The translations under genes and the position numbers were made by a program. Below the pieces are notes generated by a model. That model searched no databases. It saw nothing but the letters and a program-made list of their open reading frames with translations, and was not told the origin of the DNA. Below are positions 1 through 64,000 of a stretch of 64,000 nt of DNA, in pieces. The stretch comes from Sneathiella sp. HT1-7 (GTDB lineage: Bacteria; Pseudomonadota; Alphaproteobacteria; Sneathiellales; Sneathiellaceae): contig NZ_JAJFZN010000001.1 in assembly GCF_020731145.1 (NCBI RefSeq), forward strand, positions 868,001-932,000, read 5' to 3'. Position 1 is the stretch's first letter, and every line of letters starts with the position of its first letter.

Positions 1-478
1 TCACGCCATCGGCACCATTCTTTTGCGCCAGTTCGGCAAGGCGGAGGACCTGTTCTTCCGCCGGGCTATCCACACCGACCGCTTTCAAGTCTGCGTCATC
101 CATGCTGGTGAGCACGGTAACGCCAAGGATCAGGGGCCGGCCTTCGCCAAATTCAGCGGAGGCATCAGCAGCGGCGCGGATCATGGCGGGGCCGCCGCTT
201 GCGTGGATGGTCAGCATCGTCGGCTTGATAAACTTTGCCGCCGCGCGTACGCCGCCCGCAACGGTGTTGGGAATATCGTGGAACTTGAGATCGAGGAAGA
301 GCGGTGTTGTCTCGCCTGCGACGGCCATGACGCCCTGCGGTCCGTGGGAGGTGAAAAACTCCTTGCCGAGCTTTATGCCGCCCGAAATCGGCGCGAGCGC
401 ACGTCCAAGCGCGACGGCGGCGTCGAGGTTGGTTGTGTCAATTGCGGTGAAAACGGCATTTTGCGGCGTCAATCTCAT
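1..478 (-). CDS. pyrF: Orotidine 5'-phosphate decarboxylase, 3' end beyond window
   Basis: Decarboxylates OMP to UMP, the last step of de novo pyrimidine synthesis, in the cytosol. About 159 residues are visible, beginning MRLTPQNAVFTAID at the ATG complementary to 476-478; the C-terminal part lies outside the window. The family signature LDLKFHDIP, carrying the catalytic Asp-Lys-Asp residues, is intact, followed by TMLTIHASGG, which is also typical. It is the last visible gene of a minus-strand run behind lapA and the ornithine-cyclodeaminase-like gene, with 112 bases separating it from the latter. Identity is very secure; only the C-terminus is unseen. Confidence 0.95.
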   Translation of the reverse strand, partial: MRLTPQNAVFTAIDTTNLDAAVALGRALAPISGGIKLGKEFFTSHGPQGVMAVAGETTPLFLDLKFHDIPNTVAGGVRAAAKFIKPTMLTIHASGGPAMIRAAADASAEFGEGRPLILGVTVLTSMDDADLKAVGVDSPAEEQVLRLAELAQKNGADGV

Positions 479-590
479 GGCAAGGCCTCCTATTTTCTGA
501 GATATAGGTGAAATCTGCGGCGATAATAGAGGCTTTTGGCAAAATGAAAAGTGATAGCGGCAGAATTATCGAAAAAGTGGGGCTATAGCC

Positions 591-1529
591 CTATCCGTTT
601 GCCTCATAGGCGAGAATGGCAGCGGCGAGATCCTCAAGGGCAGCACCGGTCGACTTGAAGAGGGTGATTTCATCATCCAACGCGCGACCGGCATGCGTTC
701 CCTTGCAGAGATCATAAAGATCGGCCTGAATATCGCTTTCCCTGATGACGCCAGTTTGCAGCGGTTGGACAATATCGCCTGCCTCTTTCAGGCCGCCTTC
801 GCGCGTATCCACGAACAGCGTCGCGATTTTCACGGCATCATCATTGCTTTCGCGCATGGCTGGGGTAAAGGCGCCGACCAGATCGAGGTGTGCGCCCGGC
901 TTCAGCCACTCGCCTTTGATCAGCGGTTCGGTGGAAAGTGTCGCGCAGGAAATGAGGTCGGCGTGCCGGGCGGCGTCTTCTAAATTTGTGACAACCTGGG
1001 CGGAAAACCCCTCTCGCGTGAGGTCGTCGGCGAGCTTTTCCGCCTTTTCCGGGCGGTGGTTCCAAATCGATATCTCTTTAAGGTCCCGCACCGCAGAATG
1101 CGCCCGGATAAGGCAGGGCGCCATGGCGCCAGCCCCGACCATCAGCATGGTAGATGCATCCTTTCGGACAAGATAGGAGGCGGCGAGCGCAGAGGCAGCC
1201 GCTGTTCGGCGGATTGTCAGTTCGCCCGCATCCATCAGGGCGAGCGCGCGGCCATCAACAGCATCGAACAGCATATAGGTTCCCTGAACAGAGGGCAGGC
1301 CCTTTGCGCCGTTTTCCGGCATCACCGTTACGGTCTTGAGGCCGAGAAACCCGCCTGATTGCCAGGCAGGCATGATGAGGAGGGTGCCTTTTTTCTCATC
1401 TTCGGGGTCCAGCCCGTGATGATGACGAAGCGGCTGGGTACAGCCATCGATAAACATTCGGCGAAGGGCATCGATCAGTGCCGGGTATTGAAGCGCGTCA
1501 GCGATTTTAGCATTGTCGATAATCTGCAT
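591..1529 (-). CDS. Ornithine cyclodeaminase/mu-crystallin family protein
   Basis: A 312-residue member of the OCD/mu-crystallin family, NAD(P)-dependent enzymes that include ornithine cyclodeaminases, alanine dehydrogenases and reductases of cyclic imino acids such as pyrroline-2-carboxylate. Visible features are the N-terminal substrate domain with PLRHHHG, the KTVTVMPEN segment, the conserved RTAAASALAASYL, a Rossmann motif VGAGAMA near residue 125, and GAFTPAMRE/DTREGGLKEAGD towards the end. The ATG at 1529 is taken as start; an in-frame TTG nine bases upstream (1538) would abut the stop of lapA (1539), so the two genes are translationally close either way. The exact substrate cannot be told from sequence. 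Confidence 0.85.
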   Translation of the reverse strand: MQIIDNAKIADALQYPALIDALRRMFIDGCTQPLRHHHGLDPEDEKKGTLLIMPAWQSGGFLGLKTVTVMPENGAKGLPSVQGTYMLFDAVDGRALALMDAGELTIRRTAAASALAASYLVRKDASTMLMVGAGAMAPCLIRAHSAVRDLKEISIWNHRPEKAEKLADDLTREGFSAQVVTNLEDAARHADLISCATLSTEPLIKGEWLKPGAHLDLVGAFTPAMRESNDDAVKIATLFVDTREGGLKEAGDIVQPLQTGVIRESDIQADLYDLCKGTHAGRALDDEITLFKSTGAALEDLAAAILAYEANG

Positions 1530-1538
1530 TTGGGTCAA

Positions 1539-1916
1539 TCAGCCGACATGATGCTCAAGCTGTTGTTTCCCCGTGATAGGCGGCGCCAGTGCATCGGGCG
1601 CCGGGCCTTTGCTCTCTCGCGCATGGGCTTCTTCCAGTTCGCGGGTGAGGCGGACGTTTTTGCCTTTAAGTTCCTCCACCTCCCGCTTGTAAAGGCGGTT
1701 TTCATGGCGTGCGGTATGTCCACGCAGCCAGGTCACAACGGCACCGGCGATCAGGCCGACAAAACCCGCGGCCAGCAGTAGGGCATAGAGCGGTAAATCA
1801 AACGCAAAGGGGAACGGATCGAGGGAAAAAGTCACCACTTCCCGATTGGCGATGCTTAGCGCCGCCACGACAAGGGCGATGACAAGGAAAAGTATCCAGA
1901 AAAATAATTTCAGCAT
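1539..1916 (-). CDS. lapA: LapA-like (DUF1049) small membrane protein
   Basis: A 125-residue inner-membrane protein with two hydrophobic helices (residues about 3-25 and 42-66), the family pattern ANREVVTFSLDPFPF between them, and a charged coiled-coil tail rich in Glu/Arg/Lys. LapA/YciS-type proteins are linked in enterobacteria to LapB and control of lipopolysaccharide synthesis through FtsH; that role is family knowledge, not shown here. It follows ihfB, as it commonly does in Alphaproteobacteria, and runs directly into the next gene. No lapB partner is present in the window. Confidence 0.8.
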   Translation of the reverse strand: MLKLFFWILFLVIALVVAALSIANREVVTFSLDPFPFAFDLPLYALLLAAGFVGLIAGAVVTWLRGHTARHENRLYKREVEELKGKNVRLTRELEEAHARESKGPAPDALAPPITGKQQLEHHVG

Positions 1917-1984
1917 GGACGTCCTTCTGGTTCAGACAACTGTTGCCGCCAGATTAACGGTATTTTGGGCCGATGGCGAACCCT

Positions 1985-2269
1985 TTAAGCGTCGGTGTTA
2001 AGCCGATCGCGCAGATCTTTGCCACATTTGAAATAGGGCACATATTTTTTATCCACCTGCACAGCCTCCCCGGTGCGCGGATTGCGACCGACACGTGCGG
2101 CCCGCTCCTTGGTGGAAAACGCCCCAAAACCGCGCAGTTCGACCCGGTCGCCGCGCGCAAGGGCGTCGGAAATCTCGTCAAATATGGTGGTAACGATACG
2201 CTCCACATCGCGCTGGTACAGATGGGGATTATTTTCCGCGATAATCGCAATAAGTTCAGATTTTATCAT
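1985..2269 (-). CDS. ihfB: Integration host factor subunit beta
   Basis: A 94-residue DNA-bending protein of the HU/IHF family. The beta-arm signature [10 protein letters not shown], with the intercalating Pro, is present, as are the conserved RGFGAF turn and the N-terminal helix starting MIKSELI. It pairs with an IHF-alpha subunit encoded elsewhere to bend DNA sharply for transcription, replication and recombination. Its place between sppA and lapA, in the rpsA neighbourhood, supports the beta rather than HU assignment. The start ATG at 2269 has GGGGAGTG immediately upstream. Confidence 0.95.
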
Positions 2270-2324
2270 TCGACACTCCCCGTCAGTGATAATTTTTTAT
2301 CGTTTGTCTAGCCTTTTCCCAATA

Positions 2325-3230
2325 TCAGTCAGGTTGCCAAAGGGAGAGCAGTCCGTCAAGTGTAAGTCTTTCTGATAAAACGCTTTTCCACATCATTTCC
2401 CCCAAAAGCCTTGCAATCAGAGGTTTTGGCTCGCTGTAATCGACGGTACGGAGTGGTAGGCCGGACGGAATCTGCTGTTCCGATTCCAGCCAGCTTTGCG
2501 CTTCGGTGATGCCGCCGATCTCGTCAATCAGGCCATTTTTCACGGCGACGAGGCCAATGACGACCCGTCCATCCGCGAGAGCGCGGACCTGTGTTTCATC
2601 CAGCGGACGGCGCTGGGTCACCATGGAGACGAACCAGTCATAAGTCGCTGTCACCATTTCCTGAAGGTTTTCGCGTCCCGCCTCAGATATCGGTTTGAAG
2701 GGGGAGGGTTCGCCTTTTAACGCGCCCGAGGTAATGGCGGTAGCGCTGACGCCGACCTTTTTCATCAATTCGGAGATTTCTGTTAGCTGCACAATTACGC
2801 CGATGGAGCCGACAATGGAGGATTCGCCCGCAAAAATACGGTCCCCGGCGAGTGCTGTCATGTATCCGCCTGACGCGCCAACTGTGCCGATCACAGTTGT
2901 GACGGGTTTCGTTTCCGCGACGCGGCGCAGCGCTTTGAAAAGCCGTTCGCTGCCGTATGTAGAGCCGCCGGGGCTGTTGATATAAACGATCAACGCCTTC
3001 GCAGACGGGTCTTTGATAATGTCGTCGATGGCCTCCTCGCGGCGGTCATTCTCGACAATGATTTCGGTAACATCAAGGCGAGCGATATGGTCTCTGACCT
3101 CTTCTTCGCTCATCTCGTTGAAAATCCAGACGCCGAGGACAATGACCAGCAAAATTGCCAGCAGGCGCCAAAGAGACAGGCGCCGCTTGAGGCGGCGCCT
3201 GATATCGTAGTTTTCGCTATCGACAGACAT
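2325..3230 (-). CDS. sppA: Signal peptide peptidase SppA, short form
   Basis: A 301-residue membrane-anchored serine protease of family S49 that degrades cleaved signal peptides in the periplasm. One transmembrane anchor (about residues 19-38, after a basic RRRLKRR stretch) is followed by the protease domain. The nucleophile Ser lies in GASGGYMTAL and the general-base Lys in SGALKGEPSPF; SIVGSIGV and INSPGG are the usual oxyanion and core motifs. The length fits the short (single-domain, about 36 kDa) type rather than the duplicated E. coli form. It sits between rpsA and ihfB, each separated by about 55 bases. Confidence 0.93.
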   Translation of the reverse strand: MSVDSENYDIRRRLKRRLSLWRLLAILLVIVLGVWIFNEMSEEEVRDHIARLDVTEIIVENDRREEAIDDIIKDPSAKALIVYINSPGGSTYGSERLFKALRRVAETKPVTTVIGTVGASGGYMTALAGDRIFAGESSIVGSIGVIVQLTEISELMKKVGVSATAITSGALKGEPSPFKPISEAGRENLQEMVTATYDWFVSMVTQRRPLDETQVRALADGRVVIGLVAVKNGLIDEIGGITEAQSWLESEQQIPSGLPLRTVDYSEPKPLIARLLGEMMWKSVLSERLTLDGLLSLWQPD

Positions 3231-3285
3231 TTTCAGCCTTTCGAATAAAGGAATGACGATCGATAGCGGATATCAACATGGGTGT

Positions 3286-5025
3286 TTACCCGTCTGCTTT
3301 GTCGTCGGAACCCGCGTCGTCATCCTTGTTGGCACTGCGCATGGCAGCCCCGAGGATATCGCCAAGAGACGCACCGGCATCGGAAGAACCATACTGTGCA
3401 ACAGCCTGTTTTTCTTCTGCAACTTCGCGTGCCTTGATCGACAGAGTGACTTTACGGGTCTTGTTGTCGATGGCCGTGATCTTGGCATCGATCTTGTCGC
3501 CAACGGCAAAACGGTCCGGACGCTGCTCGGCACGATCGCGGCTGAGTTCACCCTTACGGATGAAGCCAACAACACCTTCGCTGATTTCAACGTCAAGTCC
3601 GGCGTCCTGAGTCTTGGAAACCGTACAAGTGACGACGGCGCCCTTCTTCATTTCTGCGGCACCGGCAAACGGATCTTCGCTCAACTGCTTGATGCCGAGG
3701 CTGACGCGTTCTTTCTCAACATCGATGTCGAGAACCTTCGCCTTTACCGTATCGCCCTTCTTATATTCCTGGATCGCCTGCTCACCTGGCTGGCTCCAGT
3801 CGATGTCTGACATGTGAACCATGCCGTCGACGTCGTTTTCAAGACCGACAAACAGACCAAATTCGGTGATGTTCTTGACCACACCCTCGATCTCGGTACC
3901 AACTGGCGTTGTCTGCGCGAAGCTATCCCATGGGTTATCCATGCATTGCTTCAGGCCAAGGCTGATACGGCGGCGTGCCTGATCGACTTCCAGAACCATG
4001 ACTTCCACTTCCTGAGAGGTGGAGACAATCTTGCCTGGATGAACGTTCTTCTTCGTCCAGCTCATTTCGGAAACATGGACGAGGCCTTCAACACCGGCTT
4101 CAAGTTCAACAAACGCACCGTAATCGGTGATATTAGTGACACGGCCCGTGAATTTGGCGCCAACCGGGTATTTCGCTTCAAGAGCTTCCCAAGGATCTTC
4201 CTCAAGCTGTTTCATGCCGAGGCTGATGCGCTGGGTTTCCTTGTTCAGGCGAATAACCTGTACCTTGACGGTCTCACCGATGGTGAGCGCTTCTGACGGA
4301 TGGTTGACCCGGCGCCATGCAATATCGGTAACATGGAGCAGGCCATCAACACCACCCAGATCGACGAAGGCGCCGTAATCGGTGATATTCTTGACCACAC
4401 CTTCCAGTGTCTGGCCTTCTTCCAACGTGCCGATCAGCTCAGAGCGGGCTTCGGCGCGGCTTTCTTCCAGAACGGCACGGCGGGAAACAACGATGTTCCC
4501 ACGGCGGCGATCCATTTTCAGGATCTGGAAAGGCTGCGGAATACCGCGGAGCGGGCCGATGTCGCGCACGGGGCGAACGTCCACCTGGCTGCCGGGCAGG
4601 AAGGCCACAGCGCCGGAGAGATCGACCGTAAAGCCGCCTTTCACGCGACCGAAGATGATACCATCGACGCGTTCGTTCTCGCCAAAGGCAACTTCGAGTT
4701 TTTCCCAAGCTTCTTCGCGGCGGGCTTTGTCACGAGACAGAACGGCTTCACCAGCGGAGTTTTCAATTCTTTCAAGGAAGACTTCGACCGTGTCGCCAAT
4801 TTTCAGGTCTGAATCCTGACCGGGCGCGGCAAATTCTTTGAGCGGAATACGGCCTTCGGACTTCAGTCCGACATCAATGATGGCAAGGTCGTTTTCGATA
4901 TTGATAACGGTGCCCTTGATGACTGTGCCTTCAAGGCTGTCACTGGCGCCGTAGGATTCATCGAGAAGTGCTGCGAAATCCTCGACAGCAGGCATGCCTT
5001 CTTCAGCAAGAGATGTATCTGACAT
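3286..5025 (-). CDS. rpsA: 30S ribosomal protein S1
   Basis: A 579-residue protein with six tandem S1/OB-fold repeats; the recurring TDYGAFVDLGGVDGL, TDYGAFVELEAGVEGL and TEFGLFVGLENDVDG turns are easy to see. It binds mRNA leader sequences and helps the 30S subunit initiate translation. The C-terminal tail is acidic and low in complexity (KDDDAGSDDKADG). It lies downstream of cmk, with a 147-base gap (5026-5172) that may carry its own promoter and leader; no recognisable motif was found there. Start ATG at 5025 is preceded by TGAAGGAAAT, a good ribosome-binding site. Confidence 0.97.
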   Translation of the reverse strand: MSDTSLAEEGMPAVEDFAALLDESYGASDSLEGTVIKGTVINIENDLAIIDVGLKSEGRIPLKEFAAPGQDSDLKIGDTVEVFLERIENSAGEAVLSRDKARREEAWEKLEVAFGENERVDGIIFGRVKGGFTVDLSGAVAFLPGSQVDVRPVRDIGPLRGIPQPFQILKMDRRRGNIVVSRRAVLEESRAEARSELIGTLEEGQTLEGVVKNITDYGAFVDLGGVDGLLHVTDIAWRRVNHPSEALTIGETVKVQVIRLNKETQRISLGMKQLEEDPWEALEAKYPVGAKFTGRVTNITDYGAFVELEAGVEGLVHVSEMSWTKKNVHPGKIVSTSQEVEVMVLEVDQARRRISLGLKQCMDNPWDSFAQTTPVGTEIEGVVKNITEFGLFVGLENDVDGMVHMSDIDWSQPGEQAIQEYKKGDTVKAKVLDIDVEKERVSLGIKQLSEDPFAGAAEMKKGAVVTCTVSKTQDAGLDVEISEGVVGFIRKGELSRDRAEQRPDRFAVGDKIDAKITAIDNKTRKVTLSIKAREVAEEKQAVAQYGSSDAGASLGDILGAAMRSANKDDDAGSDDKADG

Positions 5026-5172
5026 ATTTGATTTCCTTCAAGATCCTCGTATCAGGCCAAACCGGTCTTCCGGCGGATCGATGGCCACTGGCTTCTCCAA
5101 ATCAGGATACGCACGCAAGAGAAGCGCTGTTAATGTAATGTTCCGGCGTGGTCGGAACGGTCTCCTTTATAT

Positions 5173-5790
5173 TCAGGCGGCATCAATAATCATGCAAGCC
5201 GCCGTAACTGCCGCTTCTATATCCAATTTTGAGGTATCAAGCAAGTGCGCATCGTCAGCTTTTTTAAGTGGCGCCGCGCCCCGGCCCATATCGCGGGTGT
5301 CACGAGCGTGCAAATCTTCCAGCACGGCCTCAAAGGTTGTCTCTACACCCTTGGCGACAAGTTCGTCGAAACGGCGGCGCGCCCGCACCTCGGCACTTGC
5401 GGTCACAAACAGCTTTACATCCGCGTTGGGGCAGACAACCGTGCCGATGTCACGCCCGTCCAGCACCGCGCCACCCTTAATTTTTGCAAAGTCCCGCTGA
5501 TATTGGAGAAGCGCCGCGCGGACCCCCTGATTGGCCGCGACGATAGACGCTGCTTCCCCCGTTGCCTCATCGCGAAGCGCGGGATCATCGAGCGGGACCT
5601 CTCCCACATGACGTGCCGCATTAACCGCAGCCTCCTCGTCATGCGGATCATGTCCGTCGCGGAGAAGTTTTAGTCCGACGGCGCGGTAAAGCGCCCCGGT
5701 ATCAAGATATTCAAGACGATAATGCACGGCGATTCGCCGGGCGAGGGTGCCTTTGCCGGCAGCAACGGGGCCATCGACCGCAATAATCAT
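5173..5790 (-). CDS. cmk: Cytidylate kinase
   Basis: Phosphorylates CMP and dCMP using ATP, in nucleotide salvage and CTP supply. The 205 residues start MIIAVDGPVAAGKGT, a P-loop in the form GPVAAGKGT, followed by YLDTGALYRAVG and LDGRDIGTVV, all typical of the family. The start codon overlaps the stop of aroA by four bases (ATGA), so translation is probably coupled. The aroA-cmk-rpsA order is a conserved bacterial arrangement. Confidence 0.96.
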   Translation of the reverse strand: MIIAVDGPVAAGKGTLARRIAVHYRLEYLDTGALYRAVGLKLLRDGHDPHDEEAAVNAARHVGEVPLDDPALRDEATGEAASIVAANQGVRAALLQYQRDFAKIKGGAVLDGRDIGTVVCPNADVKLFVTASAEVRARRRFDELVAKGVETTFEAVLEDLHARDTRDMGRGAAPLKKADDAHLLDTSKLDIEAAVTAACMIIDAA

Positions 5791-7139
5791 GGCTGATTGT
5801 CCGGTGTAATCTGGCCGCCAAGCGTGCCCATCAAATCGACAAATCCCGGAAAACTTGTCTCCATCACCCGGCCATCATCGACGGTGACGGGCTCTTGTGT
5901 CGCCAGACCCATAATCAGGAAGGACATGGCGATGCGGTGATCAAGGTGAGTCTCGATATGCCCGCCACCCTTCGGCGCGCTGCCGTCGCCCTTGATGATC
6001 AACCCGTCGTCCAGCTCCTCAAAGTTAACGCCGCAGGTTTTAAGGCCCGCCGCCATCGCCGCAATTCGGTCTGATTCCTTGACGCGAAGTTCATGCAATC
6101 CGCGCATTACCGTTGTTCCCTTGGCGAAGGAGGCTGCCACAAAGAGGACAGGAAACTCATCGATCATCGTCGGCGCGCGTTCTGGCGGGACTTCAATTCC
6201 CTGAAGTTCACCGCCTTTAATACGAATGTCGCCGACCTTCTCACCGCCTTGTTCGCGCGGGTTCATAATTTCGATATTCGCGCCCATTTCCTCCAGGGTA
6301 ATAAAGATACCATCGCGTAGCGGGTTTAGCCCGACATTGGTAATGGTCACGTCAGAGTCTGGCAGGACCGCCGCCGCCACCGCAATAAAGGCGGCGGAAG
6401 ACGGATCGCCCGGAACGACGATATCGGCGGCAGTGAGTTCCTGCTGTCCCTGATACTCAATAAGGCGGCCGCCTGTCTCAAGGTCGGTCACCGTTACGTC
6501 TGCGCCAAAATGGCGGAGCATGTTTTCCGTGTGATCGCGGGTCGGCTTAGGCTCTGTCACGCGGGTGAGGCCCGGCGTATCCAACGCGGCGAGCAGGATG
6601 GCAGACTTTACCTGAGCTGAGGCAACAGGCAGTTCATACTCAATCGGCATCAGCGTCCGGCCGGTTACCGCAAGGGGGAATCGCCCGCCAGATCGACTTA
6701 TAATAAGCGCGCCCATTTTCTCAAGCGGGATACTCACGCGGCTCATCGGGCGCTTATGCAGGCTGGCATCGCCCATAAAGAAAGTGGTGAAGGCGCTGTT
6801 TGATACCAGTCCCATCAGGAGGCGCGCCGCCGTGCCCGAATTTCCCATGTCGAGAACGTCGTCCGGTTCGGCAAGGGCGCCGACGCCATTGCCAGTGACC
6901 TGCCAGCTGCCATTGGTATCCTTCACAACTTCTGCACCGAGTTGACGGAGTGCGGCGGCGGTACGAAGCACATCCTCCCCCTCCAGCAGGCCGGAAATAT
7001 GGGTTGTCCCGGTTGCAAGCCCCCCAAAAATAAGGGCGCGATGGGAAATCGACTTGTCGCCCGGCACCGTGACGGTTCCGGTCAGGGGCGGCGAATGCCG
7101 TCCAGTTACGGGGCGGGGGGCGGAAGAAAGGGACGTCAT
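5787..7139 (-). CDS. aroA: 3-phosphoshikimate 1-carboxyvinyltransferase (EPSP synthase)
   Basis: Transfers the enolpyruvyl group of PEP to shikimate-3-phosphate, the sixth step of the shikimate pathway. The 450-residue protein has the family motifs PGDKSISHRAL (substrate Lys/Ser/Arg) near residue 26, GNSGTAARLLMG near 100, RDHTENML, and LRVKESDRIAAMA with DDHRIAM-like LDHRIAMSF near the C-terminus. GNSGTAARL differs from the GNAGTAMR of the enteric type and is nearer the class II forms. First gene of the minus-strand block; it diverges from the FYDLN-protein gene across a 198-base gap. Confidence 0.96.
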   Translation of the reverse strand: MTSLSSAPRPVTGRHSPPLTGTVTVPGDKSISHRALIFGGLATGTTHISGLLEGEDVLRTAAALRQLGAEVVKDTNGSWQVTGNGVGALAEPDDVLDMGNSGTAARLLMGLVSNSAFTTFFMGDASLHKRPMSRVSIPLEKMGALIISRSGGRFPLAVTGRTLMPIEYELPVASAQVKSAILLAALDTPGLTRVTEPKPTRDHTENMLRHFGADVTVTDLETGGRLIEYQGQQELTAADIVVPGDPSSAAFIAVAAAVLPDSDVTITNVGLNPLRDGIFITLEEMGANIEIMNPREQGGEKVGDIRIKGGELQGIEVPPERAPTMIDEFPVLFVAASFAKGTTVMRGLHELRVKESDRIAAMAAGLKTCGVNFEELDDGLIIKGDGSAPKGGGHIETHLDHRIAMSFLIMGLATQEPVTVDDGRVMETSFPGFVDLMGTLGGQITPDNQP

Positions 7140-7337
7140 AAATATCTTGCCAGAATTTTCTATACAGGCTTAAAAATCCGTTCGGTTTTAGCAAGCTTTT
7201 CCACACATGTCACATAAAGCTGCGGCCAAATGAAAGAAACTTTTGACAGCGATCCTTTATTCTGGCACTTCACCTCCTTCAATGGTGAGTTTGGGCGCCT
7301 TTGCATAAATTGGCGCTCTGGTGAGAATGAGGTGACA

Positions 7338-7688
7338 ATGGCAAAACCGGAATGGGGCGAAAAGCATCGTTGCAGTGCTTGCGGCAAGCCTTTTTACGAC
7401 ATGAAGAAAACGCCGATTATCTGTCCGTCCTGCGGAGCGGAGAATAAACCGGAGCGGTTGCTGAAACCACGACGGTCGGCACCAACCACGCCGTCGGAGG
7501 CCGAAAAGAAGGCCGCCGCCGCTAAGAAGAAGGCTGCGGAGGCATTGGAGAAAGGCGATACGGATCGCGAAGACGATATCGATGATGATCTAATCGATCC
7601 GGATACAGTTGATCTTGCAGATGATGACGATGATGACGACGATCTTTCCGGCGTCGTAATCAAGCCGAAAAGCGACGACGAAAGCTGA
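7338..7688 (+). CDS. TIGR02300/FYDLN acid-domain protein
   Basis: A 116-residue soluble protein with a rubredoxin/zinc-ribbon-like N-terminus (CSACGKPFYDMKKTPIICPSCG, four Cys in two CxxC pairs), a Lys/Ala-rich middle and a strongly acidic C-terminus with runs of Asp. The FYDM sequence matches the FYDLN signature of a family confined mainly to Alphaproteobacteria, whose function is not established. The ATG at 7338 with GAGGTG just upstream is preferred to an upstream ATG at 7230, because MAKPEWGEKH is the usual beginning of the family. It precedes tRNA-Ala and diverges from aroA. Confidence 0.88.
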   Translation: MAKPEWGEKHRCSACGKPFYDMKKTPIICPSCGAENKPERLLKPRRSAPTTPSEAEKKAAAAKKKAAEALEKGDTDREDDIDDDLIDPDTVDLADDDDDDDDLSGVVIKPKSDDES

Positions 7689-7772
7689 TTTCAGCGGGTC
7701 TGCATTTTTGACTTGAAACTAAGCGGGCTTCGGCATAGGTTCCGAACCCGCGGCGGGATTACTCGCCAATAT

Positions 7773-7848
7773 GGGGCCATAGCTCAGTTGGGAGAGCGCT
7801 TGGATGGCATTCAAGAGGTCGTCGGTTCGATCCCGTCTGGCTCCACCA
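7773..7848 (+). tRNA. tRNA-Ala (anticodon GGC)
   Basis: A 76-base cloverleaf with encoded CCA. The acceptor stem GGGGCCA pairs with TGGCTCC, the D-arm is GCTCAGTTGGGAGAGC, the anticodon stem CTTGG/TCAAG encloses loop ATGGCAT with anticodon GGC, and the T-loop is TTCGATC. One T-T mismatch lies in the T-stem. GGC reads alanine codons GCC and GCU. A rho-independent terminator follows at once. Confidence 0.97.
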
Positions 7849-7856
7849 TTATTCCA

Positions 7857-7887
7857 AAAGCTCAACCGGAAACGGTTGGGCTTTTTT
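7857..7887 (+). terminator. Rho-independent terminator after tRNA-Ala
   Basis: The stem GCTCAACC / GGTTGGGC (one T-G wobble) closes a six-base loop GGAAAC, is extended by A-T pairs, and runs into TTTTTT. It begins nine bases after the end of the tRNA, so it ends the tRNA transcript. Confidence 0.88.
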
Positions 7888-7975
7888 GTTGTACCTGAAG
7901 CTTTGACGAGCGAATGTTTCCGTGCATTAGGCGGTAGCAATTACTTCGCGCGGCGCTAATGCCGAAATTGTTCAT

Positions 7976-8010
7976 TAAAAAAGGCCCCACCAATTCGGCA
8001 GGGCCTTTTT
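7976..8010 (-). terminator. Rho-independent terminator after the DEAD-box helicase
   Basis: AAGGCCC (7981-7987) pairs with GGGCCTT (8001-8007) around a 13-base loop. On the minus strand the stem is followed by TTTTTAAT, 26 bases beyond the helicase stop. The plus-strand side also ends in TTTTT, so it could work in both directions. Confidence 0.82.
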
Positions 8011-8035
8011 AGTTTCGCGTTATGCGTTGACTAGC

Positions 8036-9385
8036 TTACGCAGCGGTTCGTTGGGAGCGGCGGTTACGTTGGCGGCCTCCGCCAGCACCAGCACCGGCGC
8101 GTTGGGCTTTCGGTGCGCCAGAGCGGCCGCCACCATTATTCTGCCTGTTGCCGGACCCTGACCCCGGGCGTCCATTTCCACCGCCACGGCGCCCACGTCC
8201 GTTGTTCGAAGGCTTGCTTTCCTCGCCCGCCGGGGCATTAGCGATGCCTTCCGCATGAAAAGGGTGGTCCTCCAGCACCGGGACGGGCTGGCGGATGCTT
8301 TTTTCGATATCCTTCAGATACGCGCGTTCCTCATGATCACAGAAGGAGAGGCTTGCGCCTGCCGCACCGGCGCGGGCCGTGCGGCCAATCCGGTGGACAT
8401 AGCTTTCAGGCTCGTTCGGAATCTCGAAATTGATCACGTGGGTGACGCCATCGACATCGATTCCGCGCGCCGCCACATCGGTCGCCACCAGGGCGCGTGT
8501 GTCGCCGGCGCGGAAATCATTAAGTGCTTTCTGGCGGGCATTCTGCGACTTGTTGCCGTGAATGGCGGCAGAGGAGATGCCCAGCTGTTCGAGCTGACGT
8601 GAGACACGGTTCGCACCATGCTTGGTGCGCGTGAAGATCAGTACACGGCTCAGACTTTCGTCTTTCAGCACATGGGCGAGCAGTTCGCGCTTGCGGCCTT
8701 TCGGCACCATCAGCACATGCTGGTCGACCTTTTCCGCTGTTGTCGCCGCCGGGGCAACCTCGATCCGGAGGGGATTCCGAAGAATGCTGTTCGCGAGCTT
8801 TTCAACCGATGTCGGCATGGTCGCAGAGAAGAGCAGGGTCTGCCGCGCTTTTGGCAATTGCGCGATGATCTTCTGGATATCGCGGATAAAGCCCATATCG
8901 AGCATCCGGTCGGCTTCGTCCAATACCAGATATTCAACATTGGAGAGGCTGACATGCCGCTGGTTCATCAAATCGAGCAGGCGACCCGGCGTTGCGATCA
9001 GGATATCGACACCGGCGGCCATGGCCTTAATTTGCGGCTTGGCGCCTGCGCCGCCATAGATCAACGTAGTCTTCAGGTGCAGATATTTGGAATAAGCCTG
9101 GATATTTTCGGAAATCTGTATCGCCAGTTCGCGTGTCGGGGCGAGGATCAGGGCGCGGGCGGCTTTCGGCGTCCGCTTGCCTTCGCCGCTCAGCAGCTTC
9201 TGGATCAGGGGAAGCGCGAAAGCAGCGGTTTTGCCGGTGCCTGTCTGCGCAATGGCGATCAGGTCCTTGCCATCCATAACGGCGGGAATTGCCTGTTTCT
9301 GAATGGGTGTCATGGTTTCATAACCGCCCTCTTCGACTGCGCGAAGGACGGATTGGTTCAGACCGAGGTCTGTAAATTTTGTCAT
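8036..9385 (-). CDS. DEAD-box ATP-dependent RNA helicase, RhlE-like
   Basis: A 449-residue RNA helicase with every core motif in order: Q-motif PIQKQAIP, motif I AQTGTGKTA, Ia PTRELA, Ib TPGRLLD, II DEAD (VLDEADRMLD), III SATMP, then IV-VI with IFTRTKHGANR, VATDVAARGID and HRIGRTARAG. The C-terminal 70 residues are a basic Gly/Arg/Asn-rich tail, as in RhlE-type proteins that act in ribosome assembly and RNA decay. An in-frame ATG at 9439 exists, but MTKFTDLGL at 9385 is the usual family start. A leader of about 250 bases separates it from the next gene; it contains a nested dyad at 9509-9538. Confidence 0.93.
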   Translation of the reverse strand: MTKFTDLGLNQSVLRAVEEGGYETMTPIQKQAIPAVMDGKDLIAIAQTGTGKTAAFALPLIQKLLSGEGKRTPKAARALILAPTRELAIQISENIQAYSKYLHLKTTLIYGGAGAKPQIKAMAAGVDILIATPGRLLDLMNQRHVSLSNVEYLVLDEADRMLDMGFIRDIQKIIAQLPKARQTLLFSATMPTSVEKLANSILRNPLRIEVAPAATTAEKVDQHVLMVPKGRKRELLAHVLKDESLSRVLIFTRTKHGANRVSRQLEQLGISSAAIHGNKSQNARQKALNDFRAGDTRALVATDVAARGIDVDGVTHVINFEIPNEPESYVHRIGRTARAGAAGASLSFCDHEERAYLKDIEKSIRQPVPVLEDHPFHAEGIANAPAGEESKPSNNGRGRRGGGNGRPGSGSGNRQNNGGGRSGAPKAQRAGAGAGGGRQRNRRSQRTAA

Positions 9386-9508
9386 TACTTTAGTTACTTT
9401 CCAGTTTTTATAAGGCCTGTTGCAGCGCAGACGCTCCAAGATTCAGACAAAACAAACGGCCGGTCGAATTTCTCGATCGATGCAGATGTATTGCTGTTTC
9501 GGGGATGG

Positions 9509-9538
9509 TTTCGACGGACTAATTATTAGAGATCGAAA
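9509..9538. repeat. Nested dyad in the helicase leader
   Basis: TTTCGA (9509-9514) and TCGAAA (9533-9538) flank an inner palindrome CTAATTATTAG (9519-9529), all centred near 9524. It lies about 125 bases upstream of the helicase start, in the 250-base gap 9386-9635. It could be an operator or an RNA hairpin in the leader. No T-run follows, so it is not a terminator. The rest of the gap shows no feature I recognise. Confidence 0.4.
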
Positions 9539-9635
9539 TTAGCGCCATGCGAAAAGCTGCAACGCGACACTCTACTGGTATCGCTTCGGCAATGAGGCGA
9601 CTTATACGCTAATATAACGGAATGTCAATCTTTCT

Positions 9636-10715
9636 CTATTTACCGGCCAGCTGTTGCAAACGCTGTAAGGCGTCCGATGCGAGGGTTCGGGTAAGCTCGC
9701 TGGCATCCATATCGCGCGCAAGCGATGCCGCCTGTCCTGACCAGAGCGAGGTGAAATCGCCCGACCCGGCCTCTTCCGCTTTTGCTTTCAGGGGCGCAAG
9801 CGCGGCACCGGCCGTCGGGAAGGGCGGTACATCTTCCGACATCGGCCCGACCTCCCGAATAATCCGGTTGATTAATCCGCGTGCGGGCTTACCGGAAAAC
9901 ACATTGGTGATGACGGTTTGATCATCTGTCGCTTGATGAAGGGCAGCGCGATGGAGATCGCTGATTAGGGATTGCGGCGTAAACAGATAAGCGGTGCCAA
10001 TTTGCACACCGGAAGCGCCCAAGGCAAAGGCCGCCGCGATACCCCGCCCATCGGCAATGCCGCCGGCCGCGATGACCGGTACTTTCACGGCATCGACCAC
10101 TTGCGGTAACAGCGCCATGGTGCCCGCCTGCGCCGTAATATCCTTTGTCAGGAACATGCCGCGATGACCGCCCGCCTCATAACCCTGCGCAATGATCGCA
10201 TCACATCCGTTTGCTTCGAGCCAGCGGGCCTCGTTAACTGTTGTCGCGCTGGAAATAACCCGCGTGCCGACGGCCTTGACCCGCGCCAGCAGAGGGGCGT
10301 CAGGCAGGCCGAAGTGAAAGCTAACCACATTAGGCTTGATATCCTCGACCAGTTCACACATGCCTTCATCAAAGGCGCGGCGGATGGAGGCGGGCGCAAT
10401 GTCGGACGGGTCAAGTCCGTATTCCGTATAGAAAGGTGTGAGCTGTGCTGTCCAGGCCGCCTGCTGCTCCGGTGTTGGTGCAACGGCGGTATGGCAGAAG
10501 AAATTCATGCTGAACGGATTTGCGGTTTGCTGGCGAATATTGCCCGCTTCGGCGCGCATCTTGTCCTCGTTCAACATGGCGCAGGGAAGAGACCCCAGAC
10601 CGCCCGCCTCACTTACCGAAATCGCTAGCGCTGAGCCGTTCGCACCGGCCATGGGCGCCTGAATAATCGGTACCTCGATTTGCAGAAGATCAAGTAGTCT
10701 TTCGTTCGGCCACAT
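9636..10715 (-). CDS. Nitronate monooxygenase (2-nitropropane dioxygenase family)
   Basis: A 359-residue FMN-dependent TIM-barrel enzyme. The N-terminal IIQAPMAG, SAGGLGSL-like EAGGLGSLP, and the phosphate-binding IIAQGYEAGGHRG plus VPVIAAGGIADGRG and GASGVQIGTAYL are family hallmarks; the His in AGGHRG is the catalytic base of class I enzymes. The family oxidises alkyl nitronates, but some members have other roles in lipid or secondary metabolism. The start MWPNERLLDLL (10715) is preferred over an ATG five codons upstream. It lies alone, downstream of the tetR-like gene on the same strand (gap 105 bases). Confidence 0.88.
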   Translation of the reverse strand: MWPNERLLDLLQIEVPIIQAPMAGANGSALAISVSEAGGLGSLPCAMLNEDKMRAEAGNIRQQTANPFSMNFFCHTAVAPTPEQQAAWTAQLTPFYTEYGLDPSDIAPASIRRAFDEGMCELVEDIKPNVVSFHFGLPDAPLLARVKAVGTRVISSATTVNEARWLEANGCDAIIAQGYEAGGHRGMFLTKDITAQAGTMALLPQVVDAVKVPVIAAGGIADGRGIAAAFALGASGVQIGTAYLFTPQSLISDLHRAALHQATDDQTVITNVFSGKPARGLINRIIREVGPMSEDVPPFPTAGAALAPLKAKAEEAGSGDFTSLWSGQAASLARDMDASELTRTLASDALQRLQQLAGK

Positions 10716-10820
10716 CACACACCCTCCCATTTCTTATATTCCGATAATTTGTTGTAGCAATTCAGGACGACGAGGTCAGGCTTTTTTGTTTGTGCAACAG
10801 AGTGAGAGTTCGCCTGTCGA

Positions 10821-11549
10821 TCAGGGTGAGAGTGTCAGCTGCTTTCTGGTCTCAAGGGACATCGGGGCGATGAAGGCGGCGCTGGCCATATCGATCAGGT
10901 TCTCGACCGCGCGATCAAAATTGAATTCGCCTTTTTCCTTCAGCTTGCGGGAGCGCACGGCCTCGATATCCGCAACGGCGAAGATAAGCATCGATCTTAA
11001 TGTCGCGATTCTGGTCATGCGCAATTCGGCGGGGATATTCTCAAGCTGTCCCAGCAATAGCTCATTCATTCGTTTGATTCCCCGGTCGGCCTTACCGGCG
11101 ATGATGTCGTCAAAACTGACAGTTGGACTGCGATGCACTTCCAGCAAAAATCGGTTGTAATAGCTTGGCTGCACCGATTCCTCTATCGGTCGGATGAAAG
11201 GAATGACGGCCGTCTCCACAATCCCGCGGATATCATTGCCGCGGCCCTCTGCCAGCAGATTATCAATCATTTGGTTGCGATGGGTATCAATCTTGGTGAC
11301 CCGCCACATGAGAATGGCCTCGATCAACGCATCGCGGGTGCCAAAATGATAATGCATGGCAGAGGAATTACGCTGCCCTGCCCCTTTTAAAATTTGCTGG
11401 AGGGTAACCCCATCAATACCGTGAAGGGCGAATAACCTCTCCGCGGCGGTGACAATTCTGAGTTTTGTCCCGTCAAGCGGAGGTGACGGTTCGCCTATTG
11501 CGTCCGGAGAATCAATTGCTCGCTTTTCAAGGATATTCCTGTTTGTCAT
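10821..11549 (-). CDS. TetR/AcrR family transcriptional regulator
   Basis: A 242-residue repressor-type protein. The N-terminal helix-turn-helix reads AAERLFALHGIDGVTLQQILKGAG followed by the recognition helix and the usual HYHFGTRDALIEAIL. The C-terminal ligand domain is not diagnostic. About 25 extra residues precede the HTH domain. It diverges from the TauD/TfdA dioxygenase across a 127-base gap that carries a palindrome (11598-11608), so it probably controls itself and that dioxygenase; this is inferred from position only. Confidence 0.9.
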   Translation of the reverse strand: MTNRNILEKRAIDSPDAIGEPSPPLDGTKLRIVTAAERLFALHGIDGVTLQQILKGAGQRNSSAMHYHFGTRDALIEAILMWRVTKIDTHRNQMIDNLLAEGRGNDIRGIVETAVIPFIRPIEESVQPSYYNRFLLEVHRSPTVSFDDIIAGKADRGIKRMNELLLGQLENIPAELRMTRIATLRSMLIFAVADIEAVRSRKLKEKGEFNFDRAVENLIDMASAAFIAPMSLETRKQLTLSP

Positions 11550-11590
11550 GGGAGCCGTTTTTCCAAAATAAGGTCTATATCTAATCCCAT

Positions 11591-11612
11591 ATTATCGTCT
11601 TGACAAGATAAT
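11591..11612. promoter_or_regulatory. Candidate TetR operator overlapping a -35 box
   Basis: TCTTGACAAGA (11598-11608) is a perfect 11-base palindrome, flanked by ATTATC and TAATC, in the gap between the divergent tetR-like gene and the dioxygenase. It contains TTGACA, a consensus -35 element for plus-strand transcription towards the dioxygenase; no good -10 at ideal spacing was found. An operator over the -35 would fit simple repression. Confidence 0.45.
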
Positions 11613-11676
11613 CACAACCGATTAATTAATATCAATTAATGAAGATCCATTAACACATAAAAACAAGGAGAGGGAA

Positions 11677-12546
11677 ATGGTGATGTTGAATATTGTCGCG
11701 GACAAATTGCATTTTGAACCTATGACGGTGAGATTGGGCGCGGTCGTATCGGGCGTGGATTTGCGTGAATCCCTCGATCAGGAGGTTATCGACCTGCTTT
11801 CTGATGCTCTGGTTAAATATAAGGTTCTGTTCTTCCGGGATCAGGATATTACGCGCGAGCAGCATCTCGCCTTCGGCCGACGGTTTGGCGAGTTGGAAAT
11901 TCACCCTCTCACCCAGCATAAGGAAGGGTTCAAGACACAGGATATCGCGCCGGAAATCATGGTTGTGGAAAGCACTGCTAAGTCCCAGATAACTGCGGAT
12001 GAATGGCATAGCGATGTGACCTGGCGGAAGGACCCGTCGCTTGGGTCAATCCTGAGATGCATCATTTCACCCAGAGTCGGCGGCGATACGCTATGGGCGG
12101 ATATGGAGGCGGCCTATGAAGGTCTCGATGATGAAACCAAGGAGGAGATTGAAGGGCTGACCGCCATGCATGACTGGAAACCCTTCCGTCAGGCGATGTA
12201 TGCCCAGCCGGGAACCGAGGATCTGGTTAAGGAACTGAAAGCCAAATACCCGCCGTCGGAGCATCCCATTGTCCGCACGCATCCCGTTTCCGGTCGCAAG
12301 TCACTCTATGTGAACAATCCTTTCACGACGAATATTAAAGGCAAGACCAGGGAAGAGAGTATGGAATTACTGACCAAACTCTACCGGACCGCGTCGACGC
12401 CGGATTATCAGGTGCGTTTCCGTTGGGAGCCTCATTCTATTGCCTTTTGGGACAATCGGAGCACCCAGCATTATGCGGTTGGCGACTTTTTTCCGGAGCA
12501 TCGTTTGTTGGAACGGGTGACGGTTGTGGGCGACCGCCCCTTCTGA
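11677..12546 (+). CDS. TauD/TfdA family 2-oxoglutarate-dependent dioxygenase
   Basis: A 289-residue Fe(II)/2-oxoglutarate oxygenase. The metal triad is visible: His and Asp in WHSDVTW near residue 110, and the distal His in RSTQHYAVGDF near 265, followed by the 2OG-binding Arg in HRLLERVTV. It resembles taurine and 2,4-D dioxygenases, but the substrate cannot be named; no sulphonate transporter adjoins it. A strong AAGGAGAGGG ribosome-binding site precedes the ATG. It is divergent from a TetR regulator and convergent with the EamA gene. Confidence 0.9.
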   Translation: MVMLNIVADKLHFEPMTVRLGAVVSGVDLRESLDQEVIDLLSDALVKYKVLFFRDQDITREQHLAFGRRFGELEIHPLTQHKEGFKTQDIAPEIMVVESTAKSQITADEWHSDVTWRKDPSLGSILRCIISPRVGGDTLWADMEAAYEGLDDETKEEIEGLTAMHDWKPFRQAMYAQPGTEDLVKELKAKYPPSEHPIVRTHPVSGRKSLYVNNPFTTNIKGKTREESMELLTKLYRTASTPDYQVRFRWEPHSIAFWDNRSTQHYAVGDFFPEHRLLERVTVVGDRPF

Positions 12547-12553
12547 AGTCGCG

Positions 12554-13450
12554 TCAGACCCTCTTTGGTTTGCGGAACAGGGTGAGAATACGGCCGTCGA
12601 TCAGGGCGAGGCCCGCGAAGATGATGGCGGTCCCGACTAGAGAAAGGGGGTGGATCGCTTCACTGAGGATACCCACTCCGAGGAGGAGTGCGGTCACCGG
12701 GATCAGGAAGGTGACCAGCAGAAGATTGACGGCGCCGGCCAGCGCGAGAAGCTGAAAATAGAATATATAGGCAAGCGCGGTTCCAAAAATCGCGAGCGCG
12801 ACGACGGCGGAGAGACTGGTCCAGTCGGGGCTGGCCGCGAAAGGCTCATCGACAATCAGCGCCACCGGCAGCATGATCACGCTGGAACAGGCGAGCATCC
12901 CAAAAGCGTTGACCAATGCTGATGTCCCCTTCAGGCGCTTGCCCCAGATCCCGGCGAATCCGTATGAGAGCGCCGCGCCAAGAATGGCAATCTGCCCGAT
13001 GCTTTCGAAATTGAACCCCTCCGCCAGGCTCGGTTGCATCATCACCACCACGCCGCCAAAACCAATCAGCACGCCCAGAAACTTATGACGGTTGAGTTTC
13101 TCGTCCGCCGTAAGGAAATGCGCGAGGATGACCGCAAAGAGCGGCGTTGTGGCATTCAGGATTGAGGCGACGCTCCCCGTGATATGCGTCTGTCCCCAGA
13201 CGATCAGGCTGAACGGAATGATATTGTTCAGCAGTCCCATCACCATAAAGATCACCCAGAGTGACAGGTCGCGCGGGATCGCCTCGCCTTTTAGCTTAAG
13301 ATAAGTAAAAAGGGCGAGCGCGGCGAGCAGCACCCGGAGACAGACAATGGTAAGGGGCGTGAAATCAACAAGCGCCAGCTCGATAAAGAAGAAAGTGCCA
13401 CCCCAAAGGACAGATAGCGTCAGCAATATAAGCCAGGCACGCGACGACAT
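12554..13450 (-). CDS. EamA/DMT-superfamily transporter
   Basis: A 298-residue inner-membrane protein with about ten hydrophobic helices in two EamA repeats (residues roughly 5-140 and 150-290). The first repeat starts LSVLWGGTFFFIELAL, a typical EamA opening, and the middle has LIGFGGVVVM. Such proteins mostly export metabolites or amino acids; the substrate is unknown. It ends seven bases from the dioxygenase stop (convergent), and no terminator hairpin is visible between them. Confidence 0.88.
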   Translation of the reverse strand: MSSRAWLILLTLSVLWGGTFFFIELALVDFTPLTIVCLRVLLAALALFTYLKLKGEAIPRDLSLWVIFMVMGLLNNIIPFSLIVWGQTHITGSVASILNATTPLFAVILAHFLTADEKLNRHKFLGVLIGFGGVVVMMQPSLAEGFNFESIGQIAILGAALSYGFAGIWGKRLKGTSALVNAFGMLACSSVIMLPVALIVDEPFAASPDWTSLSAVVALAIFGTALAYIFYFQLLALAGAVNLLLVTFLIPVTALLLGVGILSEAIHPLSLVGTAIIFAGLALIDGRILTLFRKPKRV

Positions 13451-13586
13451 TCCTAACCCTCATATCCGAAACATTCGATGCGCCTACAATGTCACTTCCC
13501 GCCCGCTAAAACTATCCGAAATCAGGTATGATATTCGAATTTGGCTTTCCCATGGACAAGGGAGTCGAAGATTGATAGCTTTTGTG

Positions 13587-13708
13587 CCGTCATAGGGGAG
13601 TAGTCCGCTCAATTTCGGTTGTGTGAGCCTGTCAACATACTCGAGCCCTCAAGGCTTGTGGCAGGTTCGTATTGCAAACAAATGCAGTATCGACAAGACC
13701 TAAGGCAA
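13587..13708 (+). promoter_or_regulatory. yybP-ykoY manganese riboswitch
   Basis: The 5' AGGGGAGTAG (13594-13603) and the 3' GACAAGACCTAAGG (13692-13705) are the two strongly conserved strands of the yybP-ykoY aptamer, and GTCAACATACTC between them matches the conserved internal segment. Such RNAs sense Mn2+ and switch on export genes. The gene directly downstream is a GDT1/UPF0016 transporter, one of the classic targets, which makes the match convincing. Between aptamer and gene, CGGCC/GGCCG (about 13713-13733) can form a hairpin that may be the expression platform. The rest of the 322-base gap 13451-13772 shows nothing else clear. Confidence 0.85.
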
Positions 13709-13772
13709 ATAACGGCCCATTTGCGGGAGGCCGCTGTTTGTCTTCGGTTTATTGTCCCGCCGGTAGAGAATT

Positions 13773-14336
13773 ATGGAAGCCTTTATTACCTCTGTTATTA
13801 CTGTCGCGTTCGCAGAGATTGGCGACAAGACCCAGCTTCTCTCCCTCTTTCTGATTGCCCGTTTCAACAAGCCATGGAGCATTATCGCCGGGATCCTGAT
13901 TGCAACGGTTCTTAATCATGCGGCATCGGCCTGGGCGGGGGTGTGGCTTGGACAATTTCTTCAAAGTGACTTTGGGGTATGGATCATCGGCGGTAGTTTT
14001 ATCGCGGTCGGACTCTGGCTGCTCTTCCCTGATAGGGAGGAGTCGCCGACATCACGGTGGGATACCTATGGCGCCCTTATGGTTTCCCTGATACTGTTTT
14101 TTCTGGCCGAGATCGGCGACAAGACGCAAATCGCGACGGTCTTGTTGGGTGCGCAGTTTGGCGCTCCGGTTCTTGTCACTCTTGGCACGACCCTTGGTAT
14201 GCTTCTTGCCAATGTACCGCTCGTCCTATTTGGCGCGGGTCTTATGAGATATGTACCTTTGCGCGCCGCGCGGGTCATCGCGGCTGTGGTATTTATAGTG
14301 ACGGGTGTCTATTCGCTCATGACAGAACTAGCCTGA
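13773..14336 (+). CDS. GDT1/TMEM165 (UPF0016) family Mn2+ exporter
   Basis: A 187-residue integral membrane protein with about six helices and the two hallmark ExGD(K)T motifs: AEIGDKTQLLSL near residue 14 and AEIGDKTQIATV near 110. The two halves are an inverted repeat that forms the cation path. Bacterial members (MneA-type) export manganese, and eukaryotic ones transport Mn2+/Ca2+ into the Golgi. The upstream yybP-ykoY riboswitch supports a manganese role here. The ribosome-binding site is weak (AGAGAA), which fits control of translation by the leader RNA. Confidence 0.92.
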   Translation: MEAFITSVITVAFAEIGDKTQLLSLFLIARFNKPWSIIAGILIATVLNHAASAWAGVWLGQFLQSDFGVWIIGGSFIAVGLWLLFPDREESPTSRWDTYGALMVSLILFFLAEIGDKTQIATVLLGAQFGAPVLVTLGTTLGMLLANVPLVLFGAGLMRYVPLRAARVIAAVVFIVTGVYSLMTELA

Positions 14337-14340
14337 TCTT

Positions 14341-14380
14341 CATTGATACGGCGGTCGCAGGGGGTTTGATCCGTATCAAT
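14341..14380. repeat. Perfect 11-bp inverted repeat after the Mn exporter
   Basis: CATTGATACGG (14341-14351) and CCGTATCAATG (14370-14380) form a perfect stem with an 18-base loop, starting four bases after the transporter stop. It lacks a T-run, so an intrinsic terminator is unlikely. It may be an operator or an RNA structure ahead of the dksA-like gene at 14442. Confidence 0.6.
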
Positions 14381-14441
14381 GCCTTTACCCCCAAGATAAG
14401 GGATTATCTATCAACTAAATGGTCTTTCAGGAGAATACATC

Positions 14442-14786
14442 GTGGATACAAAAGCAGTCGAAAAGCAATTACGGGACAAGCTCGCCGAGGAGGTCAATCG
14501 GCTGGAATCGATTGAGCAGCGGCTTCGCGGCACTCACAGTGCCTCCTTCGGGGAACAGGCCATCGAGCGGGAGGGCGATGAGGTTGATGAGCGTCTGGAG
14601 GAAACCATTATCCATGAGATTGAGATGATCAAGGCGGCGCTTGATCGGATCGAGGCTGGCAACTATGAAACCTGTTCTGCTTGCGGGAAGCAGATCAATG
14701 AGGCCCGGTTGGAGGCGCTTCCCTATACGACACTTTGTATTACTTGCGCGCGGGAAAGAAGCGGGAAGATCCTCCGGGCCTCATAA
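14442..14786 (+). CDS. TraR/DksA family zinc-finger regulator
   Basis: A 114-residue protein with an N-terminal coiled coil (about residues 1-75, rich in Glu/Arg) and a C-terminal zinc finger with CSACGK and CITC. DksA-type proteins enter the RNA polymerase secondary channel and, with ppGpp, reset transcription initiation. Full DksA carries a DxxDxA tip; here the coiled-coil tip reads GDEVDERLE, so activity may differ. The start is GTG at 14442, with AGGAGA eight bases upstream. It is convergent with znuA, with only two bases between the stops. Confidence 0.88.
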   Translation: MDTKAVEKQLRDKLAEEVNRLESIEQRLRGTHSASFGEQAIEREGDEVDERLEETIIHEIEMIKAALDRIEAGNYETCSACGKQINEARLEALPYTTLCITCARERSGKILRAS

Positions 14787-14788
14787 GG

Positions 14789-15799
14789 TCAGGACGGATC
14801 CTGCAAACAATCTGCGAGGCCATCCGCCAATGTGTTCATCATTGTAAAGTAAAGCTCCGTGCCGGGTTCGAGTTCTGCACCAAGTGGGTCGAGGGTGCCG
14901 AGCCTGACCGGGAGCCCTTCTGCGGCGGTTTGTAACAGTCGGTCATCAAACTGAGGTTCCCGGAAGATGCAGACAGCGTTGGTTTTCTGTATTTTTTCCC
15001 GGATTTCCTTCAGTCGCTTCGCCGAGGCGGGTGTGTCCGGTTCCAGCGTGAGAGAGCCAACTGCCATCAAGTCGTAGCGCGCCTCTAAATAGGGGTAGGC
15101 ATCATGCAATACGATATAGGCCTTCCCCTTTAACGGGGCGAGGCGGGTGCGCAATGTCGTGTCAAGATCGTTAAGCCGGGCGATCTGTTTTAGTGCATTT
15201 TCTTTATAAACCGTCCGGTTTTCCGGATAGAGGCGACCCAGCTCGTAAGCAACAGCACGGGTTATATATATGGCGTTTTCCGGATCCAGCCAAAGATGCA
15301 GGTTATCTGCCTCAGTGCCATGGCCTTCATGGTTTTCATGACCCTTGTGATCCTCATGACCCTCTTTTTTGTGGTCATCATGGTCGTCGTGGTCATCACT
15401 ATGCGCATGGCTGTGACCATGATCATGATCATGCTCGTCCCAAGCGCCCCCTTCGCGCTGCTCCAGAAGTTTTACGCCCTCCGCGTGGGAAAGTGATACC
15501 TTGCGTACATCTTCGGGCAGGGATTCCAACGCATTTTTGAGGAAGCTTTCGAACGCTTCGTCGATGTAAAAGATGGCCCCGGCCCCCTGCATGTCGCGCA
15601 CCTGTGACGGTTTAAGGGAGAACCCATGCGGCGAGGAGATGCCGGTGATGAGGAGTTTGGCTTCCCCCGTCTCGCCCATGACGCCCTGAACCAGGGAATG
15701 CAGTGGCTTGATTGTGGTCACAACGGCCACTTTTTCAGCGGCAAGAGCGGTTGCGGGAAATAGGAATAGAATGAGAAGGCGGAAGAAAAAACGCGTCAT
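14789..15799 (-). CDS. znuA: Zinc ABC transporter periplasmic binding protein ZnuA
   Basis: A 336-residue cluster A-I solute-binding protein that captures Zn2+ in the periplasm. A signal peptide covers residues 1-20 (ending ATALA). Metal ligands are suggested by His in IKPLHSLV, SPHGFSL and LHLWLDPEN. A His/Asp-rich loop (about residues 122-165, with repeated HDHDH and DDHDDH) is characteristic of ZnuA rather than of manganese-binding relatives. It is divergent from zur-znuC-znuB, with a Zur box in the 90-base gap. Confidence 0.95.
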   Translation of the reverse strand: MTRFFFRLLILFLFPATALAAEKVAVVTTIKPLHSLVQGVMGETGEAKLLITGISSPHGFSLKPSQVRDMQGAGAIFYIDEAFESFLKNALESLPEDVRKVSLSHAEGVKLLEQREGGAWDEHDHDHGHSHAHSDDHDDHDDHKKEGHEDHKGHENHEGHGTEADNLHLWLDPENAIYITRAVAYELGRLYPENRTVYKENALKQIARLNDLDTTLRTRLAPLKGKAYIVLHDAYPYLEARYDLMAVGSLTLEPDTPASAKRLKEIREKIQKTNAVCIFREPQFDDRLLQTAAEGLPVRLGTLDPLGAELEPGTELYFTMMNTLADGLADCLQDPS

Positions 15800-15840
15800 G
15801 GAAGTCCAAATTTCAAGTTAAAGGTTGCGAAGAAACGTAA

Positions 15841-15857
15841 ATGTTATATTATAACAT
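15841..15857. promoter_or_regulatory. Zur box between znuA and zur
   Basis: ATGTTATATTATAACAT is a 17-base palindrome that is perfect apart from its centre base and matches the known alphaproteobacterial Zur operator form (GTTATAnTATAAC). It sits 42 bases upstream of znuA and 33 upstream of zur, so one site can repress both divergent units when zinc is ample. Confidence 0.88.
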
Positions 15858-15889
15858 AACCATGTCAACCTGCCTTTTGGAAAAAAGAA

Positions 15890-16354
15890 ATGCATAACTG
15901 TACAACCCATAGCGACTGTATTGCGGAGGCGCTCCAGCGGGCAGAGGATATCTGTGACGCGCGTGGTTTACGCTTTACGGATGTGCGGCGCAAGGTTCTG
16001 GAACTGGTCTGGCAAAGCCATGGGCCGATCAAAGCCTATGATATTCTTGATCAATTGGATCAACGGATTGCGTCAATCAAGCCGCCGACAGTCTATCGCG
16101 CGCTGGATTTTCTCACCGAAAACGGTCTCGTGCACAAGATTAACAGTCTGAATGCTTTTGTTGGCTGCGGTCATCCTTTAAAACATCGCGAATGTTACTT
16201 CCTGATCTGCTCCGATTGTGGGGAGGCGAAGGAATGCTGCAATCTCGATATCGTAGACGCGGTGGCGAAGACCAGTTGGCGCAACCAGTTTGAAATAAAA
16301 AATGTCACACTTGAGATCACCGGCGAATGCAGTGACTGCCGCGGAGTCCACTAA
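15890..16354 (+). CDS. zur: Zinc uptake regulator Zur (Fur family)
   Basis: A 154-residue winged-helix metalloregulator. The DNA-binding half has RGLRFTDVRRKVLEL and PPTVYRALDFL; the metal-binding half has Cys pairs CSDCGEAKECC and, at the C-terminus, CSDCRG for the structural zinc, plus GCGHPLKHREC. Its position as the first gene of zur-znuC-znuB and the Zur box in front identify it as Zur rather than Fur. When zinc-loaded it should repress the uptake genes. znuC begins three bases after its stop codon. Confidence 0.93.
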   Translation: MHNCTTHSDCIAEALQRAEDICDARGLRFTDVRRKVLELVWQSHGPIKAYDILDQLDQRIASIKPPTVYRALDFLTENGLVHKINSLNAFVGCGHPLKHRECYFLICSDCGEAKECCNLDIVDAVAKTSWRNQFEIKNVTLEITGECSDCRGVH

Positions 16355-16357
16355 TAC

Positions 16358-17143
16358 ATGACTGAATTGCTCTCCGCCCGTCAGATCAGCGTGTATCGCG
16401 ACGGAAAAACCATCCTTGAGGATGTATCGCTCAGCATTGGCGAAAAGGATTTCATCACCATTATCGGGCCAAATGGCGCAGGTAAATCCATGCTGCTGAA
16501 ATGCATGATGGGATTCTATGCGCCGTCCAAGGGAGAAGTCGTGCGTCGTGCCGGCCTAAAAATCGGGTATGTGCCGCAGCGGTTGGTGGCGGATCATACG
16601 GTGCCAATCCGGGTACGGCGGTTTCTCACCCTGCGCAAGAGGGCGCCGAAGGATGTTTTGCTGAATGTGGCGCGGGAAACGGCGATAGAAGAGATACTCG
16701 ATCATCCGATCCATGTGCTCTCTGGCGGGGAGCTGCAAAGGGTATTGTTGGCACGCGCACTTCTGGATGATCCGGACCTTCTGGTGCTGGATGAACCGGC
16801 GCAGAATCTCGATGTGACGGGCCAGCTCGCTTTCTACAAGCTGATTGAGAAAATTTACGCTGAGCGAGATGTCAGCATCCTGATGGTATCGCATGACCTG
16901 CATCTGGTGATGTCGAGCACGCGGGAGGTGGTTTGCCTCTATCATCATATTTGTTGCCATGGGGAGCCGAACGTGGTGACGCGCGATCCGGAATTTATTT
17001 CGCTGTTCGGCAATGATATGGCACGGCTTATGGCGGTTTATAACCACAGCCATGATCATAACCACAACCATGATGAGGCGTCCCACCCTCACGACCACTC
17101 CCAATCCCATACCCACGAACACCTGGAAAAACTTGATGGTTGA
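16358..17143 (+). CDS. znuC: Zinc ABC transporter ATPase ZnuC with His-rich tail
   Basis: A 261-residue ABC ATPase that powers zinc import. Walker A is GPNGAGKS, the Q-loop is YVPQRL, the signature is LSGGELQRV, Walker B is LVLDEPAQ, and the switch His lies in VSHDLH. Past about residue 226 the protein ends in a histidine-rich tail of about 35 residues (HSHDHNHNH, HPHDHSQSH) that resembles the ZnuA loop but is on the cytoplasmic side. The next gene starts inside its last codons (overlap 17136-17143). Confidence 0.95.
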   Translation: MTELLSARQISVYRDGKTILEDVSLSIGEKDFITIIGPNGAGKSMLLKCMMGFYAPSKGEVVRRAGLKIGYVPQRLVADHTVPIRVRRFLTLRKRAPKDVLLNVARETAIEEILDHPIHVLSGGELQRVLLARALLDDPDLLVLDEPAQNLDVTGQLAFYKLIEKIYAERDVSILMVSHDLHLVMSSTREVVCLYHHICCHGEPNVVTRDPEFISLFGNDMARLMAVYNHSHDHNHNHDEASHPHDHSQSHTHEHLEKLDG

Positions 17144-17933
17144 TGATTTTATCCTCCGCGCGCTTGCGGCGGGGATCGGCGTTGCGCTGATTGCTGGACC
17201 GCTGGGCTGCTTCGTGGTATGGCGGCGGATGGCATATTTCGGCGATTCGCTCGCCCATAGCGCCCTTCTCGGCATTGCGCTCGGCCTGCTTTACGGCATT
17301 AATATCAATCTTGGTACAGTCATCGTCTGCACTGTGTTTGCGCTTCTGCTCGTTTGGCTGCAGCAACGCCGGGTACTGGCGACGGATACCTTGCTGGGTA
17401 TTCTTGCCCATGCTGCGCTCTCCATCGGGATGGTGGCCTTGAGTTTCCTCAATAATGTCAGTTTCGATCTCTACAGCTATTTGTTTGGCGATATTCTGAC
17501 CGTCCGGATCAGCGATCTTTACTGGATCTATGGCGGCGGTCTTCTCGTAATAGGCTTGCTGGTTTTCAACTGGTCGTCGCTGACCCTGATGACCCTGCAT
17601 GAGGACCTCGCCCGCGCCGAAGGCGTGAATACAGTCTGGGCGAATATCCTTCTCATGTTGTTGATGACCATTGTCGTTGCGGTGTCCATTCGTATCGTTG
17701 GCATCCTTCTGATTACTTCGATGCTGATCATTCCGGCGGCGACGGCGCGTCAGCTTGTCTCCTCCCCGGAGAGTATGGCGATCTGGGCGGCTGTCTTCGG
17801 GCTGATCGCGGTAGTCGCCGGGATTTCCGGCTCTGTTGAGTTTGACACGCCCTCCGGTCCGAGTATTGTCACCGCGGCGGCGATCATCTTCGCGCTTCTT
17901 TCCATCGTAGCGGCGATGCGCCGACGTTCTTGA
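17136..17933 (+). CDS. znuB: Zinc ABC transporter permease ZnuB
   Basis: A 265-residue inner-membrane permease of the ABC-3 family with about eight helices. It opens MVDDFILRALAAGIGVALIAGPLGCFVVWRR in family style and contains GDSLAHSALLGIALG, the conserved permease motif. The ATG at 17136 overlaps the end of znuC by eight bases, and a longer reading from 17013 would only add the shifted His-tail region. With ZnuA and ZnuC it completes the high-affinity zinc importer. Confidence 0.95.
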   Translation: MVDDFILRALAAGIGVALIAGPLGCFVVWRRMAYFGDSLAHSALLGIALGLLYGININLGTVIVCTVFALLLVWLQQRRVLATDTLLGILAHAALSIGMVALSFLNNVSFDLYSYLFGDILTVRISDLYWIYGGGLLVIGLLVFNWSSLTLMTLHEDLARAEGVNTVWANILLMLLMTIVVAVSIRIVGILLITSMLIIPAATARQLVSSPESMAIWAAVFGLIAVVAGISGSVEFDTPSGPSIVTAAAIIFALLSIVAAMRRRS

Positions 17934-18033
17934 TTGCCGTCAATGCGATGAAAAGTTGAATCTTGTCATTGGCTTGCCCGGGCAATCTGTTAGGATCACG
18001 CATCCATATAACAGGCATGATCAAGGGATGGAA

Positions 18034-19725
18034 ATGACAGGGTCGATGAAAGCCAGAACGGGCGGGCAAATCCTCGCCGATCAACTTGCAATTCAGGGAG
18101 CGGATACAGTTTTCTGTGTACCGGGGGAGAGCTATCTCGCCGTGATCGACGGCCTCTATAACCATGCCAACAGCATCCGGATGATCAACACACGACATGA
18201 AGGCGGCGCGGCCAACATGGCGGAAGCATATGGTAAGTTCACCGGTCGGCCCGGCATCTGTATGGTGACACGCGGGCCCGGCGCGACCAATGCCTCGATT
18301 GGGCTGCACACCGCCTTTCAGGACAGTACGCCGATGATCCTTTTCGTCGGGCAGGTCGGGCGCGACGCCATTGATCGGGAGGCATTTCAGGAAATGGATT
18401 ACCGCCGTGTCTTCGGCGAAATGGCGAAATGGGTCGCCGAAATCGACGATGCCCGCCGCATTCCGGAATATGTCAGCCGTGCCTTTCATACAGCATTGTC
18501 AGGGAGGCCGGGGCCTGTCGTGCTTGCCTTGCCTGAAGATATGCTGACCGATGTGGTGGAAGTGTCGGACATCGCGCACCCCGCAAAAGCCCCAAACATT
18601 GCGCCGGCCGCTGCGGATATGATGGCGCTGGAGGCGCGACTTGGTGCGGCGGAGCGCCCCTTTATGATTGTTGGCGGCGCGACATGGACCCAGGCGGCGG
18701 TGAAAGATATTGAGGCGTTTGCCGAAAGCCACGGCATACCGGTTGGCGCATCGCTCCGCTCACAGGATTGTTTCGATAATCGTCATCCAAATTACGCGGG
18801 CGACGTAGGCATTGGTATCAATCCAAAACTTGCAAATCGGATTAAGGAGAGCGACCTTCTTCTTGTCGTCGGGCCGCGCCTTGGGGAGATGACGACACAG
18901 GGCTATACCCTAATCGATGTGCCGAACCCGGCAATGCCGTTGGTCCATGTCCATCCTGGGGCGTCAGAGCTGGGGCGTGTTTATCTTCCCGATATTGCGA
19001 TCAACGCCCGAATGCCGGAATTTGCATCCGCTGCGCGCGCCATGGCGCCAGGGGGTGTGAAGGCGCGCGAAGGCTGGGTCATGAATGCCCGCGCCGACTA
19101 TCTGGAGCGGATCAAGCCGACCGAGGTGCCGGGTCCGGTCAATCTTGGCAAGATCGTCGCTTACCTGAATGACACCTTACCCGAAGATGCGATCATCACC
19201 GCCGGGGCCGGGAACTATGCCGTTTGGGCGCATCGCTTTTTCCAACATAAAAAATATCGCACCCAGCTTGCACCGACCAGCGGGGCGATGGGCTATAGCG
19301 TGCCCGCTGCGATCAGCGCCAAACTTACAGCACCCGAGCGGACCGTGGTCAGCTTCAATGGCGATGGCTGTTTCATGATGCTGGGCCAGGAGCTGGCGAC
19401 GGCAATGCAGTTTAACGCCGCCGTCATCTTTATTATCGTCAATAACGGTATGCTCGGGACTATTCGTATGCATCAGGAGCGGACCTATCCGGCCCGCGTG
19501 CACGCAACCACTCTCGCCAATCCGGATTTTGCGGCGCTCGCCCGAGCCTATGGGGCCTTCGGGGAGAAAGTCACCCGGACGGAAGATTTTGCGGATGTTT
19601 TTGCAGCGGCGCAGGCCTCCGGCAAGGCAGCGGTAATTGAGATCATTGTTGATCCGGAGGTATTAACCCCGGAACAGAGCCTCTCGGCCGCGCGCGAACA
19701 GGGGCAGAAAACAACAGCATCTTAA
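18034..19725 (+). CDS. Thiamine-diphosphate-dependent enzyme, acetolactate-synthase-like
   Basis: A 563-residue enzyme of the acetolactate synthase/benzoylformate decarboxylase family. It shows the three usual domains: N-terminal pyrimidine-binding, with the catalytic Glu in RHEGGAANMAEAYG; the central domain; and the C-terminal PP-binding domain with the ThDP motif NGDGCFMM...VNNGMLG. No regulatory subunit adjoins it, so it may be a catabolic acetolactate synthase or another ThDP lyase/decarboxylase. ATG at 18034 is chosen because AAGGGA lies just upstream; the frame stays open back to 17956. A GST gene follows 16 bases later. Confidence 0.88.
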   Translation: MTGSMKARTGGQILADQLAIQGADTVFCVPGESYLAVIDGLYNHANSIRMINTRHEGGAANMAEAYGKFTGRPGICMVTRGPGATNASIGLHTAFQDSTPMILFVGQVGRDAIDREAFQEMDYRRVFGEMAKWVAEIDDARRIPEYVSRAFHTALSGRPGPVVLALPEDMLTDVVEVSDIAHPAKAPNIAPAAADMMALEARLGAAERPFMIVGGATWTQAAVKDIEAFAESHGIPVGASLRSQDCFDNRHPNYAGDVGIGINPKLANRIKESDLLLVVGPRLGEMTTQGYTLIDVPNPAMPLVHVHPGASELGRVYLPDIAINARMPEFASAARAMAPGGVKAREGWVMNARADYLERIKPTEVPGPVNLGKIVAYLNDTLPEDAIITAGAGNYAVWAHRFFQHKKYRTQLAPTSGAMGYSVPAAISAKLTAPERTVVSFNGDGCFMMLGQELATAMQFNAAVIFIIVNNGMLGTIRMHQERTYPARVHATTLANPDFAALARAYGAFGEKVTRTEDFADVFAAAQASGKAAVIEIIVDPEVLTPEQSLSAAREQGQKTTAS

Positions 19726-19741
19726 GGAAGGAACAGGAAAT

Positions 19742-20377
19742 ATGATCGATCTCTATACATGGGGTACGCCGAATGGCCGGAAAGTCTCCATCCTGCTGGA
19801 AGAACTGGGCCTGCCCTATGAGGTGAAACCCATTGATATCACAGCCGGGGATCAGAAAACGCCCGAATTTCTGGCGATTTCACCCAACGGCCGCATTCCG
19901 GCGATTGTCGATCATGACACTGGTGTTCGGATGATGGAATCCGGCGCAATCATGCTCTATCTCGCAAAGAAGGCGGGCGGCAAGCTGATTCCGTCGGACG
20001 ACGTCGGTTATTGGCAGATGATGGAATGGCTGATGTGGCAGATGGGCGGTCTCGGGCCGATGGCGGGGCAGACGCATCACTTCGTCCGCTTTAATCCGGG
20101 CAAGGCACCCTATGCGGAGGAACGCTACCTCAATGAAGTAAAACGGCTTTACGGCGTGCTTGATACCGCACTATCTGAACGTGACTATGTCGCCGGAGAG
20201 TATAGCGTTGCGGATATTGCGATCTGGCCTTGGATATCAAGATTTGAGTGGCAGACAATTGATCTCAATCAGTATCCGAATGTAAAAGATTGGTATAACC
20301 GCATAGCGGGTCGTCCGGCAGTGCAGAAGGGTTATCACATCCCTCATTATGTATCTGACGTTCCCGTTCCGGAATGA
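19742..20377 (+). CDS. Glutathione S-transferase family protein, YfcG/YghU-like
   Basis: A 211-residue GST with a thioredoxin-like N-terminal half and an all-helical C-terminal half. TPNGRKVSILLEELGLPYEV is the typical opening of the Nu-class/YfcG disulphide-bond oxidoreductases, in which Asn and Thr rather than Tyr contact glutathione. RIPAIVD and MMESGAIMLYLA are the cis-Pro and glutathione gamma-Glu contacts. It lies 16 bases downstream of the ThDP enzyme, probably in one transcript, and upstream of the NRPS gene (gap 123 bases). Confidence 0.9.
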   Translation: MIDLYTWGTPNGRKVSILLEELGLPYEVKPIDITAGDQKTPEFLAISPNGRIPAIVDHDTGVRMMESGAIMLYLAKKAGGKLIPSDDVGYWQMMEWLMWQMGGLGPMAGQTHHFVRFNPGKAPYAEERYLNEVKRLYGVLDTALSERDYVAGEYSVADIAIWPWISRFEWQTIDLNQYPNVKDWYNRIAGRPAVQKGYHIPHYVSDVPVPE

Positions 20378-20500
20378 TAACGAGAATAAGTTAGAAATAT
20401 TTCCGACCGTTAAGGGTTAATAAACAGGTTATTTCTATGTTGAGTTCAAGGAGTTCAGTACAACAACAAAAATACGAAGGCGAAGGACCTGGTTTGAAAA

Positions 20501-23500
20501 ATGAACGGGCTATTCATTGGTGAAGGAACGCTTCTTGTTCAATGTGCCGAAGAGTTTCGGCGTGCCGGCGGTGAAATCACCGCGATAATGACCCGTGAAC
20601 CGCGTGTTCGCGCTTGGGCCGAGGCGGAAGGTCTAACTCTTTTCGGCGACCCACAGGATGAAGGGCTCAAGGATCTAACCTACGATTATCTTTTCAGTGT
20701 CGTCAATCTGACGATTTTTCCGCAACATCTTCCGGTTCAACCAAATAAATTTGCCATCAACTTCTTTGATGGACCGCTGCCAAAATATGCCGGTATCAAT
20801 GTCACGTCCTGGGCGCTAATGAATGGCGAGACATCCCACGCCGTCACCTGGCATGAAATGCTCGCCTCCCCGGATGAGGGCCGTATCCTGAAATCACGCG
20901 TGGTTGAAATCTCGCCAGATGAAACCTCAATGAGCCTCAATGCAAAATGTTATGAGGCCGGGCTTGCCTCCTTCACTGAGTTGATCGGGGAACTCAAAAC
21001 CGATACCGTCCGCCCGCAAGAGCAGGACGCAGAGAGAAATCGCTACGAAGCCGAGAAACGGCCTGAAGCTTTGGGCGCACTTGATTTCACAAAAACAGCC
21101 AGTGAGCTTAATCGGATTGTCCGCGCGCTTGATTTTGGAGCCTATGCCAACCCGCTGGGCACGGCGAAGCTATGGACGGGAAAATCTGTCTCTCTAGTTG
21201 GCTCGCTCGCCATAAAGGATGGTCCTGCCTCCAACGCGCCGGGACAAGTTGTTGCGCTGGACAACGATGGAATCACGATATCCGCAAGCGATCATGATGT
21301 CACAGTCGGGGCGTTTCGCTGCCTCGCCGGAGAACCACGCCACCCAAACGCTGTCGGGCTGCAGGTAGGGGCGCAAATCCCACTGGTTCCAGTCCTTTCC
21401 GATGAAGACCTCACGACAATCGCAAAGGCAGAACTTTATTGGCAGGACGCGCTCGCGGTCGCGCAGCCATTACAATCACCCTATCCGTCGAACCGGGATA
21501 CAGCAGCAGGTGTCATTTCTGCGCCCATGCCGCTCGATCAACCGCTTGACTTGGACGAAGGGGCTGCCGGTTTTCTCGTCTGGCATTCCCTGTTGATGGG
21601 GGCGAAGACAGTTTCCTGCGGTGTTGATGGTGGCACTATGGCGCATCCGCTGATCGCGGAGAGCCAGCTTGTCACTATGCCGGTCGAGGCATCGGCCAGT
21701 GTGAAGGATACACTTCAGTCATTTGCCAAAATCAAAACGGAAGGGGAAAATAAAGGCCCCCGAAGTATCGATCTGATTGCCCGCCTGCCCGATACGGCGA
21801 CGCGCGATATAGCTTTGCGGGCGTTGAACGTCGCGGTCACCGCGAATGACAGAACGGATGCGGAGCTATTAGGCGACCGTCTGCTCGTTCTTGCGCTTGG
21901 GGATACCCCGCGCCTGATCGCCAAGACAGGGCTTTACGCGCGCGATATCCTCGCTGCCATGGGGCGTGACCTTGCCTTCTTCCTGAATGCTTTTGCGTCA
22001 CAGAAGGACACAGCGTTAAAAGACCTGCCGCTGACTGATCCGAATGAGAAGCAGGCGGGCATGAATGCAATGGGCATCGACTATCCGCGTGATAAACGTA
22101 TTCACGATGTAATTCGCGAACAGGCGGCGAAAACCCCTGATGCCATTGCACTGAAAGCTGATGATGATGTGCTCACTTATGAGGAGTTGGAGGCGCGCAC
22201 CGATCTGCTCGCTGCCGCTCTTGCGGCGCGCGGTGCGAAACGGGGCGTAATCGTTGGATTATGTCTGGAACGATCGACCGATTTAATCGTTTCCCTGCTT
22301 GCCATTTTGAAGACCGGTGCGGCGTATCTGCCGCTTGACCCGGCCTATCCGGCAGAACGTGTTGCCTTCATGATTGAGGACAGCAATGCGCCGTTGATCG
22401 TCGCCAGCCCGACGACCGAGTTCAAATTCCGGCTCGACCCAAAGAAAATTGTTTACCCGGATGCTACCGATGGTGACTTCACGGCTCCAACCGGAGAGCC
22501 GTCTGACCTCGCCTATATGATGTATACGTCGGGCTCAACCGGCACGCCGAAAGGTGTGATGCTGACCCATCAGAATATCGTCAACTTCTTTACTGGCACC
22601 GACCTGACCGTCCCCCATGACGGAGAGGTACGGTTGCTTGCTATCACATCGGTTTCTTTTGATATCTCGGTGTTGGAGATTTTCTGGACGCTGGCGCGTG
22701 GCTTTACCATCGTGCTGCAGACGGACGGCGTTTCCTCGGCGACGGTTCCGGGTTTCAGCCTGTTCTACTTTGCGTCCGAAGCGTCTGGAAGCGGGCCGGA
22801 GGCGTATCGTCTCTTGCTGCAGGGCGCGAAATTTGCCGATGACAACGGGTTCGAGGCGGTCTGGACGCCGGAGCGGCATTTCCATGCCTTTGGCGGTTTG
22901 TATCCCAATCCGGCGGTGAGTTCCGCCGCCGTGGCCTCGATGACCAAGAATGTCGGCATTCGCGCAGGCTCCTGCGTGTTGCCGCTGCATAATCCGGTTC
23001 GGCTGGCTGAAGACTGGGCACTGGTGGATAATATTTCCGCCGGGCGCGCCGGGATCGCCCTTGCTAGCGGTTGGCAGCCTAATGACTTTGTGCTGCAACC
23101 GGAAAATTTTGAAAACCGTAAAGATGTGATGCTGGATGGTGTCGATACCCTGCGCAAATTATGGCGCGGCGAGAGCATCAAATTACCGAACCACAAGGGC
23201 GAAGAGATTGAAGTTTCCACCCTGCCGCATCCGGTAAACGGAGATATCCCGCTCTGGCTAACGGCGGCGGGCAACCCGGAAACCTTCGCCGCAGCAGCCA
23301 CAAAGGGTTGTTATGTGCTGACCCATCTGTTGGGCCAGAAATTCGAGGATGTGGCCGAGAAAATCCGCGCCTACCGCATGGCCTGGCGTGAGGCCGGGCA
23401 TCCCGGTAACGGAAAAGTCTCTCTCATGTTGCATACGTTTGTGGGGGAGGATGAGGATCAGGTGCGCGAAACAGTACGCGGGCCGATGAAGGGCTATCTC

Positions 23501-25009
23501 AAAAGCTCGGTCGATCTACTCCGCCGGGCGTCGTGGAGTTCTCCTACCTTCAAGCAAAAGGCCGATGCAAGCGGCGTGACGCCGCAGGAAGTCTTTGAAA
23601 AGCAAGAGCTTACCGACGAAGAGACGGATGCTCTCCTTGATCACGCGTTTGAACGCTACTACCAGACCAGTGGCTTGTTTGGCACACCGGACAGCTGTCA
23701 GGAGCTGGTGCGCGAGATTGCCCGCATGGGTGTGGACGAGATTGCCTGCCTGATCGATTTTGGTGTTGATACGGATCTCGTGCTGAAACATCTCACCTAT
23801 ATCAACGATCTGAAGAATAATCTGCTTGCCGAAGGCGGGGTTGCACGTCAGGCCTCTGTCGCGGAACAGATTGTCGAGCATGACATCACTCATTTCCAAT
23901 GTACCCCATCGATGGCCTCCTTCCTGGTGGCGGAAGAGGCAGGGCGGACGGCGCTTGGCCGGCTCAAGGTGATGATGGTTGGCGGCGAAGGCTTTCCACC
24001 CGATCTCGCGCGAAATTTACGCTCCCACTTAAAGGGGTCGCTTCTGAACATGTATGGCACGACGGAGACGGCCGTTTGGTCGTCGGTCGCCAATCTTGAA
24101 ACAGTGGAAGAAACGATTCCGTTGGGTGAGGCGATTGCCAACACGATCTATTCCGTCCGCAATGAATTTGGTCAGGCACTACCGAGTGGTGTTGCCGGGG
24201 AACTTTGGATTGGTGGCGATGGCGTCGCCGATGGTTACTGGAAGCGTGAGGAGTTGACGGCGGAACGCTTTCTCGATACCGCTGAAGGTCGCTTCTATCG
24301 GACCGGTGATTTGGTCCGCCATATGCCGAACGGTAATCTGGAATTCCATGGTCGCATGGATAATCAGGTTAAGGTGCGTGGTCACCGGATTGAGCTTGGC
24401 GAGATTGAGGCAAAGCTTGGTGCGCTGGATGAAGTCAAAGATGCGGCGGTCACGGTTTTTGAGACGGGCGAGAGTGACAAACGTCTTGTTGCGTTTGCGA
24501 CGGCCGCACCGGGTCACAAGATAGACCCACAAGACGTACGCAAAAAACTGGGAGAGCGGCTACCCGAATTCATGACGCCATCGCAAGTGATCGTGCTGGA
24601 TGTTATGCCGCAAACGCCAAACGGCAAGATTGACCGTAAGGCGCTGCCAAAACCGCAAGGACAGACAAACACAGCAACGGAAGCAGCCCAGAGTGACACA
24701 GAAACAGCTATTGCGAAAATCTGGTGCGAGGCGCTGGGCCTTGCTGAAGTGGGCGTAACCGATAATTTCTTTGATCTTGGCGGGCATTCCCTGCTGGTAG
24801 TGCAGGTGCAGCGGCGGTTGAAGGAACTGTTCGACAAGGAAGTGGCGATTACCGATATGTTCCGTTTTTCAACCATTCAGGCCCTGGCCGGTCATCTCGA
24901 TGGTGACGGCAAGGCGGATGGAGAGTCGTCGGCGGCCAAGCGCGGGGCAGAGCGCGCCGCGGCGCGGCGCGCCCGGATGACGAGAAGAACAGGGACAACT
25001 GTACAATAA
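20501..25009 (+). CDS. NRPS: formyltransferase-like / split adenylation with luciferase-like monooxygenase / PCP
   Basis: A 1502-residue single-module nonribosomal peptide synthetase. Residues 1-290 resemble methionyl-tRNA formyltransferase, with Asn87 and Asp125 in place but Phe89 where the catalytic His is expected (INFFDGPLPKYAG). Residues about 300-515 look like the end of a condensation domain without HHxxxDG. Adenylation motifs follow: LTYEEL (~556), LPLDPAYP, YTSGSTGTPKG (~672), FDISVLE (A4, ~720). A luciferase-like FMN monooxygenase of the MupA/Atu3671 type fills ~749-1115. The adenylation domain then resumes: NMYGTTET (A5, 1183), GELWIGGDG, YRTGD, and NGKIDRKAL. The carrier Ser is 1430 (DLGGHSL). 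The tail is basic (Arg/Ala-rich). The PKS gene starts 60 bases later, so the two form one operon. Confidence 0.9.
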   Translation: MNGLFIGEGTLLVQCAEEFRRAGGEITAIMTREPRVRAWAEAEGLTLFGDPQDEGLKDLTYDYLFSVVNLTIFPQHLPVQPNKFAINFFDGPLPKYAGINVTSWALMNGETSHAVTWHEMLASPDEGRILKSRVVEISPDETSMSLNAKCYEAGLASFTELIGELKTDTVRPQEQDAERNRYEAEKRPEALGALDFTKTASELNRIVRALDFGAYANPLGTAKLWTGKSVSLVGSLAIKDGPASNAPGQVVALDNDGITISASDHDVTVGAFRCLAGEPRHPNAVGLQVGAQIPLVPVLSDEDLTTIAKAELYWQDALAVAQPLQSPYPSNRDTAAGVISAPMPLDQPLDLDEGAAGFLVWHSLLMGAKTVSCGVDGGTMAHPLIAESQLVTMPVEASASVKDTLQSFAKIKTEGENKGPRSIDLIARLPDTATRDIALRALNVAVTANDRTDAELLGDRLLVLALGDTPRLIAKTGLYARDILAAMGRDLAFFLNAFASQKDTALKDLPLTDPNEKQAGMNAMGIDYPRDKRIHDVIREQAAKTPDAIALKADDDVLTYEELEARTDLLAAALAARGAKRGVIVGLCLERSTDLIVSLLAILKTGAAYLPLDPAYPAERVAFMIEDSNAPLIVASPTTEFKFRLDPKKIVYPDATDGDFTAPTGEPSDLAYMMYTSGSTGTPKGVMLTHQNIVNFFTGTDLTVPHDGEVRLLAITSVSFDISVLEIFWTLARGFTIVLQTDGVSSATVPGFSLFYFASEASGSGPEAYRLLLQGAKFADDNGFEAVWTPERHFHAFGGLYPNPAVSSAAVASMTKNVGIRAGSCVLPLHNPVRLAEDWALVDNISAGRAGIALASGWQPNDFVLQPENFENRKDVMLDGVDTLRKLWRGESIKLPNHKGEEIEVSTLPHPVNGDIPLWLTAAGNPETFAAAATKGCYVLTHLLGQKFEDVAEKIRAYRMAWREAGHPGNGKVSLMLHTFVGEDEDQVRETVRGPMKGYLKSSVDLLRRASWSSPTFKQKADASGVTPQEVFEKQELTDEETDALLDHAFERYYQTSGLFGTPDSCQELVREIARMGVDEIACLIDFGVDTDLVLKHLTYINDLKNNLLAEGGVARQASVAEQIVEHDITHFQCTPSMASFLVAEEAGRTALGRLKVMMVGGEGFPPDLARNLRSHLKGSLLNMYGTTETAVWSSVANLETVEETIPLGEAIANTIYSVRNEFGQALPSGVAGELWIGGDGVADGYWKREELTAERFLDTAEGRFYRTGDLVRHMPNGNLEFHGRMDNQVKVRGHRIELGEIEAKLGALDEVKDAAVTVFETGESDKRLVAFATAAPGHKIDPQDVRKKLGERLPEFMTPSQVIVLDVMPQTPNGKIDRKALPKPQGQTNTATEAAQSDTETAIAKIWCEALGLAEVGVTDNFFDLGGHSLLVVQVQRRLKELFDKEVAITDMFRFSTIQALAGHLDGDGKADGESSAAKRGAERAAARRARMTRRTGTTVQ

Positions 25010-25069
25010 ATGTGATTTTTGGCAGGATGAGAACTTGTCAAGGTAAACAAACCGCCGGTTACGGTGGAA

Positions 25070-28000
25070 ATGAGCGAGAAAATGACAGACAGCATTGAGG
25101 GAATTCAGGCTTCTGAAAGGATTGCTATTGTCGGCATGGCCGGCCGGTTTCCGTCTGCGCGCAGCGTATCGCAGCTTTGGAACCTGCTGGTGAATGAGCG
25201 GATCGGTACGCGCTGGTTCACTGATGAGGAAATGCTTGCCAATGGCGTCAGCCCGAGAGAATTGGCGGATCCGAACTATGTCCGCGCGGCAAACTATTTG
25301 CCCGATATGGAATGCTTCGATGCCGGTTTCTTCGGCTTTTCCCCGCGAGAGGCTTCTATCCTCGATCCGCAGCACCGCCATTTCCTTGAATGTGCGTGGG
25401 AGGCGCTCGAAGATGCAGGTCATATGCCCGAGAATTTCGATGGGCGGATCGGTGTTTTCGCGGGCTCTGGTTTGCAGGCATATCTACCGTTCAATCTACT
25501 TACCAATCCGGACCTTGTGGAAGAAATTGGCCTGTTCCTGCTTCGTCACACAGGCAATGACAAGGACTTTCTCACCACACGTCTTTCCTATCTCCTGAAT
25601 TTGCAGGGCCCCTCCGTGGCGGTGCAGACGGCCTGCTCGACATCGCTTGTTGCTGTGCATCAGGCAGCGGCTAGTCTTCTTTCCATGGAGAGTGACATGG
25701 TAATTGCCGGTGGTGTGTCCATCGAGTTGCCACATCGCCATGGCTATAAATTCGTCGAGGGGGAAATTCAGTCACCGGATGGCCTTTGCCGTCCTTTTGA
25801 TGATGACAGCGAGGGAACGGTGTTTGGTTCTGGCGCGGCGATTGTTGTTCTGCGCCGTCTGGAAGATGCGCTTGCTGATGGCGATGATATCAAGGCAGTG
25901 CTGATCGGTTCCGCCGTGAATAATGACGGCGCGCAGAAGGCGGGTTACCTCGCCCCCAGCGTAGACGGGCAGGCGGAAGCGGCGGCCGAGGCTCTTGCCA
26001 TCGCCGATATCCCGGCGGAAACCGTCAGCTATATCGAGGCCCATGGCACGGGCACGCCGGTTGGCGACCCGATCGAACTTGCGGGTCTTTCCCAGGTCTA
26101 TGGTGAGGGCGGGGTTGGCTATTGCGGGATTGGGTCGGTCAAGAGCAATATTGGCCATCTGGATACGGCGGCGGGCGCAACCAGCTTGATCAAGGTGGTG
26201 GAGGCCCTGCGCCATGAAACCTTGCCTGCTTCGCTCAACTACAAGACGCCGAACAGCCGTTTTGATATAGCAAACAGTCCCTTCTATGTGGTGGCGGAAA
26301 ACAAGCCCTGGCCGCGCGGTAACGTTCCGCGCCGGGCCGGCATTAATTCGCTTGGCGTTGGCGGCACCAACGCCCATGCGATTATCGAGGAAGCGCCCAA
26401 GCGACCAGATAATATCGACGCTGAGAGCTGGCGGCTGTTTCCCTTTTCCGCGCGGAATACACAGGCGCTGGACGGATTACAGGAAAAATGGCGGGAATTT
26501 GTCGCTACGCCGGAAATGCCCTCGCTTGCCGATGCTGCTTATACCTTGCGCCATGGGCGTCGGGAGTTTTCAGAGCGTCGGACTTTTGTTGCAAAATCCA
26601 AAGACGATCTCAAGGCTGCACTTTGGAATGATGTCGCGGAGCATGCCGTGTCGGGTGCCGCTGGAAACGCTAAGGCGGAGGTTGTCTTCATGTTTCCGGG
26701 CGGCGGCGCGCAATATCCGGGCGCGGGCGCAAATTTACTGGAAAGTTCCGATGCGTTTCGGGCGGCGGTTGATGATTGTTTCGCGCAGATGTCGATGGAT
26801 GCGCCTGCCGATCTTCGCAGTGTCATGTTCGAAAAATGCCTCGATGATGCGGATGCGCGGGCGAAGATGGAGATGTCGGGTTATGCCATTCCGGCATTGT
26901 TCATCCTTGAATATGCATACGCGAAAATGTTCATCAACTGGGGTGTGGAGCCCGCCGCCGTTCTCGGACATAGTGCGGGGGAATATGCAGGCGCAGTGAT
27001 CGCCAAGGTAATGTCGGTCGCCGACGCCCTCAAAATTGTTGTCTGGCGCGGTAAGGTAATGGACGCTGCTGCCGCGGGCGCGATGAGTATTATTCCGGCG
27101 CCACGGGAAAAGGTAACGGAACTGATTGGTGACCGGCTTGATATTGCCGCGCTGAATGCGCCTGATCTTTGTGTTGTCTCAGGTGAAATTGCGACCATCG
27201 ACGCGCTGGAGAATGAGCTTAAGGGCACGGAATATGAGGCCACGCGTGTGCGTATCAATGTCGCCGCCCATAGCCGCATTCTCGATGATCAGCTTGATAA
27301 TTTTCGAAATGGCATACAGGGCATTCAATTGACCGAGCCGGAGATCCCTTTTGTCTCTACTTTGCGTGGGAATTGGCCGGAAAATGGTGATTTTTCGACC
27401 ATTGACTATTGGGTCGAGCATTTGCGCCGGACGGTCCGCTTTGCCGATGCCATACAGACGGTGCTTGAAAAGCCGAACAGGATCCTGCTGGAAGTGGGGC
27501 CGGGCCAAACGCTGGGTCCGCTCGCGGAGATGAGCCGGGGGGCGAATGAGCCGCTTGCCGTGATTTCGTCGGGCCGTCCACCGAAAGAGACGGATGACGA
27601 TATGGCACGGGCGCTGGCGGCGGCAGGGCATATCTGGACAGTTGGCGGCACGCTCGATTGGGATAGTTTGCCGGGGGCGGGTGGGCGCCGTGTCTCCCTA
27701 CCGACCTATGCCTTTGCGCGGGACCGCCACTGGATCGAGCCGGGAATTGGCCGAACGGCAGGGGCCGGGGAGGCAGACGCAGATATTGCTGTGCATCTCA
27801 CCCGGCAGGAAAATCCTGACGACTGGTTTGTCACGAAAAGTTGGAAATTCTCTCCGGTTCCCCCGACTGAAGCGCAACATGGCGGCCATTGGCTTATCTT
27901 TCATGGAGGCGACCCGGTTTCCGACGCCCTCGTGGCGGAGCTTTCCGCTCGGCGGGAGGCGGTTATTATTGTTCGGCCCGGGGATGAATTCCGCAAAGAA

Positions 28001-31000
28001 GACGAAGGCTATCGACTTGCCCCCGACGTGGCGGAGGATTACGACGCGCTCTTTGCCGATCTGCCGGAGATGCCAAGCTATATCATCCATGCCTGGCCGA
28101 TGGCGGCGGCGGTTGAGGGGCAGGAAGGGTTGTTCGACAGTGGCTTTTGCCTCGCTCGTGCCATTCAGTCTGCTGATCCGTCGGAAGACATGCGTCTCAC
28201 CTTTATCGGGAGCGGCGGTTTTTCCGTTGCCGGAGAAACGGCGCCGTATCCCTCGCTTGGCACGTTGATCGGCCCTGTGCGGGTCGCGCCACGGGAAATT
28301 CCGGGGTTAAGTGCCCAGTATATTGATTTGGAGCCAGCGGAGGATCCGGTCTGGGCGGCGCATGCTATTCTTGATGAACAGGGCGGCGCCACCGCAGATG
28401 ACTGCATCGCCTTTCGCGCGCATCAACGGTATGCGCAGCAACTCGATTCTCTGTCCGCCACTCCGGCCGAAGGGCGGCCCAAACGGGTGAAAGATGGCGG
28501 GCGCTATCTGATTACCGGCGGCGTGGGCGGCATCGGGCTGGAACTCGCGCGTTATCTTGGCACATCAGCCAAGGCGAAAGTCGCGTTAATCGGTCGTTCC
28601 AAATTCCCGGGCCGGGCGGAATGGGACGTCGTTCTTGCGAAACATCCAGACAGTCGTACGGCGTATGCTATTCATGCGATCCGCGAGATAGAGGCGGCAG
28701 GCGGAGATGTCCTGATCCTCAGCACGGATGTGACAAACAAGGCGGCTATCGGGAAAGCAATTGAGAAAGCGCGTTCAGAATTCGGTGGTATTGACGGGGT
28801 TTTCCATGGTGCAGGCATCATGGACGACGCGCCGATGCTCGGTAAAAGCCTTGAAGATACGCATAATGTGCTCGCGCCGAAGGTAGATGGCGGCGAAAAT
28901 CTCTCGGCCCTGTTGCCGGATGGAGAGCTGGATTTCTTTGCTGTCTTTTCCTCTACCTCCGTCATTACCGCGCCGCCGGGTCAGGTCGACTATGTCGCGG
29001 CGAACAGTTACCTGGAAAGCCTCGCAGCGTCGCGCCGTGATGGCCTGGCAATTTCCTGGGGTGTCTGGCGTGATATCGGCATGGCCGCACGCGCCTATCG
29101 GAATCAGGAAGAGAATGTTGTTGGCTCCCATCCGCTGCTTGGTCCGATGGAGACGGATGAAAAAGGCGGGTTCTCTTTCACGTCCTATTATGATCCGGCG
29201 GAACTCTGGGTACTGAACGAGCATGTCGTTGGGGGCGTCCCGGTTTTGCCGGGAACGGCCTATATCGAGATTGCCCGTGTAGCAATGGAACAGGCGGCAT
29301 CGGGGCGCAAATGGGAAATCCAATCCCTCTCGCTTTTGAGTCCGATGGTATTTGCGGATGCCGTCCGTGCGCGGGTTGTGGTTACTCTCACGCCGACGGA
29401 GCGCGGTTATGATTTCAAGGTGCAGAGCAGCGCCTCCGCAGATGCGCCGTTGATCGAGCATTGCCACGCTAATCTTGTTCTGAAGCGATTGACGGATCGT
29501 AAGCTGCCTGCAGGTTTGCACGCGACGGGCAATCTCTCTATTTCCGATAGCAGCGGACAGGATTCGCAAGAGGAGTTGATCGATTTTGGTCCACGCTGGG
29601 ACAATGTTGGGCAAATTCGCGTTGGTTCGAATATTGTTGAGGCGGATTTCGCCCTGCCTGAGGCATTTCTTTCCGATCTTGGTCAATATACGGCCCATCC
29701 AGGAATGACGGATACGGCGGCAACTATCGGCCTGAACCTGCTGTCCGATGTTGGCAGTGAAGGCGCTTTCTATGCGCCGATGTCGGTGGATCGCCTGCGT
29801 ATTCTGGGGCCGCTACCGGCACGGTTTGTGGCACGGGCACGTCTTGTTGCGGAAACGCCGGGCCGGTTCGCGAGCTTCGACGTTGTTTTCTCCGATGAGA
29901 AAGGCACGCCCCTGATGATTTTGGAGGGATTCGCACTCAGCCGGATAGAAGGCACCAGCTTCGATACCGCCAGTGCGCCGGAACAACTCGTGGATATAAT
30001 GATTGCGCAAGGTATTGCCGCCGCAGATGCACCTGCTGTGTTCAACCGTGTGCTGAACTCTGATGCGCGGGCGATCGTCGTCTCCCCGACATCGATGGCT
30101 GATATCGCTCGTGAAATGGCGCGGATCGGCGCTCAGCGACGCAAAAAGGCTGATGGCAGCCGTAAAGAACAGGGCGGCGTTGATACCGTTTATGCAAATT
30201 CAGTTGAGAAAACGATCGCTGGCTTCTGGTCTGACCTTCTCGGTGTAGATCAGGCCGATCCGGATGCAGACTTCTTTGATCTTGGTGGTCATTCGCTGGC
30301 GGCGGTGCGTCTGTTTGCGAAAATCCGCAAAGAATATGAAACCGACCTGCCGCTTGCCACCCTATTTCAGGCACCGACCTTGCGCCTCCTCTCGGATGTG
30401 GTGATCGCGAAAGGCAATATTGATGTCGAGGTGACATCACCGTCCGACGGTGCGGATACGTCTGCGGTTGAGGATGGCTGGTCTCCGTTGGTACGGATCA
30501 AGAAGGGCGCACCACATGTGAAGCCGCTTTATCTTGTTCATGGAGCGGGCGGGAATGTTCTCAATTTCCGGTCCCTTTCCGGCTATATCGATTCAAAAAT
30601 TCCGTTTTATGCGCTCAAGGCGCTTGGCTCCGACGGAGAGACGGAAATTCATGAAACCATCGAGGAGATGGCGAGTTGCTATTTGGCTGCAGTGCTGAAA
30701 AACCAGCCTGAGGGGCCCTATAATCTCGCCGGTTATTCCGGGGGTGGCGTGATTGCATTTGAGATGGCGCAACAGTTGCGCGCCGCAGGCCATGAGGTCG
30801 GGAACCTGATCTTCTTCGATACCCTCGCGCCGGACATTGATCCGCATCCTGCAAGTATTTTTGAGAAAATCTGGACGGCCCGCCAGTGGAGCCTCAGCTT
30901 CGCGCTAAAGTGGCCGCTTCGGAAGTGGCAAAGCCGTTCTGCCGGGCGTGAAATGCAGCAAATCGCCGAACTTCTCAAGAAGGGAAGCAAAATCCCGGAC

Positions 31001-31267
31001 GAGCTTGTTGGTCGGCGGATGACGAGTGCCTATCTGGCGGCCGAACATCGCTATCGCCCGTCTGATTATCCAAACGATGTGCTCTTGTTCAAGGGCAGCC
31101 AGGCGAGCATGGACTTCCTGCGGGCGGGCCCGAAACTTGGTTGGGACGAATTCGTCTCTGGCAATATCGAGGTCATGATTTTTGATTGCGACCATTTCAA
31201 TATGATGATCGATCCGACAATCAGTGAGATTGGCAAGATTCTGAATGAGCTATTGCTTAATCAGTGA
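25070..31267 (+). CDS. Type I PKS module KS-AT-KR-DH-ACP-TE
   Basis: About 2065 residues. KS (~17-440): Cys189 in TACSTS, His325 in EAHGTGT, His363 in NIGH. AT: Ser635 in GHSAGE; the substrate loop reads VAAHS, neither the usual HAFH nor YASH, so malonyl is only likely. A non-catalytic linker (~920-1130) precedes KR: GGVGGIG (~1148), Tyr1308 in DYVAANS, and MDD at the B-type position. DH follows KR: His1385 in HVVGGVPVLPG, Asp1548 in HPGMTD. ACP Ser is 1742 (GGHSL). The TE has Ser1890 in GYSGGG and His2042. All catalytic residues look present. The start is uncertain: GTG 25064, ATG 25070 or ATG 25082. The TE should release the product. Its last 11 bases overlap the convergent hydrolase gene. 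Confidence 0.92.
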   Translation: MSEKMTDSIEGIQASERIAIVGMAGRFPSARSVSQLWNLLVNERIGTRWFTDEEMLANGVSPRELADPNYVRAANYLPDMECFDAGFFGFSPREASILDPQHRHFLECAWEALEDAGHMPENFDGRIGVFAGSGLQAYLPFNLLTNPDLVEEIGLFLLRHTGNDKDFLTTRLSYLLNLQGPSVAVQTACSTSLVAVHQAAASLLSMESDMVIAGGVSIELPHRHGYKFVEGEIQSPDGLCRPFDDDSEGTVFGSGAAIVVLRRLEDALADGDDIKAVLIGSAVNNDGAQKAGYLAPSVDGQAEAAAEALAIADIPAETVSYIEAHGTGTPVGDPIELAGLSQVYGEGGVGYCGIGSVKSNIGHLDTAAGATSLIKVVEALRHETLPASLNYKTPNSRFDIANSPFYVVAENKPWPRGNVPRRAGINSLGVGGTNAHAIIEEAPKRPDNIDAESWRLFPFSARNTQALDGLQEKWREFVATPEMPSLADAAYTLRHGRREFSERRTFVAKSKDDLKAALWNDVAEHAVSGAAGNAKAEVVFMFPGGGAQYPGAGANLLESSDAFRAAVDDCFAQMSMDAPADLRSVMFEKCLDDADARAKMEMSGYAIPALFILEYAYAKMFINWGVEPAAVLGHSAGEYAGAVIAKVMSVADALKIVVWRGKVMDAAAAGAMSIIPAPREKVTELIGDRLDIAALNAPDLCVVSGEIATIDALENELKGTEYEATRVRINVAAHSRILDDQLDNFRNGIQGIQLTEPEIPFVSTLRGNWPENGDFSTIDYWVEHLRRTVRFADAIQTVLEKPNRILLEVGPGQTLGPLAEMSRGANEPLAVISSGRPPKETDDDMARALAAAGHIWTVGGTLDWDSLPGAGGRRVSLPTYAFARDRHWIEPGIGRTAGAGEADADIAVHLTRQENPDDWFVTKSWKFSPVPPTEAQHGGHWLIFHGGDPVSDALVAELSARREAVIIVRPGDEFRKEDEGYRLAPDVAEDYDALFADLPEMPSYIIHAWPMAAAVEGQEGLFDSGFCLARAIQSADPSEDMRLTFIGSGGFSVAGETAPYPSLGTLIGPVRVAPREIPGLSAQYIDLEPAEDPVWAAHAILDEQGGATADDCIAFRAHQRYAQQLDSLSATPAEGRPKRVKDGGRYLITGGVGGIGLELARYLGTSAKAKVALIGRSKFPGRAEWDVVLAKHPDSRTAYAIHAIREIEAAGGDVLILSTDVTNKAAIGKAIEKARSEFGGIDGVFHGAGIMDDAPMLGKSLEDTHNVLAPKVDGGENLSALLPDGELDFFAVFSSTSVITAPPGQVDYVAANSYLESLAASRRDGLAISWGVWRDIGMAARAYRNQEENVVGSHPLLGPMETDEKGGFSFTSYYDPAELWVLNEHVVGGVPVLPGTAYIEIARVAMEQAASGRKWEIQSLSLLSPMVFADAVRARVVVTLTPTERGYDFKVQSSASADAPLIEHCHANLVLKRLTDRKLPAGLHATGNLSISDSSGQDSQEELIDFGPRWDNVGQIRVGSNIVEADFALPEAFLSDLGQYTAHPGMTDTAATIGLNLLSDVGSEGAFYAPMSVDRLRILGPLPARFVARARLVAETPGRFASFDVVFSDEKGTPLMILEGFALSRIEGTSFDTASAPEQLVDIMIAQGIAAADAPAVFNRVLNSDARAIVVSPTSMADIAREMARIGAQRRKKADGSRKEQGGVDTVYANSVEKTIAGFWSDLLGVDQADPDADFFDLGGHSLAAVRLFAKIRKEYETDLPLATLFQAPTLRLLSDVVIAKGNIDVEVTSPSDGADTSAVEDGWSPLVRIKKGAPHVKPLYLVHGAGGNVLNFRSLSGYIDSKIPFYALKALGSDGETEIHETIEEMASCYLAAVLKNQPEGPYNLAGYSGGGVIAFEMAQQLRAAGHEVGNLIFFDTLAPDIDPHPASIFEKIWTARQWSLSFALKWPLRKWQSRSAGREMQQIAELLKKGSKIPDELVGRRMTSAYLAAEHRYRPSDYPNDVLLFKGSQASMDFLRAGPKLGWDEFVSGNIEVMIFDCDHFNMMIDPTISEIGKILNELLLNQ

Positions 31268-32099
31268 CAGGCATGCCGGGGACATGTGCCTTATAAAAGG
31301 TGAGGCTGTCTTCGATCAATCCGTGATCGGCGAGATTGGTGTGATTTCCATCTGCGTAGATCCTGAATGATTTCGGTTCCGTCGCTTCGTCAAACAGCCG
31401 CCGGGCGGTGGTCATACGGATGGCGGTATCCTGCTCCCCATGCAGCATGAGGAGCGGTGCGTTTATCGCCTTTATCCGGTCAATTGAATCATAGCGTTCC
31501 CGCGACATAAGACGGCAAAACGGCAATCCATGGTAAGCATCTGTGAAATAATCGCAAAACCGGGCGAAAGCGGCTTCAAGGGTCAGGGCAGCAATGGGCC
31601 GCTCCGCCGCGAGTCGGACGGCGATCCCTGTTCCAAGACTATAGCCGTGGACAATACGTCTGCTTTTGGGGATTTCTGTCTCTATCAGCTCATTCAGCTG
31701 ATCATAGAGCGCACGAGCATCTGCGGCAAAAGCCTCTTCCGACGGGGTGCCGCCCTTACCGCTTGATCCACGATAGACGAGAGCGGCCACACCGAAACCC
31801 TTGTCCAGAAAGGGTTTCAGCCGCCCAACGGACGGGCCGATAGAGGTAAAGTTTCCCATGAAGTATAGTATTATCGGCGTATCTTCGTCCGGCGGCTTGA
31901 TCCAGGCAGTGATTTCCGTTCCGTCCTCAGACTTGAAGGTCACTTCACGAGCGCCGTCAAGGCCATAGCTTTTTGGCCCGTCGGTCGCCTGATCGAATTT
32001 GTAGATTGATCCGTAAAAGAGGCGCATTCCAACAAATCCGGCGACCACGATCAGGGCAATTAGCACGCCAAGGAGTATGAGGCCGTTCTGCAGGGACAT
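31257..32099 (-). CDS. Membrane-anchored alpha/beta hydrolase
   Basis: A 280-residue serine hydrolase. An N-terminal helix (residues 7-28) anchors it in the membrane, and the hydrolase fold follows with the nucleophile Ser in GYSLGTG near residue 150, Asp in HGEQDTAIR near 225, and His in DGNHTNL near 255. It resembles the BEM46/ABHD13-type hydrolases. It faces the PKS and overlaps its end by 11 bases; although tail-to-tail, nothing in the sequence ties it to the biosynthetic genes. Its substrate is unknown. Confidence 0.86.
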   Translation of the reverse strand: MSLQNGLILLGVLIALIVVAGFVGMRLFYGSIYKFDQATDGPKSYGLDGAREVTFKSEDGTEITAWIKPPDEDTPIILYFMGNFTSIGPSVGRLKPFLDKGFGVAALVYRGSSGKGGTPSEEAFAADARALYDQLNELIETEIPKSRRIVHGYSLGTGIAVRLAAERPIAALTLEAAFARFCDYFTDAYHGLPFCRLMSRERYDSIDRIKAINAPLLMLHGEQDTAIRMTTARRLFDEATEPKSFRIYADGNHTNLADHGLIEDSLTFYKAHVPGMPVTD

Positions 32100-32128
32100 A
32101 GAATATTCCGACGCGCTTTTCGGTTGCG

Positions 32129-32386
32129 TCAGCCTCGTGATTTGATGAGTTTGATGATGAACAGGAACACTACTGCGCCAATCGTTGCGTGGATGATCGC
32201 CGCCAGAATGCCGCCACCAATATCAATTCCGATTCTTGGTAAGACGAACCCGGCAATGAAGGCGCCAATAATGCCGACAACGATGTTGCCGATCAGGCCA
32301 AACCCGAAGCCCTTTATGATCAGCCCGGCCAACCAGCCAGCGACAGCACCGATCAGCAAGAAGATGAGAAGACTTTCCACTCCCAT
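32129..32386 (-). CDS. GlsB/YeaQ/YmgE family stress-response membrane protein
   Basis: An 85-residue protein of three hydrophobic helices, rich in Gly (GAVAGWLAGLIIKGFGFGLIGNIVVGIIGAF region), as in the transglycosylase-associated family. These are small inner-membrane proteins induced by stress, with function not established. It precedes the hydrolase gene on the same strand (gap 29 bases). Its upstream region carries three evenly spaced palindromes (32490-32584), the likely control sites. Confidence 0.9.
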   Translation of the reverse strand: MGVESLLIFLLIGAVAGWLAGLIIKGFGFGLIGNIVVGIIGAFIAGFVLPRIGIDIGGGILAAIIHATIGAVVFLFIIKLIKSRG

Positions 32387-32489
32387 GACAATCCACCTCT
32401 TTCATAGTTCCCGCACTCCTAACATTAGGAAGGGAGGGCGGGCGGGTGTCAAGATGGATTTCTTGATCCTGTCGGAGATGGCAACTTCT

Positions 32490-32584
32490 CCATTATGGTG
32501 CCGAAGGCTCAGCGTTTCGCCAAAAATGACACCATTATGGTACTGAATTTGCCGTAATTTCTTGCTCCATTCACCATAATGGTG
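32490..32584. repeat. Three phased ACCATWATGGT palindromes upstream of glsB-like gene
   Basis: CCATTATGGTG (32490-32500), CACCATTATGGTA (32530-32542) and CACCATAATGGTG (32572-32584) are copies of one 11-13 base palindrome. Their centres (about 32495, 32536, 32578) are 41-42 bases apart, close to four helical turns. They lie 104-200 bases upstream of the glsB-like gene and immediately after the TRAP gene stop. They look like an operator array for an unidentified regulator. Confidence 0.65.
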
Positions 32585-32593
32585 GTGTGGTGT

Positions 32594-33682
32594 TCAGGTA
32601 TCGCGTGCGGCAAAAAAGGCCTGACGGCTGATCCGTGACCAGCTTTTTGAAAGCGAGAGTGCCGCGCGATAGGAGGTAAGAATCTCTTCCGCCATCGGGT
32701 CGCCGCCGACGAACTTGTCCAGAAGGCCCGGCGTTAACTCTCGTGCGCGCGCGAGCAGGTCGGACGGAAACTTGCGAAGCTTCACCTTTTTGTTCTTCAC
32801 CAGATCTTCAAGTGCGCGGGCATTTTCCCAGTCGGATTCGGAAAGCCCGATCGCATTCTCTGACTGGCACGCATTGGCGACGATGGCTTTCAGATCATCG
32901 CTCAATCCCTCAAACGCCGTGCGATTGACAAGACATTCGGCGGTGCCGTTCGGCTTGTTGAATGATGGCCAGTAATAGTTGGGCGCAGCCTTGTAAAAGC
33001 CAAACGCCCGGTCACTCCAGGGGCCGAGAAACTCTGCGGCATCAATCAGTCCGTTCTGTAATCCTGGGAAGATATCTCCCGGCGCCAGCAAAACGGAGGT
33101 TGCGCCCATTTCTTCAAACAAATCGCCGCCAAGGCCCGCACTTCGAATTTTGACGCCCCTCAAATCATCGAGTGATTTAATCTCCTTCTTGAACCAACCG
33201 CCCATCTGAATGCCTGTGTTTCCGGCCATAAATGGTTTGATATCAAAGGGTTGATAAAGCGTGTCCCAGAGTTCCTGTCCGCCGCCCTGATTGATCCATG
33301 CCATATGTTCCAGCGCCGTCAACCCGAAGGGAATAGTGGTGAAGAAGACGCTTGCCTTCGCTTTACCTTGCCAGAAAAAGGACGCAGTGTGTCCAAGTTC
33401 GGCTGTGCCGCCGCCAACCGCACCAAAAACCTCAAGCGCGGGCACCAGCTCGCCCGCTGCATAGAGTTTAACTGTTAGCTTGCCATCGCTCATTGCAGTA
33501 ATTCGATCGGCGAGTCGTTGCGCGGTGACACCGACGCCCGGTGCGCCTTTCGGCCAGGATGTGACCATTTTCCACTGCATTGCGCCGCTTGCGAGGGACG
33601 GTGCAGGGAAAACACTTGCGCTCGCCACGCCTACACTGGAGGCGGTGAGAAATTTCCGGCGGGAGAGGGGCTGTTTTTTCAT
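32594..33682 (-). CDS. TRAP transporter substrate-binding protein (DctP/TakP type), Tat-exported
   Basis: A 362-residue periplasmic binding protein. The N-terminus has a twin-arginine signal (SRRKFLTASS) ending near ASA/PSLA. The VTSWPKGAPGVG opening and the FLGPWSDRAFGFYKAAPNYYW segment are like the TakP group, which bind 2-oxoacids such as pyruvate as calcium complexes; that ligand is family knowledge. No DctQ or DctM membrane subunits are nearby. Its ATG overlaps the thiM stop by four bases (ATGA), so it is the second gene of a TPP-riboswitch operon. Confidence 0.9.
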   Translation of the reverse strand: MKKQPLSRRKFLTASSVGVASASVFPAPSLASGAMQWKMVTSWPKGAPGVGVTAQRLADRITAMSDGKLTVKLYAAGELVPALEVFGAVGGGTAELGHTASFFWQGKAKASVFFTTIPFGLTALEHMAWINQGGGQELWDTLYQPFDIKPFMAGNTGIQMGGWFKKEIKSLDDLRGVKIRSAGLGGDLFEEMGATSVLLAPGDIFPGLQNGLIDAAEFLGPWSDRAFGFYKAAPNYYWPSFNKPNGTAECLVNRTAFEGLSDDLKAIVANACQSENAIGLSESDWENARALEDLVKNKKVKLRKFPSDLLARARELTPGLLDKFVGGDPMAEEILTSYRAALSLSKSWSRISRQAFFAARDT

Positions 33683-34416
33683 GGTTCCTTCCTTTCCTGA
33701 AGGCTGGATTGACTAATCTGGTATATTTTATCAAGGATCAGTGAGGCGAAGCTGCCGGGTCCGGTTGCTTGCTTTGCGGCTTGTTCACCCGCTTTGCTCA
33801 GAAGAGAGAGACCTGCTGCCACGGCTTGCAGTCGCTGATCTTGCGGCGCTACCGCAAGGCAAGCCCCGAGAAGTGCCGTGCCTGCACAACCGATCCCCGT
33901 GACCCGGCTCATCATCTCATGGCCGCCGGTCAGAGTGATTTCCTCCCTCCCGTCGGTAATCAGATCCGTTGCGCCGGTCATAGCGACGATGGCCCCGGTT
34001 TTTTGGGCAAGATCGGCGGGAGTGCCGCCAAGCAGGGTGATTTCCCCCTTGTTTCCCCGGATCAGTGCCGGACCAAGCGTGAGAAGGTCACTCGCATAGG
34101 CAGCGCGTGGCGGCGAGCGGTCGATAAAAACAGGATCAAGTATCCAGGGAAGCCCATTGTCATCTGCCGATGAAATGGCCAATTTGATCGAGGCTTTCAG
34201 ATCTCCGTCAAGGGTGCCGATGTTGACGAGAAGCGCATCCGCGCTTTTCGTGAAACCGGCCACTTCCTCCAGATCCGAAGACATGGAAGGAATTGCCCCA
34301 ATGGCGAGCAGCATATTGGCTGTGAGCGCTTGCACCACCGTATTGGTGAGACAGTGAACGGCCGGGCGACGGGTATTTAATGCCTGTAAAAGCGGTATAG
34401 TTCGGTCCTCGCGCAT
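33679..34416 (-). CDS. thiM: Hydroxyethylthiazole kinase
   Basis: Phosphorylates 4-methyl-5-(2-hydroxyethyl)thiazole, a thiamine salvage step. The 245-residue ribokinase-like protein has PAVHCLTNTVVQALTANMLLAIGA, SSDLEEVAGF, DPVFIDRSP, IRGNKGEI and the catalytic TGIGCAGTALLGA anion hole. The ATG at 34416 is chosen because AAGGAAAA precedes it; upstream in-frame ATGs at 34434 and 34485 are less likely, the latter touching the riboswitch. A TPP riboswitch and a promoter lie directly upstream, and the TRAP binding protein gene overlaps its end. Confidence 0.95.
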   Translation of the reverse strand: MREDRTIPLLQALNTRRPAVHCLTNTVVQALTANMLLAIGAIPSMSSDLEEVAGFTKSADALLVNIGTLDGDLKASIKLAISSADDNGLPWILDPVFIDRSPPRAAYASDLLTLGPALIRGNKGEITLLGGTPADLAQKTGAIVAMTGATDLITDGREEITLTGGHEMMSRVTGIGCAGTALLGACLAVAPQDQRLQAVAAGLSLLSKAGEQAAKQATGPGSFASLILDKIYQISQSSLQERKEP

Positions 34417-34483
34417 GCTTTTCCTTCCATTCATTCGTTGAAGGGAAGGGCGCGATGTACATATTTTAGGATGACCCGGCCTC

Positions 34484-34562
34484 AATTCCCTCCGCCGGTT
34501 CTAACCGGATCAGGTTCTGCGGGTCAGCGAATGCTTCTCAGCCGTTTAAGGCACCCCGATGA
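34484..34562 (-). promoter_or_regulatory. TPP (THI-box) riboswitch
   Basis: On the minus strand the sequence reads GGGGTGCC, then GGCTGAGA, ACCC, GAACCTGATCCGGTTAG and CGGAGGGAA, the full set of conserved thiamine pyrophosphate aptamer elements. It lies about 68 bases ahead of the thiM start. When TPP is plentiful it should lower expression of thiM and the TRAP binding-protein gene. The 322-base gap 34417-34738 also holds the promoters for thiM and for the divergent MFS gene. Confidence 0.96.
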
Positions 34563-34571
34563 GCAGCTGTT

Positions 34572-34599
34572 ATCTTAGGGTTTTTCATTTGCTTTGCAA
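34572..34599 (-). promoter_or_regulatory. Promoter for the TPP-riboswitch transcript
   Basis: TTGCAA (34594-34599) and TAAGAT (34572-34577) on the minus strand are 16 bases apart, four of six consensus matches each. Transcription would start just before the aptamer, as expected. Confidence 0.55.
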
Positions 34600-34738
34600 T
34601 GCGAAAATATGATCAATTTTTCTAACCCGACAAGGTAGAAAAACTCTTGTGACAGGCTGACTGCCTTTATGATAAATTGGTGTTATAAAAATGTGCGGAT
34701 ACCGTTCGGCGGTGGCGCCCTAGAACAGGATAAGTTCC

Positions 34739-35950
34739 GTGACCCAGCAACAGATGCGATTTACCTTCCTCAATTTTGGTCATTTTGTTGATCATCTGTT
34801 CATGCTGATCTTCGCAAAGGCGGCGTTTAGCGCGGGGCTCTATTTTGGCCTTGCCGAAGATGGCGCCTATGCAGAGATGATACCCTATGGCATCCCGTCG
34901 CTTATTCTCTTTGGTGCCGGGGCGCCGCTTGCCGCCTATCTTGCCGATAAATGGAATCGCGTCGGCATGATCACAGTCTTCTTTATCGGAATCGGCCTTT
35001 CCGCCATTGCCACCAGTTTTGCCCAGTCCCCGTTGCAAATTGCCATTGGTCTTGCGGCAATCGGGCTATTTGCCTCAATCTATCATCCGGTGGGTCTTGC
35101 CATGGTGGTTCAGGGCGGCGGCCGTGTTGGCTGGCGCGTTGGAATGAATGGTGTCTGGGGTAATATGGGCGTTGCCGCGGCCCCGTTGATTACCGGCTTT
35201 ATCCTTGCTGACTATAACTGGCAATTAGCATTTATCGTGCCTGGCATTGTCGCAATCCTTACCGGCATTGGATTTTATATCTTTGCCCGGCGTGGCGGGG
35301 CACGCCCCCCCGCCTTTCCTGCGGGAGAGAAGGATATCGTCGGTTTTGCGCCGGGGTGGAAACGGGCCCTTATTGCCATTGCGCTGGTCACCTCCGCTGG
35401 CGGTTTTGTCTTTGGCACCATGACATTCGTTATCCCCCGAATGTTTGAAGTCAGCTTGCCGGATGTGACCGAGAATGTGGCGACAACGGGTCTTCTCGCA
35501 GCGCTGGTTTATGCAATTGCGGCCTTTGCGCAGCTCGTGGTCGGTCGTTTGATTGATAAATACCGGATCAAACCAGTGCTGTTTATTATTGCGCTCGCAC
35601 AGCCGATCCTGATCGGGATTATGGCGACGCAATTGAACTATGCGCTCTTTTTCGCAACCTTGCTCGCCATGGCGTTTGTCTTCGGACAGATCCCGATTAC
35701 CGATACAGTTATTGCGCGTTATGTGCCCGATGGCTGGCGAACGAAAGTCATGTCGGTCAAGCTACTTCTTAATTTGGTGATTGGCGCGTTGTCATTGCTG
35801 GCAGCGCGATACATCCTGGAAGCGGGCGCTGGATTTTCAGGTGTGATTACCGTTGTTGCCATTGTCGCTATGTTGATCTCTCTCGCGGCGCTGGTTCTGC
35901 CGGGGCGTGTCCGCCGGTCCATTCAGCCAAGCGTCAGCCCGGCGGAGTAG
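34739..35950 (+). CDS. MFS transporter
   Basis: A 403-residue major facilitator with about twelve helices. The first loop has LADKWNRVGM, the MFS loop signature (G-x-x-x-D-R-like), and a second copy VGRLIDKYRIKP lies after helix 7. The opening NFGHFVDHLFMLIF is reminiscent of the fosmidomycin-resistance-type transporters. The start is probably GTG at 34739, as AGGA lies nine bases upstream; an ATG at 34754 is possible. It is divergent from the TPP-regulated thiM operon. The substrate is unknown. Confidence 0.88.
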   Translation: MTQQQMRFTFLNFGHFVDHLFMLIFAKAAFSAGLYFGLAEDGAYAEMIPYGIPSLILFGAGAPLAAYLADKWNRVGMITVFFIGIGLSAIATSFAQSPLQIAIGLAAIGLFASIYHPVGLAMVVQGGGRVGWRVGMNGVWGNMGVAAAPLITGFILADYNWQLAFIVPGIVAILTGIGFYIFARRGGARPPAFPAGEKDIVGFAPGWKRALIAIALVTSAGGFVFGTMTFVIPRMFEVSLPDVTENVATTGLLAALVYAIAAFAQLVVGRLIDKYRIKPVLFIIALAQPILIGIMATQLNYALFFATLLAMAFVFGQIPITDTVIARYVPDGWRTKVMSVKLLLNLVIGALSLLAARYILEAGAGFSGVITVVAIVAMLISLAALVLPGRVRRSIQPSVSPAE

Positions 35951-36025
35951 ACACGAGCGCCACCATTTGCTGGAAAATGGATATTGTGACACACTCTATG
36001 AAAAATAATAATAAGGGGAGTGATT

Positions 36026-36982
36026 ATGGGTATCGATACAATCGTTCGGCCAAAACAACTATTGGCGCCGCCGGTCCGGCTGGATCCGGCGTTTGATGAT
36101 CCGCAAGGGGTAATTGACCTGATCAAGAAGGGAAGCCCGTATAAAACCCTCTCCGCCGCCCATAAAGATGTCGGGGAGACGTCCGGCGGCTGGTTTCGCA
36201 ATTTCTGGGCGTTGGGCGGTAAGGTCGTTTTTGATGGAGCGGAGCCTTTTTTTAATAATCCGCGCTTTATTGAGGCCGCAAAGACATCTTTCAAGGCTGA
36301 GGTGATCCGTCCGGTTGCGATGATGACCAACCTTAATCTGCCGGCAGAGGGACTGCCCGCCCATCAGGATCTGCCTTTCTTCAGGGGTGCGCAAAATCGC
36401 GAAGTGCCAAGTTGGATGCTGGCGCCGATGGGCTATTCCGGCCTGTTCCATAACTGGGCCGTCCCCGTCGCTTCAGCGATTACTTGGTTCTATGACGGTG
36501 AAGGCGGGGAATTCGAATATTGGCCAGATGGACTTGGTGCGCCATCAAAAACCGAGCGGCCGCCCTACAGTAATTGCAGTGTTCTGGCGGATAATGAATA
36601 TATGTTCCACCGGGTCGGCAGTGTCGGCCCGACGGCAGAGCATCACCGCTATGATAACTTAGGTTATGACGCCACACTCACCTTGACGGAAGATAACAGC
36701 TGGCGGGTGGATGATGGAGGCAAGCCATTTGCAAAGCTTCCGTTTGAAGAAGTGCGACTTTCTGTGCTTTGGAAGGGCTATTGCTTCAAGAACGAGGCGG
36801 AAGCGGCGGCTTATGACGATCACAGTCATGACCTGAATTCGGACCTTATCATCGATATATTCTGTGACGATCTGACGGCGCGCGGCATTGCCGTCTCAAA
36901 GCCGGAGGATTTTTGGACCGATGCGGCCTGGAAAGAAGTAATAACCCGCGCCTATCCGGCACCAACGGCGGAAAACCCATAA
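36026..36982 (+). CDS. Unassigned protein with HxD...H pattern, possible Fe(II)/2OG oxygenase
   Basis: A 318-residue soluble protein that I cannot assign to a named family. It has AHQDLPFFRG near residue 115 and FHRVGS near 195 with HHRYDN downstream, spacing that would suit the His-Asp-His iron site of a 2-oxoglutarate oxygenase; this is inference from pattern alone. There is no signal peptide or membrane helix. ATG 36026 is preferred, with AAGGGGAG five bases upstream. It stands between the MFS gene and the ankyrin protein on the same strand. Confidence 0.6.
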   Translation: MGIDTIVRPKQLLAPPVRLDPAFDDPQGVIDLIKKGSPYKTLSAAHKDVGETSGGWFRNFWALGGKVVFDGAEPFFNNPRFIEAAKTSFKAEVIRPVAMMTNLNLPAEGLPAHQDLPFFRGAQNREVPSWMLAPMGYSGLFHNWAVPVASAITWFYDGEGGEFEYWPDGLGAPSKTERPPYSNCSVLADNEYMFHRVGSVGPTAEHHRYDNLGYDATLTLTEDNSWRVDDGGKPFAKLPFEEVRLSVLWKGYCFKNEAEAAAYDDHSHDLNSDLIIDIFCDDLTARGIAVSKPEDFWTDAAWKEVITRAYPAPTAENP

Positions 36983-37029
36983 GCGAATTTTGCGCTGCTA
37001 TATTCGCCTTTTCCTGATATCATAGGAGC

Positions 37030-37566
37030 ATGGCAGAGGACCTATTCGAGTTACAGCGGCGGGCCATTGCGTTACATGCCGCTTATCAGGCCGGCGATCT
37101 TGTGGAGATCCGGCACCTTCTTGACGACCCGCCGGGATTTCCCAACAGCCAGCAACCGTATGAACTGGGCTGCGCAGGAACCCCTCTCGAATATGCTTTC
37201 TGTTGGTCACCATCCTCTTTGATTCATGCGCTTCTCGATATAGGCGCGGATGTGAACTTCAGCGTGGAGGACGGTTTTCCAGCGCTCTTCACACTTTTAG
37301 AAACCGACAGGGAAGACAGGTATGAATTGTTAGCGCTCCTGCTTGATCACGGGGCTGATATTCACCAACGAGGCATCAATGACTGGACGCCGCTTCATTA
37401 TGCGGTGGTCCAACGGGATTTAAAAGCGATAGAAATCCTGCTTGCGCGTGGCGCCGACCCGTGTCTCAAGACACGGATCGACGAGGGAACAACAGCGTTG
37501 GAAGAGGCGGTGCGAAACGGACTCGATAAGATAGTCGAAGTCCTGAAAAATCAAGCCCATGTTTGA
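37030..37566 (+). CDS. Ankyrin-repeat protein
   Basis: A 178-residue protein with about four ankyrin repeats: GTPLEYAFCWSPSSLIHALLDIGADVNF, FPALFTLLE...LLALLLDHGADIHQ, WTPLHYAVVQRDLKAIEILLARGADP and TTALEEAVRNGLDKIVEVLKN. No signal peptide is present, so it is cytoplasmic and probably binds another protein. It lies 47 bases after the HxD protein and may be cotranscribed with it. It is convergent with the MaoC gene. Confidence 0.9.
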   Translation: MAEDLFELQRRAIALHAAYQAGDLVEIRHLLDDPPGFPNSQQPYELGCAGTPLEYAFCWSPSSLIHALLDIGADVNFSVEDGFPALFTLLETDREDRYELLALLLDHGADIHQRGINDWTPLHYAVVQRDLKAIEILLARGADPCLKTRIDEGTTALEEAVRNGLDKIVEVLKNQAHV

Positions 37567-37577
37567 GCCATGTCTCT

Positions 37578-38036
37578 CTATCGCTTCCCCGGAATTACAT
37601 CGATAAATTCCGCCATGGCATTGCCCATAGCGACGAGCATGCCGTCCTGATTGTTCACCTCAACATCAAAAAGCAGCCAGTAACCTTTATCCGTTTTCTT
37701 TTTGCTTTGCAGGGTGACGACGGGTGTGATGGTATGGCCGAGCTGAACCGGCTTCAGCCAGCGTGTCTCCAGTCGCCGGTGAAATCCGCCGCGCGGGATC
37801 AACCAGTCAGTGAGCGTGCGGGTGATCAGCGCAAAATTTTGCATGCCATGCATGATAACACCGTCAAAGCTCGTCTTGCCGAACTTGTTTTTCATATAGT
37901 TGTCATCGAAATGTAACGGGTTGTAGTCAAGTGAGGCATCGGCGAAAGCCTGAATCGTGTCACGGGTAACCGTAAAGGGCCGTCCGGTGATCACATCGCC
38001 TTCGTTAACCTGGTTAAACTGTTCTTCTGCAGTCAT
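37578..38036 (-). CDS. MaoC-family hydratase
   Basis: A 152-residue hot-dog-fold protein. The hydratase-2 motif is seen as FADASLDYNPLHFDDNYMK, with the Asp and His residues expected of R-specific enoyl-CoA hydratases, and then GVIMHGMQN. It is the third gene of a minus-strand trio with a FAS1-like dehydratase and a VOC protein, so the two hydratase halves may form one heteromeric enzyme. The acyl substrate cannot be named. Confidence 0.88.
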   Translation of the reverse strand: MTAEEQFNQVNEGDVITGRPFTVTRDTIQAFADASLDYNPLHFDDNYMKNKFGKTSFDGVIMHGMQNFALITRTLTDWLIPRGGFHRRLETRWLKPVQLGHTITPVVTLQSKKKTDKGYWLLFDVEVNNQDGMLVAMGNAMAEFIDVIPGKR

Positions 38037-38054
38037 TTTCTATTCCTTTATCGA

Positions 38055-38537
38055 TCAAGCGGGACGGATGGTTTGGCCGCGGCCAGTACAGACAACTTCA
38101 CCATGCTGGTTGGTGAAGGTGTTTTCATGCACGGCGAAGAGCCTGTCTTTCCGGATGAAGCGGTCCAGCGCGGTGCCGCGCATGGTAATGGTGTCGCCCG
38201 GGCGGATCGGTACATGGTAGGACCAGTTCTGCCCCGCATTGATGGTGCCAGGGGAACGCATCCAGTCTTCCGTGGTGGTGCAGGCGAACATCAACAGGAT
38301 ATGGATGGAAGGCGGCGCGATGATGCCACCATAAATGGTCGATTTTGCATATTCCTCGTCAAAATAGAGCGGATTATCTTCCCCGACACCCTTGGCATAG
38401 CGGGCAATGACCTCCTGGGTAAGCGTCACCGGCGTTGTGTCGCGCAGTTCGCCCGGAATAATCTGGTCCCAGGTTGCGCGTTTATCCACATCCTTCCAGA
38501 AATCAGTTTCAAAATTATCGAGATCCAAAATCGTCAT
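38055..38537 (-). CDS. FAS1-like/MaoC dehydratase domain protein
   Basis: A 160-residue hot-dog protein, with YAKGVGEDNPLYFDEEYAK and IIAPPSIHILLM as the family's conserved N-terminal pattern. The downstream MaoC gene starts 19 bases after its stop. FAS1-like dehydratase and MaoC halves often pair as subunits of one hydratase. The ATG at 38537 is chosen for its AGGAGGGGGA ribosome-binding site; the open frame reaches up to 38645, but that part overlaps the VOC gene. Confidence 0.86.
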   Translation of the reverse strand: MTILDLDNFETDFWKDVDKRATWDQIIPGELRDTTPVTLTQEVIARYAKGVGEDNPLYFDEEYAKSTIYGGIIAPPSIHILLMFACTTTEDWMRSPGTINAGQNWSYHVPIRPGDTITMRGTALDRFIRKDRLFAVHENTFTNQHGEVVCTGRGQTIRPA

Positions 38538-38592
38538 ACTGTCCCCCTCCTCGGGGTTGTTATTGGCGCCGAAGCGCGGTTTGCTAATATTT

Positions 38593-39372
38593 TCAGGCGG
38601 CGGGTGTAATACGGAATTCGACGCCGCAAAAATCGAACCCTGCATCTGTGACCGGACAGCCGGCTTCTTTTGCCCGCTGCTTCATTTCCTCCGGATTTTT
38701 TGCCGTAAGATCAATTGCGGTGAAAAGTTCTCGCCCTTGCTCTGTCGTATCGGTAAATTGAATATAACCATAATCAAGGTCGATCTCGCGTGTCCCGCCC
38801 TGTATCGTCAATGGCCGGTCGCAAATATGGCTCCAAAGCTTGGCGCGCGCCTCGGCACCGGGACTGGAGATTTCAATACCGAGAATATCGCCCGTTACAT
38901 CCGTGCTGACATGTTTATGCCAGTCGTCTCCCGCCCATTCATAATGGCCGAGCATCGTATCATCACCATAATGGTGGTCGAATTCCATCATGGTGGCACC
39001 GGTCTGCTTGGGGTTGAGCTGCAGAAGGTCGGCTTTATCGTTACGCCTCTCGTAAATCGGGGCGACCCCGACCTCTTCGGCGAGTGTTTTATGCCGGACC
39101 ATATCCGCGCAGTCGAAGATCGCCATATATCCGCCCCGGCCGTCGTTTCGGGCGAGAAACCGGTCAACGGCAGTGTTCTCTTTTGTCGGGGCGACAATCT
39201 CCAGAAAGCAGCCGTTCAACGCATACATGATATTTTCCAGCCCAAAATTGTCGAGCGTCGACCGGTGACAAACATCTAGCCCGAAAACATGGCTGAAAAC
39301 CTGCTCTGTTTTAGTAATATCGGCGGCGGCCAGACAAATTTGCCGGAGCCGGACATAATTATTGGATGGCAT
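38593..39372 (-). CDS. VOC-family (glyoxalase/extradiol dioxygenase fold) protein
   Basis: A 259-residue protein with two beta-alpha-beta-beta-beta modules. It starts with LRQICLAAADITKTEQVFSHVFGL, typical of a VOC N-terminal module, and the second half ends CGVEFRIT. Possible metal ligands include His and Glu in MEFDHHYGDD. The family spans glyoxalases, ring-cleavage dioxygenases and epimerases; the neighbouring hydratases hint at acyl-CoA metabolism but do not settle it. Confidence 0.82.
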   Translation of the reverse strand: MPSNNYVRLRQICLAAADITKTEQVFSHVFGLDVCHRSTLDNFGLENIMYALNGCFLEIVAPTKENTAVDRFLARNDGRGGYMAIFDCADMVRHKTLAEEVGVAPIYERRNDKADLLQLNPKQTGATMMEFDHHYGDDTMLGHYEWAGDDWHKHVSTDVTGDILGIEISSPGAEARAKLWSHICDRPLTIQGGTREIDLDYGYIQFTDTTEQGRELFTAIDLTAKNPEEMKQRAKEAGCPVTDAGFDFCGVEFRITPAA

Positions 39373-39556
39373 CTTTCCTCCCTTTCCCTGGCGGGTCAGG
39401 CCGGTAGTTGTTGATTGTTTTTAACCGGCAAGATGAGTATTCCAAATTTATCGATGGAGGTAAAGGTCTGCGTCAAGGTGCTGTCACAGGACCCTCTTGT
39501 TTAGAGATCAAAAAATCAGTAGCAAATTTATCCGATACTGATAGGTTAAGGCCTTC

Positions 39557-39572
39557 AATTATCCGGATAATT
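39557..39572. repeat. 16-bp perfect palindrome before the CHASE2 gene
   Basis: AATTATCCGGATAATT is a perfect 16-base palindrome ending ten bases before the CHASE2 start codon, in the 210-base gap 39373-39582. It could be an operator covering the ribosome-binding region. The gap also holds two copies of CAAATTTATC (near 39443 and 39523) and nothing else I recognise. Confidence 0.5.
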
Positions 39573-39582
39573 CTTCGAGAGA

Positions 39583-41985
39583 ATGACGAAAAGCCTTCCT
39601 TCCCCCATAACCCGAATGAGTCAGGCGATGATCGTTCTGGGGATTTGTGCCGCGTTGATCGTGGCCTTTGTGAACCTGCGCGACAAGCCGTTCATACAAT
39701 TGATTGAGGGAAAACTTCTGGACTCGCGGTTTGTCTTACGCGGTCCCATCGCTACGGATCCGGCGATTGAACTCGTGCTGATTGAAAAAATATCGGACGG
39801 GGCAAAGGGGATTCCTGTTTCATCCGCTGATCTGGCAAAAGGGATAGAGGCCATCGCTACGGGCGGTGCGCGGATTGTTGTGCTCGATCCGAATCTACTG
39901 CCAATGAAGGTATCGGGTGCGGCGGCAGATGCCACGGGGGAACGTGATCTAGCGGCAGATCTGGCTCGCCTTGATAACGTGGTCATTCCCTATGTCTTTT
40001 CCATGACCCCGTCGTCCAACTCCCGTTCAGCCTTGCCGGTGGCTATTCAAAAAACGGCGTATAGCGTCTTCCGCAAGCGCGAATCTCCGTCGGTTAAACG
40101 ACCGGGGGAAGCGGGTGGATATCTCGCACCGTCTTTGGATTTGCTGCAGAACGCCCTGCCGGGCCATATTATTCAAGAACAACAACGGACGCTTACCCGG
40201 CAATATGCCTATCCGGTCATTGGTTATGGTGGATCGTATTATCCATCGCTCGCCATGCAGGCCTATCGTCGCTGGGTCGATTTGCCGATGAAGGCAATAG
40301 AGGTTAATTTCGGGGAAAGCCTGACTATTGGCAGTCTCTATTTGCCGACAGATAACCAGATGCGCCTCGCCGTCAATTATCATGGGCCGGGCGGAAGTTA
40401 CAAACGGACCCGCTTTTCCGATTTGTTGGACGGTAGTCTACCTGCAGATAATTTCAAGGACAAGCTGGTGCTGGTTGGACTTGCAGCTTCAGTCACCCCG
40501 GATAATGTGTCCACGCCCTTTGATCCCGCGATGTCCGAGGTTGAGTATCTGGCCAACGTGATTGACAATATCAACCGGATGAACCCGCTGGTTCGGTCAC
40601 AACAGGTTATCGTCCTTGATATCTTGTTGCTGGCACTGACGGGGCTCTTTTTTGCTCTGGTGGCGGCTGCGCGGAGTATATGGGTTGTTCTGACCCTGGC
40701 GGTGATTGCGATGGTGCTTTTTGTCGCGGGGAATATTCAGGTCTTTATTCTCTTTAACCTATGGTTGGGGTTGAGCTTCCCACTACTCGCGATGATCCTG
40801 TGCACAGCGGTGCTGATGGCGGCAAAGCACGTCTCCAAGCGCCGTCGCGCGGCCCTTACAGAGGCGGAGGCGGCGGAAGAAGCGCAGTTCACTACCCCTT
40901 GGACGTTTGATCGGGTTGCCAAGGTGGTGGATGAAGAGACGCCGTCGCTGGAAGCGGGTGAAGATGAAAGTGATCCAGAGATCGAGCCGGACGAAAAGGG
41001 CGAGGCAAGCTTGCGTCTTAACGCTGACGAAGATGGAATAAAGACTCAGGAAGAGCCCCTTCAGGACGAAAGTGCCGCGACGAGAGAAGACAAGATCGAA
41101 GAAGCCGAGGAGATGTCTGAAGGACCCGTGGCAGATAATGTCTCTCCTTTCCCATCACCCAAACCCAAGCCCAAACCCAAACCATCGCCGATAGAGCCAA
41201 GCCCATTGCCGGTTCCGCCTCCAAAACCCTCGTATCAATCACTACCGGAGGGCCCGAAACCAGCGGATTTGCCCGTTCCTGCGCAAAAACCCAAAAAACC
41301 TGCGTCCCTTGCCCCGATGATGGATACCTCTGCGCGCGGGGAGAAGGTCTCGCTCACCTCGACAGAGGGTATGGTAAAATCGCCTGCCGCCAATAACGAG
41401 TTTGAAGTTGCTGTGCTGTATATCAACATGGCTGGCTTTATGGCGCTGGCCAAGAGTTTTGGACCGACTCGTTCGGCGCAGTTCCTGCACGCACTCTTTC
41501 AATTAATCGAAAAAACAGTGGTCAAACATGGCGGGTTTCTGGAACAGTTCGGCGAGAAAGACGTTATGGCAATCTTTGGGCTACCGGATGAAAGCTCAGA
41601 GGATGCATCGAATGGTCTCCGGGCGGCGCGGGAACTGGCGTCTGTTCTCTCCGATTGGGGTGAGCAGCAGGAATTGCCTGCTGGCAAGTCGGCAGATTTC
41701 TGTATTTGTGCTGATTTTGGCCCTGTAAAAGCGCATCTTGACGGTGAAGGGGAAGATGCCAGGGTTAGCGTTTCCGGTTATACGATTGGGCTCGCAAGCA
41801 AGCTCGATAAGACGGTTGCCGCGAAGAATGCGGATGTTGTTGTCTCCGAAAAACTGATGACGAAAGTCAGCGAAACCGATCTTACCGGTCAGTTGAAGGA
41901 TGGCTTTACGGAACAGCCGATGCAGCAGATTCCCGGTGCAGCAGAGACTATCGGTTTGTGGCGGGGCGAGTTCGGCGCCAGCTGA
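39583..41985 (+). CDS. CHASE2 sensor with degenerate class III adenylate/guanylate cyclase domain
   Basis: An 800-residue membrane receptor. A hydrophobic helix at ~11-29 leads into the periplasmic CHASE2 sensor domain (to ~335), followed by three helices (~345-415). The cytoplasmic part has an acidic region (~435-510), a Pro/Lys-rich linker (repeated PKPKPK) and a C-terminal cyclase fold (~610-795). Key cyclase positions are altered: the first metal-binding Asp is Asn (LYINMAGF), the GD loop reads GEKD, and the VNLAARL element reads IGLASKL, losing the transition-state Asn and Arg. It is therefore likely to sense a signal but not make cyclic nucleotide. Confidence 0.88.
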   Translation: MTKSLPSPITRMSQAMIVLGICAALIVAFVNLRDKPFIQLIEGKLLDSRFVLRGPIATDPAIELVLIEKISDGAKGIPVSSADLAKGIEAIATGGARIVVLDPNLLPMKVSGAAADATGERDLAADLARLDNVVIPYVFSMTPSSNSRSALPVAIQKTAYSVFRKRESPSVKRPGEAGGYLAPSLDLLQNALPGHIIQEQQRTLTRQYAYPVIGYGGSYYPSLAMQAYRRWVDLPMKAIEVNFGESLTIGSLYLPTDNQMRLAVNYHGPGGSYKRTRFSDLLDGSLPADNFKDKLVLVGLAASVTPDNVSTPFDPAMSEVEYLANVIDNINRMNPLVRSQQVIVLDILLLALTGLFFALVAAARSIWVVLTLAVIAMVLFVAGNIQVFILFNLWLGLSFPLLAMILCTAVLMAAKHVSKRRRAALTEAEAAEEAQFTTPWTFDRVAKVVDEETPSLEAGEDESDPEIEPDEKGEASLRLNADEDGIKTQEEPLQDESAATREDKIEEAEEMSEGPVADNVSPFPSPKPKPKPKPSPIEPSPLPVPPPKPSYQSLPEGPKPADLPVPAQKPKKPASLAPMMDTSARGEKVSLTSTEGMVKSPAANNEFEVAVLYINMAGFMALAKSFGPTRSAQFLHALFQLIEKTVVKHGGFLEQFGEKDVMAIFGLPDESSEDASNGLRAARELASVLSDWGEQQELPAGKSADFCICADFGPVKAHLDGEGEDARVSVSGYTIGLASKLDKTVAAKNADVVVSEKLMTKVSETDLTGQLKDGFTEQPMQQIPGAAETIGLWRGEFGAS

Positions 41986-42005
41986 CAGGGGGACCCGCGC
42001 GCTAT

Positions 42006-42203
42006 TCAGCTTTTAGACGCGCGCTTTATGGCGGCAGCGAGCGTGTCGAAATCCCCGACTTCATTGGCGAGAAGCAGGACGAGCCGAGCATTGAGAGCGG
42101 CGGATTGGTCGAAATCCAATCCTTCATGCGCGGTCATCAGTAATTCATAAAAATCATCGCCATGTGGGTGCAGACGATCGTCCGTATTTAGCGTGTTGTT
42201 CAT
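42006..42203 (-). CDS. DUF2783 small protein
   Basis: A 65-residue soluble protein (MNNTLNTDDRLHPHGDDFYE, ending AAAIKRASKS). It matches the DUF2783 family, which regularly accompanies FAD-dependent aromatic hydroxylases and homogentisate genes. Its ATG overlaps the stop of the hydroxylase by four bases (ATGA). Function is not known; a role as a small partner of the hydroxylase is a guess from position. Confidence 0.82.
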   Translation of the reverse strand: MNNTLNTDDRLHPHGDDFYELLMTAHEGLDFDQSAALNARLVLLLANEVGDFDTLAAAIKRASKS

Positions 42204-43789
42204 GATGTTGTCTCCAATGTAGACTTGCCTATGGCACGGGCGAGCGCAAATTTGAGGCTTTCGGCGCCAGTTCCGGCCTCGAATGCGGCGGCAATATGCT
42301 GGTCCGGGCGGATCAGATAGATCATGTCATCGCCATAATGGGCGGTCACACCGGGGTGATCTTCAAAATGCAGGACTTTCACGCCGCCGGGCGCCGTCAT
42401 TTTTGCGCGCCTGCCGACGGTGAGCAACATAAACTCGCCACCGAGTTTATTTAAAAGCCAGCCATTCTCCAGCGGCGCATCGGGGCAGGGGGTCCCGGGC
42501 GCGAGGCCCCGGGTTGTGTTCCGCGGGCTTTGAAGCGCGAATCCCTCGAGAGCGCAAGGAACCGACAAACGCCCCGAATTTACCAGACGGCGGGCGAAAG
42601 GGAGGTCATTCGCGAGGTTCAGCACAGCATCGCGAAAAACAGCTTCCATCTTCGATTTTGGAGTCATGAAGTTGGTTGCGCGGGAGGAATTCATGATATT
42701 TTCGCGGGCGCCGTGGCGCCGTTCTTCATCATAACTTTCGAGGAGTTCCGGCGCGGCTTCTCCCTTCAGGACAGCGGCCAGTTTCCAGCCGAGATTATCG
42801 ACATCCTGAATGCCGCCATTACCGCCGCGCGCGCCAAAAGGGGAGACGACATGGGCGCTATCGCCGACAAAAATCATTCGACCATGAACGAATTTATCCA
42901 GCATGGCACAGGTGAAGCTGTAGACACTGACCCAGTCAATTTCAAACGCTCGGTCACCGACAATCTGTTTCAAACGGGGAATTACACGCTCTGGCTTTGC
43001 TTCCTCAGCCGGATCGGCACCCTGTTCAAGCTGTAAATCAATGCGGTAGATATTGTCCGGCTGCTTATGGAGGAGGGCCGACTGACCCGTATGAAAGGGC
43101 GGTTTGAACCAGAACCAGCGCTCTGGCTCATCGCTCTCGAATGGGGCTTCGGGCATATCCACATCGGTGATCAGGAAGTGCTCTTCGAAGGTTTGTCCAT
43201 CGAAATTGAGGCCCATGCGTTGGCGTATTTGTGAGTTGCATCCGTCGCAGGCGAGAACATAGTCCGCGGCAAGATCATAGTTCCCTTCCGCTGTCTCGAC
43301 ATGCAGGGTAATTTCGTCATCGGCGATATCTTCGCCCGCCACCTTGCTGAGCCAACGCAAATCGATGAGGTCCGGGAAATCCGCAATCCGATCAACCAGA
43401 TATTCTTCCACATAATATTGCTGGAGATTGACGAAGGCGGGCATTTTGTGGGCGTCATCGGGCAGGAGATCGAAGTTATAGACCTCCTGTTGTCCATTGA
43501 ACAAACGGCCGACCTTCCAGGTCACGCCCTTTTCGAGCATCTTATCTCCGATGCCAAGGCGGTCGAAAATTTCCAGGGTGCGCTTGGCCCAGCAGATAGC
43601 GCGCGACCCAACGGAAACCACGTTGTTATCGTCGAGAATGACTGTGCGGATCCCCTGCAGCGCAAGATCGATGGCCATGGCCATGCCGATGGGCCCTGCG
43701 CCGACAATGGCAACGGGGTATTTTCCAGGGGTCTCGCCCTTCAGCTCCGGTGGCGTTTCAAATGAATATTCCCGGTTCTGATAGTGCAT
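42200..43789 (-). CDS. FAD-dependent aromatic hydroxylase (PheA/MhpA family)
   Basis: A 529-residue flavoprotein monooxygenase. It has the FAD Rossmann motif VAIVGAGPIGMAMA near residue 25, the CDGCNSQIRQRMG (DG motif) near 170, and RMIFVGDSAHVVSPFGARGGNGGIQD (GD motif) near 290, plus a C-terminal thioredoxin-like domain. It lies in the homogentisate operon, so it may make homogentisate or a related ring by hydroxylating a monohydroxyphenyl acid such as 3-hydroxyphenylacetate; that substrate is inferred. ATG 43789 matches the usual length and follows the MBL stop by seven bases. Confidence 0.88.
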   Translation of the reverse strand: MHYQNREYSFETPPELKGETPGKYPVAIVGAGPIGMAMAIDLALQGIRTVILDDNNVVSVGSRAICWAKRTLEIFDRLGIGDKMLEKGVTWKVGRLFNGQQEVYNFDLLPDDAHKMPAFVNLQQYYVEEYLVDRIADFPDLIDLRWLSKVAGEDIADDEITLHVETAEGNYDLAADYVLACDGCNSQIRQRMGLNFDGQTFEEHFLITDVDMPEAPFESDEPERWFWFKPPFHTGQSALLHKQPDNIYRIDLQLEQGADPAEEAKPERVIPRLKQIVGDRAFEIDWVSVYSFTCAMLDKFVHGRMIFVGDSAHVVSPFGARGGNGGIQDVDNLGWKLAAVLKGEAAPELLESYDEERRHGARENIMNSSRATNFMTPKSKMEAVFRDAVLNLANDLPFARRLVNSGRLSVPCALEGFALQSPRNTTRGLAPGTPCPDAPLENGWLLNKLGGEFMLLTVGRRAKMTAPGGVKVLHFEDHPGVTAHYGDDMIYLIRPDQHIAAAFEAGTGAESLKFALARAIGKSTLETTS

Positions 43790-43796
43790 GTCTGGT

Positions 43797-44747
43797 TCAT
43801 CCTTGCAGGGAGGCCCACATTTCCTTGTCCCGTTCCGCCGTCCAGATACGCGGGGTATCGATGCCCTGTGCCTCGTCATAGGCGCGGGCGACGTTGAACG
43901 GCAGGCAATGCTCATAAATGGCATAGTCGCCGAATTTCGCGTCACATTCGGCGCGAACCGCATCCCAGGCTTCTTTTAGCGTCCCGCCGCGCGCAACCAC
44001 AGCAGCGACCGGGCGGTAGGTGCTTTCCACGAAATCGCGGGTGTTGGTGAGGGCGGCCGTCACCATCTTATCTCCGACAAGTGCATCGCCTCGCCCGGGT
44101 ACAATGGATTTCGGGTTGAAAGCGGCAATGGCGTCGAGTGTGGTGCCCCAATCGTTGAAATGTCCGTCGCCGCAATAGCAGGCGGAGTGATACTCGACCA
44201 CATCGCCGGAGAAAATCACGCCTGCGTCCGGCACATGGACAACTGTATCGCCCGCCGTATGCGCCCGGCCCAGATGCATCAGGTCAACGCGCCGCTTGCC
44301 GAGATAGACGGTCATCTTTTTTGAAAAAGTCATGGTCGGCCAGGTGAGGCCGGGAATGCTCTCATATCCTTCGAACAGGCGAGGGAAGCGTTCAAATTCG
44401 CTGTCCCAGTCTTCCTGTCCGCGTTCGGCGACCATGGCCCGGCATTTGTCGGAGGCAATGATCTCTTCTGCCTGATAGGCCGAGGCGCCAAGAACGCGGA
44501 CGGCGTGATAATGGGAAAGGACGACATATTTTACTGGCTTGTCAGTAACGGAGCGGATTCGTTCCATCACCATATTTGCCATACGCGGTGTGGCCTGCGT
44601 GTCGATGACCATCACGCTGTCATCGCCGATGATGACGCCGGTATTAGGGTCGCCTTCTGCCGTGAAGGCCCAGAGATCGGGGCCTATTTCGGTAAAAGAG
44701 ATGGTTTTTTCTTCCATGTCGCCTTGTGAAGCAAATGCTTTGCTCAT
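43797..44747 (-). CDS. MBL-fold protein with altered metal motif
   Basis: A 316-residue metallo-beta-lactamase-fold protein. The HxHxDH motif, normally essential for two metals, reads HYHAVR here, losing the Asp and third His. Downstream ligands partly remain (AHTAGD, FSGDVV), while the usual PGHG reads PGRG. It may bind one metal or none. It sits between the fumarylacetoacetate hydrolase and the FAD hydroxylase genes of the homogentisate operon; a clear GAGGAAA site precedes ATG 44747. Confidence 0.85.
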   Translation of the reverse strand: MSKAFASQGDMEEKTISFTEIGPDLWAFTAEGDPNTGVIIGDDSVMVIDTQATPRMANMVMERIRSVTDKPVKYVVLSHYHAVRVLGASAYQAEEIIASDKCRAMVAERGQEDWDSEFERFPRLFEGYESIPGLTWPTMTFSKKMTVYLGKRRVDLMHLGRAHTAGDTVVHVPDAGVIFSGDVVEYHSACYCGDGHFNDWGTTLDAIAAFNPKSIVPGRGDALVGDKMVTAALTNTRDFVESTYRPVAAVVARGGTLKEAWDAVRAECDAKFGDYAIYEHCLPFNVARAYDEAQGIDTPRIWTAERDKEMWASLQG

Positions 44748-44768
44748 GATAAATTTCCTCTAGATTTG

Positions 44769-45791
44769 TTATGCGCCAGTGGGCGTGTATTTTTCGACTT
44801 TTTGGTCAATCGCGCCGAAGATTGAGGCGCCATCTGCATCCTTCATCTCTATCCGCACGGTATCCCCGAATTTCATAAAGGGTGTGACGGGCTTACCGTC
44901 GTTGATTGTCTCGATCATGCGGATTTCCGCGATGCAGGAAAAGCCGTCCCCGCCTTCCGCAATTGATTTTCCGGGTCCGTCCTCCAGTTTGTTAGAAACC
45001 GTGCCCGAACCGATGATCGATCCCGCAGAGAGCGGGCGTGTCTTTGCCGCATGGGCAATCAGCTCGCCAAAATCGAAGGTCATGTCAATGCCCGCATTGG
45101 CCTTGCCGAAGGGCTTCCCGTTATAGTCAACAAGAAGCGGTAGATGCAGTCGTCCGCCATCCCACGCCCCCCCAAGTTCGTCCGGCGTCACGGCGACGGG
45201 GGCGAAGGCACTAGACGGTTTGGAGTGGAGAAAGCCGAACCCCTTACCAAGTTCCGCCGGGATCAGGCCTCGCAAGGACACATCATTTGCGATCATGATG
45301 AGGCGAATGGCCGCCCGAGCTTGATCGATATTCGCGCCCATCGGCACGTCATCAATAATCACCGCGATTTCACCCTCCATATCTATACCATAGGCTTCAT
45401 CCGCCATCCGGATCGGGTCATGGGGCGCAAGGAAGCTGTCCGATCCGCCCTGATACATCAGCGGGTCAGTCCAGAAGGAGAGGGGCATTTCCGCGCCGCG
45501 TGCCTTTCGCACCAGCTCTACATGGTTGACATAGGCTGAACCATCCGCCCATTGATAAGCGCGCGGCAGTGGCGAATGGGCATTGCTTTCGCTAAATTTC
45601 TCTCCAATAGAAGCGTCACTTTCAAGCTTGTCCGCAATTTTCTGAAGCTTTGGAGCGGACGCCGTCCAGTTATCAAGGGCGCCCTGCAAATTGGCGGCAA
45701 TGTCCGGTACGGCAACACAGCGAGAGAGGTCCTTCGTGACCAGGACCAGTCTGCCATCCCGGCTGCCGTCCCTTAAAGTCGCAAGCTTCAT
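44769..45791 (-). CDS. Fumarylacetoacetate hydrolase family protein
   Basis: A 340-residue enzyme that should cleave fumarylacetoacetate to fumarate and acetoacetate, the last step of homogentisate breakdown. The catalytic domain shows [15 protein letters not shown] and IGSGTVSNK, with the metal-binding acidic residues in YGIDMEGE and MTFDFGE. Its ATG overlaps the hmgA stop by four bases (ATGA). No maleylacetoacetate isomerase is in the window. Confidence 0.9.
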
Positions 45792-47095
45792 TTCTTTCCC
45801 TCAATGGTTCCGTTAAATTTCTTTTCCAGCCCGTCCCAGCAATTGATGTAATTCTTTTGGAGGCTGTCATGGTGGGCGGCGAACTCGGTGACGAGTTGCG
45901 GCAGGCGCGTCTCAAACATAAAAGCCATGGTGTCATCAAGTTTCTGTGGCGCAAGGGTAGCATTGCTCGCCTTTTCAAAGCCGAATGTATCCGGTCCATG
46001 CGGCAGCATCATGTTATGCAGGCTGATCCCGCCGGGCACGAACCCTTCCTCTTTCGCATCATACTGGCCTTGAATAAGCCCCATGAACTCGCTCATGATA
46101 TTGCGGTGATACCAGGGCGGGCGGAAGGTATCCTCTGCCACCAGCCAGCGAGGCGGAAAAATAGCGAGATCGATGTTCGCGGTACCGGGCTCACCCGTTG
46201 GTGCCGTCAGGACAGTAAAAATCGACGGATCCGGATGATCGAAGGAGATAGATCCAATGGTGTTGTAATGACGGAGGTCATATTTATAGGGCGCATAATT
46301 GCCGTGCCATGCCACCACATCAAGCGGGGAATGCTCTATTTCAGTGACGTAGAATTTCCCGCCCCATTTTGTTTCAATCCGGCAGGGTGTTTCCTTTTCC
46401 TCATAGGCGGCGACCGGGTATTGAAAATCGCGTGGATTGGCGAGGCCGTTCGCACCGATTGGGCCTCTTTCAGGCAGGGTCAAGCGCGGGCCGTAATTCT
46501 CACAGATATAACCGCGCGCCTTCCCGTCCATCAGTTCCACCCGGAACATCATGCCCCGCGGCAGAACACAGATTTCGAGCGGTTCCATCTCCAGAATACC
46601 AAGTTCGGTAATGACCCTGAGCCGCCCCATTTCCGGGACGAGCAGCATCTCCCCGTCTGCGTTGAAGAAATAGTCATTGGTCATGTCGCTATTCGCAACA
46701 TAGATATGGGCTGCCATTCCGGCTTGCGATAGCACGCTGCCTGCCGTAGTGATTGTCCGCATGCCTGCAATGAATGTTGTCGTGTCCTCCGGCAAGGGGA
46801 TTGGGTTCCAGCGAAACTGACCGAGCGGCGCATCTTCATACACAGCAGGCGCGGAATTCCAGAGCGGGCGATCGACGGACGTAAAATGCCGGACATGGCG
46901 AACTGAAGGCCGCATTCGGTAAAGCCAGCTTCGGGCGTTCGTCGCATTGGGCGCGGTGAAGGCAGTGCCGGAAAACTGTTCTGCATAGAGGCCGTAGACG
47001 CATTTCTGGGGACTGTTGCGCCCTTCTGGCAGAGCACCGGGAAGTGCCTCCGTCTCAAACTCATTATTGAACCCTGTCATATAGGCGAGCGCCAT
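45788..47095 (-). CDS. hmgA: Homogentisate 1,2-dioxygenase
   Basis: Opens the homogentisate ring to maleylacetoacetate with a mononuclear Fe(II). The 435-residue protein has the hallmarks [18 protein letters not shown] at the N-terminus, [15 protein letters not shown], and [15 protein letters not shown] near the C-terminus with the iron ligands. ATG at 47095 is preferred, with AAGGAT upstream. It is the first gene of the minus-strand homogentisate operon and diverges from a MarR regulator. Confidence 0.96.
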
Positions 47096-47132
47096 AGGGA
47101 CAAATCCTTGTTGATCTTTACGGTCTAAATTA

Positions 47133-47161
47133 GTAACATATGTAACAGTCTGGTCTGTAAC
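47133..47161. promoter_or_regulatory. GTAAC direct repeats in the hmgA-marR gap
   Basis: GTAAC occurs three times in tandem, at 47133, 47142 and 47157, in the 84-base gap between the divergent hmgA and marR genes. The first two are nine bases apart around ATAT. It is a possible regulator site. MarR operators are usually inverted repeats, so the assignment is weak. Confidence 0.3.
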
Positions 47162-47179
47162 TATCAAGAAAGATTTTTG

Positions 47180-47644
47180 ATGAATCTCGTATTAGAGGAA
47201 TTTCTTCCCTATCGGTTCAATCGGTTGGCGGAAACGCTCAGTCGTAACGCGAGTATCACATATAAATCGGAATATGGAATGAGTCGCCCGGAATGGCGGG
47301 CTTTCGCGCTACTCGGGCAGAAGGGTACCATGACCGCGACCGAGATTTCTCATTATTCAACCATGCACAAGACCAAAGTCAGCCGCGCTATCTTCGCGCT
47401 TGAGCAGAAACGCTGGCTTGTAAGGGAAGTAGACGAAAATGACCGGCGGCTGGAACGTATCTCCCTGACGGTACAGGGGCAGCAAGCTTATAAGAATCTG
47501 GTGCCCAAGATGCAGCGGATAGAGAATGAATTGATTGCGCGTCTCGGCAAGGATAACAGCGAAGCGCTCTTCAAGGGGTTGGCGGCCCTTGAAGAGTTGT
47601 ATCTAGATAAGGAAACGGCGTCGCGCTCGCGAAAAGCCGGTTAA
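47180..47644 (+). CDS. MarR family transcriptional regulator of the homogentisate operon
   Basis: A 154-residue winged-helix regulator. The HTH reads [64 protein letters not shown] in pieces, with the wing motif DRR. It is divergent from hmgA and most likely controls it in response to homogentisate or a related acid. ATG 47180 is taken over an adjacent TTG at 47177. Confidence 0.88.
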
Positions 47645-48453
47645 GCCTGCCAGACGACCGGAAAAAGATCGCTATCCAGAGGAGCCCCCGGCGGGATCAT
47701 TGGATCGCGCAGCATTTTCTGTAGATTTGGTCTTGGATTATAAGTGACATCATGACCGGCCCAGCGCTGGATATAGGCGCGGCGGCGGACATTCGGTGTC
47801 CGGTTCGGTTGCGCCCCGTGCAGGGTCAGGCCGTGATGCAGCGTGCAATCGCCCGGCTCCAGCTCATAGGAGACGATATCATAATCCTCACGCGCGGCTT
47901 CTACATCCGGGACCTCTGGCAGTTCCTCCTCATACTTCTGATCAGGATCAAAGCTGATGGCGAGAAATTTCTTGCCCCAGCGATGAGAGCCACGCAAATA
48001 CTCCACCGCGCCGCTTTCGAACGTAACAGGGTCGAGGGCAAGCCAAAGCGTTGCCACCTGATCGCCGGCGACGGGCCAGTATGTATAGTCCTGATGCCAG
48101 GGGGTCGGGGTGGAGGTATCGGGCTCCTTCACCAGAATTTGATCGAACAGTAAGTTGACTTTATTAGCCTTCAAAACCGAGGCGGCGATCTGTGATGCCG
48201 GGGAATTAAAAACCGCATCCTTGAACCCGTCGAGATGATGGCAGACGAAGGTGTCCCCGAAAAAGAACCCGGTTGCCCCTTCCGCGTCGATGCTCTTGAC
48301 CATGCCGGATGGGTTGGCAATATCCTCATCAATCAAATCGCGCAGACGCTTGATCCAGTCCATATTGAAAAACCCGCGAAGGCAGACAACGCCATCTTCC
48401 TGAAATGTCCTGATTTCTTCATCCGTGACCGATCGTATAAGATTATTATTCAT
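47641..48453 (-). CDS. Phytanoyl-CoA dioxygenase (PhyH) family protein
   Basis: A 270-residue Fe(II)/2OG oxygenase. The metal-binding His and Asp are in WHQDYTYWP, and the distal His in LHHGLTLHGAQPNRT, with the Arg for 2-oxoglutarate after it. Members hydroxylate varied substrates, including ectoine and halogenation-type products in relatives; the substrate here is unknown. ATG 48453 (MNNNLIRSV) is chosen since upstream residues look unlike a protein start. Its stop overlaps the convergent MarR stop by four bases. Confidence 0.88.
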   Translation of the reverse strand: MNNNLIRSVTDEEIRTFQEDGVVCLRGFFNMDWIKRLRDLIDEDIANPSGMVKSIDAEGATGFFFGDTFVCHHLDGFKDAVFNSPASQIAASVLKANKVNLLFDQILVKEPDTSTPTPWHQDYTYWPVAGDQVATLWLALDPVTFESGAVEYLRGSHRWGKKFLAISFDPDQKYEEELPEVPDVEAAREDYDIVSYELEPGDCTLHHGLTLHGAQPNRTPNVRRRAYIQRWAGHDVTYNPRPNLQKMLRDPMIPPGAPLDSDLFPVVWQA

Positions 48454-48519
48454 TTTTGCCTCAGAGTTGTATGCGCGCCCTTTGTCGTTAATATATACCG
48501 CAAATTCTGAGGAAGTGAA

Positions 48520-49113
48520 ATGACCCCTGCAGAACCATCGCCATCTTCCGCCGAAATCTGGTTTCGGACGCATGTTCTCTGGCCGGATGAAACCCTCCTC
48601 TGGTCGGGACGGCCGGGTATTTTTCGCTCGCTCTTTTTTAATTTCTGGTTTTGCATTTGTGGTACCTTTCTGACAGCCCTGCTCGTCGTTTTCGCTTGGG
48701 TGTCAGGCGGAGTGAGCGATCCACGCCTGCCGGAAATAACGCTGGCACTGGGGTCTCTCTGGCTTTTGCTGAGCCCACTTCGCTATGGATGGCGGGCCCA
48801 TCGCACCGCCTATTTCGTGACGGACAAACGCGTGGTCATTCTGCGCAAGGGCCTGTTTCGGGTGCATGAAACGGCGTTTCTTGTAGGCGAGGTTTCAAAC
48901 TTTCAACTCAAACGGCTTACAGGAAACCGAGGGGATATTCGCCTCCGGCTGAGCGAGGCGAAGGCACCAAACCCCTATCAAGATGACAAGGAAAAATATT
49001 TGCGGGGCCGGGCGAGTTGGTACGGCTCCGCTCCTTTTGTCATGTATAATGATGGCCTCTGGGGTGTCGATAATGTTTCTGTCGCGGCGGCGGCGATTCG
49101 CAAACTGACCTGA
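48520..49113 (+). CDS. PH-domain (bPH) membrane protein
   Basis: A 197-residue protein with two hydrophobic helices (about 40-62 and 76-92) and a bacterial pleckstrin-like domain. YFVTDKRVVILRKGLF is the typical first strand pair of DUF304/bPH2 domains. GRPGIFRSLFFNF precedes the first helix. It is probably an inner-membrane protein of unknown role. It stands alone between PhyH and the acyl-CoA ligase gene. Confidence 0.8.
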   Translation: MTPAEPSPSSAEIWFRTHVLWPDETLLWSGRPGIFRSLFFNFWFCICGTFLTALLVVFAWVSGGVSDPRLPEITLALGSLWLLLSPLRYGWRAHRTAYFVTDKRVVILRKGLFRVHETAFLVGEVSNFQLKRLTGNRGDIRLRLSEAKAPNPYQDDKEKYLRGRASWYGSAPFVMYNDGLWGVDNVSVAAAAIRKLT

Positions 49114-49127
49114 TTACGGGGCCAATA

Positions 49128-50654
49128 TCATCCGCCCAGCCTTTCCCGCAGTTCCGTTTTGAGAACCTTGCCGTAATTATTCTTCGGCAGCTCATCGACA
49201 AAGAAATATTCCTTGGGTCGTTTGAAGCGGGCGATCTGCTCGATGCATTGGCGGTCCAGCTCTTCGGGTGTCACGGCGCTTCCCTTGCGAGGGACGACGA
49301 AGGCGACGACTTCCTCGCCCCAGTCTTCATGCGGTCGCCCGACGATGGAGACTTCATCAACGCCTGCGTGGGTGAGCAACGCCTCTTCTATCTCGCGCGG
49401 ATATATATTGGTGCCACCGGAGATAATCATATCTTTCGAGCGATCCTTCAGGGTGAGGAAACCTTCCGCGTCGAAACAGCCCATATCGCCCGTATGAAGC
49501 CAGCCGCCACGCAGGGTTTCGGCCGTCGCCTCCGGGTTTTTCCAGTAGCCCAGCATGACGACATCGCCGCGCACCACAACCTCGCCGATTTCGCCGACGG
49601 GAAGCGGATTATCGTCGGCGTCGAACACTTTTACCTCGACATCGGTTCGCTCGACCCCGACGGAGGCGAGGATCTCGCTGCGCCTTGGATGGTTTTCATC
49701 GCGGATCTGGGCCATGGAAAGGCCGGTGATGGTCATCGGTGACTCCCCTTGTCCATAGATTTGCGCGAAACGGGGGCCGAGCACGTCAATGGCACGGCGG
49801 ATATCCGCCTCATACATCGGGCCGCCGCCATAGACGATGATTTTTAGATTGCTCGTATCCGCCCCTTCGAACGCCGGGCTGGAAATCAGGCGGTGAATCA
49901 TTGTTGGCGCAAAAAAGAAACAGGAATTGGGGTAATGCGCAATTAGCTCCAGCGTTTCGGCTGGGTCGAAACCACCGCTTAGAGGTGTCACCTGTATGCC
50001 CGCCTTGGCGATCAGGGGTAGGCCATACATGCCCGCGCCATGGGTCTGTGGCGCGGCATGAATAACCGCATCACCTGGGTCGAGCGCGGTAACATCGGCG
50101 AAATAGCTGAGCACGGCGGTCAGCAGGTTGCGGTGGCTAATCATCGCACCTTTGGGCTTGCCTGTGGTGCCGGAGGTATAGAACAGCCATGCAAGATCGT
50201 CCGGCGCCGCTTCCTGCAACGCGAGCGGCGGTTCGTTTTTCAGTGTTTGATAGTTTTCGTCATAGACGGAAATTACAGTGTTGAGTTCGGGGAGATCCTG
50301 TATGAGAGGTGTAATCTCGTCCGCCAGTTCCGCGGTGGCAAAAACGAGGCGACTGTCGGAGTTTTCCAGAATATAGCGAAATTCATTGATATGCAGCTTG
50401 GCATTTACCGGCACGGCGACCAGCCCGGCGCGCCAGACAGCGAAAAGGGCGATCCAATATTCGGGGTGGTTCTTCATAATCAGCGCGACCCGGTCCCCGG
50501 CACTAAGGCCAAGCTTGCCTCTAAGTGCCCCTGCGAGCCCTGCTGCCTGCGTGGCAAACTCGCGGTAGGTCGCGGTGATGTTTGTGCCATGGGCGAGGGC
50601 TGGCAAGTCCGGATAGGTTTTGGCCGTGCGTTCCAGCAGGTTTGCGATATTCAT
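49128..50654 (-). CDS. AMP-dependent acyl-CoA synthetase/ligase
   Basis: A 508-residue ANL-superfamily adenylate-forming enzyme. The AMP-binding signature YTSGTTGKPKGAMISHRN, IYGQGESP (A5), HTGDMGCFDAEGFLTLKDRSKDMIISGGTNIYPREIE and the C-terminal NNYGKVLKTELR with the acyl-adenylate Lys are all present. It should activate a fatty or aromatic acid to its CoA ester. ATG 50654 begins MNIANLLERTAKTYP, a typical opening. It follows the AmpG-like gene by 22 bases. Confidence 0.9.
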   Translation of the reverse strand: MNIANLLERTAKTYPDLPALAHGTNITATYREFATQAAGLAGALRGKLGLSAGDRVALIMKNHPEYWIALFAVWRAGLVAVPVNAKLHINEFRYILENSDSRLVFATAELADEITPLIQDLPELNTVISVYDENYQTLKNEPPLALQEAAPDDLAWLFYTSGTTGKPKGAMISHRNLLTAVLSYFADVTALDPGDAVIHAAPQTHGAGMYGLPLIAKAGIQVTPLSGGFDPAETLELIAHYPNSCFFFAPTMIHRLISSPAFEGADTSNLKIIVYGGGPMYEADIRRAIDVLGPRFAQIYGQGESPMTITGLSMAQIRDENHPRRSEILASVGVERTDVEVKVFDADDNPLPVGEIGEVVVRGDVVMLGYWKNPEATAETLRGGWLHTGDMGCFDAEGFLTLKDRSKDMIISGGTNIYPREIEEALLTHAGVDEVSIVGRPHEDWGEEVVAFVVPRKGSAVTPEELDRQCIEQIARFKRPKEYFFVDELPKNNYGKVLKTELRERLGG

Positions 50655-50676
50655 ATGGGTTGTCTCCCGAGGGGGT

Positions 50677-51972
50677 TCAGGCGGCCCCTTCTTGTTGTTC
50701 AATCGGCTGACGATAGGAAAGATACCAGAGGAGCGCAAGACCCGGCAAGGCTGCAATCGTAGTGAGGATGAAAAATTCGATCCAGCCGGTGCGCTCGACC
50801 AGCCAGCCGGCGGGAGAGACCAGCACAGTGCGTGCCACCGCCATCAGGGACGTGAGGAGTGCATATTGCGTCGCTGTATAAGCCGTGTTGCAGAGGCTGG
50901 AAAGATACGCGACGAAGACGGCGGTGCCCATCCCGCTCGCTATATTTTCAAGGCCGATGGTAAGGGCGAGGAAGGCGAGGTCATGACCGATGGCGGCCTG
51001 CGCGGCAAACATCAGGTTGGAGAGCATTTGCAGCAATCCGCAAATCCAGAGCGTGCGGTACATTGTCGTTGCCGCAAGCAGCCAACCGCCGATAAACAGC
51101 CCGCCGAATGTCGCGACCGTACCGAGGACTTTGGAGATTTCCGCAACTTCGATCAATGTAAAGCCGGTTTGCAGATAAAAGGGCGTCGCCATGGCGCCCG
51201 CCAGCGCATCCCCAAATTTATAAAGCACTGTGAACAGTAGGACGATCAGCCAGTCCGGCTTTTTCATGAAATCTGTAAATGGGTCAATTACGGACGTTTT
51301 CAGCCAGTCAAGATAGGCGTTCGCTGGTGAGTCATCTGTACCTTTTTCTTTGGCCAGTTGCTCTTTTGGCTCCCGCGTGAACAGCACCGTGACCGTGCCG
51401 ACAAGGATAAACGCGGCCATCATCATGTGGCTGATCATCCAGCCAAAATATTCGGCGATGACAAGGCTCGAAAATCCCGTGAGCCACATGGCGATGCGAT
51501 ACCCATAGACGAAGGTAGCTGCGCCCGCCGCCATGTTTTTCTCGTCGCAGATTTCAATTCTAAACGCATCGACAATGATGTCATAGGAGGCAGAGGCAAA
51601 GGCAACGGCAATGGCGGCAATGGTGACATAAAGCAGGCTGGTTCCCGGTTGACTGAACGCAAGTGCGAGGATGGCCGCGATCAGGAACATTTGCAGCAAG
51701 AGCAGCCAGCTTCGCCGCCGTCCGAACAGCTTTGAGAGAAGGGGAATACGGATACTATCGATAAGCGGCGCCCAGAGGAATTTCAGCGTATAAGGCAATC
51801 CGACGAGGGTGAATAGCCCGATAGAGGTAAGGTCGATATTTTCCTGGGTCAACCAGGCTTGTAGTATGCTGGCGGTTAGAAGGAGGGGGGCGCCGGAAGA
51901 AAACCCGAGCAGAGTGATGCTTACGATGCGCTTGTCGCGATAGACGGAAAGCGCGGACAGCCAGTTGGTCAT
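50677..51972 (-). CDS. AmpG-like MFS transporter
   Basis: A 431-residue transporter of the AmpG group, with about twelve to fourteen helices. LGFSSGAPLLLTASILQAWL is the AmpG signature, and PYTLKFLWAPLID and GRRRSWLLL agree. AmpG imports anhydro-muropeptides for cell-wall recycling; in many Alphaproteobacteria the group is larger, so another substrate is possible. It is the first gene of a pair with the acyl-CoA ligase. Confidence 0.87.
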   Translation of the reverse strand: MTNWLSALSVYRDKRIVSITLLGFSSGAPLLLTASILQAWLTQENIDLTSIGLFTLVGLPYTLKFLWAPLIDSIRIPLLSKLFGRRRSWLLLLQMFLIAAILALAFSQPGTSLLYVTIAAIAVAFASASYDIIVDAFRIEICDEKNMAAGAATFVYGYRIAMWLTGFSSLVIAEYFGWMISHMMMAAFILVGTVTVLFTREPKEQLAKEKGTDDSPANAYLDWLKTSVIDPFTDFMKKPDWLIVLLFTVLYKFGDALAGAMATPFYLQTGFTLIEVAEISKVLGTVATFGGLFIGGWLLAATTMYRTLWICGLLQMLSNLMFAAQAAIGHDLAFLALTIGLENIASGMGTAVFVAYLSSLCNTAYTATQYALLTSLMAVARTVLVSPAGWLVERTGWIEFFILTTIAALPGLALLWYLSYRQPIEQQEGAA

Positions 51973-52038
51973 GTCATGCGTATCTTGATAAGGTTACTCA
52001 TACGCGTACTCTATTCAAAAAGGGGATAGCATCGCCCG

Positions 52039-52500
52039 TTAGTTATCTTTATGGATCATTTCCTTGGCCTTCTGCAGATCATCCGTCGTCCGGACTAGTC
52101 GTTCTGCCAGAACGCGCATCATCTCCACCGCCATTTCAGGGAATTCCGTCACCATACGGAAAAACACATCCTTGGTGATTTTAAGGGTCGTAAGCTCTGT
52201 TTTTGCCTTGATTGTCGCGGTGCGGGGCACATCGATAAGGATGGCAATCTCGCCGACCACATCGTTTTTCCCAAGTGTCGCAACGGTCAGCGGTCCCGAT
52301 GGGGTATCGACGATAACATCTGCTTCGCCCGCCATGATGAAGTATGCGGCGTCGCCATTATCCCCCTGTTCACATACGAGATCGTCGGGTTGGAAAGTCA
52401 ACCGTTCCGATGTAAAGGCCAGCAATTTGATTTTGGATGGCTCTATTTTTGCAAACAGGGGTATCTGCCGGAGGATCTCGACTTCTTCTTTTAAGCTCAC
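52039..52500 (-). CDS. Cyclic-nucleotide-binding domain protein
   Basis: A 153-residue protein that is nearly all one cNMP-binding (Crp-type) beta-barrel domain. The phosphate-binding cassette GEIAILIDVPRTATI carries the Glu and Arg that hold cyclic nucleotide. There is no DNA-binding domain. It starts with GTG at 52500 with AAGGGAG eight bases upstream, 31 bases after the aberrant ABC protein, so the two likely form one unit; a regulatory partnership is inferred. Confidence 0.9.
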   Translation of the reverse strand: MSLKEEVEILRQIPLFAKIEPSKIKLLAFTSERLTFQPDDLVCEQGDNGDAAYFIMAGEADVIVDTPSGPLTVATLGKNDVVGEIAILIDVPRTATIKAKTELTTLKITKDVFFRMVTEFPEMAVEMMRVLAERLVRTTDDLQKAKEMIHKDN

Positions 52501-52531
52501 GGATTTTCTCCCTTCTATCTTTCGCGGATTC

Positions 52532-55186
52532 CTAGGATGCCGCTAGTAATTCTTTATATGGCGCGCTGCTCTCTTTCAGTTTCTGAGGGCTGCCCTGTTC
52601 CACAATCCGGCCGCCCCGCATAATCAGAACATAATCGAAGTTGGCCGTCTTTTCTGCATGGTCGAGCGACCAGATCAGGCATCGACCCTTGAACTCTTCG
52701 AGGATGTTTTTCATAAGGCGCGTTTGCGTCGCGGTATCGAACCCTGATGTAGCCTGATTGAGGATCAGCACATCCGGATTTTTAATTATCGCCCGGGCGA
52801 TGCAGAGTTTTTGGCGCTGCGTTGCATTTAGCCGGGCACCCGCGGTGCCGACGGTGAAGTTCAGCCCGACTTCGATTATTGTGCTCCTGAGGGACATTTC
52901 CTCGACAACCTCAGCCAGCACAGCACCAATTTTCTCCGCGGCCTGAGCAAAGCCGAAGGCAATCTTGCCGAACAGGATATTATCCTGAAGATTAGTGGCG
53001 GCGTTATAGGCATCAGCGTCGAAGAAGGCGACGCTGTCTTTAAGATGTGGCGGTAGTTCTTCGGCGAACCTGTGACGCGCGGCAACGATTTTTTCCTCGA
53101 TATCATCGGTCAGTACGCCAAGACGATGTCGGGAAGGGATGACCTTAAACGGCAGTGACATGAAACGTATGCGGTCTTCCTCGCGCAGGTTATCCAGTCG
53201 CTCGGAATCGATCCGGCTGATCATCGCTTGATATTCCGGCAGATCATCGGAAGAAATAAAGCCATAGAGTTGGAAGAATTCATGGTCTGGCGGGAGGTCG
53301 GCAAACAGTTCAATCATCAAGGTTGCGACTTGATACCCCATTCTGAGGAACGTTTCGGTCAGGTCTGCCTCTTCGATGATTTTCTGGACATAATTATTCT
53401 CCGCCATCCGGTCGAGATCAAATTCGTCACCGACGGGCGTGCCGAACAGCAGGTTTTCAGCAACGGAGGCATTGGTGTTGTACTTGTCCTGTTCGAAAGC
53501 TTCGATCATATTTTTGAGACTAGGGTCATTTTCGATTTTTTCAAAAAACCGCCGCCGTGCCGCAAGCACCAATTCTGCCGATTCCGGAGCCTCTTGCGGG
53601 TCAATAGTACTTCGTAGGCCGAGGCGGTAAACGTCGTCGCTGAGGTCCACCATCTCCAGCACTTCAAGCGCACGGGCCTTCAGCCCCTCTTCATCGGGGA
53701 CGCCGGCAAGCGCATAATCATTCCAGTCCGCGTCGATGTCATCGATGGAATTGCCTGTCAGTTCCGCATTCTTGATATAGGCGTTGCGCTCTTCCGCCGC
53801 ATCGTCGGAGTAGCTTTTCTCATGTAAGGGCCGGTGCTTCAGGCCGAAGAAGAGGTTTTCTCCCAATGTCGAGTTGAAGACATAGCCATGCTGCCCGACA
53901 TAGGATATCTTCCGTCCGACAATGGCCTCCGGCGCGGTGAGCATGTTCACTTCGCCTGCCATAAGCCGCCCGCGATCCGGATCGATCAGACGAGCCAATA
54001 CATGGGTCAATGCCTCGCGACCCGACCCGGCGGGACCGATGACAGCAATGCGTTCGTTGAGTTTGAAGCGGGTATTCAGCCCTTCCAGGATTTTCGATCC
54101 CGTATCGTCGGACAGTTCAATGTTACTCGCGACCAGTTCGCCCTGAAGATGCGGGATTTCTTCGGGTTCGATCAGCTGATTATCGGCGTCGCGCATGCCG
54201 GCGGGTTCAAACTGCTCGATTACCTGTTCATATTTGATGCGAGCATCTTCGCGCCGCTGGTAATAAGCAAGAAGCTCCTTCCACGGTGCGGCCATTTCCT
54301 TATGCGCGCCAATTGCGGCAACTAATGTACCGACTTCCAGCGTGCCGTTGATAACCATGGTGCCGCCAATGCCATAGAAGAAGAAGGGGCCAAGTTGCTG
54401 GATAAAGTTATTCAGAAACTTGATAACAAACTTAAGGAGATAAATGCGGTAGCGGACAGTGTAAATCTTGTCCAGCTGGTTCGAAAAATGGGCTCGCATG
54501 GTACTGGAAGCGTCATGGGCGTGAACTTCCTCGACGCCGCTTACGGACTCGCCAAGTTGATCGGAAAGAACGCGGACCAGCTTTACCCGAGACTTGCCAA
54601 GCAAGTTTACCTTCTTTTGCAGCTTTGGGATAAAATAGGCCTGTAAAGGATAAAGCGCGATGGCGGCGACAGCCATGATCCAGTTCTGTATGATGAGAAA
54701 GCTGACAATAACCAGGAGATATCCACCTTGAAAGATGGGGAGTGCAAAAGCTTCGCCAATAAAACCGCCAAGAGGTTCAACCTCAGAGGTGATCATCGGA
54801 ATGATTTCGCCTTGGCTCTTTTTCTTGAACGTCGGCATCGGGAACCGCAAAATGCGGCAGTAAAGCTCGTACCGCAGGCGACGCAGCATCCGCTCACCCG
54901 TAATCCCCTGATAGACATTGATTACATATTTGAAGGCCTGATTGACAATGACCATCAGCAGAAAAAGCCCAACCATCAGGTAGAGAAATGCCGTTTGGTC
55001 AAATTCCACACCGACATATTCAACCGGAAAGGAGATATCGTTCGCCTGAATTGCCTGGTTGATGATGAGTTTTGGGAGTTCAAGATAATAATACAGGGCG
55101 GGAAAAGAAAGGATGGACATGATGGTAAGTATGATCTGCTGCTTTTTGCTGTAGCGCAGAATATACTTGTAAATATTATGTTCCAT
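52532..55186 (-). CDS. Aberrant ABC exporter-like protein with triplicated NBD segment
   Basis: An 884-residue protein with an N-terminal six-helix ABC-exporter domain (~1-300) and an expanded nucleotide-binding part. Walker A is GPAGSGRE (~385), with Arg for the catalytic Lys; the signature is LNATQRQ instead of LSGGQRQ; Walker B reads LILNQATS, with Asn-Gln for Asp-Glu; the switch region is SLDHAE. After the Q-loop (YVGQHG), a motif like ENLLFG recurs at ~442, ~575 and ~734, each followed by a helical stretch. ATP hydrolysis is probably absent or slow. It could be a regulatory or scaffold protein. ATG 55186 (MEHNIYKYIL) is chosen. The 203-base gap upstream is divergent to the glycan operon. 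Confidence 0.85.
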   Translation of the reverse strand: MEHNIYKYILRYSKKQQIILTIMSILSFPALYYYLELPKLIINQAIQANDISFPVEYVGVEFDQTAFLYLMVGLFLLMVIVNQAFKYVINVYQGITGERMLRRLRYELYCRILRFPMPTFKKKSQGEIIPMITSEVEPLGGFIGEAFALPIFQGGYLLVIVSFLIIQNWIMAVAAIALYPLQAYFIPKLQKKVNLLGKSRVKLVRVLSDQLGESVSGVEEVHAHDASSTMRAHFSNQLDKIYTVRYRIYLLKFVIKFLNNFIQQLGPFFFYGIGGTMVINGTLEVGTLVAAIGAHKEMAAPWKELLAYYQRREDARIKYEQVIEQFEPAGMRDADNQLIEPEEIPHLQGELVASNIELSDDTGSKILEGLNTRFKLNERIAVIGPAGSGREALTHVLARLIDPDRGRLMAGEVNMLTAPEAIVGRKISYVGQHGYVFNSTLGENLFFGLKHRPLHEKSYSDDAAEERNAYIKNAELTGNSIDDIDADWNDYALAGVPDEEGLKARALEVLEMVDLSDDVYRLGLRSTIDPQEAPESAELVLAARRRFFEKIENDPSLKNMIEAFEQDKYNTNASVAENLLFGTPVGDEFDLDRMAENNYVQKIIEEADLTETFLRMGYQVATLMIELFADLPPDHEFFQLYGFISSDDLPEYQAMISRIDSERLDNLREEDRIRFMSLPFKVIPSRHRLGVLTDDIEEKIVAARHRFAEELPPHLKDSVAFFDADAYNAATNLQDNILFGKIAFGFAQAAEKIGAVLAEVVEEMSLRSTIIEVGLNFTVGTAGARLNATQRQKLCIARAIIKNPDVLILNQATSGFDTATQTRLMKNILEEFKGRCLIWSLDHAEKTANFDYVLIMRGGRIVEQGSPQKLKESSAPYKELLAAS

Positions 55187-55389
55187 TGAACGCGACCTGC
55201 TCACTTCATCATTGGCATCACACAATATGCGGGCCAGCTGCGGGGACAGTTTTTCACAGTTTTACCTCTTGCTGCAAGGAGGAAATGTTCCACTATCCGG
55301 TTGAATTGTGACCTTCACCGCATTGCATGTTGAAATTTTCGCCGTCTACCCTTAACAATGCCGGAACGCCAATTCCATGCCGGAGCGCT

Positions 55390-56664
55390 ATGCCAACCCC
55401 AAAAAAAGAGAGCCCAACCGTTGTCGTGGTGCTAAAGGGATATCCGCGCCTGTCAGAGACATTCATCGCGCAGGAACTTCTCGCGTTGCAGCGGCTTGGC
55501 CTAAATCTCTCCCTCGTCTCCCTGCGCCACCCGACGGACAAGACCATCCACCCGGTGCATCGGGAAATTACCGCGCCGGTCAATTACCTGCCGGAATATC
55601 TTTATCAGGAACCAATTCGTGTTTTGAAAAGCTGGTGGCAGGTGCGGCGCTATCCCGGTTACAAAAAAGCGCGGAGCGTTTGGTTGAAGGATTTACGGCG
55701 GGACTTGACGACCAACCGCGTCCGCCGTTTCGGTCAGGCGATGGTGCTGGCCGCGGAGATGCCCGAAAATGCAGTGATGGTTTATGCCCATTTTCTGCAT
55801 ACGCCTGCTTCCGTCGCTCGATATGCGAGCCAGATGAAGGACCTCAACTGGAGCTGCTCCGCCCATGCAAAGGATATCTGGACGTCACCCGAATGGGAAC
55901 TTCGAGAGAAGCTCGATGATCTTTCCTGGCTGGTGACCTGTACGTCCGTTAATGCGGACTACCTTTCCAGTCTTGCCGTAGAACCGTCGAAAGTTGCACT
56001 GATGTATCATGGGCTGGACCTCAGCCGTTTCTCGGAATTTGCAGGGCGGGTGCATGTCCGCGATGGGTCGGATGCTGCGGCGCCTGCGGAGATTCTGTCA
56101 GTCGGCCGGGCGGTGGCGAAGAAGGGCTATGACGATCTGTTGAATGCGCTGGCGATGTTGCCGGATGATTTGCACTGGACCTTCACCCATATTGGCGGCG
56201 GCCCGCTTCTGGACAACTTGCGGGCGCAGGCGGAAACGCTCGGGGTCGCAGAAAAAATCGACTGGCGCGGCGCCCTCCCACAGGAAGAGGTGTTAGAGGC
56301 GCTGAAACAGGCAGATATTTTCGTACTGGCCAGCCGGATTGCCGAGGACGGCGACCGTGACGGCCTGCCGAATGTTCTGATGGAGGCACAAAGTCAGAAA
56401 ACGACAGTAGTGGCGACAAATGTATCCGCTATTCCTGAATTAGTCGTCGACGGAGAAACAGGCCTGTTGGTGCCGGAACGGGATCCGGCGGCGATGTCGG
56501 TCGCACTTACCCGTCTGATTAAGGAACCGGCATTACGTCAACAGTTTGCCAACAAGGGAAACAGCCGCCTGCGTGATTTGTTCGATGCAAACCGCTGGAT
56601 TGGTAATCTTGCAGAGAAGCTTGGCGCGCCCTCGTCGTCGCGTAAGGTCAGGACGGGATCGTGA
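55390..56664 (+). CDS. GT4-family glycosyltransferase
   Basis: A 424-residue GT-B-fold sugar transferase. The C-terminal half carries the GT4 signatures ILSVGRAVAKKGYDDLLNAL, FVLASRIAEDGDRDGLPNVLMEAQ (E-x7-E motif) and NVSAIPELVVDGETGLLVP. The N-terminal half has LKGYPRLSETFIAQELLAL. Start ATG 55390 (MPTPKKES) is preferred to the ATG at 55327. It leads an operon of at least eight genes, and the next gene starts inside its stop codon. Confidence 0.9.
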   Translation: MPTPKKESPTVVVVLKGYPRLSETFIAQELLALQRLGLNLSLVSLRHPTDKTIHPVHREITAPVNYLPEYLYQEPIRVLKSWWQVRRYPGYKKARSVWLKDLRRDLTTNRVRRFGQAMVLAAEMPENAVMVYAHFLHTPASVARYASQMKDLNWSCSAHAKDIWTSPEWELREKLDDLSWLVTCTSVNADYLSSLAVEPSKVALMYHGLDLSRFSEFAGRVHVRDGSDAAAPAEILSVGRAVAKKGYDDLLNALAMLPDDLHWTFTHIGGGPLLDNLRAQAETLGVAEKIDWRGALPQEEVLEALKQADIFVLASRIAEDGDRDGLPNVLMEAQSQKTTVVATNVSAIPELVVDGETGLLVPERDPAAMSVALTRLIKEPALRQQFANKGNSRLRDLFDANRWIGNLAEKLGAPSSSRKVRTGS

Positions 56665-57788
56665 AACTCGCCTTCTATGCGCCGATGAAATCGCCCCGAC
56701 ATCCGGTTCCATCTGGCGACAGGCGCATGGGGCGGTTGCTCTGGACCGCGCTGGAACAGGCTGGATTTTCACCGGAGCTTGCCTCGGAATTGCGGAGTTT
56801 CGATGGAAAAGGTGATCAGGATTTTCAGCTATCGATGGAGGAAAAGGGACGAAAGGAAGCCGCCGTATTGATCGCGCGATGGCAGGACAGTCCCGAAGAT
56901 GCACCGAACGGCTGGTTCACCTATCATGTCTATCACAAGGCGCCGGACTGGATCGGCCCGGAGGTATGCCGTGCACTAGAAATCCCCTATTTTGTGGCGG
57001 AGGCGAGTCATGCGCCGAAACGCGCGCATGGTGACTGGCAGATAGGTTATGAGGCCGCCGCAACCGCCATCAGCTCCGCGCAAGTTGTCTTTAATATGAC
57101 CCGGTTGGACGGGGAATGCCTGAAGCCTCTGGTCTCGCCCGAGAATAGGCTTGTCCTGCTGCCGCCCTTTGTTGATATCGATAGTTTCCTTGAGAATGCT
57201 ACGCCGGTCGATATTGAGGCCGCAATTTTGAAAGCCGGCGGCAGGCGGGGCGTGATAAATCTTCTCACCGTTGCGATGATGCGCTCAGGCGACAAGCTGA
57301 TGTCCTATCAACAGCTCGGCACGGCGCTCGCGCATGTCACGGCAGAGGATTGGCAGCTTCTGGTGATCGGGGAGGGGGAGAAGCGGCCTGAGGTGGAAGA
57401 GGCGCTTGCCCCGATCGGCGACAAGGCGGTCTATCTTGGCGCCATGACGCCGGAGGCGTTGCCCGCCTGGTATGATTTTGCCGACCTCTATGTTTGGCCC
57501 GCCTGCGGGGAGGCGTATGGCATGGCCTTTTTGGAGGCGGAAGGATGCGGCCTGCCCGTCGTGGCGGGTAATATTCGCGGTGTACCGGATGTGGTGATGG
57601 ACGGTAAAACCGGCCTTCTTACACCTCCAGAGGATAGGGTTGCCTTTGCAGCTGCGGTGGATAAATTACTTGCTGATGCTCCCTTGCGCGAGAAAATGGG
57701 TGAAGCAGGGCAGCAATTTGTCCGGACGGAAAGGACCCTCGCAAAGGCGGCAGAAATCCTGAAAACGCATATAGGAGGGGCAATCTAA
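56661..57788 (+). CDS. GT4-family glycosyltransferase, second
   Basis: A 375-residue glycosyltransferase. PACGEAYGMAFLEAEGCGLPVVAGNIRGVPDVVMDGKTGLLTPPED contains the GT4 E-x7-E sugar-nucleotide motif. The N-terminus (MKLAFYAPMKSPRHPVPSGDRRM) has the typical opening loop. It begins with GTG at 56661, overlapping the previous stop (GTGA). The next gene starts at its final stop base (TAATG). Confidence 0.9.
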   Translation: MKLAFYAPMKSPRHPVPSGDRRMGRLLWTALEQAGFSPELASELRSFDGKGDQDFQLSMEEKGRKEAAVLIARWQDSPEDAPNGWFTYHVYHKAPDWIGPEVCRALEIPYFVAEASHAPKRAHGDWQIGYEAAATAISSAQVVFNMTRLDGECLKPLVSPENRLVLLPPFVDIDSFLENATPVDIEAAILKAGGRRGVINLLTVAMMRSGDKLMSYQQLGTALAHVTAEDWQLLVIGEGEKRPEVEEALAPIGDKAVYLGAMTPEALPAWYDFADLYVWPACGEAYGMAFLEAEGCGLPVVAGNIRGVPDVVMDGKTGLLTPPEDRVAFAAAVDKLLADAPLREKMGEAGQQFVRTERTLAKAAEILKTHIGGAI

Positions 57789-58369
57789 TGGTCCGGTTGT
57801 TGGTGATCAGGCACGGCAAGACAGACTGGAACCTGAAGAAAAAAATTCAGGGTCGCACAGATATCCCACTCAGCGATCTTGGCCGCGCGGAACTTGACAA
57901 AATGCGGCTGCCTTCAGAGTTTGCGGGGTTTAACTGCACTTCCAGCCCCTTGAAACGGACACGCGAGACAGCAGAATTACTTGGCGCAAAAAACCTCAAG
58001 ATCGAGCCTGCCCTGATCGAGATGAACTGGGGCGAGTGGGAAGGCGAGACACTTTCCGATCTCCGGGCGAAATATGGCGGGGAGTTCAAATATAACGAAG
58101 CCCGCGGTATAAATATGACGCCGCCCGGCGGGGAAAGCCCCGCCGATGTGGTGGCGCGGTTGAAACCCTGGCTTCAGGGGCTTGAGGCGGATACTATTGC
58201 GGTCACTCACAAGGGTGTCATACGCGCGTTAAAGTCCCTCGCCTATAACTGGGATATGACTGACAAGGCGCCGGTCAGCTTCGATTGGGCGACGGGGCAT
58301 CTGTTTGAGGTAAGCCCCGACGGCGGTCTTCGGCCGCTGCGCATTAATATCGCTATGGAAGACGCATGA
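57788..58369 (+). CDS. Histidine phosphatase family protein
   Basis: A 193-residue branch-1 histidine phosphatase. The phosphohistidine motif is RHGKTDWNLKKKIQGRTDIPLS near residue 8, the second Arg lies in SSPLKRTRET, the Glu in EMNWGEWEGE, and the second His in VTHKGVIRAL. Located among glycosyltransferases, it may remove phosphate from a sugar-phosphate intermediate. It overlaps the next gene by four bases (ATGA). Confidence 0.9.
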   Translation: MVRLLVIRHGKTDWNLKKKIQGRTDIPLSDLGRAELDKMRLPSEFAGFNCTSSPLKRTRETAELLGAKNLKIEPALIEMNWGEWEGETLSDLRAKYGGEFKYNEARGINMTPPGGESPADVVARLKPWLQGLEADTIAVTHKGVIRALKSLAYNWDMTDKAPVSFDWATGHLFEVSPDGGLRPLRINIAMEDA

Positions 58370-59529
58370 CCGATCAATCTACTCCGCTGAAAATCCTGTT
58401 CTATGTCCAGCATTTGCTAGGCATCGGGCATCTCAAGCGGACGGCAACGCTGGCCCGTAACATGATGCAGGCGGGTTTCGATGTGACGGTCGTCTCCGGC
58501 GGCCATGAGATTGATGTCGATCTCGGCGGCGCGCGACTGATCCAATTACCGGCGACGCGCGCGACGGACCTTTATTTCAAGGTGCTGGTTGATGAGGGCG
58601 GCCAGCAGATCGACGATGAATGGCGGCAAAAACGGGCGGAGAAGCTGCTGGACATATATCGTGAACATAAACCCGATGTCCTGATTACTGAGCTGTTTCC
58701 CTTTGGTCGGCGGCAGATGCGGTTTGAATTGCTCCCGCTGCTCAATGCGGCGCGGGCCGATACGCCGCGACCGCTCATCATTTCTTCTGTCCGGGATATC
58801 CTGGTGGCGCAAACAAAACCCGGCCGGAATGATGAAATGTTGGGGCTGGTGGAGAAATACTTCGATTACGTCATGGTACATGGCGATCCAGAGCTGATTT
58901 CTCTCGACAGGACTTTTCCCCATACGGAGCGGATAAGGGACAGGATTTTCTATACCGGCTATGTGGTCGATCATACCGGTGTCAAGGGCGGGCCGGATGC
59001 GCCGGGCGCGGGTGAGGTGATTGTCTCCAGCGGTGGCGGCGCGGTCGGCACCGATCTACTAAAGACAGCGATGAAGGCGCGGGCGCTAAGCTCGGCTAAC
59101 AACTTGACATGGCGAATGATGGTTGGTGCTACGGTAGAGGCGGAAATTTTCGACGAGCTCGCCGCCTTGGCGCCAGAAGGTGTGATTGTTGAGCGGGCGC
59201 GGCCCGATTTTACCACGCTTTTGATGAATTCCGCGCTATCTATTAGTCAGGGAGGCTATAATACGGTGATGGAAACCCTCCATGCTAAATGCCGGGCGGT
59301 TATCGTGCCTTATGCAGGTGGTTTGGAGACGGAGCAGACGCTCCGCGCCCGGTTGCTTGCCGAGAAAGGTGTGCTTCAGATTGCCGATGAAGAGGGCCTC
59401 ACGCCTGACGTTCTGGCAGCCAAGGTAGATATTGCCCTGAATGGCCCGCCGGCGCAGGCCGAAATTGATGTAAATGGCGCGGCGAAAACGATAGAATTGC
59501 TGAATATGTGGGCAGAAAAGAATAAATGA
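58366..59529 (+). CDS. GT28-like (MurG-type) glycosyltransferase
   Basis: A 387-residue GT-B protein. The N-terminal HLLGIGHLKRTATLARNMMQAG carries a Gly/His-rich substrate loop, and the C-terminal half has SSGGGAVGTDL and ISQGGYNTVMETLHAKCRAVIVPYAGGLETEQTLRA, the MurG/GT28-type nucleotide-sugar motif. It probably adds a sugar to a lipid- or protein-linked acceptor in the same pathway. It overlaps both neighbours by four bases. Confidence 0.87.
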   Translation: MTDQSTPLKILFYVQHLLGIGHLKRTATLARNMMQAGFDVTVVSGGHEIDVDLGGARLIQLPATRATDLYFKVLVDEGGQQIDDEWRQKRAEKLLDIYREHKPDVLITELFPFGRRQMRFELLPLLNAARADTPRPLIISSVRDILVAQTKPGRNDEMLGLVEKYFDYVMVHGDPELISLDRTFPHTERIRDRIFYTGYVVDHTGVKGGPDAPGAGEVIVSSGGGAVGTDLLKTAMKARALSSANNLTWRMMVGATVEAEIFDELAALAPEGVIVERARPDFTTLLMNSALSISQGGYNTVMETLHAKCRAVIVPYAGGLETEQTLRARLLAEKGVLQIADEEGLTPDVLAAKVDIALNGPPAQAEIDVNGAAKTIELLNMWAEKNK

Positions 59530-60332
59530 GCGATTGGGACAGCCTGAAAAGAGAACTCGACCTCTGGGAAACGGAGGGGCGAGTTGCGACTTTCTGGTGG
59601 CGCGATGATGATGTTGTTGCGCCGACGCCCGCACTCGACCGGCTGTTGCACCTAAAGGAGCATTTCGATCTACCTCTTGCGTTGGCGGTTGTTCCGGCAC
59701 ATGTCGATGCGGAGCTTGTCAACCACCTGGAGCATTGCGCAATCCTTCAGCACGGATTTGCCCATGAAAACTTTGCGGCTAACGGGGAAAAGAAATCGGA
59801 GTTCCCTGGAAGCCGCGCAGTTGATGAGGTGAAAATCGATCTAAAACAAGGAAAAGAGACACTTACGCGGATATTCACCGACCAGTTTGTGCCCATAATG
59901 GTGCCACCCTGGAACCGGATCGCGGACAACCATCTTGGTGTGTTGGCGGATCTCGGATATCTAGGTATTTCCCGCTATAAAGCGCGAAAAAGTGCGTTGA
60001 TCCGACCAAGTCTCGGCGAGATTAACACGCATATCGACCCAATAAACTGGCGTGGTGACCGCAGTGTTGTGTCCGAAACGACGTTCTTGGAGATGGTCAC
60101 CACCCATTTGGCGGCGCGGCGACAAGAGGAGGCGGACCCGATGGAGCTGACCGGACTGCTCACCCATCATCTTGTGCATGATGAAGAAATCTGGGCGGTG
60201 CTTTATAAGTTATTGACGGTGTTGACAGATCATCCGGCGGTGCGGTTTGTCCCTATCGAAGGGGCCCTTGCGCTGATAGACGAACTGGCGGATGAGCTAT
60301 TCCATAGGGAGGCGGAACAGGATCTGGAATGA
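59526..60332 (+). CDS. Polysaccharide-deacetylase-like protein
   Basis: A 268-residue NodB-homology-type protein. TFWWRDDDVVAPT holds the catalytic Asp pair, HGFAHEN the metal-binding His residues, and MVPPWNRIA the conserved Pro-Trp loop. The C-terminal half has LLTHHLVHDEE, a typical final His. It may deacetylate a sugar of the glycan made by the neighbouring transferases. It has no signal peptide, so it would act in the cytoplasm. Confidence 0.8.
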   Translation: MSDWDSLKRELDLWETEGRVATFWWRDDDVVAPTPALDRLLHLKEHFDLPLALAVVPAHVDAELVNHLEHCAILQHGFAHENFAANGEKKSEFPGSRAVDEVKIDLKQGKETLTRIFTDQFVPIMVPPWNRIADNHLGVLADLGYLGISRYKARKSALIRPSLGEINTHIDPINWRGDRSVVSETTFLEMVTTHLAARRQEEADPMELTGLLTHHLVHDEEIWAVLYKLLTVLTDHPAVRFVPIEGALALIDELADELFHREAEQDLE

Positions 60333-60850
60333 CACGAGTGTTCACATATCCTCGCCGTAGTCTTTTGGGTAGCTACCTGCGCGTGCTTCTTGGCGTTGCT
60401 TTCACGCTTGTTCCGCTCTTGTTGTTAAATCCGATATCTGTCATTGTTTACTTGCTGGTTTTTTTGTTATGCGCGTTCATCTGGTATGGCGTGCGCACAA
60501 TTTTGCGGCAATTCACCCAATTTGAGGTGAGCGGCGCCGATATTTTTATGTCTGGCCCTGTAAAACGACGCATAAACTGGGAGGAACTGGACGGGTTCAA
60601 CCTGAACTACTACTCGACACGGCGAGATCGGGAAGCGGGTTGGATGCATCTGAAGCTTAAAGGCGGGGGCGTAAGATTGAGTATAGATTCAACCATCGGC
60701 GGGTTTGAGGAGTTGGTAGAGCAGGCGGCGCGTGCGGCGGCACAAAACGGCCTTGCTCCCGACCAGAATACGGCGCGCAACTTAAGGGCTCTTGGTATTA
60801 CGAGGCAGGCCCAATCTCCCACAGTTGCGTATGGGATGGTGGATCAATGA
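60329..60850 (+). CDS. Unassigned membrane protein, PH-like soluble part
   Basis: A 173-residue protein with two hydrophobic helices (~15-35 and ~38-58), then a soluble domain with alternating strands (QFEVSGADIFMSGPVKRRINWEELDGFNLNYY), which looks like a pleckstrin-like domain. I do not recognise the family. It lies in the same operon, overlapping the deacetylase and the ABC ATPase genes by four bases each. Confidence 0.7.
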   Translation: MTRVFTYPRRSLLGSYLRVLLGVAFTLVPLLLLNPISVIVYLLVFLLCAFIWYGVRTILRQFTQFEVSGADIFMSGPVKRRINWEELDGFNLNYYSTRRDREAGWMHLKLKGGGVRLSIDSTIGGFEELVEQAARAAAQNGLAPDQNTARNLRALGITRQAQSPTVAYGMVDQ

Positions 60851-62739
60851 CAAATGTCTTGCTGGTCAGAGACCTGAAAGTCGAGTTCCGGGTAGCGGAA
60901 GGTACGATCAAGGCAGTAGACGGGGTTAGTTTCCGGGTGCCGGACGGCAAGACGGTCGCGCTGGTCGGCGAATCCGGGTCTGGCAAGTCGGTGATCAGTC
61001 AGGCGATCATGTCCATCCTGCCGAAACCGGCGTATATCACCAGCGGGGAGATCTTGTTCTTCGATCCGGAAAAACCCGGCGTTTTTTATGACATCGCCAA
61101 GCTGAAACCGGACAGCAAGGAAATGCGCAATATTCGCGGTGGCCGCATTTCGATTATCTTTCAGGAGCCGATGACCTCCCTCTCGCCGCTTCATACAATT
61201 GGCGACCAGATTTCCGAAGCTTTGCATCTACACCATAAAAAAACCAAGGCAGAAGGTGTGCAGGTAACCGTTGATATGCTGCGCCTTGTTGGTTTTCCTA
61301 AACCGGATGAAGCCTTTCACACCTATCCGTTCGAGCTTTCAGGCGGATTGCGGCAACGAGCGATGATTGCGATGGCGATGATCTGCAAACCCGGGCTATT
61401 GATCGCGGACGAGCCGACAACCGCGCTCGATGTGACGATCCAGGCGCAAATACTAGACTTGATGCAGAAACTGCAAAAACAGCTTGGTATGGCGATTTTG
61501 CTGATTACACATGATCTTGGTGTTGTCGCAAGTATGGCCGACGAGATTGTTGTGATGTATCACGGCAAAGTCATGGAGCAGGGCACGCTTGAGGATATTT
61601 TCAAAAGCCCTGAGCACCCTTATCTGAAGGCCCTGATGCGCGCAATTCCGAGGTTTGATATGAAACCGGGGGAGCGATTGACCCCGATCCGCGAGATCAA
61701 GCGCGAATCCGACAGCAAATTTCTGCAGCAAGCCAATCCGCGCCCTGTTGCAACAGGAGAGGAAAAGCCGATCCTAGAGGTGCGTAAACTCACCAAGAAG
61801 TTTACGACGCGTAAATCCTCATTGTTTGGGGCAAAGCCTGCAGGCGAGGTGCTGGCGGTGGATAATGTCAGCTTTTTTATCAAGCCCGGTGAATGTCTTG
61901 GCCTGGTGGGGGAGAGTGGTTGTGGCAAGACAACCCTGTCCAAACTTATTTTGCGGGCGCTGGAGACGACGGACGGAAGCGTGACTTATAATGATCGCGG
62001 ACGCGATATTGATGTGCTGGCCCTTTCCAATGACGAGCTTTTCGATTACCGCAACAAGGTCCAGTTTATTTTTCAGGATCCGTTCTCTTCGCTCAATCCC
62101 CGGATGACTGTGTTCGACATTATATCCGAACCGCTGATCATTCATAACGTCGGCACATCGGCTGAGCGGGAGGAAACGGTGAAAGAGTTGATGACGCTCG
62201 TCGGCCTCGATATCCGCTTCCTGCGCCGCTATCCGCATTCCTTTTCCGGTGGGCAGCGGCAGCGGATAGGTATCGCCCGGGCGTTGGCGCTGAAGCCTGA
62301 TCTGCTGATTTGCGATGAACCGGTTTCGGCGCTGGATGTCTCCATTCAGGCGCAAATCCTCAATTTGCTGAAAGACCTTCAGGCTGAACTCGGCCTGACA
62401 TATCTCTTCATTTCCCATAACCTGGCGGTGGTTGACTATATTGCGGACAGGATCGCCGTGATGTGCAAGGGTCGGCTTGTTGAAACCGCTCCGAAGGCGG
62501 CGTTGTTCAAAAACCCCGTGCATCCCTATACTAAACGCCTTCTCGCGGCAGTGCCGGAACCGGACCCTAATCACCGGCTCAATTTCACAAATCTGGTTGA
62601 AGAAAAGGCGTCCAATCCGGAACTCTGGCCCGCACCCTTTACTGCCGATGTGCATACAAAACCTGTTATGATGGATATTGGTGGCGGTCATTTTGTCCGG
62701 GTGCATGAGAATACGGATCTGGAGGAATTGCGGCTATGA
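60847..62739 (+). CDS. Fused oligopeptide ABC transporter ATPase (DppD-DppF type)
   Basis: A 630-residue protein with two complete ABC ATPase domains. First: Walker A GESGSGKS (~40), signature LSGGLRQR, Walker B LLIADEPTTALD. Second: GESGCGKT (~360), FSGGQRQR, LLICDEPVSALD. C-terminal oligopeptide-binding-type extensions (HPYLKALMRAIPR, HPYTKRLLAAVPE) follow each. It would power import of a peptide or peptide-like compound with the binding protein encoded next. Permeases must lie beyond the window. It is fused in the manner of YejF/GsiA. Confidence 0.94.
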   Translation: MTNVLLVRDLKVEFRVAEGTIKAVDGVSFRVPDGKTVALVGESGSGKSVISQAIMSILPKPAYITSGEILFFDPEKPGVFYDIAKLKPDSKEMRNIRGGRISIIFQEPMTSLSPLHTIGDQISEALHLHHKKTKAEGVQVTVDMLRLVGFPKPDEAFHTYPFELSGGLRQRAMIAMAMICKPGLLIADEPTTALDVTIQAQILDLMQKLQKQLGMAILLITHDLGVVASMADEIVVMYHGKVMEQGTLEDIFKSPEHPYLKALMRAIPRFDMKPGERLTPIREIKRESDSKFLQQANPRPVATGEEKPILEVRKLTKKFTTRKSSLFGAKPAGEVLAVDNVSFFIKPGECLGLVGESGCGKTTLSKLILRALETTDGSVTYNDRGRDIDVLALSNDELFDYRNKVQFIFQDPFSSLNPRMTVFDIISEPLIIHNVGTSAEREETVKELMTLVGLDIRFLRRYPHSFSGGQRQRIGIARALALKPDLLICDEPVSALDVSIQAQILNLLKDLQAELGLTYLFISHNLAVVDYIADRIAVMCKGRLVETAPKAALFKNPVHPYTKRLLAAVPEPDPNHRLNFTNLVEEKASNPELWPAPFTADVHTKPVMMDIGGGHFVRVHENTDLEELRL

Positions 62740-64000
62740 GAGAATGGCGCAAATTTTTTGGGGGAGTTGCTGTATCGGCGCTGATATGCGCGATCCCGGC
62801 GGGCATCGCTCTTGCGGAAGTCCCATATTTTCAGCATTCGGTTCACTCCAAACTCCTTCCCCCGATGGTAGAACGGCTGCCGAAAAACCCGCTGGTGGTA
62901 ACACCCGGTAAAGATCAGGTGGTTGGTAAATATGGCGGTAAACTCAGGACATTGGTCGGCAGTCCTGCCGATGTAAAATTGATGTTCGTCAATGGCTATG
63001 CCCGCCTTGTCGGTTATACGGAAGAGCTGGAGATCGAGCCTGATATCCTCGCCTCCTTCGAGGTAACTGAGGGTCGGACTTTTGTCATGAAGCTCAGGGA
63101 AGGGCATAAATGGTCCGATGGGCATCCCTTCACATCGGAAGATTTCCGCTATTGGTGGGAAGACATTGCGAATAACCCGAAGCTTTTTCCTGCAGGACCC
63201 CCGGCGGAACTGCTAGTTGACGGTGAGCTGCCAAAGGTCGAGTTTCCAGATCCGTTGACTGTTATCTATTCCTGGTCCTCGCCGAACCCTAATTTTCTTG
63301 CCAATCTTGCCGGTGCGGCACCGCTCCTTATCTATCGCCCGTCACATTACTTGAAAACGCATCACATCGAGTATATTGACCGGTCGAAGCTGTCGACAAA
63401 GCAGAAAATCAAGCTCAAGGCCTGGGCGGCAAACCACAACCGTCTCGATAACCTTTATAAATTCGATAACCCGGATCTACCGACATTGCAGCCCTGGCGC
63501 AATACGACACCCGCCCCGGCAAACCGGTTTGTGGGGAGACGAAACCCCTATTTCCATCGGGTCGACCCGGAGGGCCAGCAGCTGCCCTATATCGATGAGC
63601 TGATTTACACAGTGTCAGAGGGTAAGCTGATTCCGGCGAAGGCCGCCTCCGGGGATTCAGATCTACAGGCCCGGGGCTTGCGCCTTCAGGACGCTACCTT
63701 CCTGAAGGAGAATGAAAAGCGCTCTCACTACAAGGTAAGGCTCTGGGAAACGGTCCGCGGTTCCCATTTCACGCTGTATCCCAATCTGAACAGTCAAGAT
63801 CCGATCTGGCGCAAGCTGATGCGAGATGTGCGCTTCCGCCGGGCCTTGTCCCTCGCCATCAATCGGGAGGAAATCAACGATATCCTGTTTTTTGGTCTGG
63901 CGGTGGAGGGGAATAATGCTGTTCAGAAGCAAAGTCCGTTCTATACAGAGGACCTTCGCACCAGGTGGGCAACTTTTGATATCGAGACCGCAAATAGTCT
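62736..64000 (+). CDS. Family 5 extracellular solute-binding protein, 3' end beyond window
   Basis: Around 420 residues are visible of a periplasmic oligopeptide-type binding protein. It has a signal peptide (residues 1-27, ending IALAEV), and the family's conserved LREGHKWSDGHPFTSEDF and RRALSLAINREEIN. The start overlaps the ATPase stop by four bases (ATGA). The C-terminus and any permease genes are outside the window. The ligand cannot be named. Confidence 0.93.
   Translation, partial: MREWRKFFGGVAVSALICAIPAGIALAEVPYFQHSVHSKLLPPMVERLPKNPLVVTPGKDQVVGKYGGKLRTLVGSPADVKLMFVNGYARLVGYTEELEIEPDILASFEVTEGRTFVMKLREGHKWSDGHPFTSEDFRYWWEDIANNPKLFPAGPPAELLVDGELPKVEFPDPLTVIYSWSSPNPNFLANLAGAAPLLIYRPSHYLKTHHIEYIDRSKLSTKQKIKLKAWAANHNRLDNLYKFDNPDLPTLQPWRNTTPAPANRFVGRRNPYFHRVDPEGQQLPYIDELIYTVSEGKLIPAKAASGDSDLQARGLRLQDATFLKENEKRSHYKVRLWETVRGSHFTLYPNLNSQDPIWRKLMRDVRFRRALSLAINREEINDILFFGLAVEGNNAVQKQSPFYTEDLRTRWATFDIETANS

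Follow-up and report, generated by a model that had tools for sequence, protein, structure and literature searches.

Flavin monooxygenases that interrupt adenylation (A) domains are known from MtaG and MelG (myxothiazol, melithiazol), where, according to the available parts of their description, the oxygenase sits between motifs a4 and a5 and hydroxylates the glycyl alpha carbon; the growing chain is attached to the glycine nitrogen, and hydroxylation leads to cleavage to the amide. SolF (solanimycin) likewise combines, as far as its accessible description goes, a glycine A domain with an inserted flavin monooxygenase and an alpha-hydroxyglycyl product, but its insert lies between a8 and a9, it has a whole condensation (C) domain with HHxxDDx replacing the usual motif, and it belongs to a large cluster. 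The NRPS described here, from the marine bacterium Sneathiella sp. HT1-7, differs from MtaG/MelG in that it starts the line and passes its product to a PKS, and in that it has a formyltransferase-like (F) domain as well as half a C domain.

A similar F-A-PCP start occurs in the LgrA initiation module (linear gramicidin), whose F and A folds match those of the Sneathiella protein; this module presumably has neither a luciferase-like monooxygenase (LLM) nor a PKS partner. In CongA (conglobatin), F-A(Gly) has been proposed to feed the PKS with formylglycine, and the hybrid lines of oxazolomycin and rhizopodin, too, begin with F plus a glycine A domain and continue with a PKS; the text available for CongA mentions no monooxygenase and describes a longer downstream line and formation of an oxazole (PMC4504003).

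LLMs of the TIGR04020 type that alpha-hydroxylate carrier-bound substrates also include PuwE and MupA, which, in the accessible portions of the sources, act on polyketide chains and are not inserted into an A domain. The PuwE oxygenase, together with an aminotransferase, has been assigned to a 3-amino-2-hydroxyacyl product (PMC4219810), and MupA is a separate monooxygenase belonging to a trans-AT PKS (PMC10952193). MupA had been named as a relative of the present pair in an initial annotation, but MtaG/MelG and CongA are the nearer comparators; the second relative given there, Atu3671, was not found by name in our open-access literature search.

Architecture of the NRPS-PKS pair

The window, i.e. 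the whole stretch of 64,000 nucleotides that was analysed, contains the following features:

20501..25009, +, NRPS gene (gene 1), 1502 aa, without internal stops
20501..21370, +, formyltransferase-like F domain, residues 1-290, ArnA/FMT/LgrA family (Pfam PF00551/PF02911, PDB profile, Foldseek)
20765..20767, +, Phe89 codon, position of the presumed formyltransferase catalytic His (alignments)
21398..22060, +, C-terminal half of a C domain without the HHxxxDG half, residues ~300-520 (profile match)
22103..22741, +, N-terminal piece of the A domain, through and past A4, residues 535-747 (Pfam PF00501, code positions DIL)
22754..23815, +, luciferase-like FMN monooxygenase (TIGR04020), residues 752-1105, between A4 and A5 (E 3e-149)
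23849..24655, +, C-terminal piece of the A domain with A5-A10, residues 1117-1385 (profiles, code QMGMVWK, Foldseek A-domain structures)
24698..24910, +, peptidyl carrier protein (PCP), DLGGHSL serine present (PF00550, E 4e-15)
25064..31267, +, type I PKS module gene (gene 2), 2067 aa from GTG, stop-free frame
25115..26389, +, ketosynthase (KS), Cys-His-His present (Pfam, alignment)
26684..27511, +, acyltransferase (AT), GHSAG and VAAHS (Pfam, alignment)
27818..28063, +, ketoreductase (KR) prefix, structural KR subdomain (NF047870, E 5.4e-20)
28499..29074, +, KR, Ser-Tyr-Asn present (Pfam, alignment)
29129..29953, +, dehydratase (DH), HxxxGxxxxP and Asp present (Pfam, alignment)
30212..30400, +, acyl carrier protein (ACP) (Pfam, alignment)
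30524..31231, +, thioesterase (TE), GYSGG serine and His present (Pfam, alignment)
31257..32099, -, alpha/beta hydrolase with hydrophobic N-terminus, convergent, third cassette member (Pfam)

Pfam, NCBIfam and profile matches confirm the two-gene NRPS-PKS arrangement and bear out the domain order proposed initially, i.e. in gene 1, F followed by half a C domain (the C-terminal one), an A domain split around the LLM, and PCP, and in gene 2, KS-AT-KR-DH-ACP-TE. Above the curated Pfam cut-offs, gene 1 matches Formyl_trans_N/C, AMP-binding (two stretches), Bac_luciferase (756-1080), AMP-binding_C and PP-binding, and gene 2 matches ketoacyl-synt, Acyl_transf_1, KR, PKS_DH, PP-binding and Thioesterase. 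With KS Cys-His-His, found in 51/51 PKS rows, and the serines of AT, ACP and TE, gene 2 is a type I PKS with a TE. The gap of 60 bases noted earlier holds up to the in-frame ATG at 25070, an alternative start, but is 54 bases to the GTG. A promoter and terminator scan gave sites no more numerous than in shuffles. Each of the 11 Sneathiella copies of gene 1 is uninterrupted by stops over its 1490-1527 aa (the 1490-aa copy ends at a contig end), so the pair is neither chance nor a pseudogene; pieces of the PKS orthologue are present in all 11 genomes with the pair.

The region following F, called a C-like remnant initially, is indeed one: a profile built from residues 1-535 and 38 relatives matches residues 199-477 of the McyB chain (E 1.8e-19), residues 191-457 of EntF (E 2.1e-11) and the Txo2 C domain, and in each case it is the C-terminal half of a C domain that is found rather than a two-lobed domain with HHxxxDG. 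The HHxxxD motif is absent throughout gene 1, and the Pfam condensation model has no match in gene 1 at E 0.01. The AlphaFold2 model of residues 1-535 has a mean pLDDT of 91.3.

The A domain is split around the LLM, with FDIS before and NMYG after the insert, and is otherwise complete, its best AMP-binding stretch (residues 539-741) covering positions 2-238 of the PF00501 profile. The insert lies between what we take to be motifs A4 and A5, as in MtaG/MelG, a likeness that refers to the available description of these proteins and not to a sequence comparison. The code reads DILQMGMVWK; it begins with DILQ in 95/95 A-LLM rows compared (including a few duplicates), and the 83 rows in which the full ten-residue code was read match DILQ[MLC]G[MV][IV]W[KE]. 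Going by code tables, we take the DILQ type to denote glycine, so the A domain may select this amino acid; an open-access literature search returned no published glycine code.

Against TIGR04020 ('MupA/Atu3671 family', NCBIfam) the LLM scores 496.8 bits (curated cut-off 244.45). Its nearest solved structure is PuwE 6KET (profile E 1.3e-135, 46% identity in the Foldseek alignment), although PuwE is without the loop carrying the Trp-x-Phe-Pro stretch of interrupted A domains; the A-LLM model has a pTM of 0.55 and its domain arrangement is not trusted. By analogy with the myxothiazol and melithiazol synthetases, as far as described in the available text, the LLM would alpha-hydroxylate the glycyl unit. 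Residue 1014 is Ser in 11/11 Sneathiella sequences and Phe in 54/54 elsewhere, and thus the reaction of the Sneathiella LLM may have changed, too.

A three-gene cassette and its distribution

The alpha/beta hydrolase gene overlaps the 3' end of the PKS gene by 11 bases, and its Ser/Asp/His are invariant among six aligned sequences; the protein is probably membrane-anchored. Whereas the initial annotation listed the hydrolase merely as a neighbour, it goes with the pair, its orthologue being found in 11/11 Sneathiella genomes with the pair and in 0/13 without. In one genome, G022, pair and hydrolase lie together ~2.2 Mb along the contig from the usual GST-DctP site, at which TPP, GST and DctP genes remain together without them. 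The unit is best explained as a self-contained, transferable cassette of NRPS, PKS and hydrolase, in agreement with the self-contained nature already ascribed to the pair. As stated earlier, no PPTase gene adjoins the pair; the genome's two ACPS-domain proteins are encoded on other contigs.

A stand-alone pair had been considered unusual, yet the same pair occurs in 23/78 non-Sneathiella loci among the 80 best loci, spanning six phyla, so one solved product would annotate many genomes. Among the matches listed in the open-access literature search there was no account of this pair. Outside the genus, the closest relative found over the whole protein is encoded on a plasmid of Aliiroseovarius sp. 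M344 (NZ_CP081154.1). Its F-C'-A(LLM)A-PCP protein is 51% identical and branches as the sister of Sneathiella with support 100, and a PKS gene and a convergent alpha/beta hydrolase gene accompany it, but the PKS continues with C-A-PCP before the TE, and F keeps its His.

The F domain and its missing histidine

The F domain has a formyltransferase fold according to Pfam, the PDB profile (ArnA, E 1.6e-39), the AlphaFold2 model and Foldseek (ArnA 2.9e-21, FMT 4.1e-21). What is new here is that Phe89 aligns with the His of the Asn-x-His motif of ArnA in a domain that is still constrained. We take this His to be the catalytic His of formyltransferases, and Asn-x-His plus Asp to be the catalytic set. 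Asn87 and Asp125 are retained, but the His position is Phe in 11/11 Sneathiella genomes with the pair and His in 54/54 other F rows. Both ArnA and FMT depend on this His for activity. Thus, the formylation implied by the initial annotation is doubtful in Sneathiella, and we infer from the residue pattern that it was lost in this line, although the His might be dispensable in an F domain. The missing His also sets this F domain apart from that of CongA.

By count, the exchange is not exceptional, as Sneathiella changes at 9/219 columns that are >=95% conserved outside the genus. Of the conserved F columns 32/35 are kept, dN/dS is 0.06-0.105 in 6/8 comparisons (dS is saturated in the other two and near saturation in several), and the median F/LLM rate ratio is 3.65 for 55 Sneathiella pairs vs 3.32 for the nine other pairs that were close enough (range 1.7-6.7; pairs non-independent). 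A decaying relic is not supported by these values. The F domain is probably a non-catalytic scaffold that has kept fold and constraint. As 11 pair-bearing genomes have lost one and the same catalytic residue that 54/54 relatives keep, the Sneathiella branch constitutes a natural experiment on the purpose of the formyl cap.

The constraint on the Sneathiella F domain equals that elsewhere, and a dead domain need not show such constraint, which speaks against a loss of formylation. The His exchange, the matching hydrolase and the wide distribution go beyond the initial annotation.

Proposed pathway and alternatives

We lean, with modest conviction, towards a minimal line that joins glycine and one C2 unit to a four-carbon product with an oxidised C4 and, in Sneathiella, probably no formyl group; the composition of one amino acid and one C2 unit, already proposed initially, is supported. 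The A domain would load glycine onto the PCP and the LLM, with FMNH2 from a reductase encoded elsewhere, would hydroxylate the glycyl alpha carbon. The KS would then take the unit and add one C2, probably from malonyl-CoA, KR and DH would reduce and maybe dehydrate the beta position, and the TE would release the C4 product, oxidised at C4, as acid, ester or gamma-lactone, on which, or on a congener, the hydrolase may act. Architecture, conservation, cassette boundaries and residue states are observed, and glycine, alpha-hydroxylation and the loss of formylation are inferred; what the finished molecule looks like and what the hydrolase does are our guess. Elsewhere in the family F may first formylate the glycine nitrogen, acylating it in place of the upstream chain of MtaG/MelG/SolF. 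According to the accessible part of the source, however, N-acyl carbinolamides also cleave, so a formyl cap need not stabilise hydroxylated glycine. The Sneathiella F domain has retained its fold and its constraint but lacks the catalytic His; it is therefore probably a scaffold, and the nitrogen would be left free or lost. Consisting of two enzymes with an oxygenase inside the loading domain, and using a single amino acid and a single C2 unit, this would be among the smallest complete hybrid lines.

One may go further and speculate that the pair constitutes a separate small-molecule pathway with a wide distribution, in which F formyl-caps glycine so that the LLM carbinolamide lives long enough for one C2 extension, and ring closure by the TE yields a five-membered lactone (5-formamido-furanone or a hydrated form of it). 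Sneathiella would have lost capping and kept the rest, the carbinolamine would therefore collapse, and a C4 aldehyde acid devoid of nitrogen (of the 4-oxo-2-butenoate type), or its lactol, would be released and handled by the cassette's own membrane hydrolase. Taken as a whole, this chain of assumptions is quite unlikely. It is also unlikely, if somewhat less so, that Sneathiella still formylates, tolerating Phe89, and makes an N-formyl-4-amino-4-hydroxy C4 compound, as its relatives presumably do. Such activity would suit the retained Asn87, Asp125 and conserved F columns and an F domain evolving no faster relative to the LLM than elsewhere, but the aligned His, invariant in all other F domains and essential in ArnA and FMT, speaks against it. 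In linear gramicidin synthesis, as far as the available text describes it, chain extension requires prior formylation (PMC4504003), which again favours continued formylation.

It is most improbable that the two genes mark the border of some bigger biosynthetic cluster or are left over from one, or that they form a pathway (e.g. for a metallophore) together with the upstream znu/zur, TPP and GST genes. In 10/11 pair genomes the NRPS gene is directly preceded by the TPP-enzyme and GST genes, with znu/zur further upstream in 8/11, but in G020 and G009 the ~3 kb preceding the TPP gene gave no znu match; the zinc link is positional and not present in all genomes. A TPP-enzyme match occurs in 21/24 Sneathiella genomes, 10 of them without the pair (just two of these ten > 60% identity), and the checked catalytic motifs are intact. 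In G022 the cassette sits apart from its usual neighbours, which stay behind, and we therefore reject a cluster edge, the outcome that would have overturned the initial annotation, as well as TPP enzyme and GST as cassette members.

It is very unlikely that the pair makes an acyl group decorating an exopolysaccharide or glycolipid. Many annotated polysaccharide genes surround the pair on Ruegeria, Aminobacter and Shinella plasmids, a PPTase gene adjoining the NRPS gene in the last two, and a GT2 gene lies beside or between the pair in 9/35 pair loci examined. At least two kinds of glycan marker are found in 6/23 pair loci vs 0/29 A-LLM loci without F (Fisher p 0.005, with a threshold chosen afterwards), but with at least one marker the contrast is 9/23 vs 6/29 (p 0.22), and 14/23 pair loci have none. 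As a general function, a polysaccharide link is suggestive in some clades and not significant with one marker. The Sneathiella pair itself is not of this exopolysaccharide-locus type: a scan of the neighbouring genes at 14.8-20.4 and 31.3-36.0 kb of the window revealed no glycan gene, and glycan profiles have no match before 55 kb, the two GT4 genes at 55-58 kb being 23 kb from the cassette. The relatives inside polysaccharide loci could have a different role there.

Architecture and predicted chemistry of the pair

The two open reading frames and the domain order proposed in the initial annotation are borne out by sequence and by Pfam/NCBIfam domain matches. The features considered here are:

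20501-25009 (+), gene 1, NRPS, 1502 residues
25064-31267 (+), gene 2, PKS, 2067 residues, KS-AT-KR prefix-KR-DH-ACP-TE
31257-32099 (-), alpha/beta hydrolase, which together with the pair is termed the cassette

Domains of gene 1
residues 1-290, formyltransferase-like (F) domain
residues about 300-520, C-terminal half of a C domain
residues 752-1105, TIGR04020 luciferase-like monooxygenase (LLM), splitting the A domain into two pieces
after the second A piece, PCP

The AlphaFold2 model of gene 1 residues 1-535 has a mean pLDDT of 91.3, with ArnA and FMT as top structural matches, and the model of residues 536-1389 (pLDDT 83.5, pTM only 0.55) matches A domains and PuwE. Judged by common motif definitions, the checked catalytic residues of KS, AT, KR, DH, ACP and TE are all present in the sequence of the window protein. 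The A-domain code, DILQMGMVWK, presumably specifies glycine according to code tables. A start with DILQ is found in all 95 A-LLM rows compared, a few being duplicates, and all ten letters are readable in 83 A-LLM rows.

In PMC10204066, the monooxygenase is placed at a4/a5 in MtaG and MelG and at a8/a9 in SolF, each being assigned alpha-hydroxylation of a glycyl residue, and the acyclic alpha-hydroxyglycyl unit is called very unusual. PMC4504003 proposes that CongA makes formylglycine for a PKS. Compared with these systems, the pair would unite a putative glycine-oxidising LLM with PKS feeding of the formylglycine type. By analogy, F would provide an N-acyl cap where no chain precedes the hydroxylated glycine, an argument that is weakened because carbinolamides are prone to cleavage (PMC10204066). 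We lean towards a line that joins glycine and one C2 unit to give a product oxidised at C4, probably without formylation in Sneathiella.

Changed residues in the Sneathiella F, LLM and A domains

The F motif Asn-Phe-His, which aligns with Asn-Leu-His of ArnA, reads Asn-Phe-Phe in 13/13 Sneathiella rows (11 genomes, rows L089 and L090 repeating two), whereas its third position is His in all 54 non-Sneathiella F rows. Aliiroseovarius, the closest relative found outside the genus, has also kept the His. F is under purifying selection in Sneathiella, its divergence relative to the LLM resembles that in other lineages, and 32 of the 35 columns that are at least 90% conserved among the 54 are kept; the two other changed columns lie within ten residues of Phe89, which occupies the catalytic His position. 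Three positions invariant in the 54 are altered in 11/11 Sneathiella genomes, one in the LLM (Phe1014 to Ser) and two in the A domain (Pro1187 to Thr, Tyr1332 to Phe). Because these LLM and A-domain positions changed too, the genus may, as judged from sequence, have shifted its chemistry and not merely lost one step.

The cassette within Sneathiella

Gene 1 has an orthologue in 11 of 24 Sneathiella genomes (own included; 71-100% identity), a lower bound since 5 of the 13 pair-less genomes are less than 90% complete. PKS pieces (62-100%) occur in the same 11; a PKS match in genome G010 was left out as a twelfth orthologue, its identity being only 31%. Hydrolase orthologues (at least 51% identity) are found in exactly these 11, the match in G007 being partial (residues 1-159 only), and the best match in the 13 pair-less genomes reaches 33%; weaker paralogues (about 28-36%) are present in pair genomes also. 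In ten of these genomes, that of the window among them, the hydrolase gene runs convergently towards the PKS 3' end, and in G007 it sits on a contig separate from the pair. By reading of the sequence, its N-terminus opens with a hydrophobic stretch.

In genome G022, NRPS, PKS and hydrolase lie together at C1:2.38-2.39 Mb, and the TPP enzyme, GST, DctP, ThiM and MFS genes are grouped near 0.13-0.14 Mb, with a GST-DctP interval of 2.6 kb lacking the cassette. Since G022 branches after G020 and G009 in the FastTree tree, and both carry the cassette adjoining the TPP and GST genes, relocation in G022 is the simpler reading, and it suggests the boundaries of a three-gene unit.

In the window, the TPP-enzyme and GST genes are preceded by zinc uptake genes (znuA, zur, znuC, znuB; 14789-17933), and znu genes are present at 8 of the 11 Sneathiella pair loci. 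The window also holds an 800-residue protein with a CHASE2 sensor domain (39583-41985) and a gene run with two GT4-type glycosyltransferases, a histidine phosphatase, a GT28-like gene and a double ABC ATPase (55327-62739).

Spread and gene context outside the genus

An LLM-alignment scan gave at least 589 related stretches, the best 80 of which were analysed; many are cut short at contig ends. Within the stretch covered, 24 of these 80 combine an F-type A-LLM protein with a TE-bearing KS-AT-KR-DH protein, one being Sneathiella and the other 23 belonging to Pseudomonadota (14), Chloroflexota (3), Planctomycetota (3), Rhodothermota, Myxococcota and Acidobacteriota (1 each). The LLM protein lacks F in 29, and 27 have F with no PKS-TE within the stretch. 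A TIGR04020 match above the curated cut-off is found in 11/385 genomes of the class, and 19/398 genomes from even sampling of the phylum carry such an LLM with an E-value no higher than 1e-90. In eleven plasmid records, at least 80% of gene 1 is matched at a single place; six of the 25 plasmid matches listed were examined, of which five hold the exact pair and one, from Aliiroseovarius, has the pair plus an extra C-A-PCP.

Many glycan genes are among the annotated neighbours of the pair in Ruegeria, Aminobacter and Shinella, and the four f23-family loci look similar. In lineages of the Ruegeria/Aminobacter/Shinella type the pair might serve polysaccharide decoration. The glycan-marker statistics, obtained with single-sequence profiles, are mixed, and the cassette of Sneathiella does not belong to the glycan-locus type; we therefore retain this role, as an improbable rival to the glycine-C2 line, for the lineages with such loci. 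The Aliiroseovarius pair adjoins nitrous oxide reductase (nos) genes rather than glycan genes, and two further plasmid records are without annotation.

This Aliiroseovarius pair (L169, NZ_CP081154.1) lies beside the nos genes on a mobilizable plasmid, and the code of its extra C-A-PCP, DTIWIGGV-K, differs from that of the first A domain. In the tree (FastTree, local supports, 66 rows; L142, L156, L112, L149 and the duplicates L089 and L090 omitted), the nearly identical gene 1 copies of Comamonas sp. KCTC 72670 and Myxococcus sp. CA023 (L122, L125, L150) have end branches of 0.040 and 0.037, reflecting either a mislabelled or mixed assembly or a very recent transfer. In two planctomycete pairs (L145:18980-19462, L158:18901-19374) the start of the post-PKS gene resembles, by eye, a B12-binding methylmalonyl-CoA mutase domain. 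Cyanobacteria (Anabaena, Chamaesiphon; L107, L112, L129) have an F-A(LLM)-carrier protein with no PKS within the stretch examined, near glycosyltransferase and sugar-phosphate transferase matches in L107 and L112.
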